This document shows, piece after piece, positions 1 through 64,000 of a stretch of 64,000 bases of DNA; the first letter of the stretch is position 1; every line of letters begins with the position of its first letter. Source of the stretch: Gemmatimonadaceae bacterium (GTDB lineage: Bacteria; Gemmatimonadota; Gemmatimonadetes; Gemmatimonadales; Gemmatimonadaceae); the NCBI GenBank assembly GCA_025928185.1, contig JAICKA010000003.1, positions 1-64,000 on the forward strand, written 5' to 3'. A program made the translations under genes and the position numbers. A model generated the notes under the pieces. That model saw only the letters and a list, made by a program, of their open reading frames with translations, was not told the DNA's origin and searched no databases.

Positions 1-1
1 C

Positions 2-469
2 GTCGTGACGCTGCCTCTGCTCGGCGCGCCGTGGTACGCGCGCGAGATGCAGCGGCGATATGGTCTCGTCGGCGACAGCGCGATGCCGGATTTCGATGCG
101 CTGCCGCAACGCATCGCTCAACGCGCACGCGAGCTGGGTCGTCCGGTCGCGGTCGCGGTCAGCGTCGCCGCGTCCGATCGCGATCGCATCGGCAGTCGCT
201 GGCGAATGACGGGAGCCATTCTGGTTGCCGATTCGGGGTCGGCGTCGCGGTCTGCTGCCGGCGCCGCCCGGGTCGTCATCGATACGCCGGCGGTGCGTCG
301 GGCCGCGGTGGACATCGGCGCGTGGCAACGCGGCCGATCGGTGCATCCGTCGCTCGATCCCGTCAACGACTACTTTCTGGATGTGTTGTCGTGTCCGCGA
401 TGGACGCTCGCTCCAAACCCCTCCGCGGCAGTGGCCGCTTCCCTTGATTCGCTCTGTAACCTCCGGTAA
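2..469 (+). CDS. C-terminal fragment of a probable DUF2723-family membrane protein (truncated by window start)
   Basis: ORF open from the window edge; residues 'LLGAPWYAREMQRRYGL' resemble the C-terminal 'NTPWYIxQL' segment of DUF2723 proteins. Confidence 0.4.
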   Translation, partial: VVTLPLLGAPWYAREMQRRYGLVGDSAMPDFDALPQRIAQRARELGRPVAVAVSVAASDRDRIGSRWRMTGAILVADSGSASRSAAGAARVVIDTPAVRRAAVDIGAWQRGRSVHPSLDPVNDYFLDVLSCPRWTLAPNPSAAVAASLDSLCNLR

Positions 470-480
470 GTTGGTGCGTT

Positions 481-1164
481 ATGCCGTTTCCTGAGCTCGC
501 GGACCGGCTGCTCCAGGTACGTGAACGGATTGATTCGGCGGTGAGGCGCGGCGGTCATGGCCAGACGGTCAGGATCATCGCCGTCACGAAGACCCACGGT
601 CCCGATTCGGTGCAGGCGGCGGTCGATGCGGGGCTCGAGGACGTCGGGGAAAATCGGGTCCAGGAAGCGCTCTCCAAGATGGACGCCGTGTCGGTGCCGG
701 TGCGGTGGCATCTGATCGGCCATCTGCAGCGGAACAAGGTGAAGTCCCTCCTTCGGTTCAACCTCTTCCACGCCCTCGACAGCAGCCGGTTGGCCGACGC
801 GGTCAACGAGATGGGACGCGCGGCAGATCGCACCGTCGACGCGCTGCTGCAGGTGAACGTGGCAGGAGAGGAGAGCAAGGGCGGATTCGCTGAACCGGAC
901 TGGCGCGGCGAGGCGGAACGACTGAAGGCGCTCGACTCGATTCGTGTACGCGGCGTCATGACCATCGCGCCGCTCGACGCGGACGAGCGCACGCTGCGGT
1001 CGGTGTTCGCCGGGGCGCGCGCCGCGCGTGACGTGCTGATCGCGGCGGGGCACGAGGCAACGGAGCTGTCGATGGGCATGTCGAACGACTACGAGATCGC
1101 GGTGGAGGAAGGGGCGACCTTCGTCCGGCTCGGAACGATTCTCTTCGGAGCGAGACCCGCATGA
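481..1164 (+). CDS. YggS/PLPBP family pyridoxal phosphate homeostasis protein
   Basis: AVTKTHGPDSVQAAVDAGLEDVGENRVQEA, WHLIGHLQRNKVK, GMSNDYEIAVEEGATFVRLGTILFG motifs. Confidence 0.95.
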   Translation: MPFPELADRLLQVRERIDSAVRRGGHGQTVRIIAVTKTHGPDSVQAAVDAGLEDVGENRVQEALSKMDAVSVPVRWHLIGHLQRNKVKSLLRFNLFHALDSSRLADAVNEMGRAADRTVDALLQVNVAGEESKGGFAEPDWRGEAERLKALDSIRVRGVMTIAPLDADERTLRSVFAGARAARDVLIAAGHEATELSMGMSNDYEIAVEEGATFVRLGTILFGARPA

Positions 1165-1703
1165 TCGACGAGACCTTTCATCTCACGCCCCTCGATGTTC
1201 GGCGCTACGACTTCGGACGCGCGTTGCGCGGCTACGATCCGGAGCGCGTCGATCAGTTTCGCGAGCAGGTGGCCGAGGAGCTCGAGCGGCTCGCACGATT
1301 GAATCAGGAGCTCGACGCAAAGGCCCGCGGCTTTCACGAGCAGCTGCGCGCGTTTCGCGAGCGCGACAAGGCGATCAACGAAGCGCTCGTGTCGGCGCAG
1401 CAGCTGCGCGGCGAAATTCGCGAACAGGTCGAGAAGGAAGCGCAGCTCATACTGCGGGAGGCGCGCGCCGACGCCGAGCGCATGATCGAGGACGCGCGGG
1501 CGGAGATCCGCCGCATGGAGGACCAGCTGGCGAGTCTCGATCGGGCTCGCCGCGCGTATCTGTCTCAAATCCGCACGATGGTCGAACGGCAATTGGCGGA
1601 GATTTCGGCCGCCGAACAGATTGCGCCGCCGCCGTCGGCGGAGAATGCGCGCACCGAGCCGGACGGATCGCCGGCGTGGCTCGGATCGCTGCTCAAGGAA
1701 TGA
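1161..1703 (+). CDS. DivIVA domain-containing protein
   Basis: N-terminal 'LTPLDVRRYDFGRALRGYDPERVDQFREQVAEELERL' plus coiled coil; ATGA overlap with the preceding gene. Confidence 0.88.
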   Translation: MIDETFHLTPLDVRRYDFGRALRGYDPERVDQFREQVAEELERLARLNQELDAKARGFHEQLRAFRERDKAINEALVSAQQLRGEIREQVEKEAQLILREARADAERMIEDARAEIRRMEDQLASLDRARRAYLSQIRTMVERQLAEISAAEQIAPPPSAENARTEPDGSPAWLGSLLKE

Positions 1704-2581
1704 GCTCGGGAACTTCAACCGTGCCGTCCGCGTCGCCTCGCGCCGCGGAGGCGATGCCTCCGTTGCACACGGCGGAAGCTGCGGCGCGCGCCGCCGACGT
1801 GATTCGCGCCCGTTTCGGCGCACGTCCGGACGCCGCGATCATTCTCGGAACGGGCCTCGGAGAGCTCGCGAAGGAGATCGACGCCGCGACGACGATCGAC
1901 TATGCGGACATTCCCGGTTTTCCGCTGTCGACAGTCGAGTCGCATGCGGGCCGATTGTTATGCGGCACGCTCGGCGGCAAGCACGTCGTGGCGATGCGGG
2001 GCCGCTTTCACCGCTACGAGGGTTACACCCTGCAGCAGGTGACCTTTCCGGTGCGCGTGATGCGTTCGCTCGGGGCGCGCACGCTGATCGTGTCGAACGC
2101 GTGCGGTACGGTGAACCCGTTCTGGGCGCCGGGCGACCTGATGCTGATGGCCGATCATCTCAACCTGCTCGGCGACAGCCCGCTGATCGGACCGAACGAT
2201 GATCGGCTGGGTCCGCGCTTTCCCGATCTCTCGGCGCCGTACGACGCGGAGCTGCGAGCGGTGGCGCGCGAGCTCGCGCTGCACGAAGGCATTCCGCTGC
2301 GCGAGGGCGTGTACGCCTGCGTTACCGGACCGAATCTCGAAACGCGCGCCGAGTATCGCTTTCTGCGGACGATCGGCGCCGACGTCGTGGGCATGTCGAC
2401 CGTGCCGGAGGTTCTCGTGGCCGTGCACGCGGGCATGCGCGTGCTCGGACTGTCGATCATCACGGACATGTGTCTGCCGGATGCCCTGGAGCCGCTCACG
2501 GTGGAGCGCGTGATCGCGGTGGCGAATCGCACGGAGCCGATGCTGACGCGTCTGGTTCGCGGCGTGCTGGAACGGCTATGA
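1700..2581 (+). CDS. purine-nucleoside phosphorylase
   Basis: IILGTGLGELAKEID, GTLGGKHVVAMRGRFHRYEGY, NACGTVNP, GPNLETRAEYRFLRTIGADVVGMSTVPEV; start at the ATGA overlap (1700), not the ORF-track start 1676. Confidence 0.93.
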   Translation: MSSGTSTVPSASPRAAEAMPPLHTAEAAARAADVIRARFGARPDAAIILGTGLGELAKEIDAATTIDYADIPGFPLSTVESHAGRLLCGTLGGKHVVAMRGRFHRYEGYTLQQVTFPVRVMRSLGARTLIVSNACGTVNPFWAPGDLMLMADHLNLLGDSPLIGPNDDRLGPRFPDLSAPYDAELRAVARELALHEGIPLREGVYACVTGPNLETRAEYRFLRTIGADVVGMSTVPEVLVAVHAGMRVLGLSIITDMCLPDALEPLTVERVIAVANRTEPMLTRLVRGVLERL

Positions 2582-5500
2582 CGGCGCCGAGCATGACACG
2601 CTATCGCCCGCTGCCGCCCGATCGGCCCGCCGACGACATGGAGCTGGAGCTGCTCGCTCGATGGGAGGAGGAGCGGCTGTTCGAGCAGACGCTCGCGGCG
2701 CGCGAGGGCGCGCCGCCATTCGTGTTCTTTGAAGGTCCGCCGACCGCCAACGGCCGGCCAGGCATTCACCACGTGTTCGCGCGCACGATCAAGGATCTCT
2801 TCTGCCGGCATCGGGCCATGAAGGGTTTTCGCGTGGCGCGGAAGGCCGGGTGGGATACGCACGGCCTGCCGGTCGAGATCGAGGTGGAGAAGCAGCTCGG
2901 CATCAGCGGCAAGCAGCAGATCGAGGCGCTCGGTGTGGCGGAGTTCAACCGGCGGTGCCGCGACAGCGTGTTCACCTATCGCGCCGACTGGGAGCGCTTG
3001 AGCGCGCGGATCGGCTACTGGCTGGACTACGAGCATCCGTACGTCACGTACAGCAACGATTACGTGGAGAGCGTGTGGTGGGCGCTCCACACGATGTTCG
3101 ACAAGGGGCTGCTGTACCGCGGGCACAAGATCCTGCCGTATTGCTCGCGCTGCGGCACGGCGCTGTCGAGCCACGAGTTGGCGCAAGGCTACGAGGACGT
3201 CGAGGATCCGAGCGTGTACGTGGCGTTGGAGTTGGAGGATAGTGACGAGAGGAGAGGGGAGACGCCGGCAGGGGCTGTTCTTTCTCCACCATCCTCTTAT
3301 CGCGCGCGACGCATCCTCGTCTGGACCACCACGCCGTGGACGCTCGTATCGAACGTGGCGCTGGCGGTGCATCCGGATCTCGAGTACGTCGAGCTCGTGC
3401 GCCGGGAGAAGGACAAGGATCAGAGGACGCTCATTCTCGCGTCCTCACGCGTCCACGCCGTGCTCGGCGACGATTACGACAATCGCTGGCAGCACGTGCG
3501 TACCATGCGCGGCGCCGAGCTGGTCGGCCTCCGCTACCGGCGTCCGTTCGACTGGCTGCCGTATCCGGAAGGCGCCGAGCACGAGGTGATCGTCGGCGAG
3601 GAATTCGTCTCCGCGGAGGACGGGAGCGGTGTCGTCCACATGGCGCCGGCGTTCGGCGCGGACGACTACGCGGCCGGCAAGCGGCACGGCCTTGCATTCC
3701 TGCAGCCGGTGGACACGCGCGGTGAATTTCCGGCGTCGCTGCCGGTGGTCGGGGGGTTGTTCGTCAAGGACGCCGACGCGCTGCTCATCGAGGAGCTCAA
3801 GCGGCGGGGCGTGTTGTGGAAGTCGTTGCGCATCACGCACTCGTATCCGCACTGCTGGCGGTGCGGTACGCCGCTGATCTACTACGCGCGCACGTCGTGG
3901 TTCGTGCGCACCACCGCCGTGCGCGACGCGATGCTGGCGCGCAACGCGCGGGTCGATTGGCATCCGCCGGCGACCGGCGCCGGTCGCTTTGGCGAGTGGC
4001 TCGAGAACAACATCGACTGGGCGATCTCGCGCGACCGGTACTGGGGCTCGCCCTTGCCCGTGTGGATTTGCGACGCCGACAGTGCGCACGTCGAATGCAT
4101 CGGCAGCTACGCCGCGCTCGCCGAACGGACGGGACAGCCGCTGCCGCGCGACTTCGATCCGCACCGGCCGGGCATCGACGCCTATACGTGGGGCTGCCGC
4201 GTGCCCGGGTGCGGCGGCACGATGCGCCGCACGCCGGAAGTCATCGACACCTGGTTCGACTCCGGCTCGATGCCATTCGCGCAGTGGCACTATCCATTCG
4301 AGAATCGTGATCGCGTGTCGGCGCAGTATCCGGCCGATTTCATCGCCGAAGGCGTCGACCAGACGCGCGGCTGGTTCTACTCGCTGCTGGCGATCGCCAC
4401 GGCGGTCGGCGATGCGCTGCCGAACAACGCCGGCCACGGCATTGCGGCGCCGTATCGCGCCGTGGTGGTGAACGATCAGGTGCTCGACGAGAACGGGCTC
4501 AAGATGTCGAAGAGCCGCGGCAACATCGTCGATCCATGGGCGGTGATCAGCCGGCATGGCGTGGACGCCGTGCGGCTGTTCTTCATGGCCTCCAGCAATG
4601 TCTGGGTGCCGCGTGCATTCGACGAGCGCGTGCTCGCCGAGCAGGCGGGGCGCTTTCTGCGGACGTTCAAGAACATCTATACAGGCATCTTCGCGCAGTA
4701 CGCGAACTTCGGCTGGTCGCCGTCGGCCGACGATCCGGCGCCCGCGGAACGGCCGGTGATCGACCGCTGGATGCTCAGCCGCGTTGCGCTGCTCGAGCGC
4801 ACGGTCGACGAATCGCTCGGCGCGTACGACGCGACCACGGCGGCGCGCGCGATCATCGAATTCGTCGACGACGATCTGGCGAACTGGTACGTGCGGCTCA
4901 ATCGGTCGCGGTTCTACGACGTGGACGGCGACGACAATCGCGCGGCGTTCGCCACGCTGCACGAGGTGCTGGTGGCCGTATGCCGCCTGCTCGCCCCCAT
5001 CGCGCCGTTCGTGAGCGACTGGGTCCACCGCGAGCTCACGGGCGAGTCGGTGCATCTGGCTCCGTACATCGATCCCATGCGCGAGCGTGGCGATGCCGGA
5101 CTCGATGCGGCCATGCAGGCGATCCGCACGTTGGCGCGGCTTGGCCGCGCCGTGCGCGAGGAGGTCGGGATCAAGGTTCGGCAGCCGCTGTCGCGTCTCG
5201 TGTGCGTCGCGCCGCACGTGGACGAGACCGTGCTGGCGTCGCTCGTGCCGCTGCTCCAGATGGAGCTCAACGTGAAGGAGGTCAGCTTCGCCTCGTCGGG
5301 CGACGCGCTGGTCACGCTCGAGGCGAAACCAAATTTTCGTTCGCTGGGTAAGAAGTTCGGCAAGAGCACGCCGCTCGCGGCGCAGGCGGTCGGGGCATTT
5401 ACCAGCGAGCATTTGCGCGGGTTTCTGCACGGCGAGCCGCTCGCCGTTACCGTTGGGGGGGAATCACACGTCCTGGGCCCGGACGATTTGACGATCGTTC

Positions 5501-5850
5501 GTCGTTCGGCGGGACGACTGGCCGTTCAGGAGGATGGCGGGTATTTCGTGGCGATCGATCCGGCGATCACACCGGAGCTCGAGCGGGAAGGCCGGGCTCG
5601 GGAGCTCATCAGCCGGGTACAACGTATGCGAAAGGAGTCCGGGTTCGCGGTCAGCGACCGGATCGTGTTGATCGTCGGCGGGGCCGACGAGGTGCATGCG
5701 ATCGTGCAGGCGCATGGCGCCTGGATCGCGGAGGAAGTGTTGGCGGCCGAGCTCGTGTTGGCGAGCGACGGCGACGCACGAATGCAGGGCAGCCAGGCCA
5801 TCGAACTCGACGGGATCACGGCCCACGTGGCCATCACCAGGATACAGTAG
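2578..5850 (+). CDS. ileS: isoleucyl-tRNA synthetase (type-2-like)
   Basis: FFEGPPTANGRPGIHH, GWDTHGLPVEIEVEK, KMSKSRGNIVDPW, WTTTPWTL; ATGA overlap with the upstream stop gives start 2578 rather than 2470. Confidence 0.96.
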   Translation: MTAPSMTRYRPLPPDRPADDMELELLARWEEERLFEQTLAAREGAPPFVFFEGPPTANGRPGIHHVFARTIKDLFCRHRAMKGFRVARKAGWDTHGLPVEIEVEKQLGISGKQQIEALGVAEFNRRCRDSVFTYRADWERLSARIGYWLDYEHPYVTYSNDYVESVWWALHTMFDKGLLYRGHKILPYCSRCGTALSSHELAQGYEDVEDPSVYVALELEDSDERRGETPAGAVLSPPSSYRARRILVWTTTPWTLVSNVALAVHPDLEYVELVRREKDKDQRTLILASSRVHAVLGDDYDNRWQHVRTMRGAELVGLRYRRPFDWLPYPEGAEHEVIVGEEFVSAEDGSGVVHMAPAFGADDYAAGKRHGLAFLQPVDTRGEFPASLPVVGGLFVKDADALLIEELKRRGVLWKSLRITHSYPHCWRCGTPLIYYARTSWFVRTTAVRDAMLARNARVDWHPPATGAGRFGEWLENNIDWAISRDRYWGSPLPVWICDADSAHVECIGSYAALAERTGQPLPRDFDPHRPGIDAYTWGCRVPGCGGTMRRTPEVIDTWFDSGSMPFAQWHYPFENRDRVSAQYPADFIAEGVDQTRGWFYSLLAIATAVGDALPNNAGHGIAAPYRAVVVNDQVLDENGLKMSKSRGNIVDPWAVISRHGVDAVRLFFMASSNVWVPRAFDERVLAEQAGRFLRTFKNIYTGIFAQYANFGWSPSADDPAPAERPVIDRWMLSRVALLERTVDESLGAYDATTAARAIIEFVDDDLANWYVRLNRSRFYDVDGDDNRAAFATLHEVLVAVCRLLAPIAPFVSDWVHRELTGESVHLAPYIDPMRERGDAGLDAAMQAIRTLARLGRAVREEVGIKVRQPLSRLVCVAPHVDETVLASLVPLLQMELNVKEVSFASSGDALVTLEAKPNFRSLGKKFGKSTPLAAQAVGAFTSEHLRGFLHGEPLAVTVGGESHVLGPDDLTIVRRSAGRLAVQEDGGYFVAIDPAITPELEREGRARELISRVQRMRKESGFAVSDRIVLIVGGADEVHAIVQAHGAWIAEEVLAAELVLASDGDARMQGSQAIELDGITAHVAITRIQ

Positions 5851-5852
5851 CA

Positions 5853-6272
5853 ATGCCGACGACGACCAACGCAGTCAAGAAGCCGAAGGCCATGCCCAAG
5901 AAGTCGCTGCAGCATTTCGAGAAGCGGCTGATCGAGGAACGGCGCCGCGTGCTCAAGGAGTTGGGGCGCGCCGACGAAGCGTTCGGTGCGACCCCGCAGT
6001 CGGCGGACGGGGACTTGAGCAGTTACTCATTTCACATGGCGGATCAGGGCACCGACGCCATGGAACGGGAAAAGGCATTCCTGTTCGCCAGCCAGGAGGG
6101 CCGGTTCCTCTGGCACATCGACGAGGCGCTGCGCCGCCTCTATCGTTCGCCCGAAACGTTCGGCAAATGCCACCAGTGCGGAAACGACATCGCGTTCGAG
6201 CGCCTCGACGCGCTGCCCCATGCCCGCTACTGCATCGACTGCAAGCAGCGTGAGGAAGATGCAAAGAAGTAA
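5853..6272 (+). CDS. DksA/TraR C4-type zinc finger protein
   Basis: C-terminal CHQCGNDIAFERLDALPHARYCIDCK (Cx2C...Cx2C) and N-terminal helical region. Confidence 0.9.
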   Translation: MPTTTNAVKKPKAMPKKSLQHFEKRLIEERRRVLKELGRADEAFGATPQSADGDLSSYSFHMADQGTDAMEREKAFLFASQEGRFLWHIDEALRRLYRSPETFGKCHQCGNDIAFERLDALPHARYCIDCKQREEDAKK

Positions 6273-6816
6273 CGGAAGGCTCTTCTGGCCGATCGTCGTT
6301 CTCGTTGCCGCGGTCGATTACTGGACGAAGAATCTCGCCGCGCTCCGGCTGCTGCCGGAGCGCTTTCCCCACGAGATGTATGGCGAGTGGGTGCGATTCA
6401 CGCTCGTCCACAACACCGGCGCGGCGTTCGGCCTGCACGTGGGCGATCACTCGCGCTGGATCTTCATGGCGCTCACGGTCGTGGCGCTCGTGATTCTCGG
6501 CTGGCTGTACGCATCGACCCGGCCGGGCGATGTGTTGCGGACGTTGTCGCTCGCGCTCGTGTGCGGCGGCGCGGTGGGCAATCTCGTCGACCGCATCCGC
6601 AGCCCGTTCGGCGTCGTCGATTTCATCGACATCGGCTTCGGCGACTCTCGCTGGCCCACGTTCAACGTCGCCGACATGGCGGTGAGCATCGGCGCCGTGC
6701 TGTTGGCGTGGGTGCTGTGGGACGAGGACACGCGGACCGCGCGCGTACCCGAGAGCGCGCCGTCGTCGATCGCCGCATCGAGCACGGTGACCGCCGACTC
6801 GCGCGAGCTCTCGTAA
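6259..6816 (+). CDS. lspA: lipoprotein signal peptidase (signal peptidase II), copy 1
   Basis: HNTGAAFGL, GNLVDRIRSPFGVVDFIDIG, FNVADMAVSIG; four hydrophobic segments. Confidence 0.92.
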   Translation: MQRSNGRLFWPIVVLVAAVDYWTKNLAALRLLPERFPHEMYGEWVRFTLVHNTGAAFGLHVGDHSRWIFMALTVVALVILGWLYASTRPGDVLRTLSLALVCGGAVGNLVDRIRSPFGVVDFIDIGFGDSRWPTFNVADMAVSIGAVLLAWVLWDEDTRTARVPESAPSSIAASSTVTADSRELS

Positions 6817-6827
6817 GGCCCGCCGCA

Positions 6828-7355
6828 ATGCGCACGTCTCGCGGGAACGGCCGCGTCTTCTGGAGCGCGGCCGCGATCGTCGTCGTGGTCGACGCGATCA
6901 CCAAATCGATCGCCGTCAACAAGCTGATGCCGGAGCTGCCGCACCGGGTGATCGGCAACGTCGTGCGGTTCACGCTCGCCTTCAACCCGGGAGCGGCGTT
7001 CAGCATGTACCTCGGCGAATACTCGCGAGTCATTTTCGGGGCGTTCGCCGTCATCGCGCTTGTCGTGCTCTGGTGGCTGTATCGGAGCGGGCCGGCGAGC
7101 GACCGGCTGCGGGCGCTCGCACTCGGACTGGCCTGGGGCGGCGCGGCCGGCAATCTGCTCGACCGCTTTCAAGGCGCGCGCGGGGTGGTGGACTTCATCG
7201 ACATCGGCGTCGGGAACGTGCGCTTCTGGACGTTCAACGTCGCGGATTCGGCCGTGACGGTCGGCGCCATCCTGCTCGCCTGGGTGCTCTGGCGCGAAGA
7301 TCGGGACCGCGTCGCGGTGGCAGCTCGAGACGAGCAGGCGCACGAACATTCCTGA
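6828..7355 (+). CDS. lspA: lipoprotein signal peptidase (signal peptidase II), copy 2
   Basis: FNPGAAFSMYLG, GNLLDRFQGARGVVDFIDIGVG, FNVADSAVTVGAILLAW; start refined to ATG 6828. Confidence 0.9.
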   Translation: MRTSRGNGRVFWSAAAIVVVVDAITKSIAVNKLMPELPHRVIGNVVRFTLAFNPGAAFSMYLGEYSRVIFGAFAVIALVVLWWLYRSGPASDRLRALALGLAWGGAAGNLLDRFQGARGVVDFIDIGVGNVRFWTFNVADSAVTVGAILLAWVLWREDRDRVAVAARDEQAHEHS

Positions 7356-8335
7356 TGCCATCGGGCGAGTTCCAGCTCACCGCTCCGGATGATGCACCCC
7401 GGCTGGACGTCTTCGTGGCGTCCCAGCTCGAGCTGTCGAGAAACCACGCGGCAACGCTGATCGCGCAGGGCCACGTGCTCGTCGACGGACGGCGCGAGCG
7501 CGCCAGCTACAAGGCGCGCGCCGGCGAAACGATCGCCATCGACGTTCCGCCGCCGCCAGGGCGCGAAGTACACGGCGAGGACATTCCGCTGTCGATCGTG
7601 TACGAGGACGACGAGGTTCTCGTCGTCGACAAGGCCGCCGGAATGGTGGTGCACCCCGCGCCCGGGAACTGGTCGGGTACCCTGGCGAACGCGCTCAAGG
7701 GCCGCGGCGGGCCGCTGGCGCCGTCCGACGAAGCGGGGCGCGAGGGCATCGTGCACCGGCTGGACAAGGAGACGTCGGGACTCCTGCTCGTCGCGAAAAC
7801 CGATCGGGCTCACCGCGTGCTCGGCGCGGCGCTTCAGGCCAGGCAGATCGTGCGGCGCTACGCCGCTTTGTCCTGGGGACATCTGACCGAAGACCGGATC
7901 ACGATCGAGCGGCCCATCGCCCGCGATCCGCGAGACCGAAAGCGCATGGCAGTCGTCAGTACCGGACGGCCGGCGCGGACTGATCTCACCCGGCTTGCTC
8001 GCTTCGACTCCGCCGATCTGCTTCGTGCGCACCTGTTCACCGGACGCACGCATCAGATTCGCGTGCACCTCGCCTCGATCGGACATCCGGTCGTCGGCGA
8101 CGACACGTATGGCGGTGGCGGCGCGCGCAAGCTGATGGGACTTCCACCGCGTCGGCATTTCCTGCACGCGGCATGGCTGATCTTTCGCCACCCGGCTTCC
8201 GGGGAGCTGATCGATCTGCGGTCGCCGTTGCCGGAAGAGCTGCACCACACGCTCGTCGCGGCTGCCGGTCCCGATGTTCCGCTCGCCGACACCAACCCTC
8301 TCGAGCTCTTTGGCTTCTACCGAGTCGACGCCTGA
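7355..8335 (+). CDS. RluA-family 23S rRNA/tRNA pseudouridine synthase
   Basis: S4-like N-terminus, VDKAAGMVVHPAPGN, GIVHRLDKETSGLLLVAKT, RTHQIRVHLASIGHPVVGD. Confidence 0.95.
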   Translation: MPSGEFQLTAPDDAPRLDVFVASQLELSRNHAATLIAQGHVLVDGRRERASYKARAGETIAIDVPPPPGREVHGEDIPLSIVYEDDEVLVVDKAAGMVVHPAPGNWSGTLANALKGRGGPLAPSDEAGREGIVHRLDKETSGLLLVAKTDRAHRVLGAALQARQIVRRYAALSWGHLTEDRITIERPIARDPRDRKRMAVVSTGRPARTDLTRLARFDSADLLRAHLFTGRTHQIRVHLASIGHPVVGDDTYGGGGARKLMGLPPRRHFLHAAWLIFRHPASGELIDLRSPLPEELHHTLVAAAGPDVPLADTNPLELFGFYRVDA

Positions 8336-8753
8336 GTTGTTGACGCTCCCCACGCTGCTGTTTCGCGTGGGGACGACGCTGTACGGCTGCGACGTTCGTG
8401 ATGCCCGGGAGATCCTGCCACTGCGCGAATCCACCCGCCTGCCGGGGGCGGCCGCCTACGTGCGCGGGTTGATCAACGTTCGTGGAACGATCGTCACCGT
8501 CATCGATCTCGGCGTCCGGCTGGATTCCAGTCGGGCGCCGACGCGCACCGGGTCCATTCTGCTCGTACGCCGGCGCGACCGGCTGGTCGGCTTGATCGTC
8601 GACAGCGTAGCCGACGTGCGGCCGCTCGAGATCGACGAATCGATTGGCGCGGAAGCGGGCGGCGCCATCGTTCGCGGCCTGGCGTCGCTCGGAGGCGCGC
8701 CAGTCGTCGTGCTCGATCTCGACGCACTCATTGCGCAGGTCCTGCTCTCTTAA
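8274..8753 (+). CDS. chemotaxis protein CheW
   Basis: LLFRVGTTLYGCDVRDAREILPLRESTRLPGAAAYVRGLINVRGTIVTVIDLGVRL. Confidence 0.88.
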   Translation: MFRSPTPTLSSSLASTESTPELLTLPTLLFRVGTTLYGCDVRDAREILPLRESTRLPGAAAYVRGLINVRGTIVTVIDLGVRLDSSRAPTRTGSILLVRRRDRLVGLIVDSVADVRPLEIDESIGAEAGGAIVRGLASLGGAPVVVLDLDALIAQVLLS

Positions 8754-8765
8754 GCGAGGAATTTC

Positions 8766-9128
8766 GTGAGTCATTCGGTTCTCATCTGTGACGATGCCAT
8801 CTTCATGCGGACGATGGTCGGCGACATCCTCACCCAGGCGGGCTTCGAGATCGTGGGCGAGGCGGAAACCGGCGTCCAGGCGGTCGAACAGTATCAGCGC
8901 CTGCGACCCGATCTCGTGACGATGGACATCGTGATGCCGGACATGGGCGGCATCGACGCGGTGCGCGAGATCTGCAAGCTCGACCCCAATGCGAAAATCC
9001 TCATGTGCAGCGCGATGGGGCAGCAGGCGCTCGTCGTCGAAGCGATCCAGGCGGGAGCCAAGGACTTCGTCGTCAAGCCGTTCCAGCCCAGCCGCGTGCT
9101 CGAGGCCGTGCAGCGCGTGCTCGGATAA
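8766..9128 (+). CDS. cheY: CheY-like single-domain response regulator
   Basis: ICDDAIFMRTMVGDIL, LVTMDIVMPDMGGIDAV, FVVKPFQPSRV. Confidence 0.95.
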   Translation: MSHSVLICDDAIFMRTMVGDILTQAGFEIVGEAETGVQAVEQYQRLRPDLVTMDIVMPDMGGIDAVREICKLDPNAKILMCSAMGQQALVVEAIQAGAKDFVVKPFQPSRVLEAVQRVLG

Positions 9129-9151
9129 CTCGAGGTCCGCGAGCCGCCGCC

Positions 9152-11107
9152 ATGGACAGCCGCCAGTACGCGGAGCTCTTCCTCACCGAAAGTCGCGAGC
9201 ACATCGCGGCGGTGAATCGCGCGTTGCTCGAGCTGGAGCGCGACGCGACGAGCGCCGGCGCGCCGGGTGCCGTCGGCGCGATCTTTCGCGCGGTGCACAC
9301 GATCAAGGGCATGGCCGGCACGATGGGCTATACCGTCGTCGCAGAGCTTGCCCACGAGCTGGAAACGGCGCTCGACGGCGTGCGGCGCCAGGAGCTCGCG
9401 ATCGACGGCGGACTGATCGACCTGTTGTTTCGCGCGGCCGACGTGCTCGAGCGGTGCGCGGAAGCCGCCGTCGCCGGTGAGCAAGCCGATCCGGGCGCCG
9501 AGGAGCTGCTGGCGCGCTTGCGCGTGCTGACCGCGCGGACGCCGGATGCGCAGCCGACATCAGGCTCACTCGCGGGTGCAAACCTCGATGCGCCGGGACG
9601 GCTGGTGCGCATCCGCCTCCGTCCAAACACGCCCCTCCGCGGCGTGCGGGCGTACATCGTCGTTCAGGCGCTTGGCGCGATTGGTCAGGTCACGGCCTCG
9701 GATCCGCCGCTCGACGCGCTTCAGGCGGAGAGCTTCGACGACACCTTCGCGCTGCGACTGGTCAGTGCGGCGGACACCACGGAAATCGAGCAGGTCATTC
9801 GCGGCGCGGGCGATGTCGCGGATGTGCAGGTGGTGGCGGAGCGCACGCCGCCGGCGATGGACGCGGTCGTCGCCACATCGCGCGAAGGCTCGCGCATGTC
9901 GTCGACGCCGCCGGCCGATGCCGCCGTTCCGGATGCGCGCGCTGGCGCTGGCCGTCGAAACGTGCGCATCGACGTCAAGCGTCTGGACAATCTGATGAAT
10001 CTGATCGGGGAGCTGGTGGTCGCGCGCGGCCGTTTGACCCAGCTCGCGTCCGAGCTGGGAAGCCCGGCCCTCGAGGAGACGGTGGCCAGCTCGTCGCGGC
10101 TCATCACCGAGTTGCGCGACGAGATTACCGCCAGCCGCATGGTGCCGGCCTCGCAGGTGTTCGATCGGTTTCCGCGGGTGGTGCGCGACGCGGCGCGCGC
10201 GGTCGGCAAACAGGTCGACTTCGTGATCGAGGGCAGCGACATCGAGCTGGATCGCTCGATGCTCGACGAGATCGCCGACGCGCTGGTGCACCTGCTGCGG
10301 AACGCGGTCGACCATGGCATCGAGCGACCCGAGGCGCGCGAGCGCGCCGGCAAGCCGGCGTCCGGCCGAATAGTGCTGAGCGCGGCGCGCGACCGCTCCG
10401 CCGTCGTGATCAAGGTGAGCGACGACGGCAAGGGCATCGATCGCGAGCGCGTGCTGGCGCGCGCGAAGGCAGACGGCCTGGTCGACGAGACGAAGCCCGA
10501 CCTCACCGAGGACGAGCTGCTACGGCTGCTCGCACGGCCGGGCTTCTCGACGGCCGAAAGCGTGACGAACCTGTCGGGCCGCGGTGTGGGCGTGGACGCG
10601 GTGTACACGCGCGTGCGCTCGCTCGGCGGCGCGATGGACATCCGGTCGGTGCCGGGGCAGGGCACGACGATGGTGCTGCGATTGCCGCTCACGCTCGCGA
10701 TCGTGCGCGCGCTGCTGGCGCGCGTGGCCGACGAGACGTACGCGATTCCACTGGCGCACGTGGCGGAAACGGTCGAGCTGGCGCCGGAGACGGTGCGCAC
10801 GATCAAGGGACGGGAAGTGCTGCTCGCTCGCGAGGACGTATTGCCGCTGCTGCGATTGCGGTCGCTGGTCGGACTGCCGGCGTTCGCCGGCGAGGCGAAT
10901 GCGCCGGATGCGGCGCTCGAGCAGGTGGTGGTGATCGACGTGGGCGACCGGCGCGCGGCGCTGGTGATCGACGAGCTCACCGGACAGGACGAGATCGTGG
11001 TGAAGCAGTACGATGCGGTGCGCGACGGGCTGCCGTTCTTCGGCGGCGCGACGCTGCTCGGCGACGGACGCCCGTCGCTCATCGTCGACGTCAGCAGTCT
11101 CCTCTGA
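9152..11107 (+). CDS. cheA: chemotaxis histidine kinase CheA
   Basis: HPt AVHTIKGMAGTMG, P3/P4 LIGELVVARGRL, LRNAVDHGIERPEAR, SGRGVGVDAV, C-terminal CheW-like domain; start refined to ATG 9152. Confidence 0.96.
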   Translation: MDSRQYAELFLTESREHIAAVNRALLELERDATSAGAPGAVGAIFRAVHTIKGMAGTMGYTVVAELAHELETALDGVRRQELAIDGGLIDLLFRAADVLERCAEAAVAGEQADPGAEELLARLRVLTARTPDAQPTSGSLAGANLDAPGRLVRIRLRPNTPLRGVRAYIVVQALGAIGQVTASDPPLDALQAESFDDTFALRLVSAADTTEIEQVIRGAGDVADVQVVAERTPPAMDAVVATSREGSRMSSTPPADAAVPDARAGAGRRNVRIDVKRLDNLMNLIGELVVARGRLTQLASELGSPALEETVASSSRLITELRDEITASRMVPASQVFDRFPRVVRDAARAVGKQVDFVIEGSDIELDRSMLDEIADALVHLLRNAVDHGIERPEARERAGKPASGRIVLSAARDRSAVVIKVSDDGKGIDRERVLARAKADGLVDETKPDLTEDELLRLLARPGFSTAESVTNLSGRGVGVDAVYTRVRSLGGAMDIRSVPGQGTTMVLRLPLTLAIVRALLARVADETYAIPLAHVAETVELAPETVRTIKGREVLLAREDVLPLLRLRSLVGLPAFAGEANAPDAALEQVVVIDVGDRRAALVIDELTGQDEIVVKQYDAVRDGLPFFGGATLLGDGRPSLIVDVSSLL

Positions 11108-11115
11108 GAATCCTC

Positions 11116-11733
11116 ATGAACGACCTCCGCGGCCTCTCCACGAAGCAGCTCGATGCGCTGCGCGAAGTAGCCAACATCGGCGCAGGCCATGCGGCCACCG
11201 CGCTCTCGCAGATGATCGGTGAAACGATCATGATCACCGTCCCGACGATCAGCGTCGCGCGCCTGGAAGAGGTCCCGCCGGCGCTCGCGGCCCCGGACGA
11301 GATAGTGGCCGCGGTGCTGATGCACATGCAGGGCGATCTGTCCGGCCGCACGCTGCTCGTGTTCCCGCAGCGCACGGCGATCCGGCTCGCGCAGCTGCTC
11401 CTCCGGCGCGACCATCCATCCGCGGACTTCGGCGACATGGAACGCTCGGCCATCAAGGAGGCCGGCAACATTCTCAGCTCCGCGTACATGAACGCGCTGA
11501 GCGATTTCATGGGCATGATGCTGCTGCCGTCGCCGCCGGGACTCGCGGTCGACATGTCGGCCGCGGTGCTGACGACGGCGTACCTGCAGTTCGGCACCGA
11601 CAAGGATTACGTGTTCTGCGTCGAGAGCGACTTTCTCGTCAACGACGGCGGCGAGCGGCTGCGCGGATTCTTTCTCCTGCTGCCCGATGCGGAGTCGCTC
11701 CAGGCAATTCTCGAGGCCGTGCACCTCGCGTGA
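11116..11733 (+). CDS. cheC: CheC-type CheY-P phosphatase
   Basis: two (D/S)xxxExxN motifs: DALREVANIG and SAIKEAGNI. Confidence 0.92.
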   Translation: MNDLRGLSTKQLDALREVANIGAGHAATALSQMIGETIMITVPTISVARLEEVPPALAAPDEIVAAVLMHMQGDLSGRTLLVFPQRTAIRLAQLLLRRDHPSADFGDMERSAIKEAGNILSSAYMNALSDFMGMMLLPSPPGLAVDMSAAVLTTAYLQFGTDKDYVFCVESDFLVNDGGERLRGFFLLLPDAESLQAILEAVHLA

Positions 11734-14432
11734 GCGCCGTCCTCACCTCCGAGCGTGATCGGGAGGTTCTCCGTTCCTTTTCCCGGCGGATCGATCCGTC
11801 GGACGCCGGGGCGCACAACAATCTCGGCGTGCTGTACTTCAACAAGGGCCTGTACGAGGACGCCGTCGCCGCCTTCATGAAGGCGCTCGAGCTCGACCCG
11901 AAGATGGAGGTGTCGCAGCGCAACCTCGAGATTGCCTACTTCAACACCGGCTATTACGACACCAGAATTCCAGAGCTCAAAGAGCGGCTGCGCCTCAAGC
12001 CGGACGACCGGGATGCGCGCTGGGAGCTCGGCCGGACCTTCTCGCTGCTCGGCCATCAGGACGAGGCGGTCGAGGCCTTCACCGCGCTGCTTCAGTTCAA
12101 CCCGAACGATGTCGGTGCGCTGCTGCAGCTCGCGCTCGCCGAAAAGCAGTCAGGCGACATCGAGCGGGCGCAGGACTGTCTCGAGCGCGCGCTGCGGCTG
12201 GATCCCGACAGCTCGCTGCTCCAGTTCACGCTCGGCGAGGTCCTCTATCATCGCGGACTGAACGACGAGGCGTTGCGCGCGCTCGAACAGGCGATCGAGC
12301 TCAATCCCGAGAACCACGACGCGCTGTACCTGATGGGCTTCGTGCTCGGCGACATCGGGCGTCACGAAGACGCGCGCGAGGTCACGCGACGCGCAATCAA
12401 GTTGAATCCGGCGCTGTCGCGCGCGCACGCCAATCTCGCCATCGACCCGCAGCGCGTCAGCCGGCCGGACATGGCGACCGTGCCGGAAACGCGGCGCGAA
12501 TTGCAGGTCTCCGGCGAAGGCCAGCTCGCCCACTACAACCTCGGGCTCGCGTTCCGCAGCAAAGGGTACTACGCGGAAGCCATGCGCGAGTACAGCGTCG
12601 CACTCGACCGCGGCGAGGAGCGCGATCTCGTGCTCCAGGCCATGGCCGAGGTGCAGCTGCTGATGCACCACCCCAAGGAAGCGCTGCCGCTGTACGACGA
12701 TCTGCTGCAACGCCAGCCCACGAGCCCCAAGCTGTGGAGCGAGCGCGGCGTCGCGCTGCATCAGGACGGCCGGCTGCCGGACGCGGAGGCGAGCTACCGC
12801 CACGCGCTGGAGATCGAGCCGGCGTACGCGATCGCCCACAACAACCTCGGCGTCGCGCTCTATCATCGTGGCGCATCCGATGAGGCGATCGCGGCTTTTC
12901 GGGCCGCGCTCGAAACGGAGGGCGGGTTCGTCAAGGCGCGACTCAATCTCGCGCTGCTGCTCAGCCGGCGAAAACTGTTTCCGCCGGCGCTCGACGCGTT
13001 CCGACAGGTGCTTGCCACGCAGCCGGAACACCCGGTCGCGTGGAACGGTGTCGGCCTGGTGTTGAGCGAGCTGCGAAAGTACGACGATGCAAGGAATGCC
13101 TTCGCACGATCCATTCAGTCGAAGCCGGACTTCGCCGAAGCGCACTACAACATGAGCTTCACGCTGTCCAACCTCGGCGACTTCGAGGGCGCGTTGCGCG
13201 AGACCAAGCGCGCCCTCGAGCTGGATCCGTACTACGTGGCGCAGAAGTTCGAGCTGGCAATGGACGTCGAGTACGAGGATCCGGATCTCTCCATCCAGCC
13301 CGACCTCGGCGGCGAGCGCGCGGCCGACACGTCGATCGCCGATTTCAACTTCGATCCGAAGTCGCTCGATACGCTGTTCACGCAGCTCACGCCGGTGCTG
13401 TCGATGCCGGCGGTCGGCGCGGCGAAGTCCACGGATTCGTCGCCATTCGCCATGGCAACGGATTACCTATCGAAGGGACTGTACGACCGCGCATCGGCCG
13501 AGATCACGCGCGCGATGGCGCGCGGCAACGCGCGCGCCGAAGGTCTGTCGCTGCACGGCGACGTGTTTGCGCGGCAGGGACTGTACGGCGAAGCGCTCGA
13601 TCGGTATCGCGACGCGCTGCGTCTGGATCCCGAGCTGCACAGTGCGCTCATGGGCGAAGCGTGGTCGCTGGTGCGGCTCGGTCGGGCGGGCGAGGCCCGG
13701 CCGATTGCGCAGCGGCTCGTCAAGAAATCGCCGAACGACGTCGACGCGCTCATGCTCGCAGCGACGACGTGCGCCGAGGGCGGCGATCCGGCGGGCGCGC
13801 TCGCCGCGCTGGATGCCGCACGCCGTGCCGCTCCGATGCGGGCCGACATTCAGCAGAAGATCGGCGACATTGCTCGCTCACTCGGCGACAACGAGGGCGC
13901 GATCGCGGCGTATCGTCACGCGCTGCAGCTCGACCACGATTTCGCGGTCGTGCGGTTCCAGCTCGCCGTGCTGCTCCAGGCGAAAGGCCAGAACGCCGAC
14001 GCCGAACACGAGTTGGTAGCGGCGCTCGACGCCGTGCCGACGTACGGCGAAGCGACGCTGGAGCTGGCGACGCTGCGCCGCCGCCTGGGACGTCCAGCCG
14101 AAGCCATCTCGCTGCTCGTCGAATTGCTGCAACGAGATCCGTATCACTTCGACGCCTTGCTCGCGCTCGGCGAGGCATTGCTGGCCGTCGGCAGAAAGCG
14201 CGACGCGATTCACGCGTTTGCGCGCGTCCTGCGCTTCGACCCGGCGCACGTCGGCGCACTGTTTCACGAAGGCATGGTATTGGCCGAACAGCACCGCTTC
14301 CGCGACGCAATCGAACGCTGGCGGAAAGTGATCGAGCTTGGCCCGACGACGGACTACGCGCACCGCGCCCGGCGCGAGATCCGTACGGCCGGAGATCTAC
14401 AGCGCATCCTCGGCGCACGGGAGAAGAGCTGA
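11730..14432 (+). CDS. large tetratricopeptide repeat protein
   Basis: many TPR units (e.g. AHNNLGVLYFNKGLYEDAVAAFMKALELDP); GTGA overlap with cheC. Confidence 0.93.
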   Translation: MSAVLTSERDREVLRSFSRRIDPSDAGAHNNLGVLYFNKGLYEDAVAAFMKALELDPKMEVSQRNLEIAYFNTGYYDTRIPELKERLRLKPDDRDARWELGRTFSLLGHQDEAVEAFTALLQFNPNDVGALLQLALAEKQSGDIERAQDCLERALRLDPDSSLLQFTLGEVLYHRGLNDEALRALEQAIELNPENHDALYLMGFVLGDIGRHEDAREVTRRAIKLNPALSRAHANLAIDPQRVSRPDMATVPETRRELQVSGEGQLAHYNLGLAFRSKGYYAEAMREYSVALDRGEERDLVLQAMAEVQLLMHHPKEALPLYDDLLQRQPTSPKLWSERGVALHQDGRLPDAEASYRHALEIEPAYAIAHNNLGVALYHRGASDEAIAAFRAALETEGGFVKARLNLALLLSRRKLFPPALDAFRQVLATQPEHPVAWNGVGLVLSELRKYDDARNAFARSIQSKPDFAEAHYNMSFTLSNLGDFEGALRETKRALELDPYYVAQKFELAMDVEYEDPDLSIQPDLGGERAADTSIADFNFDPKSLDTLFTQLTPVLSMPAVGAAKSTDSSPFAMATDYLSKGLYDRASAEITRAMARGNARAEGLSLHGDVFARQGLYGEALDRYRDALRLDPELHSALMGEAWSLVRLGRAGEARPIAQRLVKKSPNDVDALMLAATTCAEGGDPAGALAALDAARRAAPMRADIQQKIGDIARSLGDNEGAIAAYRHALQLDHDFAVVRFQLAVLLQAKGQNADAEHELVAALDAVPTYGEATLELATLRRRLGRPAEAISLLVELLQRDPYHFDALLALGEALLAVGRKRDAIHAFARVLRFDPAHVGALFHEGMVLAEQHRFRDAIERWRKVIELGPTTDYAHRARREIRTAGDLQRILGAREKS

Positions 14433-14435
14433 CGC

Positions 14436-15380
14436 ATGGCGATCGAAGGCCCGCTTCGCGAGCTTGGCATCCACGACGTCTTCCAGCTGCTCGATCTGAG
14501 CCGGAAGACGGGGCTGCTGCGCGTCTCATCCAAGCTCCGCGAGGACGAGGGCGTCGTGTTCTTCGACAGCGGCAGCGTCGTCCAGGCTGCGATTCGCAGC
14601 AAGATGATGCCGATCGAGGCCGTCCTGCTGCAGGCCGGCCGCGTGAGCGAGGCCGACATCGAGGAGGCGCGCGCCCGACAGACGAACGGGCGTGCATCGC
14701 ACCACATCGTCGATCTGCTCGTCGAAATCGGTGCGATCACCACGCGCGAGCTCGAGCGTCAGCTGCGCTTGCAGCTCGAGAGCGTGGTATTCGAGCTCAT
14801 GTCGTGGCGCGAGGGATTCTTTTCGTTCGAGGAACGCGAGCGCGCGGAGCTCCCGCGCGATTCGCGCATCGCCGTCTCGACCGAATCGCTGCTCATGGAG
14901 GGCGCCCGGCGCATCGACGAATGGTCTCGCATCGCGGATCTGATCCCCGACGTCACCGTGATTCCCGAGCTCGCGCCGGTGGAAGCGGATCGCGACGGGG
15001 CGATGCTCGATCTGTTGCCGCACGAATGGCAGGTGTTGACGATGATCGACGGCGATCGCGACCTGCGCGCGATCGCGACGGCGCTGTCGCGCGACGAGTT
15101 CGAGACCGCGAAGATCGCCTACGGTCTGGCGACGACCGGCATCATCAGCGTGCATCCGGCGCCGCCGCCGCCCACGGCACAACCGCAACCGCTCACGCCG
15201 CGCGCGCATCTCGATCTCGCATTCGCCGCGGCTCGCCATGGCGATCTCGTGTCCGCGCGCGCGGGATGGGAGGCGTTCCTCCGGCTGGCACCGCACGATG
15301 GAGCCGCCGCGCGAGCGCGCGAGGCGCTCGAGGCGACGATTCGTCTGCAGCACGCGATCGAGGCGCACGTCAATGAGTGA
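14436..15380 (+). CDS. DUF4388 (PatA N-terminal-like) domain protein
   Basis: MAIEGPLRELGIHDVFQLLDLSRKTGLLRVSS...EGVVFFDSGSVVQA; paralogous to 19648-21267. Confidence 0.82.
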   Translation: MAIEGPLRELGIHDVFQLLDLSRKTGLLRVSSKLREDEGVVFFDSGSVVQAAIRSKMMPIEAVLLQAGRVSEADIEEARARQTNGRASHHIVDLLVEIGAITTRELERQLRLQLESVVFELMSWREGFFSFEERERAELPRDSRIAVSTESLLMEGARRIDEWSRIADLIPDVTVIPELAPVEADRDGAMLDLLPHEWQVLTMIDGDRDLRAIATALSRDEFETAKIAYGLATTGIISVHPAPPPPTAQPQPLTPRAHLDLAFAAARHGDLVSARAGWEAFLRLAPHDGAAARAREALEATIRLQHAIEAHVNE

Positions 15381-16182
15381 CGACATCCACCGCTGGAGCG
15401 ACGAGCTCGCGCGTGATCCGTCGAGTCTCGTCTTCCTGCAGCTCGCCGAGGCGCTTCGTCGCCAGGGACAGCTCGGGGTCGCACTCAAGATTGCGCTGCG
15501 CGGCGTCGAGCGGCACGTGAAGCACGTCGATGCGCACGATCTGGTCGCGCGGATCGCCGTGGATCAACGTGATTTCGATCGCGCCGTTGCCGCATGGGAG
15601 ACGGTGCTCATGCTGCAGCCGGAGCACGTCGGCGCCATGAAGGGACTCGGGTACGTGCATTTCCAGCAGCAGCGATTCGACGACGCGGAGCGGTATCTGA
15701 GCCAGGCCGCCGAAGTGGGCGGAGGTGCGGACGTGACCGCCGCACTCGAGGCCGTGCGGCGTTCGTCGGGCGGTGTGCCGATCGCCGAAGTCGAAGGCGT
15801 GCCGTTGTCCGACGCGCACCGCTTGTTCGCCGATCTGTTGATCGACGAAGGACAGACCGCGATGCTGCTCGACGGAAATGGCTACGTGCTCGCTGGATTG
15901 TACCTCGACTCGACGGGCCACGATGTGGCGCAGGAGATCGGCGCGCAGCTGAGCGGCATCTCGGACGAAGTCGTGCGGTCCACCCGGCATCTCGACCTGG
16001 GAGACTGGCGCTCGATCGTGTTCGAGACGAACGCCGCGGTCATCGCGATGGCGCCGGCCACGGACAGCAGCCTGCTCGTCGTCGCCGCCTCGCGGGCCAC
16101 GCCACTCGGCCTGCTTCGGCGGCTGCTGGACCGGTGCGCCGAGCGGGCCGCGGGCTGGTTGAGCGACGGAGGCGGCCGGTGA
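15373..16182 (+). CDS. TPR protein with C-terminal Roadblock/LC7-like domain
   Basis: N-terminal TPR helices; C-terminal 'TAMLLDGNGYVLAGLYLDSTGHDVAQEIGAQLSGISDEV' typical of Roadblock folds; start refined to ATG 15373. Confidence 0.75.
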   Translation: MSDDIHRWSDELARDPSSLVFLQLAEALRRQGQLGVALKIALRGVERHVKHVDAHDLVARIAVDQRDFDRAVAAWETVLMLQPEHVGAMKGLGYVHFQQQRFDDAERYLSQAAEVGGGADVTAALEAVRRSSGGVPIAEVEGVPLSDAHRLFADLLIDEGQTAMLLDGNGYVLAGLYLDSTGHDVAQEIGAQLSGISDEVVRSTRHLDLGDWRSIVFETNAAVIAMAPATDSSLLVVAASRATPLGLLRRLLDRCAERAAGWLSDGGGR

Positions 16183-16529
16183 GCGCGCCATTCGGGACCG
16201 TACTCGAAACATTGACCCGCCAGCGTGGCGTGCGGGCGAGCTTGATCGTCTCTGAGAGCGACGGACTGGTGGTCGATTCCAATCTCCGGTTCGGCCAGGA
16301 CGGCGCACGCGTGGCGGCGCTGGCCGCGTCGATGTACCGCAAGGCGCGGTTGTCGGCGGGGGCAGCCCACCTCGGCGCCGTCGCCTTTCTGCAACTGGAC
16401 GCCGAGCGTGGACGCATCTGCGCGGTCGGCGGCCGCAGTGATCTCGTGATTGTCGTCGTCTCCGATGCGTCGGCCAACGTGGGATTGATACGCGTGGAAC
16501 TGCTCAAGGCACTGGAGTCGCTCGCATGA
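16179..16529 (+). CDS. Roadblock/LC7 domain protein (MglB-like candidate)
   Basis: VLETLTRQRGVRASLIVSESDGLVVDSNLRFGQDGARVAALAASMYRKA; GTGA overlap start. Confidence 0.78.
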   Translation: MSAPFGTVLETLTRQRGVRASLIVSESDGLVVDSNLRFGQDGARVAALAASMYRKARLSAGAAHLGAVAFLQLDAERGRICAVGGRSDLVIVVVSDASANVGLIRVELLKALESLA

Positions 16530-17008
16530 TCATCGCGTCCGTCGAACCGTGGATCGAAGCGCCGCTGCGCCGGTACGTCGATGACGCCCGGGCGCGCATC
16601 GCGCTGCTGCTGCATCCGTCCGGGCAGGTCGTGGCCCAGGCGGGATTCACGCGCGCGGTGGACGTGATGACGGCGTGCGCGCTGGCGGCGGCAGTCCACG
16701 CGACGGCGGGCGAGCTTGGACGCCAGCTCGATGGACGCCCGTTCCGGGCGCTGCACCACGCCGGCGTCGAGCAACAGTTTCACCTCGCTGTGACCGAGAC
16801 CGCGCGTGGGGCCTACATTTGTCTCACCGTCTTCGATCAGGAGAGCTCACTCGGGCTCGTCCAGATGTATTTCGAAGAGTTATGCCGCGAGCTCGCCGCG
16901 GCGGCGCCGCCGCTGGCCAGTCTTCGCGCACCGGCGCTCGGTCTGGATTTCGAGCGCGATCTGAACGCGAATCTCGCCGCGATGTTTGGGCGAGAGGAGA
17001 GAGGATAG
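16526..17008 (+). CDS. Roadblock/LC7-like protein
   Basis: size, position, and 'RIALLLHPSGQVVAQAGFTRAVDVMTACALAAAVHATAGELGRQL'; ATGA overlap with the upstream gene. Confidence 0.62.
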   Translation: MIIASVEPWIEAPLRRYVDDARARIALLLHPSGQVVAQAGFTRAVDVMTACALAAAVHATAGELGRQLDGRPFRALHHAGVEQQFHLAVTETARGAYICLTVFDQESSLGLVQMYFEELCRELAAAAPPLASLRAPALGLDFERDLNANLAAMFGREERG

Positions 17009-17092
17009 AGGGGAGAGGATACAACCCTCTCGCTCACTACTCACTTCTCATGACTCTCTCTCCTCTCTCCTCTCTCCACTCTCCTCTCTCAT
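16991..17092. repeat. GA-rich / CT-rich imperfect inverted element
   Basis: left arm GAGAGGAGAGAGGATAGAGGGGAGAGGAT (16992-17020) is largely complementary to right arm TCTCTCCTCTCTCCTCTCTCCACTCTCCTCTCTC (17057-17090). Confidence 0.75.
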
Positions 17093-17095
17093 AAA

Positions 17096-17713
17096 GTGTC
17101 CCTCGTCAACTACGCCACCCGCGAGATTACGTGCAAGATCGTCTACTACGGACCTGGTCGGTCCGGAAAGACGACGAACTTGCATTACATCTACGGGCAG
17201 GTGCCGGAGGACCGGCGAGGGAAGATGGTGTCGCTCGCCACCCAGACGGATCGCACGCTGTTCTTCGATTTTCTGCCGCTCGACCTCGGCACGATCTCCG
17301 GCTTCACTACGAAGTTCCAGCTCTACACCGTGCCGGGCCAGGTGTATTACCAGACGACGCGCAAGCTCGTGCTGCAGGGAACCGACGGCGTCGTGTTCGT
17401 GGCCGACAGCCAGGCGCGCCAACTCGAGGAGAACATCGAGAGCTTCCAGGACCTGCACGCCAATCTCGCCGAGCAGGGCGTCGATGCTCGCACCGTGCCG
17501 CTCGTGATCCAGTACAACAAGCAGGACCTGCCGCAGGATCTGATTCTCAGCGCCCACGAATTGTCGGAGGCGCTCAACTTCCGCGGCGTTCCCGAATTCT
17601 CGGCCGATGCGCTGCATGGTCCAGGCGTGTTCGAGACCCTGCGCGCGATCTCGGAGCTCGTGCTCAAGCGGCTGAGCGCGGGCGCGGCGCCGAGCGCGGC
17701 GGCGGTGCGCTGA
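17096..17713 (+). CDS. MglA-like small Ras-family GTPase
   Basis: YYGPGRSGKTTNLHYIYGQVP, LATQTDRTLFFDFLPLDLG, YTVPGQVYYQTTRKLVLQGTDGVVFVADSQ, IQYNKQDLP; GTG start. Confidence 0.95.
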   Translation: MSLVNYATREITCKIVYYGPGRSGKTTNLHYIYGQVPEDRRGKMVSLATQTDRTLFFDFLPLDLGTISGFTTKFQLYTVPGQVYYQTTRKLVLQGTDGVVFVADSQARQLEENIESFQDLHANLAEQGVDARTVPLVIQYNKQDLPQDLILSAHELSEALNFRGVPEFSADALHGPGVFETLRAISELVLKRLSAGAAPSAAAVR

Positions 17714-17716
17714 GCC

Positions 17717-19633
17717 ATGCACGTCGAAACGCGACTCCGGTTCGACAACTTCGTCGTCGGCTCGGCCAACCGCCTGGCCGTCGCCGCGGCGCATGCGGTC
17801 GCCGAAGCGCCGGGCACCGTGTACAACCCGCTGTTCATGTACAGCAGCTCCGGCCTGGGGAAAACGCACCTGATGAGCGCGATCGGCAATCAGGTGATGG
17901 TCAAGCACAAGGGACTCGTCGTCGATTTCGTGACGCTCGACGATTTCGTCGAGGAGCTGCACGCGGCGATCGCCGCCGGCGAGAGCGAGAAGTTCAAGGA
18001 GCGCTACCTGCAGGTTGGCGTGCTGCTGATCGACGACATGCAGTTCCTCACCGGCCATCGCGAAACGCAGTCGGAGCTGCTGCGCATCTTCAACGCGCTC
18101 ACCGCCGACGGCCGTCAGATCGTGATGACGAGCGACCGCCCGCCGTCCGAGATCGCAGATGTCGACGCACGTCTGCTGACGCGGCTCGCCGGCGGCCTGA
18201 TCGTCGACATCAGCGCGCCGGATTACGAAACGCGCATGGCCATTCTCCGAGCGAAATGCGAAGAGCGCGGCGTTCGCTTTCGCGCCGGCGTCGTCGACGA
18301 AGTGGGGCGGCTCGAATTCAAGAACGTGCGCGAGCTGCAGGGTGCGCTCAACCGCCTGATCGCGTTCCAGACGCTCGGCGGCGAACAGATCGAGCCCGAG
18401 GCCGTCCTGACGATTCTCGGCGACCTCGCCGAGCAGCAGGTGCAGCCGGCGCGACCACGGCCGAGCGGCGAGTTTCAGAGTTTCCTCACGGACATCGCCT
18501 CGGCGGTGGCGCAGCACGTGGAGCAGTGGCAGACGCGGCTCACCGAGGCGATTGCCTACTGGAACAGCGAAGGCTATCGCACCGGCGCGCTGGAGCGTGT
18601 GCTGAACGGCTCCGCGGCGCCGGCGAGCGTCGAGAGCGTGCTACGCGCCTTCGAGGCCGACGTCACCAAGCTTCGTGAGCTCGAGCAGCAGTTGCTGCGG
18701 CTCGACAAGGAGCTGGCGGCGCATCCATCGTTTCACGATCCCGACCGACTGCGCGAGGCGGAGCAGTTGCTGGAGCGTGCACTGCGCACGGCGTCGCCGC
18801 CACCGGGGCCGTCGGCGGCGTTCACGCGCGCGGGTTTCGAGGTGAGCGGGAGCAACCAGCTCGCCGTCCGTGCCGCGGACGCAATCGTGAGCGTTCCCGC
18901 CAGCCGATACAATCCGCTGTTCATTCATGGGCCGAGCGGCGTCGGCAAGACGCACCTGCTCAACGCGGTTGGCAACGGCCTCATGGAAGCGACGAACGGC
19001 GGCGTCGCATGCGTGCCCGCGCAGTTGTTCGTCGACGAGTTGATCGCCGCGCTTCAGGAAGGCACGGTGGACCGCTGGCGCGCGCGCTACCGGGCCGCCA
19101 ACGCGCTCCTGCTCGACGACGTGCAGTTCGTCGCCGGCAAGGAGCGTACGCAGGAAGAGCTGTTTCACGTCTTCAACGCGCTGCACTCCGATGGCAAGCA
19201 GCTCGTGTTCGCCAGCGATCGCGCTCCCCGCGAGCTGACCGGCCTGGAAGATCGCCTCCGCTCGAGGTTCGAGGGCGGGCTGGTGGTCGAGATGCAGTCG
19301 CCGGATCGCGCGCTGCGCGAACGCCTGTATGCACGCTTTCTCCGCGACTCCGGCATCGAACCCACGGGCGAGATGGTGAGCTATCTCGCCGAGCGAGCCG
19401 TGTCGAGCGTGCGGGAAGTGATCGGCACCGTGAATCGTGTCGTCGCCTCCGCGGAAGTCGCGGCCGTTCCCGTGACGCTCGGCTTCATGCGCGCGCAGCT
19501 CGAGCCCGATGAAGGCGCGACGTCGCGCGCCGCAGCGATGCGTACGGCGGCGGACACGTACTTCCTCGACGCCGAGAAGATCGTCTGGCACTGGCCGGAT
19601 GCGTCCGCGCGGCTGATCGAGGAACCGCGATGA
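17717..19633 (+). CDS. tandem DnaA-type AAA+ ATPase protein (two AAA+ modules, no recognisable DnaA domain IV)
   Basis: module 1: SSSGLGKTHLMSAIGN / LLIDDMQFLTGHRETQSELLRIFNAL; module 2: GPSGVGKTHLLNAVGN / LLLDDVQFVAGKERTQEELFHVFNALHSDGKQLVFASDRAPREL / RLRSRFEGGLVVEMQSPD. Confidence 0.9.
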   Translation: MHVETRLRFDNFVVGSANRLAVAAAHAVAEAPGTVYNPLFMYSSSGLGKTHLMSAIGNQVMVKHKGLVVDFVTLDDFVEELHAAIAAGESEKFKERYLQVGVLLIDDMQFLTGHRETQSELLRIFNALTADGRQIVMTSDRPPSEIADVDARLLTRLAGGLIVDISAPDYETRMAILRAKCEERGVRFRAGVVDEVGRLEFKNVRELQGALNRLIAFQTLGGEQIEPEAVLTILGDLAEQQVQPARPRPSGEFQSFLTDIASAVAQHVEQWQTRLTEAIAYWNSEGYRTGALERVLNGSAAPASVESVLRAFEADVTKLRELEQQLLRLDKELAAHPSFHDPDRLREAEQLLERALRTASPPPGPSAAFTRAGFEVSGSNQLAVRAADAIVSVPASRYNPLFIHGPSGVGKTHLLNAVGNGLMEATNGGVACVPAQLFVDELIAALQEGTVDRWRARYRAANALLLDDVQFVAGKERTQEELFHVFNALHSDGKQLVFASDRAPRELTGLEDRLRSRFEGGLVVEMQSPDRALRERLYARFLRDSGIEPTGEMVSYLAERAVSSVREVIGTVNRVVASAEVAAVPVTLGFMRAQLEPDEGATSRAAAMRTAADTYFLDAEKIVWHWPDASARLIEEPR

Positions 19634-19647
19634 CGAGGCGCGTCTAA

Positions 19648-21267
19648 ATGGCCATTCGCGGAAGTCTCAAGGAGGCGAGCCTCCCCGACGTGCTCCAGCT
19701 CCTGTCGATGGGCAAGAAGACGGGCTGCTTGAGCGTCACGCACCGGAACAGCTTCGGCTACATCTACTTCGACAAGGGCCGCATCTGCTACGCATCGATC
19801 GTCAATCGGCGCGACCGTCTTGGTGACCGGCTGCTGAAGAGCGGCGCCATCACGCAGGAGCAGCTCGACGCCGGCATTGCGCTGCAGGACCGCCGGCGCG
19901 ACAAGCGCCTCGGCGAGCTGCTCGTGGAGCAGGGCGCGCTGACGCTCGAGCAGTTGCACAACGCCATTCACGTGCAGATTCAGGAAGCGGTCTATTTCCT
20001 GTTCACGTGGACGGCCGGCACGTTCAACTTCGAGGCCGACGTTGCGCCCGATGCGCACGACTACGTGGTGTCGATCAATCCGGAGTCGCTGCTGCTCGAG
20101 GGCGCGCGGCGCGTGGACGAGTGGGAGCTGATCGAAAAGAAGATCGCCAGCTTCGATCTCGTGTTCGAGATGAACCGCGGCAAGGTGATGTCGAGCGACG
20201 TGGAGCTGACGGCGGAGCAGCGCGTCGTGCTCGATCTCGTCGACGGCTCGCGCGACGTGCAGGCGATCATCGACGCCTCGGGGCTGGTCGAGTTCGAGGT
20301 CGGCAAGGCGCTGTACGGTCTGCTCAACGCGAGCTTCATCCATCGCATCGGCAAGTCGGCGGGCCCGGCCCAGCCGCTCGCCGAGGGCCGGGTGGAGGAG
20401 CATCGGAACCTCGGCGTCGCGTTTTATAAAACCAGCATGCTCGAGGAAGCGCTCCGGGAGTTCCGGCGCGTGCTCGAGCTGCGGGCGACCGACACCGTGG
20501 CGCGATTCTACGTGGGCCTGGTGCTCGCACGCCAGCAGAAATGGGAAGAGGCCGTGACGGCACTCACCGAGGCCTCGGCGCAACCGGGGGCCAAGGTCGC
20601 GGTGTTTCACAATCTCGCATACGTGCTCGAGCAGCAGAACCGCCACACCGACGCCAAGGTCGCGCTCGAGGAGGCCGTGCGGCGCGGCGGCGCGAGCGAT
20701 CCGCGCGTGCAGACCTCGCTCGGTGTCGTGTCGCTGCTCGTCGGCGATCTGCCGGCGGCGGACGCCGCGCTGCTCGCGGCGCGACCGCTGTTCGGCACGC
20801 GTGCGCCCACGCCGGCGTGGTATCACTACATGGCGCTCGCGGCGGCGCTGCTCGGCGACGTGAATCGCGCGACGGCGGTGCTGCAGGAAGGCGTCGCGGC
20901 CTATCCGCATGCACCGGCGCTGCTCAACAACCTCGCCGCGGTCCTGGAGCGCACGGGCGATTTCGACGGGGCCCGCGGCATCGCCGACCAGGGCGTGCAC
21001 GAAGACGCCGGTCTGCCGCAGTTGCACAAGAATCTCGGCGATCTGCACTATCGCGCCGGCCGGTACGATGAAGCGCTCGAGGCGTACCTGCGCGCGACCA
21101 AGGCGAATCCGGAGCTCGGCGCCGACGTCTACCTCAAGCTCGGCAACATCCGCCTGCGCCGGCAGGAGCGCGACGACGCGGTGCGCTGCTGGGAACGCGC
21201 ACTCGAGCTCGACCCGGACAACGCGCTCGTCCGCACCAATCTGGAATCCGTTCGCCAGGTTACCTGA
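19648..21267 (+). CDS. DUF4388 domain plus TPR protein
   Basis: MAIRGSLKEASLPDVLQLLSMGKKTGCLSVTHRNSFGYIYFDKGRICYA followed by TPR repeats. Confidence 0.87.
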   Translation: MAIRGSLKEASLPDVLQLLSMGKKTGCLSVTHRNSFGYIYFDKGRICYASIVNRRDRLGDRLLKSGAITQEQLDAGIALQDRRRDKRLGELLVEQGALTLEQLHNAIHVQIQEAVYFLFTWTAGTFNFEADVAPDAHDYVVSINPESLLLEGARRVDEWELIEKKIASFDLVFEMNRGKVMSSDVELTAEQRVVLDLVDGSRDVQAIIDASGLVEFEVGKALYGLLNASFIHRIGKSAGPAQPLAEGRVEEHRNLGVAFYKTSMLEEALREFRRVLELRATDTVARFYVGLVLARQQKWEEAVTALTEASAQPGAKVAVFHNLAYVLEQQNRHTDAKVALEEAVRRGGASDPRVQTSLGVVSLLVGDLPAADAALLAARPLFGTRAPTPAWYHYMALAAALLGDVNRATAVLQEGVAAYPHAPALLNNLAAVLERTGDFDGARGIADQGVHEDAGLPQLHKNLGDLHYRAGRYDEALEAYLRATKANPELGADVYLKLGNIRLRRQERDDAVRCWERALELDPDNALVRTNLESVRQVT

Positions 21268-22082
21268 TGCCGGAAGCACAGAACGGTGAATTCCTCGCGC
21301 TCACACACAAGATCGCGACCGAGCGGGGCTTTGGTTGCGCGAGCTACAAGGAGAAGTGCCTGCGGCGCCGTATCGCGGTGCGCATGCGCGCGCGCGGGGC
21401 GCACACCTACGCCGACTACGCCCGCATCCTCGACGACGACGCGACCGAGTACGATCGCCTGATCGACGCGCTGACCATCAACGTCACGAAGCTGTTTCGC
21501 AACTGGGACGTCTACGCCGCGATTGCGGCGAACGTCGTGCCCGCGCTCTGGCACCGCGAGACGCCGCAGATCCGTGTCTGGAGCGCCGGCTGCTCCTCGG
21601 GCGACGAACCGTATTCGCTGGCGATCCTGTTCCATCGCTACGCCGCGACGAACGGCATGCTCTCGCAGATCGGCCGCGTTTCGATCCTCGGCACGGACAT
21701 CGACGACCGGTGTCTGGACGCCGCGCGCCGCGGCGAGTTCGAGGAGGGCGATTTCGCCGACACGCCCGACGAGCTGCGGCAGCGCTACTTCGCACCCGAA
21801 ATGCCGTTCGGAGTCGCGCCGGCGATCCGCCGCATGGCGACCTTCGAACGCCAGGATCTGCTCCGCGACCCGGCCCCGTCGGCGCCGTACGATCTGATCG
21901 TCTGCCGCAACGTGCTGATCTACTTCGATCGCGACACCCAGGAACGCTTATTCGAGAAGTTTCGTTCCGCGCTGGCGCCGGGCGGCTTTCTCGTGCTGGG
22001 CAAGGTCGAAACCCTGCTTGGCGTGGCGCGGACCCGCTTCACCGCGGTCGACGCGCGCGAGCGCATCTTCCGGCGCCCATGA
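21267..22082 (+). CDS. cheR: CheR protein-glutamate methyltransferase
   Basis: YKEKCLRRRIAVRMRARG, VWSAGCSSGDEPYSLAI, DLIVCRNVLIYFD. Confidence 0.95.
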   Translation: MPEAQNGEFLALTHKIATERGFGCASYKEKCLRRRIAVRMRARGAHTYADYARILDDDATEYDRLIDALTINVTKLFRNWDVYAAIAANVVPALWHRETPQIRVWSAGCSSGDEPYSLAILFHRYAATNGMLSQIGRVSILGTDIDDRCLDAARRGEFEEGDFADTPDELRQRYFAPEMPFGVAPAIRRMATFERQDLLRDPAPSAPYDLIVCRNVLIYFDRDTQERLFEKFRSALAPGGFLVLGKVETLLGVARTRFTAVDARERIFRRP

Positions 22083-22570
22083 GCGACGACGCGCCGGATA
22101 TTCGCGTTCGCGTCGCCGACTTTGCGGTCGCCGATGCTGGCACGATCTCCACGATCGGCCTCGGCTCGTGCGTGGCCATCGCGCTGTACGATGACGTCGC
22201 CGGCGTGGGAGGGCTGGCGCACGTCCTCCTGCCGAACGAGTCGATGTCCCGCGACCGCTCGAACCCCGCCAAGTTCTCGACGACGGCGGTGCCGCTGCTC
22301 CTCGCGGAAATGGATCGGCTGGGCGCGAAGCTCGGGCGCATTCGCGCCAAGATCGTCGGCGGCGCGAGCATGTTCGGCGCGCTCGTGCCGAACGGCGGCA
22401 TGAACATCGGCGAGCGGAACGTGGCAGCGGTCCGCTGCGCGCTGGCCGAAGCGCGCGTGCCGATCGTGGGCGAAGATACGGGCAGCGACTACGGCCGCAG
22501 CGTCTATCTCTTTCTGGAGGACGGCCGTGTCGAGGTGCGCTCGTTGCGGCGGGGCTCGCATGTCCTCTAA
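22079..22570 (+). CDS. cheD: CheD chemoreceptor glutamine deamidase
   Basis: TIGLGSCVAIALYDDVAGVGGLAHVLLPN, KIVGGASMF, NIGERNVAAVRCALAEARVPIVGEDTGSDYGRSVYL; ATGA start 22079. Confidence 0.94.
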   Translation: MSDDAPDIRVRVADFAVADAGTISTIGLGSCVAIALYDDVAGVGGLAHVLLPNESMSRDRSNPAKFSTTAVPLLLAEMDRLGAKLGRIRAKIVGGASMFGALVPNGGMNIGERNVAAVRCALAEARVPIVGEDTGSDYGRSVYLFLEDGRVEVRSLRRGSHVL

Positions 22571-23627
22571 CCGACCGCGCGTCCTCGTCGTCGACGACAG
22601 CGCGTTCATGCGCAGCATCACGTCACGCATCATCGATGATTCCGGCGAGTTCACCGTCGCGGGAACGGCGAGCAACGGACTCGAGGCGCTGTCGCAGATC
22701 CATGCGCTCGAGCCGGACATCGTCACGCTCGATATCGACATGCCGGAGCTCGATGGCCTGAGCGCGCTCGGCTACATCATGAACGACATGCCGCGCCCGG
22801 TCGTGATGCTGAGCGCCGGCACCACGGCGAGCGGACAGGAAGCGACGCTGCGCGCATTGGAGCTCGGGGCGGTGGACTTCGTGCTCAAGCCATCCGGCGC
22901 GGTGAGCCTCGACCTGCATCTGGTATCCGAGCGTTTGATCGAGGCGCTGCGCGCGGCGGCGGCGGCGAACCTGGCGGGAATGCGAACCACCGCGCGGCAT
23001 ACGCCGAGTACCGGCACGACCGACGCGGCCGTTCGACAAACATGGAAAGTGGTGGTGATCGCGTCGTCGACCGGCGGCCCGCGCGCGCTCGCCGCCGTAG
23101 TACCGCACCTGCCGGCGAAGCTCGATGCGGCCGTGCTCATCGTGCAGCACATGCCGGCCGGATTCACGCGCAGCCTGGCGCGTCGGCTCGATGCCGTGTG
23201 TCCGCTGCCGGTGTGTGAAGCGGAGGACGGACAAATGGTGGTGCATGGCCGCGTGTACGTCGCTCCGGGTGGACGGCACATGGCAGTCGTGCGGCGCGTG
23301 GCCGGCGTCGCCATTGCGCTCGAGGACAGCCCGCCACTCTGGGGCGTGCGTCCCGCCGCGGACATTCTGTTTTCTTCGGCGTCGCGCGTGTTCGGCGCGT
23401 CGACTACCGCCGTCGTGCTCACCGGCATGGGCCGCGACGCGGCCGAAGGCACGCGACTCATTCGCGCAAACGGCGGCCGCGCCATTCTGCAGGACCGGGA
23501 GACCGCCACCATTTATGGAATGCCGCACGCGGCGCTCCAACACGCCGGCGCGGATTGCGTTGCGCCGCTGCACGAGATTGGTCCGGCGATCGCTGACTTC
23601 GTGGCAGCGGTGGCACATGCCGAGTGA
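22560..23627 (+). CDS. cheB: CheB protein-glutamate methylesterase
   Basis: REC: VVDDSAFMRSI, DIVTLDIDMPELDGL; effector: SSTGGPRALA, VQHMPAGFT, VVLTGMGRDAAEGTRLI; start refined to 22560. Confidence 0.95.
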   Translation: MSSNRPRVLVVDDSAFMRSITSRIIDDSGEFTVAGTASNGLEALSQIHALEPDIVTLDIDMPELDGLSALGYIMNDMPRPVVMLSAGTTASGQEATLRALELGAVDFVLKPSGAVSLDLHLVSERLIEALRAAAAANLAGMRTTARHTPSTGTTDAAVRQTWKVVVIASSTGGPRALAAVVPHLPAKLDAAVLIVQHMPAGFTRSLARRLDAVCPLPVCEAEDGQMVVHGRVYVAPGGRHMAVVRRVAGVAIALEDSPPLWGVRPAADILFSSASRVFGASTTAVVLTGMGRDAAEGTRLIRANGGRAILQDRETATIYGMPHAALQHAGADCVAPLHEIGPAIADFVAAVAHAE

Positions 23628-24093
23628 CGGCGCGATGCGCCTCCTCGTCTTTCGCCTGGGCAGCGAGCGGTTCGCGGTCGCGCTGGGCGGCGTGGACGAG
23701 GTGATCGACGCACCGGTGCCGCGGCAAATGCCCGACGCGCCCGCAGCGGTGCTCGGCGTCATCAACGTGCACGACGTGCTCGTCACATTGTACGATCCTC
23801 GTCCGGTGCTCAACGTGGCACGCGACCAGACGCGCGACTCCGATGGCGGCGACGCACGTGTCGGGTCGGTGCTGGTGTTTCGGTGGTGCGGACGCCGGGT
23901 CGGGCTGGTCGTGGATGACGTGTACGACGCGATGCCGACGGAGCCGGGTGAAGTGCGCGGTGCTCCGGGATCGACGGCGAGCGATGGCGTGCTGCTCGGC
24001 GTGATTCGGCGCGACGGCGATCTGATCGCCGTTCTCGACGCGGCCGCGCTGCTTACGGCCGCAACGATGGCCACTGAAGGAGAGACCGCATGA
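23617..24093 (+). CDS. CheW-like protein
   Basis: RLLVFRLGSERFAVALGGVDEVIDAPVPRQMPDAPAAVLGVINVHDVLVTLYDPRPVL. Confidence 0.87.
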   Translation: MPSDGAMRLLVFRLGSERFAVALGGVDEVIDAPVPRQMPDAPAAVLGVINVHDVLVTLYDPRPVLNVARDQTRDSDGGDARVGSVLVFRWCGRRVGLVVDDVYDAMPTEPGEVRGAPGSTASDGVLLGVIRRDGDLIAVLDAAALLTAATMATEGETA

Positions 24094-24569
24094 AGTCGGA
24101 CATGGTGAAGCTCGTCACCTTTCGCCTCGGCCAGGAGATCTTCGCCGCGGAAGTCGCGTCGGTCGAACGCGTGCTGCGGTACACCGTGCCGAGCAGCGTG
24201 CCCGACGTGCCGGACTGGATTGCCGGCGTGCTCGAACATCATTCGGGTGTCATGCCGGTCGTCGACCTTCGCCGGCGCGTGGAGCTGCCCGACGTGACCG
24301 TCACGGCCGAGACGCGCATTCTGATTTTCTCAACGAACGCGGGCGCGATTGGCGCGGTGGTCGACGCGGTACTCGCGGTGGCGAGCGTGCCGGCCGGCTC
24401 GATCTCCGCGCCGCCGCCGCTGTTCCGCGGACTCGCCGCCGAGTTCGTGCGCGGCATCGCGAAGCTCGACGATCGTCTCGCCGTGATCCTCGACGTCGAT
24501 CGCGTGCTATCGAGCGCGGATCGCATCGTGCTCGAGCAGGCGCTGCAGGGAGCCGCGACGCGTGGGTGA
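24090..24569 (+). CDS. CheW-like protein
   Basis: KLVTFRLGQEIFAAEVASVERVLRYTVPSSVPDVPDWIAGVLEHHSGVMPVVDLRRRVEL. Confidence 0.89.
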   Translation: MKSDMVKLVTFRLGQEIFAAEVASVERVLRYTVPSSVPDVPDWIAGVLEHHSGVMPVVDLRRRVELPDVTVTAETRILIFSTNAGAIGAVVDAVLAVASVPAGSISAPPPLFRGLAAEFVRGIAKLDDRLAVILDVDRVLSSADRIVLEQALQGAATRG

Positions 24570-25416
24570 GCGATCGTCACAGTCGTATCCCGTGCGGCTG
24601 GCCGAGCTGGAGACGCGGGTGGCTGCGGCGCAGGGCGACGCAGCGAAGCTCGAAGCGCTGAAGTCCGACATTGGCGCGCTGTTCAAGGAAGTGGAAACGG
24701 AGCTCGCCACGCTCACCGCCACGCGCGGCTCGGTGCTCCAGCTCGTGGAGCGCTGGAAGGATGCGCGCACGGCGCAGCCCTCGCTCGCACCACACTTCGG
24801 CGGCGAAAAGCCGGTCGTGTACGCCGACCACATCGGCGCGTCGACGTTCATCGAGAAGGGCTGGAGCAAGATCTCGCTCGGCGAGTACGCGAGCGCCGAA
24901 CAGGATCTGCTCAAGGCGCTCAAGCTCTCGCCGAACGATCCGCAGGCCGAGTCGCTGCTCGGCTGGGCGCAGATGCTGCAGGACAAGTTCGACGACGCGC
25001 TGATGAACTTTCAGAAAGTGCTCGTGCGCGAGCCGCAGAACGCGCTGGCGCGGATCAACGTCGGCTACATCTGTCTGAAGAAGGGCATCTTTGGCGAAGC
25101 GATCGAACACCTGTCGCGCGCCATCCGGCTGGACAACGACAAGAAGGCGACGCTCTATGCGCACTTCTATCTCGGCCTGGTGTATCTCGACAGGGACATG
25201 TTCGAGGACGCGCAGACGTTCTTTCGCAAAACGCTCGCGCTCGGCCCCAATCTGATCGAAGCGTATTACGAGCTTGGACGCGCCTACTGGTTCAACGGAC
25301 AGCGATCCGAGGCGGTGGACGCGTGGAAGGCCGGCCACCAGACGAATAAGTTCAATCCGTGGGGAAAGCGCTGCGCGGACGTGCTGAAGACCGTGGAGGC
25401 AGGCGGCGAGCCGTAG
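24562..25416 (+). CDS. tetratricopeptide repeat protein with N-terminal coiled coil
   Basis: TPR units (ASAEQDLLKALKLSPNDPQAESLLGWAQMLQDKFDDALMNFQKVL). Confidence 0.88.
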   Translation: MGERSSQSYPVRLAELETRVAAAQGDAAKLEALKSDIGALFKEVETELATLTATRGSVLQLVERWKDARTAQPSLAPHFGGEKPVVYADHIGASTFIEKGWSKISLGEYASAEQDLLKALKLSPNDPQAESLLGWAQMLQDKFDDALMNFQKVLVREPQNALARINVGYICLKKGIFGEAIEHLSRAIRLDNDKKATLYAHFYLGLVYLDRDMFEDAQTFFRKTLALGPNLIEAYYELGRAYWFNGQRSEAVDAWKAGHQTNKFNPWGKRCADVLKTVEAGGEP

Positions 25417-25424
25417 CGCGCTCG

Positions 25425-26393
25425 GTGCTGCTTGGCCTTGCGCTGTGCATTGGCGCGGTGCGGGCGAATGCTCAGGTCGAAGCGCCGGAGCGGCTGGATC
25501 GCGGGCGCTTTACCGCCGTGTATTTTCCCAGCGAGCGCCTGCTCGCACACTCGCTGCTCGACGAAGCGGTGCGAACGGACACGTTTCCCGGCTTGCCGCG
25601 GCCGGTCGAGCACGTGCTGATTGCCCTCGCGCCGGACCGCGCGCGCTTTCGGGACTGGGTCGGCCCCGACGCGCCGGAGTGGGGCGCGGCGATCACCTTT
25701 CCGGATTCCCGTCGGATCGTGATGCAGGGCCGCTACGCGGGCGCCGACGCGGCCGATCCGCGCGAAGTGATCCGCCACGAGCTGGCACACCTGGCGCTGC
25801 ACGAGTACCTCGGCGATCTGCCGCCGCGGTGGTTCGATGAGGGGTATGCGAGCTACGCCGGCGGAGAGTGGGGACGGAACGACGCGCTGGCGGCGAACGT
25901 CGCGATCGCATTGCGCGGCACGCCGTCGTTCGACCAACTGGATGAAGACCTGAGCGGCGGGTCGTCGCGGGCGCGCGACGCATATGCGCTCGCGTATCGC
26001 GCCGTGTCGGACCTCGCGGCGCTCGATCCGGCCCATGGATTATCGCGGTTCTTCGCCGCGTGGCGGGGCACCGGCAGCATCGACAAGGCGATGCGGAGCA
26101 CGTACGGCATCACGTTCGACGCCTACGAGTCGCGTTGGCGGGCGAGCGTGCGTCGCCGGTACGGCGCACTGGCGCTGATCGGCGATCTCTCGGTGGGCGG
26201 CGTGCTGCTGCTCGTGCTGATCATGCCGCTGTACGTCGCCCGGCGCCGGCGCGAGCGAGCGCGATTGGCGACGCTGCTTGCGGCGGACGAGGCCGCGGAG
26301 CGCGCGGCCCGACGCGGCGCAATCGAAGCTCTGCTGCGTGGGGATGACGTGGATGATTTCGGGGGCGATCCGCCGGCCGCGCCGCAATCCTAA
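25425..26393 (+). CDS. secreted/membrane peptidase MA-like metalloprotease
   Basis: signal-like N-terminus, VIRHELAHLALHEYLGDLPPRWFDEGYASYAGGEW (HExxH-like HELAH), C-terminal TM; probable GTG start 25425. Confidence 0.8.
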   Translation: MLLGLALCIGAVRANAQVEAPERLDRGRFTAVYFPSERLLAHSLLDEAVRTDTFPGLPRPVEHVLIALAPDRARFRDWVGPDAPEWGAAITFPDSRRIVMQGRYAGADAADPREVIRHELAHLALHEYLGDLPPRWFDEGYASYAGGEWGRNDALAANVAIALRGTPSFDQLDEDLSGGSSRARDAYALAYRAVSDLAALDPAHGLSRFFAAWRGTGSIDKAMRSTYGITFDAYESRWRASVRRRYGALALIGDLSVGGVLLLVLIMPLYVARRRRERARLATLLAADEAAERAARRGAIEALLRGDDVDDFGGDPPAAPQS

Positions 26394-26445
26394 TCGTCTC
26401 GTCATCTTGCGGTAACGGGTGTGTAACTTCGCGTCACCACGTTGC

Positions 26446-26474
26446 TTGACACCCCTACAGGCGCGGTCTACACT
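26446..26474 (+). promoter_or_regulatory. sigma70-like promoter TTGACA-17-TACACT
   Basis: exact TTGACA at 26446-26451, 17-nt spacer, TACACT at 26469-26474, 10 nt before an ATG. Confidence 0.75.
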
Positions 26475-26483
26475 ACATCGCTT

Positions 26484-26654
26484 ATGGCACAGGTCGAGAC
26501 GTCGCCGCGTACGCGGGGCTGGTTGTGGTGGGGGATTTCGCTGGTCGTCATCATCGCTGGATTCGCCGATCTGGCGCGTGGTGGCGATACGATTGCGCCG
26601 ATTCTGCTCGCCATCGGCTACTGCGTCCTCGTGCCGATTGCCATCCTGAAATAG
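26484..26654 (+). CDS. small two-TM membrane protein
   Basis: MAQVETSPRTRGWLWWGISLVVIIAGFADLARGGDTIAPILLAIGYCVLVPIAILK; strong promoter immediately upstream. Confidence 0.75.
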   Translation: MAQVETSPRTRGWLWWGISLVVIIAGFADLARGGDTIAPILLAIGYCVLVPIAILK

Positions 26655-26678
26655 CGCACGTGGGAAGCTCGCCCGGCC

Positions 26679-26752
26679 GGGCGAATAGCTCAGTTGGTTA
26701 GAGCGCCTGCCTTACACGCAGGATGTCGGGGGTTCGAGTCCCTCTTCGCCCA
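26679..26752 (+). tRNA. tRNA-Val (anticodon UAC)
   Basis: GGGCGAA/TTCGCCC acceptor stem, TAGCTCAGTTGGTTAGAGC D-arm, CCTGC-CTTACAC-GCAGG anticodon arm, GGTTCGAGTCC T-arm; CCA not encoded. Confidence 0.96.
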
Positions 26753-26829
26753 TCGACAGGTTGTGAACAAATCACGAACCCGAGTGCAGTTGCGGGGTAC
26801 TTCAGTTCAACGTTTGGGAGGCTAGAACC

Positions 26830-28572
26830 GTGAAGTCAACGCATCGCCATGCGGCTGCGGCCGCTGGTTTTCTTGCGCTATCCTTGGCGGGTGCGCCGCT
26901 GCTGGCTCAGAATCGAGACATTCAGCGCGGTGGCCCGCCGAATACGGACACTCCGTATATACTGATCGCGACGTTCCACAGCCCGGATCCAAAGCTCGCC
27001 GTCGAGATGTCGGACGAGATGCGGCACCGGGTCCAGGACGAGCACTCGGCCAAGGAGCTGTACGTAATTCCGAAGGCGAGCATCAACGCCACGCTCACGG
27101 CGTCCGGGTACAAGCCCGACTCCGCTCTGAGTGCCGGCGACGTGATGGAGCTCGCCAAGCAGTTGCGCGGCGAGCGGGTGCTCGACGGCACCGTCACGAA
27201 GACGCCGACCGGTGTGCACGTCGAATCGCGTCTGATGATTCGTACCGGCCAGCAGACTTTCACGCAGCCGCTGCCGGCGGTGGACGCGAAGGATCCGGGC
27301 GACGCCGCGAAGACGATCGACAAGGAGCTCACGGCGGCGAGCAAGGCGCTCCCGTCCTATACCGCGTGCACGAACGACCTGCGCGCCGCCAAGTACGACC
27401 AGGCGGTGACTGACGCGCGGGCTGGACTCACTGCGTACCCGCAATCGACGTTCGCGCGTCTCTGCCTGCTCAGCGCGTACACCGCGAGCAAGACAGCGCC
27501 CCAGGACTCGATCATCAGCGCGGCCAACGCCGTGCTGGCGGTGGACTCGACGAGCATCATCGCGCTCAGCAATGCCGCCGACGCGTACAAGGCCAAGGGC
27601 GACACGGCCAAGTCGATCGACTACATGCTGCGCATTTACCGCGCGGACCCGACGAACACGACAATTGGCCGTCAGATCGTGCAAATCATTGCGCAAACGA
27701 ATCCTGCGGCCGCGATTCCCATCATCGACCAGTTGCTCAAGGAGAATCCGTCGGATCCGGAAATGTTGCGGACGAAATGGCTGCTGCAGTTGAATGCCAA
27801 GCAGTACAAGGCTGCGATTGCTTCCGGTGACGCCTACGTCCGCGCCGACTCGGCTGCCGCGACGGTAGATTATTACCAGCGACAGATCGGCGCCGCCCAG
27901 TCCGACAGCAATGCGGCAATGGTGCAGACGCTCGCGGCCAAGGCGGCGCAGAAATTCCCGAACGAAGCGTCGTTCCAACTGCTACTCGCGCAGAGCTATT
28001 ACAAGGCCGGACAGCTTCAGCAGGCGCTCGATGCCGCACGCCGCGCCGCGCAGATCGATCCGAAGAACACGAACGGCTGGCTATTCGTGATCGTCACGCA
28101 GAATGCGCTGAATCAGTCTGATAGCGCGCTGGCTACGGCGCAGAGAGCGGTCGCGTCCGGCGCGAACAAGGATTCGCTGGCGACGGCGTTGCTCGGCAGC
28201 GTCGCCGGTCCCGCCATGAAGAAGGCGCAGGACACCAAAGCACGTGCGGATTGGGAAGCAGCACTCAAAGCTTCACAGGCCGTCGATGCGGTTGCGTCGT
28301 CGCCGCAGAGCAAGTTCTATGTAGGCGTGGCCGCCTATCAGGTGGGCGCCGACGCGGTGAACAACGTGCAGAAGCTCTATAAAGGCAACAAGGCAGAAAG
28401 AGCCCAGGCGTGCGCAGAGGACAAGGTCGCCGAGGATGCGTTCTCCACGGCCGCCATTGCGTTGCCGGCTGGCGGATCGGTGAGCCCCGAAACCGCCGGA
28501 CAGATCATGAACGCGCTCGGCCAGTACGGCGAATTCGTCTCGCAGGTAAAGGCCGCGCTCAAGTGCAAGTGA
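26830..28572 (+). CDS. secreted tetratricopeptide repeat protein
   Basis: signal peptide AAAAAGFLALSLAGAPLLAQ; TPR units; GGGAGG ribosome-binding site ahead of start. Confidence 0.85.
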   Translation: MKSTHRHAAAAAGFLALSLAGAPLLAQNRDIQRGGPPNTDTPYILIATFHSPDPKLAVEMSDEMRHRVQDEHSAKELYVIPKASINATLTASGYKPDSALSAGDVMELAKQLRGERVLDGTVTKTPTGVHVESRLMIRTGQQTFTQPLPAVDAKDPGDAAKTIDKELTAASKALPSYTACTNDLRAAKYDQAVTDARAGLTAYPQSTFARLCLLSAYTASKTAPQDSIISAANAVLAVDSTSIIALSNAADAYKAKGDTAKSIDYMLRIYRADPTNTTIGRQIVQIIAQTNPAAAIPIIDQLLKENPSDPEMLRTKWLLQLNAKQYKAAIASGDAYVRADSAAATVDYYQRQIGAAQSDSNAAMVQTLAAKAAQKFPNEASFQLLLAQSYYKAGQLQQALDAARRAAQIDPKNTNGWLFVIVTQNALNQSDSALATAQRAVASGANKDSLATALLGSVAGPAMKKAQDTKARADWEAALKASQAVDAVASSPQSKFYVGVAAYQVGADAVNNVQKLYKGNKAERAQACAEDKVAEDAFSTAAIALPAGGSVSPETAGQIMNALGQYGEFVSQVKAALKCK

Positions 28573-28594
28573 GCCCTCGCTCAGCCTGACATTG

Positions 28595-28626
28595 CAACGC
28601 CCGCCGTGCTCTCACGGCGGGCGTTG
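28595..28626. terminator. 14-bp perfect hairpin between convergent genes
   Basis: CAACGCCCGCCGTG-CTCT-CACGGCGGGCGTTG; no U-tract. Confidence 0.7.
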
Positions 28627-28628
28627 TG

Positions 28629-29525
28629 CTATTCGCCCTCCTCGCCGGGCAGATGCGCGACGTGCACCCACAAATCGCGCGCGCGGGCGTGATACGTCAG
28701 CCGTCGCGCGTTCGAGATCTCGCCGTCGACGTTGACCGCGATCGGTTCGCGCCCTTCGATCGTGACCGACTTCACCTGCACATAGTGCACGCCTTCCTCG
28801 CCGACGTGCTCGCCGCGCTTGAGCCGCAGCAGTCGCCGCGCGAAATCGCCGCGCGACATCGCTTCGATCACGCACAGGTCGATCAATCCGTCGGTTACCG
28901 AAGCCATCGGCGTCATGAGCGTACCGCCGCCGGTGGCGCGCGCCAGACCGATGGCGAACAGCAGAAAGTCGCCGGTATACGAAAACCCGTCGGCCGTGAA
29001 GCGCGCGTATGTCGGGCGGAAGTCGGCGAACTTGCGCATGCCGCTGATCGCGTACGCCACAGGGCCAAGCGATTCCTTCGCCTCGGCCGGCGTTTCGGCA
29101 GTCGCCTCCGCGCCCACACCTCCGGTCGAGACGTTCAGAAATCGTCGCCCGTTCAACGCGCAGGTATCCAGTCGCCTGGGCTTGCGTTGGAGGATAACAT
29201 CCATGGCATGATCGGCATCCGCCGGTATGCCCACCTGTCGCGCAAAATCGTTCGCCGTTCCCAGCGGGATGATGCCGAGCGGCACGTCGTACCCATCGAG
29301 CCCATTCACCACTTCGTTGACCGTGCCGTCGCCCCCCGCCGCGGCGACGACATCCACGCCGCGCCGTGCCGCATCGGTCGCGAGCGCGGCCGCTTCGCCG
29401 CTTTCGAACGTGATGTGGACTTCGACCAAATGGCCCTTGTCGCGCACCCAGTTCACGAGGTGGCGCAGATCGGGTCGGTCAGCGCGCGCGCCGTGGACGA
29501 TGAGCGCGATGTGCCTGGATTTCAT
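28629..29525 (-). CDS. YegS/diacylglycerol kinase-like lipid kinase
   Basis: AAGGDGTVNEVVNGL, GIIPLGTANDFARQVGIP, FLNVSTGGVGAEAT. Confidence 0.93.
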   Translation of the reverse strand: MKSRHIALIVHGARADRPDLRHLVNWVRDKGHLVEVHITFESGEAAALATDAARRGVDVVAAAGGDGTVNEVVNGLDGYDVPLGIIPLGTANDFARQVGIPADADHAMDVILQRKPRRLDTCALNGRRFLNVSTGGVGAEATAETPAEAKESLGPVAYAISGMRKFADFRPTYARFTADGFSYTGDFLLFAIGLARATGGGTLMTPMASVTDGLIDLCVIEAMSRGDFARRLLRLKRGEHVGEEGVHYVQVKSVTIEGREPIAVNVDGEISNARRLTYHARARDLWVHVAHLPGEEGE

Positions 29526-30453
29526 GCCGTCGACTAGCGCATATCACGCGCCTGTGCTCGCCAGCGAAGTGGTGGCGCTGCTGGCTGGAGCGCGTCACGT
29601 GCTCGACTGCACGCTGGGCGGCGGCGGGCACGCGGTCGCGTTGCTCGAGTCAGGCGCGGAGCGCGTGTTCGGCATCGATCGCGACCCCGAGGCGCTCGCC
29701 ACGGCGACGGCGCGGCTCGCGCCCTATGCCGATGCGGGCCGGTTCGCGTCCGCGCAAGCCAACTACGCCGATGCCGCCGAGCTGCCGGCGCTGGAAGGCC
29801 TGCGGTTCGACGGCGTGTTGCTCGACCTCGGCATCTCGTCGCACCAGGTGGACGCCGCCGCCCGCGGCTTCACCTTTCGCCCCGGTGCGCCGCTCGACAT
29901 GCGCATGGGCGCTGACGCCACGAACGATGCGGCGAGCCTGCTGAACGGCGAGGATGAGCAAACGCTCACGACGCTGTTTCGCGAGTACGGCGACGAGCCG
30001 AAGGGCGGCCGTCTGGCGCGTGAAATCGTTCGCCGGCGGGGCGTACGGCCGTTCGAGACGAGCGACGATCTGGTCGGCGCGATCCGCGCCGTGCTCGGGC
30101 CGCGGAGCGGGGCGGGCGACTTCGCGCGGTTGTTCCAGGCCGTGCGCATCGCGGTGAACGACGAGCTGCCCGGACTGACGCGAGCCCTGCCCGCGTTGCG
30201 CGACATCCTCTCGCCCGGCGGAGTCATGGTGGTGATCGCCTATCACTCGGGGGAGGACCGGATCGTCAAGCACGCATTCCGCGAGTGGAGCGCCGAGTGC
30301 GTCTGCCCGCCGAAGCAGCCGGTGTGTACCTGCCGCGGCCGGTCGCTGGGGCGCACGCTCACCAGGCGCGCCGTGACCGCCTCCGCGCTGGAAATCGAAC
30401 AGAACCCCCGCGCGCGCAGTGCGCGGTTGCGAGCATGGCAAAGCGCCGCGTAA
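29524..30453 (+). CDS. rsmH: 16S rRNA m4C1402 methyltransferase RsmH
   Basis: HAPVLASEVVALL, DCTLGGGGHAVALLE, GVLLDLGISSHQVD, FRPGAPLDMRMG, VIAYHSGEDRIVKHAFR; start refined to ATG 29524. Confidence 0.96.
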   Translation: MPSTSAYHAPVLASEVVALLAGARHVLDCTLGGGGHAVALLESGAERVFGIDRDPEALATATARLAPYADAGRFASAQANYADAAELPALEGLRFDGVLLDLGISSHQVDAAARGFTFRPGAPLDMRMGADATNDAASLLNGEDEQTLTTLFREYGDEPKGGRLAREIVRRRGVRPFETSDDLVGAIRAVLGPRSGAGDFARLFQAVRIAVNDELPGLTRALPALRDILSPGGVMVVIAYHSGEDRIVKHAFREWSAECVCPPKQPVCTCRGRSLGRTLTRRAVTASALEIEQNPRARSARLRAWQSAA

Positions 30454-30764
30454 CCGCGGCGCGCCGCCGCTCGCTGATCGCGCTCGTGCTCGTTGGTTTC
30501 GTCCTGGTGACTACGGGCGTCATAGCACGGAGAGTGGTCGGTGTTCGCCAGCAGAGCGAGATCCGCAAGCTGCAGGCGCAGCGCGACGCGCTCGACGCCA
30601 AGCGGGTGCGACTGGAAAGCGCGATCCGCGATGCGTCGAGCCGCGAACGGCTGGAGCCGATCGCCGAGCAACGGCTCAACATGCACATCCCGACTCCGGA
30701 GCAGCAGATTTTTCTGACCCACACGCGCGGCGCGCGGCCGCAACCGGCGCGTGATTCGCTCTAG
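30435..30764 (+). CDS. ftsL: FtsL-like cell division protein
   Basis: short basic N-terminus, single TM, coiled coil, position between rsmH and ftsI. Confidence 0.75.
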   Translation: MAKRRVTAARRRSLIALVLVGFVLVTTGVIARRVVGVRQQSEIRKLQAQRDALDAKRVRLESAIRDASSRERLEPIAEQRLNMHIPTPEQQIFLTHTRGARPQPARDSL

Positions 30765-32778
30765 CCGCATCGGGCTGGCACACGCCACACTCGCGCTGTT
30801 CGCGATCGCGATCATCGCCAAGGCTGCGGACGTCCAGCTGGTCCACGGTGCGACGTGGCGCGCCCGCGCGTCGCGGCAGCAGTCCGCCGAGCGAACGGTA
30901 CCGGCGCCCCGCGGCGAGATCCTGGACGCCACGCACCGCGTGCTGGCGCAGAGCCGCGAGATGGTGCGCCTGGAGATTTCGCCCCGAGACGTGAACGAGC
31001 CCGGTCGGCTGCGGCGCGCGTTGGCCGCGCTGCACGTCGACCAGTCGCTCATCGCGCGTGCGCTGAATCCGAAGAGCCATTACCTCGTGCTGCCCGGGCG
31101 GTTTCTGGCCGTGGACGCCGCGCCGGCCATGGCGGTGCTCGGTGTCCACTCGTTCGCCACGATCATGCGCGGCTACGCGGCGTCGGACGGCGCGCAAGCC
31201 ATCATCGGACATGTCGACGCGAACAATCGTCCGGTGGACGGCATCGAGCTGTCGCTCGACGCGGTGCTCCGCGGCACGCCGGGCAGCGCGACGATTTTCA
31301 AGGATTCGCACGGCCAGGGCCGCGAGTCGCCGACCGCGCCCGGCACGCCGCCCAGGCGCGGCGACGACGTCGTGCTCACGATCAATGCGGATCTCCAGGA
31401 GATCGCCGAGCGCGCGCTAGGCGACGCGGTGGAACGGATGGGTGCCGAGGGCGGCGACATCGTCATTCTCGATCCGCACACCGGCGAGATTCTGGCGCTG
31501 GCCAGCCGTCGCCTCGATCCGCACGTGGCCGCGACGACGGCGCTGAGCGAGCCGTTCGAGCCGGGTTCCACGGCCAAGCCGTTCATTGCGGCCGGGTTGC
31601 TCGAGCGCGGGCTGGTGCAACCCACGGACTCGGTGGATACCGGCAACGGCGTGTTCGACATCAACGGCCGATTGATTCACGACGAGCATCGCGTCGGGCG
31701 CGCGCCGCTGGCCGACGTGCTGCGCTGGTCGAGCAACATCGGTATCGTGAAATTCGCCGAGCGGCTCACGCCACAGCAGGAATACGAAACGTTCCGCGAT
31801 TTCGGCTTCGGCATGCCGACGGGTGTGGACTACCCCACGGAATCGTCTGGAAGCTTGCGGCCGCCGGGTGTGTGGTCGAAGCAGTCGGCCAATTCGATGG
31901 CAATGGGTTACGAGATCTCGGTCACGCCGCTGCAGCTGGCGGCGGCGTACGCGACGTTCGCCAATGGCGGCAAGCTCATCGAGCCGGCGCTGGTCAAGGC
32001 GATTGTGGCCCCGGACGGCTCCATTCGGTATCGGCACACGCCGCGAGTGGTCCGACAGGTCATGCCCACCGCCGTCGCCGACCGCGTCCGCCACATGCTG
32101 CTCGACGTCGTGGACGAAGGCACCGCACTGCAGGCGGCACTCGACAACTATCTGCTCGCCGGCAAGACAGGTACGCCGCGGAGCACGGTGCGCGGTCATT
32201 ACGTCGCCGGACGCTACAACCCGAACTTCGTCGGGTTGTTTCCCGGCGATGCTCCGCAATACGTGATCGTGGTCAAGCTCGAAGCGCCTCAGAGCTCGAT
32301 CTTCGCCGCACGGACGGCCGCGCCGGTCACGAAGGCCATCCTGCAAGCGGCCATCGCGGCGCGCGATGCCGCACTCGATCGTGGCAAGCTCGCGTCGAGC
32401 ATGTCGGCGGCGCGCAGCGATTCGTTGCATCATGAGGTGACGCAGGCCGCCCACCCGATGCGTCTGGCCACCGCCGACCGCGAGACTACGACGGTGACTC
32501 GGGACAGCGCGGTCGACCATGTGGCCGCAGCCCCGTACGTGATCACGCTGCCGGCTCGTTTGGCCGGACCGCCGGCCCATGTGCCGCGCGCGGTGCCGGA
32601 CATTCGCGGACTCGACCTGCGCGACGCGGTGCGTTCGTTGCACAGTGCTGGCTTCCGCGTTCAGCTCGCGCACGACCGCCGAGCTGGCGACGCGGCCGAT
32701 GCCGTGACTCTGACGGAGCCGGCCGCCGGCGAAATGGCGCCGACCGGAACGCTCGTTCGACTGCTCATCGACTACTGA
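30751..32778 (+). CDS. ftsI: penicillin-binding transpeptidase (FtsI/SpoVD-like) with C-terminal PASTA domain
   Basis: EPGSTAKPF (SxxK), WSSNIG (SxN), AGKTGTPR (KTG), C-terminal VPDIRGLDLRDAVRSLHSAGF. Confidence 0.95.
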   Translation: MIRSSRIGLAHATLALFAIAIIAKAADVQLVHGATWRARASRQQSAERTVPAPRGEILDATHRVLAQSREMVRLEISPRDVNEPGRLRRALAALHVDQSLIARALNPKSHYLVLPGRFLAVDAAPAMAVLGVHSFATIMRGYAASDGAQAIIGHVDANNRPVDGIELSLDAVLRGTPGSATIFKDSHGQGRESPTAPGTPPRRGDDVVLTINADLQEIAERALGDAVERMGAEGGDIVILDPHTGEILALASRRLDPHVAATTALSEPFEPGSTAKPFIAAGLLERGLVQPTDSVDTGNGVFDINGRLIHDEHRVGRAPLADVLRWSSNIGIVKFAERLTPQQEYETFRDFGFGMPTGVDYPTESSGSLRPPGVWSKQSANSMAMGYEISVTPLQLAAAYATFANGGKLIEPALVKAIVAPDGSIRYRHTPRVVRQVMPTAVADRVRHMLLDVVDEGTALQAALDNYLLAGKTGTPRSTVRGHYVAGRYNPNFVGLFPGDAPQYVIVVKLEAPQSSIFAARTAAPVTKAILQAAIAARDAALDRGKLASSMSAARSDSLHHEVTQAAHPMRLATADRETTTVTRDSAVDHVAAAPYVITLPARLAGPPAHVPRAVPDIRGLDLRDAVRSLHSAGFRVQLAHDRRAGDAADAVTLTEPAAGEMAPTGTLVRLLIDY

Positions 32779-34254
32779 ATGCACGCTAATCTCGACTTGA
32801 TCGCGCGCGCGCTGGACGAGGCCGGGCTGCTCGTCGAACGGCACGGCGCGTTGCCGACGATTGTGTCCGGGATCACCGATGACAGCCGCGCGGTCGAACA
32901 GAACGGATTGTTCGTCGCCGTCCGCGGCACCGAGCGCGACGGACACGATTACCTCGACAGCGCGGCCGCCGCCGGAGCGGCAGCGGCGATCGTGCAGGAC
33001 GCGGCGCGCACGCAGCTGCCGTCACTCGTGGTGAACGACGGTCGTCGCGCCGCGGCAGTCGCGGCTGCCGCCGCGTACGAATTTCCGGCGCGCGATCTTC
33101 AGATCGTCGGCGTCACGGGCACCAACGGCAAGACGACGACGGTCAACATGCTGCGCCACCTGCTCGACGAACGTGGCTCGCGCAGTGCGTCGATCGGCAC
33201 GCTCGGCGTGCTGCTCGGCAGCCGCGGCCAGCCGATCGAAGGTGGAAGCGGTCTCACGACGCCGGGGCCGGTCGAGTTGCAGCGCGTCTTTCGCGAGCTG
33301 CACGATTCCGGAGTGCGGCGCATCGCGATGGAGGTGTCGTCGCACTCGCTCGATCAGCACCGCATCGAGGGCGTGCTGTTCGACGCGGTGACGTTCACCA
33401 ACTTCACACGCGACCATCTGGATTATCACAAGACGATGGAGCGCTACTTTGCCGCGAAAGCGAAGCTGCTCGACTATCTCCTGCCGCACGGGACCGTGCT
33501 CACCAATCTCGACGATCAGGCGTGGCTCGCGCTGCGCACCGAGCGCCGGCGCGTGACGTTCAGCCAGCGGGTGCCCACCGCGGAGGTGCACGCCGAGAAC
33601 ATCCGCTACGGTCCGCGCGGCAGCGAGTGGGATCTGGTGCTCGGGCCCGACCGCACGTCGGTGCAGCTGCCGCTCATCGGCGATTTCAATGTCATCAACG
33701 CGCTCGGTGCAGCGGCTACCGCGTACGCGCTCGGCGTGAGCGCCGACCGAATCGGCAAGCGCCTGTCGTCGATGCCGCAGGTGCCGGGTCGGCTGGAGGT
33801 GCTCCGCGAATCGCCAACGGTGCTGCGCGATTACGCGCACACGCCTGACGCGCTGTCTCGCGCACTGGCCGCCATCCGACCGTTCACGCCAGGGCGCATC
33901 ATCCTGGTCTTCGGCTGCGGAGGCGACCGCGATCGCGGCAAGCGGCCGGAGATGGGCGCGATCGCGTCGAAGCAGGCCGACCTCGCGATCGTGACGAGCG
34001 ACAATCCGCGCACCGAAGATCCGGAGCGCATCCTCGATGACATCGAAGCCGGCATGACGACGCCGCACGAGCGGATCGAAGACCGGCGCGCGGCGATCGC
34101 GCGCGCGCTCGAGCTCGCGGCCGCCGACGACGTCGTTCTGCTCGCCGGCAAGGGCCATGAGACCTATCAGGTGCGAGGCACCACGCGATTGCCATTCGAT
34201 GAGAAAATCGTGGTGACGGAACTCTCGACACACGCCGGCGCGGAGCGCGCGTGA
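32779..34254 (+). CDS. murE: UDP-MurNAc-tripeptide synthetase
   Basis: GVTGTNGKTTTVNML, HSLDQHRIEGV, TSDNPRTEDP (DNPR, meso-DAP-type). Confidence 0.96.
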   Translation: MHANLDLIARALDEAGLLVERHGALPTIVSGITDDSRAVEQNGLFVAVRGTERDGHDYLDSAAAAGAAAAIVQDAARTQLPSLVVNDGRRAAAVAAAAAYEFPARDLQIVGVTGTNGKTTTVNMLRHLLDERGSRSASIGTLGVLLGSRGQPIEGGSGLTTPGPVELQRVFRELHDSGVRRIAMEVSSHSLDQHRIEGVLFDAVTFTNFTRDHLDYHKTMERYFAAKAKLLDYLLPHGTVLTNLDDQAWLALRTERRRVTFSQRVPTAEVHAENIRYGPRGSEWDLVLGPDRTSVQLPLIGDFNVINALGAAATAYALGVSADRIGKRLSSMPQVPGRLEVLRESPTVLRDYAHTPDALSRALAAIRPFTPGRIILVFGCGGDRDRGKRPEMGAIASKQADLAIVTSDNPRTEDPERILDDIEAGMTTPHERIEDRRAAIARALELAAADDVVLLAGKGHETYQVRGTTRLPFDEKIVVTELSTHAGAERA

Positions 34255-35648
34255 GCACGCCGACGCCCGCGGTCGCGAAAACCACCTTCTGGACGCTCGA
34301 CCGCGTCGGCACCGCGCTGGCGCCGCTGGCGGACGTCAATCTGCCGCGCGGCAGCGATGTGTTCGGCCGCGTGTGGACCGACACCCGTACGATCGAGAAA
34401 GGCGACCTGTTCGTCGCGTTGGTCGGCGAGCGGTTCGATGCCCACGACTTCATCGCCGATGCTGTAGCGCGTGGCGCTGCGGGCGTGGTCGTGTCGCGCC
34501 CCGGCGCGGGGCAGGGAAGCGGCGTCCCGGTATTCCAGGTGCGCGATACGCTCGTCGCACTTGGCGCGCTCGGCACGATGCGCCGGCGCGTCTGGAACAA
34601 GCCCGTGGTCGGCGTAGTTGGCACCAACGGAAAGACGAGCACCAAGGAGCTGCTGCGCGCCGCCCTCGGCAGCGTCTTCGAGGTGCATGCCACCAGCGGC
34701 AATCTGAACAATCTCATCGGCGTGCCGCTCACGCTGCTCGCGATTCCGGACGCCGCCGATGTCGCAGTCGTGGAGATGGGTACCAATCAGCCGGGCGAAG
34801 TGCCGCGGCTCCGCGCCATCGTGCAGCCGGACATCACCGTCGTCACGTCGGTCGCCGAAGAGCATCTGGAAGGGCTGGGTGATCTTGCCGGCGTATTGCG
34901 CGAAGAGCTGGCGGCCGCGGACGGCGTTCCCGTCGCGGTGGTGCCGGCGTCGCAACCGGAGGTGATCGAGGCGGCGCGCGCACGTGCGTCGCGCGTCGTT
35001 GCCGCCGGTCTCGAGGGCGGCGATCTGCACCCCGCTGCCTGGTCGGTGGAACGGGACGGCCGTGGACGATTGGTCCTCACCGACGTCGAGATCACGCTGC
35101 CGTTGCGAGGCGTGCACAACTTGCGCAATGCGATGCTTGCGTTGGCGGTTGCCACCGAGCTCGGCGTTTCGCACGCGGATGCGCGGCGCGGGCTGGAGGC
35201 CATGCCAGTGCCTCCAATGCGCGTGAACTGGGAGCAGCACGGATCGACGACGTTGATCAACGACGCTTACAACTCGAATCCCGGATCAGCGCGCGCGGCG
35301 CTGGAGCTGCTGCAGCATGCCGGGACTGGACGTCAGCGGGTGGCGGTGCTCGGGACGATGCTGGAGCTCGGACCACAGACGCCGCGACTGCACGACGACG
35401 TCGCACGCGATGCGCTGAATGGCGGGATCGAGCTGGTCGCGGCGATCGGCGAGTTTGCCGCCGCGCTCTCGCGTATCGCTCCGAACGATCCGCGCGTCAT
35501 TACGGCGGACGACGTCGAGAGCCTGTGGACACGTCTGTCGTCGCGTCTTGCTCCCGACGCCGTTATCCTCCTCAAGGGTTCGCGTGGCATGCGCCTCGAG
35601 CGATTGGTTGCACCAATCGCCGAGTGGGCGCAGCGCACGTCCTCGTGA
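34251..35648 (+). CDS. murF: UDP-MurNAc-tripeptide--D-Ala-D-Ala ligase
   Basis: GVVGTNGKTSTKELLRAALG, NDAYNSNPGSARAALE. Confidence 0.95.
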   Translation: MSTPTPAVAKTTFWTLDRVGTALAPLADVNLPRGSDVFGRVWTDTRTIEKGDLFVALVGERFDAHDFIADAVARGAAGVVVSRPGAGQGSGVPVFQVRDTLVALGALGTMRRRVWNKPVVGVVGTNGKTSTKELLRAALGSVFEVHATSGNLNNLIGVPLTLLAIPDAADVAVVEMGTNQPGEVPRLRAIVQPDITVVTSVAEEHLEGLGDLAGVLREELAAADGVPVAVVPASQPEVIEAARARASRVVAAGLEGGDLHPAAWSVERDGRGRLVLTDVEITLPLRGVHNLRNAMLALAVATELGVSHADARRGLEAMPVPPMRVNWEQHGSTTLINDAYNSNPGSARAALELLQHAGTGRQRVAVLGTMLELGPQTPRLHDDVARDALNGGIELVAAIGEFAAALSRIAPNDPRVITADDVESLWTRLSSRLAPDAVILLKGSRGMRLERLVAPIAEWAQRTSS

Positions 35649-35699
35649 GGCACGGCCACACTTCCTGCTCCCGCCACCCGCTCCCTCGCCCCCGCGTAC

Positions 35700-36848
35700 G
35701 TGCTTCATTATTTCCTCGTTCCGCTCGCCAGGCACTTTCGCGTCCTGAACATCTTCACGTACATCTCGTTCCGCGCGGTGGGCGCGGCGGTCACCTCGCT
35801 GCTGCTGTCGTTCATCGTGGGGCCGATCATTCTGCGGGCGCTGGCGCGTCAGTCCGTGCACCAGGTGGTGCGCGAGGGAACGCCGGAATCGCACGCCGGC
35901 AAAGGCTCCACGCCGACGATGGGCGGACTGATCATCCTGTTCAGCTCTCTCATCTCGGTGGTGCTCTGGGGACGGTTCAGTCTCAGCCATCCGTATCTGC
36001 TGGTCGCGATCTTCATCACGCTCTGGATGGGCGCGATCGGGCTGCTCGATGACTATCTCAAGCTCCAGCAGAAGAAGCGCGGCGAAAAGAATCGAGGACT
36101 GATCGAGCGATACAAGCTGGCCGGCCAGGTCGTCGCCGGGCTCGCGCTCGGCTGGTACCTGTGGCAGCACCCGCTGTCGCCGAATCTGTCGGGTGCGTCG
36201 ACGACGCTGCCGTTCTTCAAGTACGTGATCGTCGATTGGGCGCTCGGCTGGGCGTGGGTCTATCCGCTGTTTACGACGTTCGTGCTCACGGGCACCAGCA
36301 ACGCCGTGAACATCACCGACGGGTTGGACGGTCTCGCGGCTGGGTTGCTCGCGATCTCGTTCGGAACGTTCGCGATCTTCTCGTACATCATCGGACGCGT
36401 CGACTACAGCCGGTTCCTGCTCGTGTTCTATCTCCAGGATTCCGGCGAGCTCACCGTCTTCTGTCTTGCCATGGTCGGCGCGCTGATCGGATTTCTCTGG
36501 TTCAACACGCACCCGGCGCAGGTGTTCATGGGCGACACCGGCGCGCTGGCGCTGGGTGGTGCGCTCGGAGCCGTTGCGATTCTCCTCAAGTCCGAGTTCG
36601 TGCTGGCGATCGTCGGCGCGGTGTTCGTGGCCGAAATGATGTCGGTGATTCTGCAGCGCTTCGTCTTCAAGTATCGCCGCAGCCGGCGAGGACTGGCGTA
36701 TGCGCAGGCGCATCGAGTATTCCGACGAGCGCCGCTGCATCACCATTTCGAGGAGCTCGGCTGGAAGGAAACGCAGGTGGTGGTGCGCTTCTGGATTCTC
36801 GGAATTCTCTGCGCGTTCTTCGCGCTCAGCACGCTCAAGCTCCGCTAG
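35700..36848 (+). CDS. mraY: phospho-MurNAc-pentapeptide transferase
   Basis: GTPESHAGKGSTPTMGG, GLLDDYLK, NAVNITDGLDGLAAG, HHHFEELGWKETQVV. Confidence 0.97.
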   Translation: MLHYFLVPLARHFRVLNIFTYISFRAVGAAVTSLLLSFIVGPIILRALARQSVHQVVREGTPESHAGKGSTPTMGGLIILFSSLISVVLWGRFSLSHPYLLVAIFITLWMGAIGLLDDYLKLQQKKRGEKNRGLIERYKLAGQVVAGLALGWYLWQHPLSPNLSGASTTLPFFKYVIVDWALGWAWVYPLFTTFVLTGTSNAVNITDGLDGLAAGLLAISFGTFAIFSYIIGRVDYSRFLLVFYLQDSGELTVFCLAMVGALIGFLWFNTHPAQVFMGDTGALALGGALGAVAILLKSEFVLAIVGAVFVAEMMSVILQRFVFKYRRSRRGLAYAQAHRVFRRAPLHHHFEELGWKETQVVVRFWILGILCAFFALSTLKLR

Positions 36849-36850
36849 CC

Positions 36851-38251
36851 ATGTCGCACGTGTCGGACCTCGCGATGCAGGCGGATTGGGTACGTGGTGA
36901 GATTGCCGTCGTCGGCCTGGCGCGCAGCGGGCGCGCCGCGGCCCGGCTCATGGCGCGCGGCGGACTCTCAGTGTATGCGTCGGACAGCGGCAGCTCGCCC
37001 GAGCTCGAGGCCACGGCCGCGGAGCTGCGCGCCGACGACGTCGGCGTCGAGATCGGCGGGCACGACCTCGAGCGCATCGGGCGCGCATCGCTCGTCGTGG
37101 CGAGCCCCGGAGTTCCGCCCAACGCACCACCGTTCGTGGCCGCGCGTGCCGCCGGTGTGCAGATCGTGAGTGAAATTGAAATCGGGCTGCGCTTTCTGCC
37201 GCGGCTCAAGTACATCGCGATCACCGGCACGAACGGCAAGACGACCACCACCGCGTTGACGGGCCATCTGCTACGCAGCCTGGGCCGTCGCGCGGCGACC
37301 GCGGGCAACATCGGCACGCCGCTCACCGAGCTGGCGCTGGCGAAGGCACCGCCGGAGTGGGTCGCGCTGGAGGTGTCGTCCTTTCAGCTGCACGACACGC
37401 CGAGCATCGACCCGCGCGTGGGCGTGCTGACGAACCTGTCGGCCAACCATCTCGATCGGTACGCGAGCGTGGCCGAGTACTATGGCGACAAGGCGCTGAT
37501 GTTCCAGAATGCCACGCCGGCGTCCAACTGGGTGACGAACGCCGACGACGCGGACGTGCAGGCCATGACGCGCGCGATTGCCGGATTGCAGTGTCGCTTT
37601 TCCGTGCGCGAGCGCTCCGACGCATTTCTCGACCGCGACAGCGAACAGCTCGTGGTGCTCGGGCATCCGCTGCTGCCACGCCACGCACTGCCGCTACTCG
37701 GCGACCACAACGTGGCCAATGCGCTCACGGCGTCGCTCGCCGTCATGCTCGCCGAGGTGGCGCATCGGACGCCGATGGCGCTCAAGATGATGGCCGGCGC
37801 GCTGTCGACGTTCAACGCGCTCGAGCACCGCATCGAAACGGTCGGGGAGTTCGACGGCGTCACGTGGATCAACGATTCGAAATCCACCAACGTGGCATCG
37901 ACGCTGGTCGCGTTGCGCGGCATGTCCCGGCCGACGGTGCTCCTGCTCGGTGGCAAACACAAAGGTGAGCCGTACACGGATCTGGGGCCCGAGCTGGCTC
38001 GAACCGGCCGCGCCGTCATTGCCTACGGTGAAGCGGCGGGTCTGATCGAAGCGGATCTCGAAAACGTGGTGCCGATCACGCGACTCGGCTCATCGTTCGA
38101 CGATGTCATGGCCACGGCGCGCCGCCTGGCGCAACCGGGCGACGTGGTGCTGCTCTCGCCCGCCTGCTCGAGCTACGACATGTTCGATAACTACGAGCAT
38201 CGCGGCGAGGTGTTCAAGCAGCTCGCCGCCGCCGGCGCAACCCGACGGTGA
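36851..38251 (+). CDS. murD: UDP-MurNAc-L-Ala--D-Glu ligase
   Basis: VVGLARSGRAAARLMA, ITGTNGKTTTTALTGHLL, WINDSKSTNVASTLVAL; start refined to ATG 36851. Confidence 0.96.
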   Translation: MSHVSDLAMQADWVRGEIAVVGLARSGRAAARLMARGGLSVYASDSGSSPELEATAAELRADDVGVEIGGHDLERIGRASLVVASPGVPPNAPPFVAARAAGVQIVSEIEIGLRFLPRLKYIAITGTNGKTTTTALTGHLLRSLGRRAATAGNIGTPLTELALAKAPPEWVALEVSSFQLHDTPSIDPRVGVLTNLSANHLDRYASVAEYYGDKALMFQNATPASNWVTNADDADVQAMTRAIAGLQCRFSVRERSDAFLDRDSEQLVVLGHPLLPRHALPLLGDHNVANALTASLAVMLAEVAHRTPMALKMMAGALSTFNALEHRIETVGEFDGVTWINDSKSTNVASTLVALRGMSRPTVLLLGGKHKGEPYTDLGPELARTGRAVIAYGEAAGLIEADLENVVPITRLGSSFDDVMATARRLAQPGDVVLLSPACSSYDMFDNYEHRGEVFKQLAAAGATRR

Positions 38252-38258
38252 GTGTCTG

Positions 38259-39449
38259 ATGGCCAGTCGTGATGCGGCGCGCGGTGCCGCCATTTCAGCC
38301 GTCGACGTGCGCGAGCGCTGGCGTATGGGTCCGGAAGCGCGCGGGCTCATTCTGGTGAGTGCGGTGCTCACCGCATTCGGCCTGGCCGTCCTGTACAGCG
38401 CGAGCGCCATCGTTTCGCTGAACGAGCACGGGTCGAGCACGTATTTCCTCGTGCGTCAGGTTGGCGGAGTCGCGGCGGGCATCGTCGCGTTCGCCGTCGC
38501 GGCCAAGTTCGACGCACAGCGGCTGCGTGAGTGGGCATGGCCGATCCTCTGGCTCACGATCGCGGCGATGGTGGCCGTGCTCGTTCCGTCGGTCGCGCCG
38601 GAGATCCACGGGTCCCGCCGATTTCTGTTCGGCGGGTCGTTGCAGCCGTCCGAGTTCGGCAAGCTGGCGGTGGTGGTCTGGGTGGCGATGCTCATCGACA
38701 AGAAGGGCGAGAGTCTGCGCCGCTTCACCAAGGGGCTCGTGCCGTTCCTCGTGATCGTGGGCGTGCTGGACGTGCTCGCCGCGCTCGAGCCGGATCTCTC
38801 CGTCGCGATGCTTTACACATTGCTCATGGCGCTGCTGCTCTTTGCCGGCGGCGCGCGGATGAGTCACTTTCTCGCGTTGGGGGCGATGGCGCTGCCGCTC
38901 GCGCTCACGCGGCTCGAGCGCTGGCGCTACGCGCTATCGCGTCTCGTCGCGTTCGTGCATCCGGGAAGTGCTCCCGACGCCGTGAATTTCCAGTTGCGGC
39001 AGTCACTGATCGCCGTCGGCTCGGGGCGGCTGGTTGGCCGCGGATTCGGCGAAGGCATGCAGCAGTTCTTCTTCGTGCCGTTTCCGTACAGCGATTTCAT
39101 CGCCAGCAACATTGGCGAAGAGTGGGGATTCCTCGGCATTGCCGGCATTACCATTGCCTTTGCGTTGTACGGATTGCTCGGCTTCCGGATCGCCCGGCGG
39201 GCGCGCACGCCGTTTCTGCAACTCGTCGCCGTCGGACTCACATTCACGACCGTGCTCACTGCATTCCTGCACATTGGCGTGGTGATCGGACTCCTGCCGA
39301 CCACCGGGTTGACGCTGCCGTTCGTCTCCTACGGCCGATCGAACCTGGTGCTGACGATGCTGTTCACGGGCATTCTCGTGAACATCGGCAGCACGCGCGA
39401 ACGCGTGATCGGCAGCGGGGCCACCGATCCGCTGGCCATGCCGGCCTGA
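38259..39449 (+). CDS. ftsW: SEDS peptidoglycan glycosyltransferase FtsW
   Basis: VLYSASAIVSLNEHG, QPSEFGKLAVVVWVAMLI, FPYSDFIASNIGEEWGFLG, LTLPFVSYGRSNLV; start refined to ATG 38259. Confidence 0.96.
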   Translation: MASRDAARGAAISAVDVRERWRMGPEARGLILVSAVLTAFGLAVLYSASAIVSLNEHGSSTYFLVRQVGGVAAGIVAFAVAAKFDAQRLREWAWPILWLTIAAMVAVLVPSVAPEIHGSRRFLFGGSLQPSEFGKLAVVVWVAMLIDKKGESLRRFTKGLVPFLVIVGVLDVLAALEPDLSVAMLYTLLMALLLFAGGARMSHFLALGAMALPLALTRLERWRYALSRLVAFVHPGSAPDAVNFQLRQSLIAVGSGRLVGRGFGEGMQQFFFVPFPYSDFIASNIGEEWGFLGIAGITIAFALYGLLGFRIARRARTPFLQLVAVGLTFTTVLTAFLHIGVVIGLLPTTGLTLPFVSYGRSNLVLTMLFTGILVNIGSTRERVIGSGATDPLAMPA

Positions 39450-39477
39450 CGACACTCGCAACGGGAGCAGCAGCCGC

Positions 39478-40581
39478 ATGACGCGGATCGTGTTTGCGGG
39501 CGGGGGAACGGGCGGGCACCTGTATCCGGGAATTGCGATTGCGCGCGCGCTGGTGCGCGCACGGCCTGGCGTCGCGCCGTTCTTCATCGGCGCGCAACGC
39601 GGCATCGAGCGCGACGTGCTGCCGAAGACGGAGTTTCCGCATCTGCTGCTCGATCTCCATCCGCTCTATCGCCCAGCCGTCTGGAACAACTGGAAGACGG
39701 CCGTGGGCGCCGCGAGCGCCTGGCGCCGCATTGGAGCGCTGGTGCACCAGGAGCGTCCGGCGATCGTCGTCGGAACCGGCGGATACGCCGCGGGAATGAT
39801 GCTCGCCTACAGCGTCGTGCATCGGCTGCCGATCGTCCAGCAGGCCGGCGACAGCGTGCCCGGTCTCACCGCGCGGGCGTTCAGCCGCTGGTCGCGCGAG
39901 ATCTATTTGAATTTTCCTGAGGCGGCGGAGCGGTTGCACGCGCACCATCCCGGCTCGCTCGTCGATACCGGTGCGCCGATCGAGCCGCCTCCCACGCCGC
40001 GACCGGATCGCGCCGCCGCCCGTGCGGCGTGGGGCTTTCCGCAATCCGGCGGACGTGTGCTGCTGATCTACGGCGGCAGTCAGGGGTCGCTGGCGATCAA
40101 TCGCGTCGTCGCAGCGTGGATCGAGCACGGCCTGCCGCCGGACCTCTACGTGATCTGGGGCACCGGCCGCGCGACCTGGGATCAGTTCAAAGATCTCGAA
40201 AGTCCCCGGGTGCGCGTGCGCAACTACCTCGCGCCGATCGCGGAAGCCTATGCCGCGGCCGACTTCGCGCTCGCGCGGTCCGGCGCGATGAGCACGGCCG
40301 AGCTGTTCGCCTGGGGGTTGCCGGGTCTGCTCGTTCCGCTGCCGACCGCTGCCGCCGATCACCAGACGACGAATGCCGTCACGCTCGAGCGGGCCGGTGC
40401 GGCGGTGCACCTGCCCCAGGCACAGCTGACCGTCGACCGGCTCGACGGCGCCGTTCGGCGGCTGATCGACGATCCGGCCGAGCTCGCGCGGCTCGCCAGC
40501 GGTGCGGCGGCGCGGGCACGTCCGAACGCGGCTGCGGAGATCGCGCGGCGCATCCTCGCGCTCATCGACGCTGGCGTCTAG
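39478..40581 (+). CDS. murG: UDP-GlcNAc--lipid I transferase
   Basis: FAGGGTGGHLYPGIAIARAL, IYGGSQGSLAIN, RSGAMSTAELFAWGLPGLLVPLP. Confidence 0.96.
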   Translation: MTRIVFAGGGTGGHLYPGIAIARALVRARPGVAPFFIGAQRGIERDVLPKTEFPHLLLDLHPLYRPAVWNNWKTAVGAASAWRRIGALVHQERPAIVVGTGGYAAGMMLAYSVVHRLPIVQQAGDSVPGLTARAFSRWSREIYLNFPEAAERLHAHHPGSLVDTGAPIEPPPTPRPDRAAARAAWGFPQSGGRVLLIYGGSQGSLAINRVVAAWIEHGLPPDLYVIWGTGRATWDQFKDLESPRVRVRNYLAPIAEAYAAADFALARSGAMSTAELFAWGLPGLLVPLPTAAADHQTTNAVTLERAGAAVHLPQAQLTVDRLDGAVRRLIDDPAELARLASGAAARARPNAAAEIARRILALIDAGV

Positions 40582-40603
40582 TTCTCGTTCATTGCGCAGC
40601 GCG

Positions 40604-40624
40604 ACACGATCGCGATGATCGTGT
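40604..40624. repeat. inverted repeat in the murG-murC spacer
   Basis: ACACGATC-GCGAT-GATCGTGT, 8-bp perfect arms. Confidence 0.6.
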
Positions 40625-40667
40625 TCGGCGTCTTGTGTCCGGCGAAAAATTCCCGAACTTGGAGCCC

Positions 40668-42047
40668 ATGTCTCTTCTCGACTCCACCGATCCACGGCCC
40701 GTTCACTTCGTCGGCATTGCCGGCGCCGGCATGAGTGCGCTGGCGGAGCTGTTCATTCGGCGCGGCGTTCCGATCACCGGCTGCGACGCAAACCCCGGCA
40801 CCGCCGACGACCTTCGGCGGCTTGGCGTCGTCGTCGAGCCCCATGATCCGGCGCACGCCGACCGCGCGCGCGCCCTCGTCGTCACCTCGGCGATGCCTAA
40901 GGAGCATCCCGAGCTGGTACGCGCGCGCGAGCTGGGAATTCCCGTCATTCGCCGGGCCGAGGCGCTGGGCGAGGTGACCGCGGAGCGCGAGCTGGTCGGC
41001 ATCGCCGGCACGCACGGCAAGACAACGACGACGGTGATGACGGCGACCGCGCTCGCCGCCGCTGGCCGCGATCCGACCGCCCTTGTCGGCGGCCGCGTCG
41101 CCGCTTGGGAGGGGAATCTCCGCGCCGGCGGCGACGCGCTCTACGTCGTGGAGGCCGACGAGTACGATCGATCGTTTCTCGCGCTCACGCCAACCGTGGC
41201 GGTGGTCACGAACATCGAAGCGGACCACCTCGACATCTACAGCGATCTGGCGGACATCAAGCGGGCGTTCGCGCAGTTCGCGCGCGGCGCGCGGACGATC
41301 GTGCTGTGCGGCGACGATGCAGGTGCGAACTCGCTGCTCACGCCCGGTACCGCCGAAGTGATCCGCTATGGCATCACGTCGCCGGACGCGCGCATGCTGG
41401 CGCGGAACGTCGACAATCGCGGCGCGGCCTCGCGATTCGAGGTCGTGTTCGACGATGAATCGCTCGGCGCCGTCGAGCTCTCGGTTCCCGGCCGGCACAA
41501 CGTGCTCAATGCGCTCGCGGCGATCTCCGCGGGCGTGGCGCTCGGCGCGGATTTCACGCGCATGGCCGAGGGACTGAAGACCTTTACCGGCGCGGAACGG
41601 CGGTTCCAGCACATCGGCGAGGCGCGCGGCATCACGATCGTCGACGATTACGCGCATCATCCCACGGAGATCGCCGCGACGCTCGCGGCGGCGCGCGCCG
41701 CGTATCCCGCTCGGCGCATCGTCGCGGCGTTTCAGCCGCATCTGTACTCGCGGACGCGCGATTTCGCCGGCGATTTCGGCAAGGCACTCTCCGCCGCGGA
41801 CGCCGTGTACCTCACCGAGATCTATCCGGCGCGCGAGCAGCCGATTCGCGGTGTCACGTCGAGCCTCGTGGCCGACGCGCTCACCGCGGCAGGGGGCACG
41901 CTGGCGTGGCGCGGACAGCGCGGCGAGCTGGCCGACGCACTCGCGTCGCGCGTGCGCGACGGCGACGTCGTACTCACGGTGGGCGCGGGCGATATCACCC
42001 GTACCGGCCCCGAGCTGCTCCAGCGACTCGGCAGCGCTGCCCGATGA
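40668..42047 (+). CDS. murC: UDP-MurNAc--L-alanine ligase
   Basis: VHFVGIAGAGMSALAELF, GIAGTHGKTTTTVM, DDYAHHPTEIAATLAAAR; start refined to ATG 40668. Confidence 0.96.
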   Translation: MSLLDSTDPRPVHFVGIAGAGMSALAELFIRRGVPITGCDANPGTADDLRRLGVVVEPHDPAHADRARALVVTSAMPKEHPELVRARELGIPVIRRAEALGEVTAERELVGIAGTHGKTTTTVMTATALAAAGRDPTALVGGRVAAWEGNLRAGGDALYVVEADEYDRSFLALTPTVAVVTNIEADHLDIYSDLADIKRAFAQFARGARTIVLCGDDAGANSLLTPGTAEVIRYGITSPDARMLARNVDNRGAASRFEVVFDDESLGAVELSVPGRHNVLNALAAISAGVALGADFTRMAEGLKTFTGAERRFQHIGEARGITIVDDYAHHPTEIAATLAAARAAYPARRIVAAFQPHLYSRTRDFAGDFGKALSAADAVYLTEIYPAREQPIRGVTSSLVADALTAAGGTLAWRGQRGELADALASRVRDGDVVLTVGAGDITRTGPELLQRLGSAAR

Positions 42048-42739
42048 AACGCTCCGCCCGGCCGCGGCTTGCCAAGGTCGCGGCGCTCGCGGCGGTCGCA
42101 CTGATCGTGGTGGCAGCACCATGGTGGGCGCCGCAGATCATGCGTCGCATGAGCTTCTTTCACGTTCGCCGCGTCGAAATCGTCGGCGCGCATTATCTTG
42201 CGCCGAGTGACATTCTCGCTCGATTGCACGTCGATACCACGGCGTCGGTCTGGGATCCGACGGCGCCGCTCGTCGCTCGCCTGGCGAACCATCCCGAAAT
42301 TCAGCGTGTCGACATCCATCGCAAGCTGCCCGGCACTCTCGTCGTGGACGTGACGGAACGCGCGCCCGTCGCGCTCGTGCCGTCGCGCACCGGCTTTCGT
42401 GCGTACGACGCGCAGGGCACCGCGCTGCCCGTCGATCCGGCGCGCGTCGACATCGACGCGCCCGTGCTCCTGCAGCGCGACACGACGGTGCTCCGACTGC
42501 TCGGCGAAATGCGCCGCGACATGCCGGCGCTGTACGGACGCGTAAGCGCCATTCGCCGCGTCGGATCCGACGAGCTGGTACTTCAGCTACCGAACGTCGC
42601 CGTACGCGCGATGACGAACGTGACGCTGCGCCGCCTTGCCGATCTCGAGCCCGTGGAAGCCGATCTGGCGCGGAGACAGGTCCGCGCGTCAGAGATCGAT
42701 CTCCGTTACCGTGACCAGGTCATCGCCAGACTCCAATGA
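42044..42739 (+). CDS. ftsQ: FtsQ/POTRA-domain cell division protein
   Basis: TM followed by FFHVRRVEIVGAHYLAPSDILARL (POTRA); position between murC and ftsA; start refined to ATG 42044. Confidence 0.88.
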   Translation: MKRSARPRLAKVAALAAVALIVVAAPWWAPQIMRRMSFFHVRRVEIVGAHYLAPSDILARLHVDTTASVWDPTAPLVARLANHPEIQRVDIHRKLPGTLVVDVTERAPVALVPSRTGFRAYDAQGTALPVDPARVDIDAPVLLQRDTTVLRLLGEMRRDMPALYGRVSAIRRVGSDELVLQLPNVAVRAMTNVTLRRLADLEPVEADLARRQVRASEIDLRYRDQVIARLQ

Positions 42740-43995
42740 CACCGGAACACCTCGTCGCGGGACTCGACATCGGGTCCGCCAGGACTACCGCCATCATCGC
42801 CGAAGTGGAGGGCGATCTCCCGAAGCATCCGTCGATCAAGGTGCTCGGCGTAGGACAGGCGCGCACGACGGGCATGCGCCGCGGCGTCGTGTCCGACATC
42901 GAGGAGACGACCCGCTCGATCCGCAAGGCGCTGCAGGATGCCGAGCGCATGGCGGGCGCGCAAATTCAGGAAGTCTACGCAGGCATCGCGGGGGAGCACG
43001 TGCAGGCGATGACGAGCAAGGGCATCGTCGCCGTGAGTCACGACGAGATCAACAAGTCGGACGTCGATCGCGCGAACGAGGTGGCGCGCGCGCAGGCGAT
43101 TCCCCAGGATCGCGAGCTGTTGCACGCCATTCCGCAGGAGTACACGGTCGACAAGAACCTCGGTATTCGCGATCCCATCGGCATGAGCGGCACGCGGCTC
43201 GAGACCGAGATGTACCTCGTCACGATCGGCAGCTCGCCAGCCATCAACCTGCGCAAATCGGTGGAGCGGGCCGGCTACAAGGTGCGCGAGCTGGTGCTCG
43301 AGCCGTTGGCCAGCGCACTCGCGGTGCTGACCGAGGACGAGAAGGAGCTGGGCGTCGCCCTCGTGGAGATGGGCGCCGGCACGACCGACCTCGCCGTCTT
43401 TCACGAGGGCAAGATTCGCCACCTCGGTACTATCGCCTTCGGCGGGAACAACGTCACGAGTGACATCGTGCACGGTCTGGGCGTGACGCAGGCCGACGCC
43501 GAGCGGCTCAAGGAGCGCTACGGCTGCGCGTACGAACCGTTGATCGACCCGTCTGAAGTGATTCAGCTCCCAAGCACCGTGGCGCAGGGCGACCGGCAGA
43601 TTCCGCGCGAGCTGCTCGCGCACATCATTCATCAGCGCATGGACGAGATCTTCGACCTCGTGCAGCGCGACGTGTCGGCCGCCGGGTACGCGAACAAGCT
43701 GAGCGCCGGCGTGGTGCTCACCGGCGGCGCGGCGGCAATGCAGGGCGTGGCGGAGCTGGCGAGCGACGTGTTCGGAACCGGCGTCCGGGTGGGCATTCCC
43801 GCGGAGAACATCACGGGGCTGATCGATTCCGTGGAGGCGCCGCGATTTGCCACCGTCACGGGGCTCGCGCAGTATGGCGCGAATCGGGTTGCCCTGGGCG
43901 GCGCCACCTCGGGCGCACGGCGGATCGCGATCGGCGGCGGGGGCATGGACAAACTCGCGGCCAGGATCAAATTCTGGCTGCAGGATTTCTTCTAG
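42736..43995 (+). CDS. ftsA: cell division protein FtsA
   Basis: AGLDIGSARTTAIIAEV, VEMGAGTTDLAVFHEG, GVVLTGGAAAMQGV. Confidence 0.97.
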   Translation: MTPEHLVAGLDIGSARTTAIIAEVEGDLPKHPSIKVLGVGQARTTGMRRGVVSDIEETTRSIRKALQDAERMAGAQIQEVYAGIAGEHVQAMTSKGIVAVSHDEINKSDVDRANEVARAQAIPQDRELLHAIPQEYTVDKNLGIRDPIGMSGTRLETEMYLVTIGSSPAINLRKSVERAGYKVRELVLEPLASALAVLTEDEKELGVALVEMGAGTTDLAVFHEGKIRHLGTIAFGGNNVTSDIVHGLGVTQADAERLKERYGCAYEPLIDPSEVIQLPSTVAQGDRQIPRELLAHIIHQRMDEIFDLVQRDVSAAGYANKLSAGVVLTGGAAAMQGVAELASDVFGTGVRVGIPAENITGLIDSVEAPRFATVTGLAQYGANRVALGGATSGARRIAIGGGGMDKLAARIKFWLQDFF

Positions 43996-44029
43996 ACCGC
44001 ATCAAAAAGCTGCTCCGCGCCCCATGAGC

Positions 44030-44038
44030 TGTGGATAA
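44030..44038 (-). promoter_or_regulatory. perfect consensus DnaA box (TTATCCACA on minus strand)
   Basis: TGTGGATAA on + strand, in the 199-bp ftsA-ftsZ spacer. Confidence 0.6.
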
Positions 44039-44115
44039 GTCGCACGAAAATTCCGTGTGATTCTTTCCGCGCTGCATCGTCTGAAAATTGGGGTAGTTGG
44101 ATCGCCAGAAAGCAT

Positions 44116-44121
44116 TATATT
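44116..44121 (+). promoter_or_regulatory. candidate -10 element (TATATT) upstream of ftsZ
   Basis: AT-rich hexamer in an otherwise GC-rich region; no convincing -35 at 16-18 nt. Confidence 0.3.
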
Positions 44122-44194
44122 GCCCGAGCCGAGACAGCACTCCTTCCCGCTGTTCCCGATCATTCCAACCTCGAAGTACGGAGCTCCGTTCTCA

Positions 44195-45373
44195 ATGATT
44201 TTTGAGTTCGAGGAGAGCGCGACCCAGAACGCCCGCATGAAAGTGGTGGGCGTCGGGGGTGGCGGCGGCAACGCCGTCAACCGGATGATCGACGAGCATC
44301 TGGATGGCGTGGAGTTCATCTCGATCAACACCGATGCGCAGGCGCTGCTGACGTCGAAGTCCGATATCAAGGTGCAGATCGGCAAGAAGCTGACGCGCGG
44401 GCTTGGCGCCGGTGCGCGGCCGGAGATCGGCCGTCAGGCCATCGAGGAGAATCGCGACGAAGTGAGTCGCGCGCTGACCAGCGCGGACCTGGTGTTCATC
44501 ACGTGCGGCATGGGCGGCGGCACCGGCACCGGCGCGGCGCCGGTCATCGCCGAGCTGGCGCGCGAAGCCGGCGCGCTCACCGTGGGTATTGTCACCAAGC
44601 CGTTCCTGTTCGAGGGTCGCAAGCGCATGCGTCAGGCGGAGCAGGGTATCGCCGACATGCGCAAGAACGTCGACACCATGATCGTCGTGCCGAACGAGCG
44701 GCTGCTGGCCGTCGTCGGCAAGGGCATCCCATTCCAGGACGCGCTCAAGAAGGCGGACGAAGTGCTGCTGCACGCTACGCAGGGCATCTCGTCGCTCATC
44801 AGCGTCACCGGTCTGGTGAACGTCGATTTCGCCGACGTGCGCACCGTCATGCAGGCTGGCGGCTCGGCGCTCATGGGCACCGGCGTCGGGCGCGGTGAGA
44901 ACCGCGCCATGGAAGCCGCGCAGCAGGCGATCGCGTCGCCATTGCTGGACAACGTCAGCATCTCGGGCGCAAGCGGCGTGCTGGTGAACATCACCGGCGG
45001 CGCCGACCTCACGCTCGGTGAAGTGCACCAGATCAACGAGATCATTCACGACGCCGTCGGCGACGACGCGGAAATCATCTTCGGCGCCGTGCACGAGCCG
45101 GCGATGCAGGGTGAGATTCGCGTCACCGTGATCGCCACGGGCTTCGATCGCGCGCTGCAGGTCGGCACGCCCATCTCGTCCCCCGCCCAGCCAGTGACCG
45201 CGCCCAAGGGCTCGCCGGTCATTCCATTTCCCGCCAACCGCCCGGCGCGCGTAACTGGCGCGGCGCCGCGCACTCCGGAACAGCCGCGTGTTACGCGGAC
45301 CCCGCCTGACAAGTCAACGCAGGATCTCAGTGACATGGAGATTCCGACGTTTATTCGGAGACAGATGGATTGA
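44195..45373 (+). CDS. ftsZ: cell division protein FtsZ
   Basis: [38 protein letters not shown]-terminal peptide [16 protein letters not shown]. Confidence 0.98.
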
Positions 45374-46647
45374 AGAAGCTCGGCATCGTACGTATCGGAG
45401 TGTACTCCCTCGTCGCGCTGGCCCTTGCCGGCGCGCTTCGCTTCACCCCTCGGCTGCCTGACACCGACGCGAAAGCGGCCGACGTGATGATCACCCAGGC
45501 GGCCACGCCGGCCTGGAAGCTGCGCTACGACACGTTGGAGAGCGGTGAATCGCTCGCCAAGCTGCTGCAGCGGGACGGCATGAGCGACGAATCGGCCTCG
45601 CATGCGCTGCGCGCCGCGACCGAAGACGCCACGCTCGATCCGCGCCGTATCCCGGCGGGCATGCCGGTCACCATGAAATCGGCGGCGGCGGACTCCGAGC
45701 CGTCCGAGGTCACGCTGCAGCTGGCGATCGACCGCGTCGTGCGCCTGACGCGCACCGGCGACACATGGACCGGGAAGGAAGTACGCCTCCCCTGGACGAC
45801 GGATACGATCATCGTCGCGGGAACGATCACATCGAATCTGTACGACGCGGTCGACGCGAGCGCGCCGACGCTGCCGGCAAGTGCACGCCAGCAGCTGACG
45901 TGGACGATCGCTGACGACGTCTATCAGTACCGCATCGACATGAGCCGCGACCTCCAGCCGGGCGATTCGTTCCGCGTGGCGGCCGAGCGTTCCGTCGCTC
46001 CGAATGGCGCGGTGCGAATCGGCAAGGTGGTCGCGTCGACCTTCACGCTCTCCGGCAAGACCATCGCCGCGGTGCACTTCAACAGCAAGGGATCGAGCGG
46101 CGAGTACTACGATCAGGACGGCCGCTCAATGCGGTCGGCATTCCTTCGGGCCCCGCTGTCGTTCCGTCGCATCTCGAGCGTGTTCGGCATGCGTGAGCAT
46201 CCGATTCTTGGCATCGTCCGCGCGCACAAGGGCACTGACTACGCCGCGGCAGCCGGCACACCGGTGCGCGCGATCGGTGATGGCGTCGTCGTACGCAAAG
46301 GCTGGAGCAACGGGTACGGCAACCTGCTCGAGATCAGGCACCGCAACGGATTCCATTCGCGGTACGGACACCTGAGCCGCTTTGCCGCCGGTATCCATGT
46401 CGGCTCACGCGTGACGCAGGCGGAAACGATCGCCTACGTCGGCAGCACCGGTCTCGCCACCGGTCCGCACCTGCACTTCGAGATTCTGGTCGACGGCGTG
46501 CAGCGCGATCCGCGCAAGATCCTCGCGCAGATCAGCGGCGATCCGATCACCAAGTCCGAGCGTGCCGCGTTCGATTCGGTTCGCGACATGCTCCTTGGCG
46601 AGTTGGGTCAGCCGGTGAACGGCGTCACCAAGCTGGCGTCGCGCTGA
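45370..46647 (+). CDS. M23-family metallopeptidase
   Basis: [75 protein letters not shown]. Confidence 0.94.
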
Positions 46648-46654
46648 TCGACTT

Positions 46655-46683
46655 CGAGTCGGCGCGCACGGCGCGCCGACTCG
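46655..46683 (+). terminator. 13-bp perfect hairpin after the M23 gene
   Basis: CGAGTCGGCGCGC-ACG-GCGCGCCGACTCG; no U-tract. Confidence 0.7.
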
Positions 46684-46713
46684 CTCCACCACAATTCCGC
46701 TAGCTTACGCCGC

Positions 46714-48519
46714 ATGTCGCTGTGGCTGCTCGCGGTTGCCGCCGGTGTGCTGCTCGCCGTCATCCAGTATGGCTGGCGCGGGTTCGGCGCCGGCTGGTCG
46801 ACGCTTCTCCCCGCAATCCTGCGGATCGTCGCCATCACGCTGATCGTGGCGCTGCTGCTCGACGCGCCCGTCGCGCCTGCGCGCCGCGTGCCGAGCTGGG
46901 TCGCCATCGATGCGTCGATGAGCATGGCTCGCGGCGACACGGCACTTTGGCGCACTGCGCTCGATTCGGCGCGTCGCGTTCGCGCCGATTCGACGTTCGT
47001 GTTCGGCGATTCCGTGCGGCCGGCGTCATCCCGCTCGAAGGCCGCGTTGCCGCACGATCAGTCGTCGCTGCTGCGTCCCGCGGTGGAACGCGCACTTGGC
47101 GCCGGTCATCCGCTCACCGTCATCACCGATGGCGAGCTGGATGATGCCGATGCGGTTGCCTCGTTGCCGGCCGGCTCGCGGGTGATCGTGCTGTCACGGC
47201 CGGCGCGCCGCGACCTTGCCGCCGTGGCGATGGATGCACCGCGTGCGATCGTGAGCGGCGACACGCTCGAGGTGCATGTCGACGTCCAGGCCGGCGCTGG
47301 TGGTTCTGGCGCAGGTCGTGTGATGCTGTTTCTGGATCGCGCGGCGCTGGGAGACGCGGCCGTCGATTCGCTGCCCGCGTATGGTGAGCGGCGCGTCGAC
47401 ATCAAGCTGACGCCTACTGGCGCCGCCGGCCCAGCGGTGCTGCGTGCGGTCGTGGCATCGACGGCCGACGCCGAGCCGCGGAACGACACCCTGATCGCGG
47501 CGGTGGACCTGTCGCGTGGCGCGAGCGCGGTGTTCGTCTCGACCATTCCGGACTTTGACGCCCGCTACGCGCTCGCGGTGCTGCGCGGTGCACTCAGCAT
47601 TCCGACGCGCGGTTTTTTTCGGGTGGCACCGGGTGAGTGGCGGATCGACGGCGCGCTCACTCCGGTAACCGAAGCGGCGGTGCGCCAGGCGCTGCGCGAT
47701 GCGCCGGTCGCGATCATTCAAGGGGATACGTCCGCGTTCGGTCCGCCGCGCGCCGCAACGCTCGGCCCGGTCGCGTTGATGTCGAGCTCCGCGACGAGTG
47801 GCGAATGGTATCCGTCGGCCGCACCGCCGTCGCCGCTCGCTCCGGCGCTCGCCGGCCTGGTGTGGGACAGCCTTCCACCCGTCGCCGCGCCGGAAACACC
47901 GCCGCGCGGAACGTGGACCGGCCTCGAGGCGCGGCGAAATCGCGGCGACGAACGGCAAGCCATCGTCGTCGGCACGGACGAACCACGTCGCGTGGCGATC
48001 GTTGCCGCGTCCGGATTGTGGCGCTGGCGCTTTCGCGGCGGCACCTCGGCGGACGCGTTCACCGCACTGTGGGGAAGTATATTTGACTGGTTGGCCGCCG
48101 AGCGCGCGGATCGGCGCGCCGCGGTGCCGGACGAGCGGCTCGTCCGCGCGGGCGATCCAATCCGGTGGCGGCGGGGATCGCCGGCCGATTCCGTGGTCCC
48201 GCTCACGTTGCGTCGCCGTGGCGCGGCCCGCGTCGATACGATGACGCTCCGATTCGGCACCGACGTTACGATCGTGGAAACGCCGCCGCTCGCCGAAGGC
48301 ATCTACGACGTCACCACGCGCGGCGGCAACGCCGTGCTGGCCGTGAACGCCTCGCGGGAGTGGCTGCCGCGGCGACCGACCGTACCCGGCGGAGCCGTGC
48401 GCGGCCGGATCGCGGCCGCGAGCGTGCCGGGACTCCGGCAATTCGGCTGGATCTATGCGGCCGCGATCGTGTTGTTGTGCGCCGAGTGGCTGCTGCGGCG
48501 CCGAAAAGGAATGCGATGA
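46714..48519 (+). CDS. VWA-like membrane protein of unknown function
   Basis: two N-terminal TMs, MIDAS-like DASMS in 'SWVAIDASMSMARGDTALWRTALDSAR', C-terminal TM. Confidence 0.65.
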   Translation: MSLWLLAVAAGVLLAVIQYGWRGFGAGWSTLLPAILRIVAITLIVALLLDAPVAPARRVPSWVAIDASMSMARGDTALWRTALDSARRVRADSTFVFGDSVRPASSRSKAALPHDQSSLLRPAVERALGAGHPLTVITDGELDDADAVASLPAGSRVIVLSRPARRDLAAVAMDAPRAIVSGDTLEVHVDVQAGAGGSGAGRVMLFLDRAALGDAAVDSLPAYGERRVDIKLTPTGAAGPAVLRAVVASTADAEPRNDTLIAAVDLSRGASAVFVSTIPDFDARYALAVLRGALSIPTRGFFRVAPGEWRIDGALTPVTEAAVRQALRDAPVAIIQGDTSAFGPPRAATLGPVALMSSSATSGEWYPSAAPPSPLAPALAGLVWDSLPPVAAPETPPRGTWTGLEARRNRGDERQAIVVGTDEPRRVAIVAASGLWRWRFRGGTSADAFTALWGSIFDWLAAERADRRAAVPDERLVRAGDPIRWRRGSPADSVVPLTLRRRGAARVDTMTLRFGTDVTIVETPPLAEGIYDVTTRGGNAVLAVNASREWLPRRPTVPGGAVRGRIAAASVPGLRQFGWIYAAAIVLLCAEWLLRRRKGMR

Positions 48520-48534
48520 CCGAACTGGAGTTGC

Positions 48535-49464
48535 ATGCGGATTCTGCGTAAGGCCGGCGACGTTCCGAAGCGCTCGCTCTGGCAACGGATCAAGGATGTC
48601 GCGCTCACGGACGTGGGCGTACTGGCGCGCGGCGGTGTGTCGGCTGGCTCGCTCGAGGAGCTCGAGCGGCTGCTGCTCGAGGCGGATTTCGGCGTGCCGG
48701 TCACGCTGCGTCTGGTCGCCGAGGTCGAGCGCCTCGCGGCGCGCGGTTCAGTAAAGACTCAAGAGCAATTTCACGAGGCGCTGGCGCGCGGCATCGAGGC
48801 GTCGCTGCGCGGCGGCAACAGCGATCCGGCGCTGCGCACCGCGAATGCGCCGCCGCTGATCGTGCTCATCGTCGGCGTGAACGGCGCGGGCAAGACCACG
48901 TTCATCGGCAAATTGAGCAGCCGTTTCATCGCCCAAGGCAAGCGCGTGATGGTGGCGGCAGGCGACACGTTCCGGGCCGGCGCGATCGATCAACTCCGGG
49001 TGTGGGCGGAGCGCACGGGCGCCGAGTTCGTCGGCGCCGCGGCCGGTGCGGATCCGGCATCCGTCGCGTTCGACGCGATCGATCGGGCAGTTGCGCGCGG
49101 CGCCGACGTGCTGATCGTCGACACCGCGGGACGGCTGCACACGAGCGAAGGATTGATGATCGAGCTGGAAAAGGTCGCGCGTGTCATTGCCAAGCGACTG
49201 CCCGGTGCGCCGCACGAAACGCTGCTCGTGCTCGACGGCACGATCGGCCAGAACGCCGTGCAGCAGGCGAAGACGTTTGCCGCGGCGGTCCCGGTCACGG
49301 GTCTCGTCGTGACGAAGCTCGATGGCACGGCGCGCGGCGGCGTGGTCGTGGCGGTGCACGAGGCCATCGACGTGCCGGTCAAGTTTCTCGGAGTTGGCGA
49401 ATCGGCGGCGGATCTCGTGACGTTCGACGCCGCGGCGTTCGCCCGGGAGCTGTTGGGGGAGTAG
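48535..49464 (+). CDS. ftsY: signal recognition particle receptor FtsY
   Basis: GVNGAGKTTFIGKLSSRF, VAAGDTFRAGAIDQL, VDTAGRLHTSEGLMIEL, TKLDGTARGGVVVAV. Confidence 0.95.
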   Translation: MRILRKAGDVPKRSLWQRIKDVALTDVGVLARGGVSAGSLEELERLLLEADFGVPVTLRLVAEVERLAARGSVKTQEQFHEALARGIEASLRGGNSDPALRTANAPPLIVLIVGVNGAGKTTFIGKLSSRFIAQGKRVMVAAGDTFRAGAIDQLRVWAERTGAEFVGAAAGADPASVAFDAIDRAVARGADVLIVDTAGRLHTSEGLMIELEKVARVIAKRLPGAPHETLLVLDGTIGQNAVQQAKTFAAAVPVTGLVVTKLDGTARGGVVVAVHEAIDVPVKFLGVGESAADLVTFDAAAFARELLGE

Positions 49465-51564
49465 ATGGCCCAGATGCCGCAGCGGCGGGCGGGCACCGGC
49501 CAGCGGCTGTTCCTGGACACACCCGTTACGTACCTCAAGGGCGTGGGTCCGGCACGCGCCGACGCGCTGCGCCGCCTCGGCATCATTACCGCCGGCGATC
49601 TCCTGTTTCACGTGCCGCACCGCTACGAGGATGCGAGCACGATCTCGCCGATCAGCGCGCTGGAGCCCGGAATGCAGGGCACCATGATCGGCACCGTCAT
49701 CTCCAAGGGCGTGATCCCGACGCGGAAGGGCCTGCGGATCTTCCAGGCCGTGCTCCGTGATGAATCCGGCATGATGGAAGTCTCATGGCCGGGCCAGCCG
49801 TTTCTCGACCGGACGATCAACAAGGGCGATGCCCTGCTGGTGACCGGCACCGTGCGCTTCTTTCACGGCCGCCAGTTCCAGCCGCGGGAATTCGTGAACC
49901 TGGGCGACGACGCGGACACGGCGGCGGGGCGCGTGCTCTCGGTCTATCCCGCCACCGAGGGGCTGTCGTTCAAGCTGCTGCGCACGATCATCGAGACGCA
50001 TCTCGACGCGCTGCTGCCGCAGCTCGAGGAGTATCTGCCGGGCGACGTGTTGCGGGCTGCCGGCGTGCCGGGTATCGCCGACGCGCTTCGCATGGTGCAC
50101 CGGCCGGCCACGCTCGACGAAGCCATGCGCGGCCGGTCGCGCCTTGCGTTCGAGGAATTGTTCTTCGTCCAGCTGCTGCATCAGCGCGCGCGCGAGCTGG
50201 CTCGCGTGCACCGGAGCGGCATCAGCTTCGTCAATCGCCGCGCGCTCACGTCGCGCCTGCGCGAATCGCTGCCGTTTCAGCTCACCGCTGCGCAGGTTCG
50301 CTCCGTGCGCGAGATCTTCGCCGATATGTGCAGCGATCGCCGCATGCAGCGGCTGCTGCAGGGCGACGTTGGCAGCGGCAAGACGATCGTCGCGCTGTTC
50401 GCCGCGCTCCTCGCCATCGAGAACGGCTATCAGGCCGCGATCATGGCGCCCACGGAGTTGCTTGCCGAACAGCACGCGCGCACGATGACACAGCTCCTCG
50501 CGCCGCTCGGCATCGCGCCCATCCTGCTCACGGGCAGCTTGCCGGCACGCGAGCGGCGCGCGATCGCCGAGCGGCTCGCGAGCAGCGAGCCGGTGCTGGT
50601 CGTCGGCACGCACGCGCTGCTGGAGCAGACGACGACATTCGCGAAACTCGGCTTTGCCGCGATCGACGAGCAACACCGATTCGGTGTCGAGCAGCGCAAG
50701 GCGCTCGGCGCCAAGGGCGAGATGCCAGACGTGCTGCTGATGTCCGCGACGCCCATTCCGCGTTCTCTGGCGCTGACATTGTACGGCGACCTCGATCTCA
50801 GCCTGCTCGACGAGCGGCCGCCCGGCCGGCAGCCGGTGACCACCGGGTTGCGCCGCGAGTCGAGCCGCGCCCGGGTGTTCCAGTTCGTCGAGCGGCAGAT
50901 CGCGGCTGGACGCCAGGCGTACGTGGTGTATCCTGTGATCGAGGAATCAGAGAAGTCTGATCTCAAGGCCGCGACGACGATGTACGACGTGCTCTCGTCG
51001 GGTCCGTTCGCGGGCCGACGTCTCGCGCTGCTGCACGGCCGGGTGCCGGCGGACGAGCGCGATGCGATCATGCGCCGGTTTCGCGACGGCGAGATCGACG
51101 TCCTCGTGGCGACGACTGTCATCGAGGTCGGGATCGACGTGCCGAATGCGACCGTGATGCTGATCGAGCATCCGGAGCGGTTCGGTCTGTCGCAGTTGCA
51201 CCAGTTGCGCGGCCGGGTCGGCCGCGGCGCGGATGAATCGTTCTGCATTCTGCTCGGCGACGTGAGCCCCGACGCGGCCGCGCGGCTGCAGGTATTCGCG
51301 CGCACCGAAGATGGTTTCGAGATCGCACGCGAGGATCTGCGCATTCGCGGCATGGGCGACCTGTTCGGTGAGCGGCAGAGCGGAGTTCCTACGTTCCGGA
51401 TCGCCGATCCGCTGCGCGATGAAGCGCTGAACGAACGCGCGCGGGCCGCGGCCGAGTCATTGCTCGAGCACGACCCCGGGCTCGAGCAGCCGAGTCACGC
51501 CGGCCTTCGCCGCGTGCTTGGTGAGCGCTACGCGCGCTCGCTCGAGCTGTTTCGCGTCGGCTAG
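49465..51564 (+). CDS. recG: ATP-dependent DNA helicase RecG
   Basis: LQGDVGSGKTIVALFAAL, DEQHRFGVEQR, MSATPIPRSLALTLYGDLDLS, QLRGRVGRG. Confidence 0.97.
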   Translation: MAQMPQRRAGTGQRLFLDTPVTYLKGVGPARADALRRLGIITAGDLLFHVPHRYEDASTISPISALEPGMQGTMIGTVISKGVIPTRKGLRIFQAVLRDESGMMEVSWPGQPFLDRTINKGDALLVTGTVRFFHGRQFQPREFVNLGDDADTAAGRVLSVYPATEGLSFKLLRTIIETHLDALLPQLEEYLPGDVLRAAGVPGIADALRMVHRPATLDEAMRGRSRLAFEELFFVQLLHQRARELARVHRSGISFVNRRALTSRLRESLPFQLTAAQVRSVREIFADMCSDRRMQRLLQGDVGSGKTIVALFAALLAIENGYQAAIMAPTELLAEQHARTMTQLLAPLGIAPILLTGSLPARERRAIAERLASSEPVLVVGTHALLEQTTTFAKLGFAAIDEQHRFGVEQRKALGAKGEMPDVLLMSATPIPRSLALTLYGDLDLSLLDERPPGRQPVTTGLRRESSRARVFQFVERQIAAGRQAYVVYPVIEESEKSDLKAATTMYDVLSSGPFAGRRLALLHGRVPADERDAIMRRFRDGEIDVLVATTVIEVGIDVPNATVMLIEHPERFGLSQLHQLRGRVGRGADESFCILLGDVSPDAAARLQVFARTEDGFEIAREDLRIRGMGDLFGERQSGVPTFRIADPLRDEALNERARAAAESLLEHDPGLEQPSHAGLRRVLGERYARSLELFRVG

Positions 51565-52208
51565 AGCGGCGGCTTGCCGGGCGTCGGCTGCGCGAGCCGC
51601 CGGCGAATCCGCTCCAATTCCGCGTTGGCCTTGGCCAGCTCCGATTTCAACCGCTTGATCTCGGCGTCGGAGTCAGAATCGGGCGCCGACTTGGCCGCTT
51701 CGGCGCGCGCGTTCGCCGCATCAGACTTGGCGTTGGACGCTTGGGCTTTGGCGTTCGATGCGGTCGCCGTCGCGTCCTTCGCTTCGGCGAGGGCGCCGAC
51801 CGCGACGCGAGTGAGTCCCGCCAACTGGCCGGCCACGCGCCGCAACGACTTTGCTTCGACCACGTGCTGCCGCGCGCGCGGGTCGCTGAGATATCCGTCG
51901 AGTGATGCCATGGCCGTGGTCAGGGACAGGTCCGGATTGGACGGATCCATCGCGAACACCGCGCGCCAGTACGCAGTCTCCAACGCCTCAGGCGTTCCCG
52001 GATAAGCCGCCGCGAAGGTAGCGAGTACGCTGTCGGCGGCCGCAAACTCGGAAACGTTGGCGTCGGCTTTGGCCGTGGCGAGAGTGCGCGACCATGTCTC
52101 GGCCGAGGAGTCGTGCGAGCCGGTGAACGCCTGCAGACTGGCGCAGCCGCCGCTCGCCAACAAGGACAAGCTCACGAGCATTCGAGCACCGCGCGCGAAC
52201 TCTCTCAT
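51561..52208 (-). CDS. putative lipoprotein with coiled-coil C-terminus
   Basis: signal/lipobox LSLLASGGCASL; C-terminal heptad-like region AKANAELERIRRRL; start refined from the ORF track. Confidence 0.65.
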   Translation of the reverse strand: MREFARGARMLVSLSLLASGGCASLQAFTGSHDSSAETWSRTLATAKADANVSEFAAADSVLATFAAAYPGTPEALETAYWRAVFAMDPSNPDLSLTTAMASLDGYLSDPRARQHVVEAKSLRRVAGQLAGLTRVAVGALAEAKDATATASNAKAQASNAKSDAANARAEAAKSAPDSDSDAEIKRLKSELAKANAELERIRRRLAQPTPGKPPL

Positions 52209-53710
52209 GTGCGCTCGGCGGCTGCGACGGTCGTGAGCCGTTGGCCGGAGGAGCGCCGGGCGACCCGAACCGGCAACGTGATGGCAAATGTGGTTCCGAC
52301 TCCAACCGAGCTGTCGCACGAAATCGTGCCTCCATGCGCTTCGACGATCTGCTTTGCAATGGCAAGTCCCAAGCCGGTACCGCCAGCCTGAGCGGCGCTC
52401 TGATTGTCCGCCTGGAAGAACTTCTCGAAAACGTGCCGCACCTGCTCCGGCGGAATGCCGGCCCCAGTGTCGCTCACTTCGATCCGAACGCTCGCCCCCT
52501 CGTCCGCAGGCTCGAAGCGCAGGGTCACCGAACCTCCACGCGGGGTGAACTTGAAGGCGTTCGAGAGGAGGTTGCCGACGACTTCGTTAATGCGGTCGGG
52601 ATCCCAGTACACGTCCTCCGGCAAGCCCTCCTGTCGTTCAACGCTGAACTTCACGCCGCGCTGGAGCGCGAGCACGTGGAACGAGCTCTCCAACTCCTCG
52701 AGCAGAGCGTCGAGGTGAATGCGGCGCGGCTCGACGCGGCCGCTTCCGGCTTCGAAGCGGCTCACATCGAGCAGCTGCTTCACGAGCCGCGAGAGCGTGT
52801 TGGCCTGGATGCCGAGCGTCTTGTGCACTTCCTTCTGCTGATCGGTGAGCGGCCCGTAGACGCCTTCGTCGAGGAGCTGCAGGTAGCCGATCATCACGTT
52901 GATCGGCGTTTTGAGCTCGTGCGAGGCCACCGACACGAATTCAGCTTTGAGCTTGTCCAGCTCACTGAGCTGGCGCGTCATCTCCTGAAAGCTCCTGGCG
53001 AGCTGCCCGAATTCATCGGAGCGACTTTCGGACAGGCGCAAGTGATAACCGAGATCGCCGTCGGCCACAGCGCGCATACCCGATTGCAAATTCCTGATCG
53101 GCTCACTGATCGACCGCGTGAGCAGGATCGCAATCCCGGCGGCAATGATCAGGGCGAGCAGCAACGCACCGGCGGACAACCGCGCCGTGTTGGAGATATT
53201 GGCGGCCTGGTCGGAGACGCGATGACCCGTACGAATGCTCAGTGCATCTTCGGCGAGAATCACGGTCGAGTCGGCGTGGTTGAGCGCCGGTACGAACACG
53301 TTTGCCGAAATGGAATCGGCAAGCTTGGGCTGATTGGCCAGCGCGGCTCGGTACTCGGAGGGCGCGGCGGCCGCGATCTGTCGGACCGATTCGGCGATCT
53401 CGCGCCCATACGCAGGCAACTGAAAATGGCTCAGCGAATCGGCGAGTCGGCCGACTTGTCCAAGCTCGTCGTCCAGCGTGTCACGACTGGCCTTGTCCTT
53501 GGAGAAGAGCAGCGCAAGCTCACCGCGCCGCAAATCGTTGAGGCCCTCGCGCAACCGGCCGAGTAGCAGCGAAGCGGCGAAATCGTTGTCGCGCAGCGCG
53601 CGCGCGTCATCCTGGAGGCGGTGAAGCGACTGGATGGCGAACACGAGCGGGCCGACGAGGATGATCGCGATGAGGATGAGGCCAGTCGCGAGCCTCGAGC
53701 GCAGGGTCAT
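52205..53710 (-). CDS. membrane sensor histidine kinase (HAMP-HisKA-HATPase)
   Basis: two TMs, HAMP region, EFVSVASHELKTPINVMIGYLQLL, NLLSNAFKFTPRGG, DTGAGIPPEQ, GTGLGLAIAKQIVEAHGG. Confidence 0.94.
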   Translation of the reverse strand: MTLRSRLATGLILIAIILVGPLVFAIQSLHRLQDDARALRDNDFAASLLLGRLREGLNDLRRGELALLFSKDKASRDTLDDELGQVGRLADSLSHFQLPAYGREIAESVRQIAAAAPSEYRAALANQPKLADSISANVFVPALNHADSTVILAEDALSIRTGHRVSDQAANISNTARLSAGALLLALIIAAGIAILLTRSISEPIRNLQSGMRAVADGDLGYHLRLSESRSDEFGQLARSFQEMTRQLSELDKLKAEFVSVASHELKTPINVMIGYLQLLDEGVYGPLTDQQKEVHKTLGIQANTLSRLVKQLLDVSRFEAGSGRVEPRRIHLDALLEELESSFHVLALQRGVKFSVERQEGLPEDVYWDPDRINEVVGNLLSNAFKFTPRGGSVTLRFEPADEGASVRIEVSDTGAGIPPEQVRHVFEKFFQADNQSAAQAGGTGLGLAIAKQIVEAHGGTISCDSSVGVGTTFAITLPVRVARRSSGQRLTTVAAAERT

Positions 53711-53868
53711 GTCGGGGTGGCGGAGCGTTCCAGGCTCGCGAGTTGATGCAAGGAAAGCGCCGTAAAGCCGACGCCGCTACAACGATGCGCGGCGTCAGGG
53801 GTACCGTCGATTCAGCGACTCGTATACGCTTATAGCTCGCTTCGCCAATCAGTTAGCCTACTTCCGTC

Positions 53869-55170
53869 ATGTCCGATTCCACTCCGCGAATTTCCGAACT
53901 CGACAGTCACGTCGGCCAGCGCGTTACCGTACGCGGATGGGTGACCCATGTCCGCTCTTCCGGCAAGGTCGCGTTCGCTGTGATCCGTGATGGAACGGGC
54001 ATCATGCAGGCGGTGTTCGTCAAAACCGCATTGCCGCCCGACATCTGGGACCGGTTCAAGGAGCTGACGCTCGAGACGTCGGTGCGCGTGACGGGCGAGG
54101 TACGCGCGGAGCCGCGTGCGCCGGGCGGCTACGAGCTCGGCGTGAGCGACCTTGCGATCGTTGGCGCGAGCCCGATCGACTACCCGATTCAGCCGAAGGA
54201 GCACGGCGTCGATTTTCTGCTCGACCACAGGCACTTCTGGCTGCGCAGCAACCGGCAGCGCGCGATCTTCGCGATTCGCAGCGAGATCGAGCAGGCGATT
54301 CACGATTTCTTCTATCAGCGCGGTTTCCTGCGCGTCGACACGCCGATTCTCACCGCGGCGATCGGCGAGCGCAGCGGACTGTTCTCGACCGAATACTTCG
54401 AGGAAGGCAACGCCTACCTCGCCCAGACGGGGCAGTTGTACGGCGAAGCGGCCGCCGCGGCGTTCGGCAAGATCTACACGTTCGGTCCGACGTTCCGCGC
54501 GGAAAAATCCAAGACCCGCCGGCATCTCACCGAGTTCTGGATGATCGAGCCGGAAGTGGCGTGGAACGACTCGGACGACAACATGCGACTGCAGGAGGAT
54601 TTCGTGTCGTTCGTCGTTCAGCGCTGCCTCGAGCGGCGCGGCGGCGAGCTGACTGAGCTCGAGCGCGACCGTGCGCCGCTCGAGCGCGTGAAGTCGCCGT
54701 TCCATCGGGTGGACTACGGCGACGCCGTGAGCATTCTGCAAAAAAAGGGAAGCCCCATCAGCTGGGGCGACGACCTCGGTGCCGAAGACGAAGCGCTGCT
54801 CGTTGCCGACTACGATCGCCCCGTGTTCGTGATGAACTATCCCAAGCAGGCGAAGGCGTTCTACATGAAGGAGAATCCCGCCGACCCACGCACGGTATTG
54901 TGCGATGATTGTCTCGCGCCGGAAGGCTACGGCGAGATCATCGGGGGATCGCAGCGCGAAGACGATTACAACAAGCTGCTCCACCGCATCCACGAGGAAG
55001 GACTGCCGGCGGATGCGTACGATTGGTATCTCGACTTGCGAAAGTACGGAACGTTCGTGCATTCCGGCTTCGGGCTCGGGCTCGAGCGCACCGTCGCCTG
55101 GATCTGCGGATTGCAGCACATCCGCGAGGCGAGCGCGTTTCCCCGGATGATGCACCGGCTGCGCCCGTAG
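53869..55170 (+). CDS. asnS: asparaginyl-tRNA synthetase
   Basis: OB-fold GWVTHVRSSGKVAFAVIRDGTG; TFRAEKSKTRRHLTEFWMIEPE; FGLGLERTVAWICGLQHIREASAFPRMMHRLRP. Confidence 0.95.
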   Translation: MSDSTPRISELDSHVGQRVTVRGWVTHVRSSGKVAFAVIRDGTGIMQAVFVKTALPPDIWDRFKELTLETSVRVTGEVRAEPRAPGGYELGVSDLAIVGASPIDYPIQPKEHGVDFLLDHRHFWLRSNRQRAIFAIRSEIEQAIHDFFYQRGFLRVDTPILTAAIGERSGLFSTEYFEEGNAYLAQTGQLYGEAAAAAFGKIYTFGPTFRAEKSKTRRHLTEFWMIEPEVAWNDSDDNMRLQEDFVSFVVQRCLERRGGELTELERDRAPLERVKSPFHRVDYGDAVSILQKKGSPISWGDDLGAEDEALLVADYDRPVFVMNYPKQAKAFYMKENPADPRTVLCDDCLAPEGYGEIIGGSQREDDYNKLLHRIHEEGLPADAYDWYLDLRKYGTFVHSGFGLGLERTVAWICGLQHIREASAFPRMMHRLRP

Positions 55171-55188
55171 GCGCCGCCGGCACATCCA

Positions 55189-55968
55189 TCACTCGCCGGC
55201 TTTCACCTCGTCCCAGATCGCATCGAGCTCGGCGAGCGACGCCTCGCCGACGACGAGACCGCGCTCCGCCGCGAGGCGTTCGACTGCGCCGAAGCGGCGC
55301 GCGAACTTGACGTTCGCCTTGTCGAGCGCGATCGCCGGATGCACGTGCGCCTTCCGACACAGATTGACGGCCGCGAACAGCAGATCGCCGAGCTCCGCCT
55401 CGAGCCGCTCGTGCGCGGCGTCGTACCTCGGCGGCGAGCCTGGTGCTGGCGGCGGATCGGCCACCAGCTCGTCGCGCACCTCGAGCAATTCCTCTTCGAC
55501 TTTCTCCAGCGGGCCGTCGACGTCCGGCCAGTCGAATCCCACACCGGCCGCGCGATCCTGAAGACGGAACGCGCGATGCAGTGCCGGCAGATCGACGGGT
55601 AGTCCATCCACGATGCTCGCGCGCTTCTTCGCCTTCATGCCTTCCCACGACTGCCGTGCACCATTGCCGTACAGATGCGGGTGGCGCGCGCGCATCTTGC
55701 CGATGAAGCCGGCGGCGACGTCGTGCATCGTGAACGCGCCGCGCTCCTCCGCGAGCACGGAGTGGAAGAGAATCTGCAGCAACAGATCGCCGAGCTCCTC
55801 GCGGAGCTTCGTGTCGTCGTCGGCGCGAATCGCGTCGTCGACCTCGTAGGCTTCCTCGATGAGATATGGCCGCAGCGACTCGTGCGTCTGCGCCGCATCC
55901 CACTCGCAGCGCGCGCGCAGATCGCGCATCAATGACAGCGTATCTTCAAGCGACGGTTTTTCTTGCAT
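55189..55968 (-). CDS. mazG: MazG nucleoside triphosphate pyrophosphohydrolase
   Basis: LMRDLRARCEWDAAQTHESLRPYLIEEAYEVDDAI, REELGDLLLQILFHSVLAEERGAF. Confidence 0.94.
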   Translation of the reverse strand: MQEKPSLEDTLSLMRDLRARCEWDAAQTHESLRPYLIEEAYEVDDAIRADDDTKLREELGDLLLQILFHSVLAEERGAFTMHDVAAGFIGKMRARHPHLYGNGARQSWEGMKAKKRASIVDGLPVDLPALHRAFRLQDRAAGVGFDWPDVDGPLEKVEEELLEVRDELVADPPPAPGSPPRYDAAHERLEAELGDLLFAAVNLCRKAHVHPAIALDKANVKFARRFGAVERLAAERGLVVGEASLAELDAIWDEVKAGE

Positions 55969-55991
55969 AGCCTCCTCGGGTCCGGTATACT
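55963..55991 (+). promoter_or_regulatory. promoter for alr: TTGCAT-17-TATACT
   Basis: TTGCAT 55963-55968, 17-nt spacer, TATACT 55986-55991; alr ATG at 56016. Confidence 0.65.
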
Positions 55992-56016
55992 ACCCGCCCC
56001 TCGAAATTTGCGTCAA
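55987..56016 (-). promoter_or_regulatory. promoter for mazG: TTGACG-18-TAGTAT (minus strand)
   Basis: reverse complement of CGTCAA 56011-56016 and ATACTA 55987-55992, 18-nt spacer; mazG ATG ends at 55968 with GAGGAGG Shine-Dalgarno. Confidence 0.55.
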
Positions 56017-57098
56017 TGCACAGCCTGATGAGACGCGCCTGGGTCGATATCGACCTCGGCGCGTTGTTATACAACGCCACTACGATCGCCGAGCAGGCCG
56101 GCGTTCCGCTGCTGCCGATGGTCAAGGCCGATGCATATGGACTCGGTGCGGTGGCCGTCGCGCGCGCGCTCGATACGCTGGATCCGTGGGGCTTTGGCGT
56201 CGCGACCGTTGGCGAAGGCGAGGAGCTTCGCCGTGCCGGCATCGCGCGCCCGATCGTGGTGTTCACGCCGCTGCTCACCGGCGACTTCGATGTCGCCGTG
56301 CGCTCCGACCTCACGCCAACACTCGGCACGCGCGAAGCCATCGTGCGTTGGAGCGAGACCGAGCGGCCGTGGCATCTGGCAATCGACACGGGCATGAACC
56401 GCGCGGGCGTGCCGTGGGATGCGGTCGCATCGCTGCGCGACGTGCTCGCGACGCATCGCCCGCAGGGCGCGTTTACCCACTTTCATTCCGCGGAGCGGAA
56501 CGACGCCACCCGCACGCTGCAGGAAGAGCGCTTTGCCGAGGCGCTGAATACCATTCCCGTGCGCCCGGCGATGATTCACGCCGAGAACAGCCCGGCCGTC
56601 GAGCATCGCGGTCCGTCGCCGTGGAGCATCGTGCGACCGGGCGTGTTCCTGTATGGCGTGTCGAGCGGCAACGCCCCGGCGATTGCGCCGCGACCGGTCG
56701 TGTCGCTGCGTGCGCGCGTCGTCGAGCTGAGAACGATCGCCGCCGGTGAAACGGTCAGCTACGGCGGTACGTATCGAGCGCCGGCCGAACGCAGGATCGC
56801 CACGCTTGCCGTGGGCTACGGCGACGGCTACCGGCGAGCGTTCGGCAATCGCGCCTCGGTGCTGGTGCACGGCCGCCGCGTGCCCGTCCTCGGCATGGTG
56901 ACGATGGACATGACGATGGTCGACGTCACCAACGTGCGCTGCGAGATCGGCGACGCGGTCACGCTGCTGGGTTCCGACGGCGACGACTCGATCGACCTCA
57001 TGGAGCTCGCGGCCGCCGGCGAAATCAGTCCATACGAGCTGCTTACGGGACTGCGTGGCCGGTTGCCGCGCCGATACGTGAACGCCAGCGACGCATGA
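56016..57098 (+). CDS. alr: alanine racemase
   Basis: PMVKADAYGLGAVAVARAL, IDTGMNRAGV, GETVSYGGTYRA, LAVGYGDGYRR. Confidence 0.95.
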   Translation: MHSLMRRAWVDIDLGALLYNATTIAEQAGVPLLPMVKADAYGLGAVAVARALDTLDPWGFGVATVGEGEELRRAGIARPIVVFTPLLTGDFDVAVRSDLTPTLGTREAIVRWSETERPWHLAIDTGMNRAGVPWDAVASLRDVLATHRPQGAFTHFHSAERNDATRTLQEERFAEALNTIPVRPAMIHAENSPAVEHRGPSPWSIVRPGVFLYGVSSGNAPAIAPRPVVSLRARVVELRTIAAGETVSYGGTYRAPAERRIATLAVGYGDGYRRAFGNRASVLVHGRRVPVLGMVTMDMTMVDVTNVRCEIGDAVTLLGSDGDDSIDLMELAAAGEISPYELLTGLRGRLPRRYVNASDA

Positions 57099-58261
57099 GA
57101 CGCGCGGCGATCATCGTGCTGGACGGCGTCGGCATTGGCGCGGCGCCAGACGCTGCGCAGTACGGTGATGTTGGCAGCGACACGCTCGGCAACGTTGCGC
57201 GCGCGGTTGGCGGATTCGATTTGCCCAATCTTGCGCGCGCTGGCCTCGGCAACATCGCGGCGCTGGCGGGCATGTCGCCAGTCGATGCGCCGACCGCCGC
57301 GTGGGGATTGATGATTCCGAAATCGGCTGGCAAGGACAGCACGACGGGTCACTGGGAGATTGCCGGCGTGCATCTCGCGAAACCGTTTCCAACCTATCCG
57401 AATGGTTTCCCGGCCGACGTCGTCGAGGAGTTCGCGCGTCGCACGGGACGCGCGGTCATCGGCAACGTCGTTGGCAGCGGCACGGTGGTGCTCGAGCGGT
57501 TTGGACCGGAACACGAGCGTACCGGCTCGTGGATCCTCTATACGTCGGCCGATTCGGTCTTTCAGGTTGCGGCACACGAAGCTGTGGTTCCACTCGATGA
57601 GCTGTATCGCGGGTGCGAGATCGCGCGCGCCATGCTGGTGGCGCCGCACGATGTGTCGCGCGTGATCGCGCGGCCATTCGTCGGCACGGCCGGCGCGTAC
57701 ACGCGGACGGCGAATCGTCGGGATTTCTCGATCGAGCCGCCGGCCGAAACGCTGCTCGATGCCTTGCAGCGCGCCGGCGTCGAGCGCGCCGGCGTCGGCA
57801 AAGTGGATGACCTGTTCGCCGGCCGCGCCATTCGGTCGCACCACACGTCGAGCAACGCCGAGGGGATTCGCGCCATCGACGCCTGGCTCGAAGGGCGCAC
57901 GAGTGGGTTGCTTTTCGCCAACCTAGTAGATTTCGACCAGGCGTTCGGGCACCGAAACGATGTTCCGGGGTTCTACGGAGCGTTACGGGAGTTCGACGTG
58001 GCCCTCCCTGGGCTGCTGGCTCACTTACGCGAGGACGATCTGCTGTTCATCACGGCCGACCACGGCAACGATCCCACGACCGCTTCGACCGATCATGCGC
58101 GCGAGTGTGTGCCGCTGCTCGTCGCCGGTCCGGCCATCCGTCCAGTGCCCCTTGGCCACCGCTCCACCTTCTCCGATCTCGGGGCGACGGTCGCGGATTG
58201 GCTTGGCGTGAGTTTCCGGGGCCAGGGTACCTCGATGGGATCGCTGCTGGAGTGGCGATAG
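57095..58261 (+). CDS. deoB: phosphopentomutase
   Basis: IIVLDGVGIGAAPDAAQYGDVGSDTLGN, KDSTTGHWEIAG, FITADHGNDPTTASTDHARECVPLLV. Confidence 0.95.
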   Translation: MRRAAIIVLDGVGIGAAPDAAQYGDVGSDTLGNVARAVGGFDLPNLARAGLGNIAALAGMSPVDAPTAAWGLMIPKSAGKDSTTGHWEIAGVHLAKPFPTYPNGFPADVVEEFARRTGRAVIGNVVGSGTVVLERFGPEHERTGSWILYTSADSVFQVAAHEAVVPLDELYRGCEIARAMLVAPHDVSRVIARPFVGTAGAYTRTANRRDFSIEPPAETLLDALQRAGVERAGVGKVDDLFAGRAIRSHHTSSNAEGIRAIDAWLEGRTSGLLFANLVDFDQAFGHRNDVPGFYGALREFDVALPGLLAHLREDDLLFITADHGNDPTTASTDHARECVPLLVAGPAIRPVPLGHRSTFSDLGATVADWLGVSFRGQGTSMGSLLEWR

Positions 58262-58262
58262 C

Positions 58263-58706
58263 GTGACGTCGGACCATTCCGCCGTCGTCGAGGCGAAACA
58301 CGACGACCGCACTATGACGGTGCTGCGCGAGCGCGCCTTCGCGGCGATGGAACGCGCCTACGCGCCGTACTCCAACTTTCGCGTTGGCGCGGCGCTGCTC
58401 GCCTCGGACGGCAGCATCACCGAAGGCTGCAACGTGGAGAACGCGTCCTTCCCGGCGGGAATCTGCGCCGAGCGTGGGGCAGTCGCGGCCGCCGTGGCGC
58501 GTGGCAATCGCGCGTTCGACACGATCGTGATCGCGACCGACGCCGACGAACCAACACCGCCCTGCGGCATTTGCCGCCAGGTGCTCGAGGAGTTCGCACC
58601 GCATCTGATCGTGCTCAGCGCCACCCGCTCGGGGCGCGACGCCCGGTGGACGCTCGACGAGCTGTTGCCGAAGGCGTTTTCACCGCACTCCCTGGACCGG
58701 CGTTGA
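58263..58706 (+). CDS. cdd: cytidine deaminase
   Basis: AYAPYSNFRVGAALLASDG, NVENASFPAGICAERGAVAAAV, PPCGICRQVLEEF. Confidence 0.93.
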   Translation: MTSDHSAVVEAKHDDRTMTVLRERAFAAMERAYAPYSNFRVGAALLASDGSITEGCNVENASFPAGICAERGAVAAAVARGNRAFDTIVIATDADEPTPPCGICRQVLEEFAPHLIVLSATRSGRDARWTLDELLPKAFSPHSLDRR

Positions 58707-58721
58707 ACCGGAGAGGACGAT

Positions 58722-59984
58722 TTGCTTAAGAGGGTGACCCTGCTGGGCGTAGCCGCGTTCGCGGCGGTGTCGATCGCGGCGTGCAGCGACAAGCTCGAGG
58801 CCGGTCTGTCGTGTCCGTTGCTGTGTCCCGAACAAACGGTGACGCTGCTCGATACGACCATCGACGCCGTGGTCGTGGATACGACGATCACCGGCTTGCC
58901 GCCGATCGGCACCGAGAATTTTCTGATGTTGTCGTCGCACGGCGACACGCTCGATACGCGCGCGATCGTGCGATTCGACACGCTGCCGCAGACGTTCACG
59001 ATCAACGCGGTCGACAGTACCATCACGCAGATCGACAGCGCGTACCTGCTCATGCCGCTGCTGACCGATTCGACGCATCGGCCTTCGGCGCCGGTGACGA
59101 TCGAGGCCTACGATGTCGACACGACGGGCGCGGACACCTCGTCCGCCGCGCTCGCGTCGCTCTTCCGCGCCGATCGGTTCCTCGGATCGAAAACCTTTGC
59201 ACCTGAGTCGCTCCTCGATTCCATCCGCGTGCCGATCAACACGGATACGGTACTCGATCGTGTCACCAACGGAACGCACCTTCGAGTGGGCCTGAAGATC
59301 GTGAGTGGGAGCGGCGCCGACCTCCGGTTGGGCAGCACCCAGCTCGGCGCGCCGATCACGTTGACGATCAAGGCGTCGCTCGATTCCACCGCGACGCCGG
59401 TGAGCGTTACGCCGCTGTCGTCGACGCCGAAGGATCAACCATTTCTTGCCGGGCCGCTGGCCGATTACACGATCGTCGTGACCGGGGGTACGGGCGCCAC
59501 GCCCGAGCTGCTCGGCGTTGGCGGCGTGCCGTCGCGGCGCAGCTATCTCAAGTTCGACCTGCCCTCGCGCCTCGTCGATTCGACGACGATCGTCCGTGCA
59601 TCGCTCGAGCTCACGCAGGTACCCAATCGGCGGGTCGATCCACTCGATTCGGTATACGTGTATCCGCTCGCCGTGCTCGCGGCGCCGGCGGTCACGGATG
59701 TGTCGACACTGCTGCAGTTTCTCAGTAATAACGGTCAGTTCGGCCTCGACTCGCTGCTGCTCGCGCCCGGTGATAGCGGACAGCGCGTATTCCAGCTCGT
59801 CGGCCTCGTTCGGACATGGCACTTGCAGCCGCTCACGGTGAGCCCGCGCTCGATCGCACTGCGGAGCGGGGCCGAGGGACAGTTGCCTGGCGAGATCGAC
59901 TTCGTGTCGACCAAGGGACCGGTCGAGCTGCGGCCGCGCCTCCGCATCACGTACGTGCCGCAGACCAGCTTCGGAGTTCCCTGA
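58722..59984 (+). CDS. putative secreted lipoprotein, function unknown
   Basis: signal and lipobox-like VSIAAC; beta-rich sequence; TTG start preceded by GGAGAGGA. Confidence 0.65.
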   Translation: MLKRVTLLGVAAFAAVSIAACSDKLEAGLSCPLLCPEQTVTLLDTTIDAVVVDTTITGLPPIGTENFLMLSSHGDTLDTRAIVRFDTLPQTFTINAVDSTITQIDSAYLLMPLLTDSTHRPSAPVTIEAYDVDTTGADTSSAALASLFRADRFLGSKTFAPESLLDSIRVPINTDTVLDRVTNGTHLRVGLKIVSGSGADLRLGSTQLGAPITLTIKASLDSTATPVSVTPLSSTPKDQPFLAGPLADYTIVVTGGTGATPELLGVGGVPSRRSYLKFDLPSRLVDSTTIVRASLELTQVPNRRVDPLDSVYVYPLAVLAAPAVTDVSTLLQFLSNNGQFGLDSLLLAPGDSGQRVFQLVGLVRTWHLQPLTVSPRSIALRSGAEGQLPGEIDFVSTKGPVELRPRLRITYVPQTSFGVP

Positions 59985-61153
59985 TGCGCACTGTCCTGTT
60001 GTCGTGGAATTTCGATTGGCGCGCCAGCGCGACGGCGATGCTCGCAATCGCCCTGGCGCTTCCGTGGGCGGCGGCTGGCGCGCAGTCCAACCTGAGCGTG
60101 CAAGGGTTCGGCTATCCGCCGGGCCAAATGAGCTCGCGCGCCGAGGGGTCGGGCGGCGCTGTCGGCGAGATCGACCCGCTCTCGCCTCTCAATCCGGCGA
60201 GCATCGCGGCCGTCGGCACACGGTTGCTCTATTTTCAGCTGGAGCCGGAGTTCCGCACCGTCACCACTGCGAACGGCAGCGAGGCGACGACCACGAACCG
60301 CTATCCCGTGGTGTTCGGCGCCATTCCAGTCGGCAAGACGTGGGTGATCAGCCTTGGTTCGTCCACGCTGCTCGACCGTTCGTCGTCGACGTCGTTCAAC
60401 AGCGATCAGGACATCGGCACGCAGATCGAGCCGATGACGACGACCGAGCGCATCGACGGCGCGATGAACGACGTTCGGGCGGCGGCGGCGTTCACACCGC
60501 TAAAATGGCTGCGCGTCGGAATCGGCCTGGACGGCATCACGGGACACAACCTGATCTCGCTCACGCAGCATTTTCAGGACAGCACCGAATTCGCGTCATT
60601 CACGCAAAAGCGCGTCCTCGGCTTTCGCGGTGGCGCGTTCTCGGCGGGCGCGCAGGCGTTCACGAAGAATTTCGTTGCCGCGGCCTCGTTCCGGCACGGC
60701 GGCTCGCTGCACCTCGACGTCGAGGACACGTTGATCTCCAGCGCGCGCGTGCCCGACCGCGTCGGGCTCTCGCTCGCGTACACGGGACTCACGAATTCGG
60801 CGATCGCCATCCGCACGTCGCACGATTCATGGTCATCGCTCGGTGGCCTCGGCTCATCGAACCTCGTTGGCGTGGATGCGTGGGACACGAGCATCGGTGC
60901 CGACATCGCCGGCCCGCGCTTCGGCGATCGCATCATGTTTCTGCGCGGGGGATTTCGCGACCGCACGTTGCCGTTCGAGGCCGCGGGACACAAGGTCTCC
61001 GAGCACAGCGTCAGCGGCGGCCTTGGAACGAGCTTCGCGAACAGCCGCGTGCTGGCCGACATCGCGCTGATTCACGCCAGCCGTCACGCGTCGAGCGTCG
61101 ACGCGTCGGAGCATGCCTGGACGGTCAGCGTGGGCATCAGCGTTCGACCCTGA
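59984..61153 (+). CDS. putative outer-membrane beta-barrel (PorV/UPF0164-like)
   Basis: signal peptide ...LALPWAAAGAQ; 'GAVGEIDPLSPLNPASIAAVG' motif; alternating beta pattern; TGATG overlap start 59984. Confidence 0.55.
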   Translation: MRTVLLSWNFDWRASATAMLAIALALPWAAAGAQSNLSVQGFGYPPGQMSSRAEGSGGAVGEIDPLSPLNPASIAAVGTRLLYFQLEPEFRTVTTANGSEATTTNRYPVVFGAIPVGKTWVISLGSSTLLDRSSSTSFNSDQDIGTQIEPMTTTERIDGAMNDVRAAAAFTPLKWLRVGIGLDGITGHNLISLTQHFQDSTEFASFTQKRVLGFRGGAFSAGAQAFTKNFVAAASFRHGGSLHLDVEDTLISSARVPDRVGLSLAYTGLTNSAIAIRTSHDSWSSLGGLGSSNLVGVDAWDTSIGADIAGPRFGDRIMFLRGGFRDRTLPFEAAGHKVSEHSVSGGLGTSFANSRVLADIALIHASRHASSVDASEHAWTVSVGISVRP

Positions 61154-61162
61154 GATCGAGCC

Positions 61163-62365
61163 ATGGAGAACAACACGCCGCCGCCGAATGCGCCGTTGAT
61201 TCTCGTCGCTGACGACGTGCCGGCGAACGTCGAGCTGTTGTTCGATCAGTTGCACGTGCTCGGCTTTCGCGCGGTGGCGGCGTCGGACGGACCGACCGCG
61301 CTCACTGCCTGCTTCGAGCACCGCCCGGATCTGTGCATTCTCGACGTGTCGATGCCCGCGGGCGATCTCGGTGTCGACGATCGTTCGACCGGCTTCGAGG
61401 TCTGCCGCCGCATCAAACGCGATCCGCGCACGAAGAGCATTCCGGTCATCTTCGTCACGGCGCTCAACGACACCACCGATCGCGTCAAGGCGATCGAGGC
61501 GGGCGGCGACGACTTCCTCACCAAGCCGCACAACCGGCTGGTGCTCGGCGCGCGTGTTCGCAGTTTGCTCAAGCTCAAGGCCGCGACGGATTCGCTCGAG
61601 GACGCGCTGCGCAAGCTGCGCGAGGTCGAGAAGATGCGCGACGATCTGATGAAGATGATCGTCCACGATCTCAAGACGCCGCTCACCGCCGTGCTCGCGT
61701 CCATCGAGATGCTCATGGACGGCGACCTTGGCGAGATGAACGAGGAGCAGCGCAAGATGCTCGGCGACGCCGAGGGCAAGGCGGAGGATCTGCTGGCATT
61801 GATCGGCGATCTGCTCGAAGTGTCGCGCATCGAGGAAGCGTCGATGACACTCGACCTCCAGCCGATCGCGCCCGCCGCGCTGCTCAACGAGGTGGTGCAC
61901 GAGTGGAACGTGCGCTTCCAGCAGGAAGGGGCGACCGCGACGATCGACGTCGCCGATGACGCGCCGGTGTTCGAGGCCGACAAGGCGCTGCTCAAGCGCG
62001 TGCTCGGCAATCTCGTGCAGAACGCGCTCACGCACTCGGCGCAAGCGGTCACGCTCCAGCTCTCGGCACGCCGCGATGGCGACGGAATTCTGTTCACCGT
62101 CGCCGACAACGGCCCAGGCATTCCGGCGGAATACCACGAGGTGATCTTCAGGAAGTTCGAACGCGTGAAGAATCCGACGATGCCCCGCACTCGCAGCTCC
62201 GGGCTGGGGCTCGCGTTCTGCAAGCTCGTCGTCGACGCCCACGGAGGACACATCTGGGTGCAGAGCGCCGGCGAGGGGAAGGGCAGCGCGTTCCACTTCT
62301 CGCTGCCCGCCAAGCCGGCGCACAGCCAGGTGCGCGTCACGGCGGGCGGAGCCGTGCCGGTGTGA
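61163..62365 (+). CDS. soluble hybrid protein: N-terminal receiver plus HisKA/HATPase histidine kinase
   Basis: VADDVPANVELLFDQL, CILDVSMP, FLTKPHNRL; MIVHDLKTPLTAVLASIEML; NLVQNALTHSA, SGLGLAFCKLVVDAHGG. Confidence 0.94.
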   Translation: MENNTPPPNAPLILVADDVPANVELLFDQLHVLGFRAVAASDGPTALTACFEHRPDLCILDVSMPAGDLGVDDRSTGFEVCRRIKRDPRTKSIPVIFVTALNDTTDRVKAIEAGGDDFLTKPHNRLVLGARVRSLLKLKAATDSLEDALRKLREVEKMRDDLMKMIVHDLKTPLTAVLASIEMLMDGDLGEMNEEQRKMLGDAEGKAEDLLALIGDLLEVSRIEEASMTLDLQPIAPAALLNEVVHEWNVRFQQEGATATIDVADDAPVFEADKALLKRVLGNLVQNALTHSAQAVTLQLSARRDGDGILFTVADNGPGIPAEYHEVIFRKFERVKNPTMPRTRSSGLGLAFCKLVVDAHGGHIWVQSAGEGKGSAFHFSLPAKPAHSQVRVTAGGAVPV

Positions 62366-63636
62366 AGATCTTTTTGCGCACCTTCGGGTGTCGCGCGAAC
62401 CACTACGACACGGAAGCGGTGCGCGCGATGGCCGAAGCGGCCGGCCATTCGGTCGTCGCCGAGGTCGGCGAGGCGGACGTCGCGGTGTTCAATAGCTGCG
62501 CCGTGACCGCGCAAGCCGAGGCGGAGCTCCGGAAGGTCGTGCGGCGCGCCGCGCGTGAACGGCCGACGCTGCGGAGCGTCGTCATGGGCTGCGCCGCGGC
62601 GCTCGACGACGCTCGGCCCTCGCCGCTGAGCATTCGTGCACTTCCCGGCGTGTCGCACGTCGTTGCCGGCGCGGATCTGCCGGGCATGGCCAACGCGCTC
62701 GGCGTTGCCGAACCAAACGCCATCCGGACGCGCGCGCAAAGCGGCGCCCGTGCGCTGCTTCGCATCCAGGACGGGTGCGACGAGCATTGCACCTTTTGCG
62801 CGACGACGCTGGCGCGCGGCGCCAATCGCAGCCGTCCGATCGACGTACTCGTGGAGGAGGCCGCTGCGCTGTCGGAGCGACATTCGGAAATCGTCATCAC
62901 CGGAATTCACATCGGCACCTACGGTCGGGACGCCGGCACATCGCTCGGCGCGCTGCTCCAGCGGCTGGTCCGGAATGTTCCGGTGGTGCGCTTCCGCTTG
63001 TCATCGATCGAGGCGACGGAGATCGACGATGCAATCTGCGAGCTGCTGATCGGCATGCCGGATCGGCTCGCGCCGTACGTGCACGCGCCGCTCCAGTCAG
63101 GATCGGATCGCGTGCTGCGCCGCATGGGACGTCACTGGTACACGGCGGCGACGTACGCGCATGCGGTGCAGGAGCTCGCCGCGCGCATGAGTATTCTCGG
63201 ATTGGGCGCCGACGTGATCACCGGCTTTCCGGGCGAGACCGACGCGGATCATGCGGCGACGCTCGCGATGATCGACCGGCTTCCGTTCACGTACCTGCAC
63301 GTGTTCCCGTACTCGCCGCGGCCGGGCACCGCGGCTCGGCGGTTGCCCGATCCCGTGCCAGAAGGCGTCGCCGCGCGCCGCGCCGCCGAGTTGCGTGATG
63401 CCGGTGAGCGCAGAGCCGCGGCGCACCGGGCTGCGCGCGACGGCGGTGTCGCCGACGTCGTCGTCGTCGGTTCGAGCGCGGATCGGCAAGGCATCACCGG
63501 CGATTTTCTCCACGTTGCGGTGCGCGGGTCGCAGCATCGCCGTGGCGAGCGATTTCAGGCGAGACTACGCCGGCTGGGCGAGCGCCTCGTGGCCGAGCCG
63601 TTGACGGCGGTGGTCTCTACGCGGCAAGCCCAATAG
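62362..63636 (+). CDS. MtaB-type radical SAM tRNA methylthiotransferase
   Basis: IFLRTFGCRANHYDTEAV, CDEHCTFCATTLARG, ADVITGFPGETDADH. Confidence 0.93.
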   Translation: MKIFLRTFGCRANHYDTEAVRAMAEAAGHSVVAEVGEADVAVFNSCAVTAQAEAELRKVVRRAARERPTLRSVVMGCAAALDDARPSPLSIRALPGVSHVVAGADLPGMANALGVAEPNAIRTRAQSGARALLRIQDGCDEHCTFCATTLARGANRSRPIDVLVEEAAALSERHSEIVITGIHIGTYGRDAGTSLGALLQRLVRNVPVVRFRLSSIEATEIDDAICELLIGMPDRLAPYVHAPLQSGSDRVLRRMGRHWYTAATYAHAVQELAARMSILGLGADVITGFPGETDADHAATLAMIDRLPFTYLHVFPYSPRPGTAARRLPDPVPEGVAARRAAELRDAGERRAAAHRAARDGGVADVVVVGSSADRQGITGDFLHVAVRGSQHRRGERFQARLRRLGERLVAEPLTAVVSTRQAQ

Positions 63637-63700
63637 ATTTCGCCAGTTACGCCACCTCTCGCGAGCGCAGGCTCGCCCCCACGTCAGCGCAGTCGTCGTG

Positions 63701-64000
63701 ATGATTCCCTCCAAGCCGGAGCACGCCGGAACGGTCTACGTCGAGACCTACGGCTGCCAGATGAACGTGAGCGATTCCGAGCTGATGCTCGGCAAGCTCG
63801 CCGCGCACGGCTACGAGGCGGTCGACACACCGGATGGCGCCGACGTCATTCTCGTCAACACCTGCGCGATCCGCGACCACGCCGAGCAGCGCGTGCTCGG
63901 GCGGCTGGGCGAGTTGAAGCGGAACATGAAGCCGGGCGCCATCGTCGGCGTGACGGGCTGCATGGCGCAACGGCTCGGACCGAAGCTGCTCGATCGCGCG
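63701..64000 (+). CDS. miaB: MiaB tRNA-2-methylthio-N6-dimethylallyladenosine synthase (truncated by window end)
   Basis: VYVETYGCQMNVSDSELMLGKLAAHGYE, ILVNTCAIRDHAEQRVLGRLGELK, VGVTGCMAQRLG. Confidence 0.92.
   Translation, partial: MIPSKPEHAGTVYVETYGCQMNVSDSELMLGKLAAHGYEAVDTPDGADVILVNTCAIRDHAEQRVLGRLGELKRNMKPGAIVGVTGCMAQRLGPKLLDRA

Follow-up and report, generated by a model that had tools for sequence, protein, structure and literature searches.

Why does a gene for a protein with two DnaA-type AAA+ modules lie inside a chemosensory/MglA operon, and is that protein an initiator at all? Few replication proteins are as conserved as DnaA, and the gene in question was noticed in the window, the whole 64,000-nucleotide stretch of Gemmatimonadaceae DNA analyzed here (Table 1). 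In our preferred reading, to which we give a probability of about 0.55, its product would be an adaptor for the adjacent DUF4388-TPR protein, equipped with a DnaA-type pseudo-dimer ATP switch and tuning chemosensory/MglA output. This reading was drawn from sequence comparison.

Table 1. Features of the tandem gene and its upstream and downstream neighbors in the window
Feature	Position	Strand	Remark
Tandem DnaA-type AAA+ gene, 638 aa	17717..19633	+	one frame; 102 tandem homologues
AAA+ module 1, conserved ATP site, residues ~4-240	17726..18436	+	Bac_DnaA 5-164
Module 1 Walker A YSSSGLGKTHL, residues 42-52	17840..17872	+	
Module 1 Walker B VLLIDDMQFL, residues 102-111	18020..18049	+	
Module 1 arginine-finger segment ARLLTRLAGGL, residues 151-161	18167..18199	+	
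Helical linker, residues 250-362	18464..18802	+	used as family marker in searches
Linker helix 1 SGEFQSFLTDIASAVAQHVEQW	18464..18529	+	one of two segments retained by the 60-75-aa reduced forms
AAA+ module 2, residues ~365-600	18809..19516	+	
Module 2 Walker A HGPSGVGKTHL, residues 404-414	18926..18958	+	
Module 2 Walker B ALLLDDVQFV, residues 463-472	19103..19132	+	
Module 2 arginine-finger segment DRLRSRFEGGL, residues 512-522	19250..19282	+	
C-terminal tail, 23 aa, residues 616-638	19562..19630	+	kept by all forms including reduced
DUF4388 (PATAN-type) + TPR protein	19648..21267	+	presumed partner; PF14332 E 1.6e-38
MglA-type small GTPase	17096..17713	+	by resemblance; Pfam matches Arf/Ras-type
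Roadblock/MglB-like protein	16526..17008	+	weak matches, below cut-offs
Second Roadblock-like ORF	16179..16529	+	by resemblance only
TPR-Roadblock fusion protein	15370..16182	+	family match
Second DUF4388 protein	14436..15380	+	family match

Domain content and distribution of the tandem protein

Pfam found Bac_DnaA (PF00308) twice in the 638-aa protein (E 1.2e-107). The DnaA model TIGR00362 also matched twice, and its best stretch ended short of domain IV. The AlphaFold model (mean pLDDT 87.5, pTM 0.49) contained two domain-III AAA+ folds plus lids, and its top PDB match was B. subtilis DnaA domain III with a TM of 0.94 to the target. Thus the original prediction of two DnaA-type AAA+ modules in one chain was borne out, with all of the quoted motifs present. 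The arginine that it had placed in the module 1 "TRL" is conserved as well (R in 53 of 63 rows from families f1-f3).

Neither domain IV nor a GGRDHTTV-like signature was found in the 638-aa protein, as judged from the extent of the TIGR00362 match, the translation and the ~38 residues left C-terminal to module 2, which are largely of low confidence in the AlphaFold model. An ordinary four-domain DnaA with the signature GGRDHSTV is encoded elsewhere in the same genome (G000:C225). The tandem protein is not the genome's replication initiator, which agrees with what had been predicted. Its linker of ~113 aa is helical; it matched no Pfam family and no convincing known family, and profile matches in the PDB had E values of 0.23 or worse.

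A pseudogene or a frameshift fusion of two genes, the latter raised along with the prediction, was rejected because the tandem is found in a single frame in 102 homologues and is under purifying selection, with pN/pS of 0.25-0.28 across the whole gene when close relatives were compared. The homologue set, in which the outer families were chosen for diversity and which is therefore non-random, held 129 proteins: 102 with both modules, 23 with module 1 only, 3 with no module and 1 cut by a contig end, some of the one-module assignments (L094, L109, L160) being contig or frame artefacts. Most of 59 relatives carry full or near-full tandem forms.

The linker profile matched 237 of 395 Gemmatimonadota genomes, whereas 47 genomes of other phyla gave no match. 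In a further 297 genomes, from the phylum to which L204 (a "Deltaproteobacteria" MAG) belongs, there was a single weak partial match (E 7.5e-5). Among the matches listed, all clear relatives belong to Gemmatimonadota. The weak partial match, outside this phylum, is L255 (G610:C87:3836-4048) and lies within a 1073-aa frame. No account of a tandem DnaA-type protein was found in the literature searched. A role in a defense system was also considered and rejected, as PADLOC gave weak generic matches only.

The locus, its constant neighbor and the reduced forms

In loci from the order to which the window belongs, the typical operon has the arrangement rluD-CheW-CheY-CheA-CheC-TPR-DUF4388-TPR/Roadblock-Roadblock-Roadblock-MglA-tandem gene-DUF4388/TPR-CheR-CheD-CheB-CheW-CheW-TPR, with local losses. 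DUF4388 is a domain that we take to be PATAN. The TPR-Roadblock fusion of the window (15370-16182) is an unusual pairing within the operon.

A DUF4388-TPR gene lies immediately downstream of the tandem gene in 98 of the 99 loci with enough flank, at a median gap of 3 nt. The sole exception is L094, whose frame is broken. On the other side, mglA directly precedes the tandem gene in 44/46 f1-f3 loci and, f5 excepted, in most outer loci; no mglA match was found at locus L036. The f5 locus reads rluD-tandem gene-DUF4388-protease-like gene; MglA, Roadblock and Che genes are not adjacent to it, and MglA is present elsewhere in f5 genomes. It had been proposed that the protein is coupled to MglA, Roadblock and Che proteins and that a survey should ask if they always co-occur. 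They are the usual neighbors, but the tie is not obligatory, since each can be missing, as in f5. A conserved neighbor does exist, and it is the DUF4388-TPR gene.

In the other families, loci with sufficient flank are bordered by rluD on one side and by rsmH with the dcw cluster on the other. Directly downstream of the operon, the window encodes RsmH-like, PBP transpeptidase, Mur ligase, MurG-type, FtsA and FtsZ proteins (29500-45400). For the suggested link from cell-cycle state to surface behavior, the single supporting observation is that the locus adjoins this division/cell-wall (dcw) cluster. A second MglA-type GTPase gene is found in the window's genome at L250:8993-9673 (G000:C86), adjoining a Roadblock-like gene.

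In L067 and L081 the linker and tail are retained and the AAA+ modules are gone. In genera g5 and g7, an ORF of ~70 aa made of linker helix 1 and the tail fills the gap between MglA and DUF4388, with its stop codon at or beside the DUF4388 start. A profile built from five reduced ORFs matched 20 genomes, these five included, at E <= 3.1e-7 in genera g5, g7, g8 and g30. In all four genera the peptide is ~60-75 aa long, holds only linker helix 1 and the tail, and is encoded directly upstream of the DUF4388 gene. Six further reduced loci, fetched after the pattern had been noticed, have the DUF4388 gene adjacent in 6/6. Pairwise pN/pS values of reduced forms were 0.35 (L243/L245), 0.43 (L243/L246), 0.31 (L245/L246) and 0.23 (L244/L247), computed on short sequences with a few codons ahead of the likely start included. 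These values moderately support the reduced ORFs as coding genes.

Several lineages can do without both AAA+ modules, so the ATPase resembles an accessory attached to a short adaptor core. What is always retained is helix 1, the tail and the neighboring DUF4388-TPR gene, which suggests that the first two form the core of an adaptor for the product of the third. It is conceivable, and we hold this more tentatively than the preferred reading, that the DnaA ATP switch works here outside replication as a detachable tandem head on a short adaptor peptide controlling a PATAN-TPR motility regulator, and that some lineages have discarded the ATPase but kept the peptide core.

Alternatively, the tandem protein might be an MglA effector or a polar-localization ATPase that binds MglA-GTP directly and organizes the Roadblock/Che proteins at the pole. 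The position of mglA directly upstream at most loci fits this idea. So do the 23 genomes of f1-f3 in which the linker was not matched: seven of them carry operon-type MglA, and when five of these seven loci were fetched, a reduced form stood between MglA and DUF4388 in 5/5. However, full-length f5 protein persists with no mglA at its locus, mglA is absent from five of the six further reduced loci, and L036 too is without an mglA match. We consider this alternative unlikely.

ATP sites, the arginine finger and a possible switch

Across all groups, no aligned sequence lacked the Walker A lysine or the first Walker B aspartate of module 1, except for two gap rows; in f5 this lysine and the Walker B aspartates were kept in 36/36. 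In the f5 module 2, only 2 of 34 rows have the Walker A lysine and 1 of 34 has the first Walker B aspartate, yet both arginines of its finger segment remain in 34/34. The module 2 finger arginine was retained in 57/61 rows of f1-f3, 8/8 of f4 and 34/34 of f5. In f4, module 2 lacks its lid and sensor 2 (absent in 8/8) and still has the finger. The single-module families f6 and f9 are not alike: the finger arginine and sensor 2 were found in 6/12 and 2/12 rows of f6, and both were found in 6/6 rows of f9.

Since module 2 of f5 retains the finger after loss of the ATP site, module 2 would most likely donate the arginine finger to the ATP of module 1. This pattern, a comparative one, is what would be expected of the putative intramolecular AAA+ pseudo-dimer of the original prediction and lends it support. 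The model of an f5 protein (56 rows) had a pTM of 0.70, compared with 0.49 for the window protein, in which the orientation of the modules is uncertain; the higher value is consistent with modules placed more definitely relative to each other. As the ATP sites are intact in both modules of the window protein, ATP may bind to each of them, and assembly into higher oligomers is possible. The module 2 finger segment might also be kept for folding or for another contact and not for catalysis.

Another use of the modules would be binding of ssDNA or other single-stranded nucleic acid, as in DnaA domain III. In most f1-f3 sequences, module 2 has the K-x-R of the ssDNA-contact segment of DnaA (K in 45/61, R in 51/61). 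Module 1 has glutamate at the R position in 55/63 f1-f3 rows, though, and ordinary Gemmatimonadota DnaA is likewise not conserved at this position. Both modules are also missing from the reduced forms, and we regard nucleic acid binding as very improbable.

In the preferred adaptor reading, a DnaA paralogue would have lost domains I, II and IV, been duplicated inside one gene and been mounted on an adaptor with a core consisting of linker helix 1 plus the C-terminal tail. This core would most likely dock onto the DUF4388 (PATAN)-TPR protein encoded just downstream, although adjacency of two genes is no proof that their products bind. With ATP in module 1 and the arginine finger from module 2, a putative ATPase cycle of binding and hydrolysis would open and close the module pair, and this may change the presentation of the linker and tail or the oligomerization of the complex. 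In genomes with the full operon, the tandem protein would tune chemosensory/MglA output, probably onto type IV pili.

Pili are suggested as the output because PATAN regulators bind PilB and MglA acts through a TPR protein. In Synechocystis, the pilus motor PilB is bound by PATAN regulators, according to PMC10519157, which cites Han 2022 for this. In Myxococcus, MglA recruits the TPR protein SgmX for pili (PMC11580455). PilT-family genes were found in 50 of the 50 genomes tested, 49 of them above the cut-off; being universal there, they do not discriminate.

Origin of the tandem and comparison with known proteins

The main tree was built from 75 domain-III rows, with 18 rows omitted, including Hda and several long branches. 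Module 2 formed a single clade (100/100), and module 1 together with the single-module forms formed another (100/100). The branch that separates all modules from ordinary DnaA had 93/83 and was not starred. An earlier quick tree of 93 rows grouped the sequences alike but with weaker support (90 for all modules together). The simplest reading of these trees is that the tandem arose once, when a DnaA-derived module was duplicated within its gene ahead of the radiation of the class, and that module 2 was subsequently lost in f6. It was probably lost in f9 as well, whose placement is weak.

The modules resemble DnaA (TIGR00362; PF00308) in the domain-III AAA+ fold, the motifs, the SRF-type arginine finger and the sensor 2 arginine. 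In contrast to DnaA, the tandem protein has two modules per chain without domains I, II and IV, a new linker and tail, and a motility-type operon. It shares with Hda (TIGR03420) a DnaA-type AAA+ region without domain IV, whereas Hda has a single module. The Hda model gave 169.9 bits with the whole protein against a cut-off of 194.8, and 90.5 and 83.0 bits with the separate modules. Hda sat apart on a long branch of the quick tree, and inspection by eye showed no clamp-binding motif in the N-terminal sequence MHVETRLRFDNF.

These comparisons bear on a replication regulator, in which the modules would co-oligomerize with DnaA in an Hda-like or sponge manner and link surface behavior to the cell cycle. 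The DnaA ancestry of the modules in the tree and the adjoining dcw cluster are in line with it, and among DnaA-type proteins that lack domain IV, Hda is the best known. Against it, the Hda score is under the cut-off, no replication gene was seen in the neighborhood, and the core persists beside the DUF4388 gene after both modules are lost. We think such a regulator improbable.

Systems built on PATAN/DUF4388 regulators and on MglA-SgmX polarity share with this locus the DUF4388-TPR, MglA, Roadblock and chemosensory operon partners, but no DnaA-type AAA+ component was found described for them in the literature searched. Orc1-2, an archaeal non-initiator Orc1, is likewise an initiator-family AAA+ protein put to another task; it differs in keeping its DNA-binding domain and acting on gene expression (PMC9738581).

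A clear and widespread non-initiator descendant of DnaA with two ATPase modules per chain would show that the DnaA switch can be reused. The tandem protein would also offer a natural one-chain DnaA-type dimer for testing the finger-to-ATP step, and the small conserved peptide is likely a key part of surface-behavior control in Gemmatimonadota. A second case of a DnaA-type AAA+ module joined to TPR was seen in L177 from Candidatus Sumerlaeota, where a 1752-aa open frame has a long TPR-like array and a C-terminal DnaA domain-III module without domain IV (DnaA match at 8136-8867).
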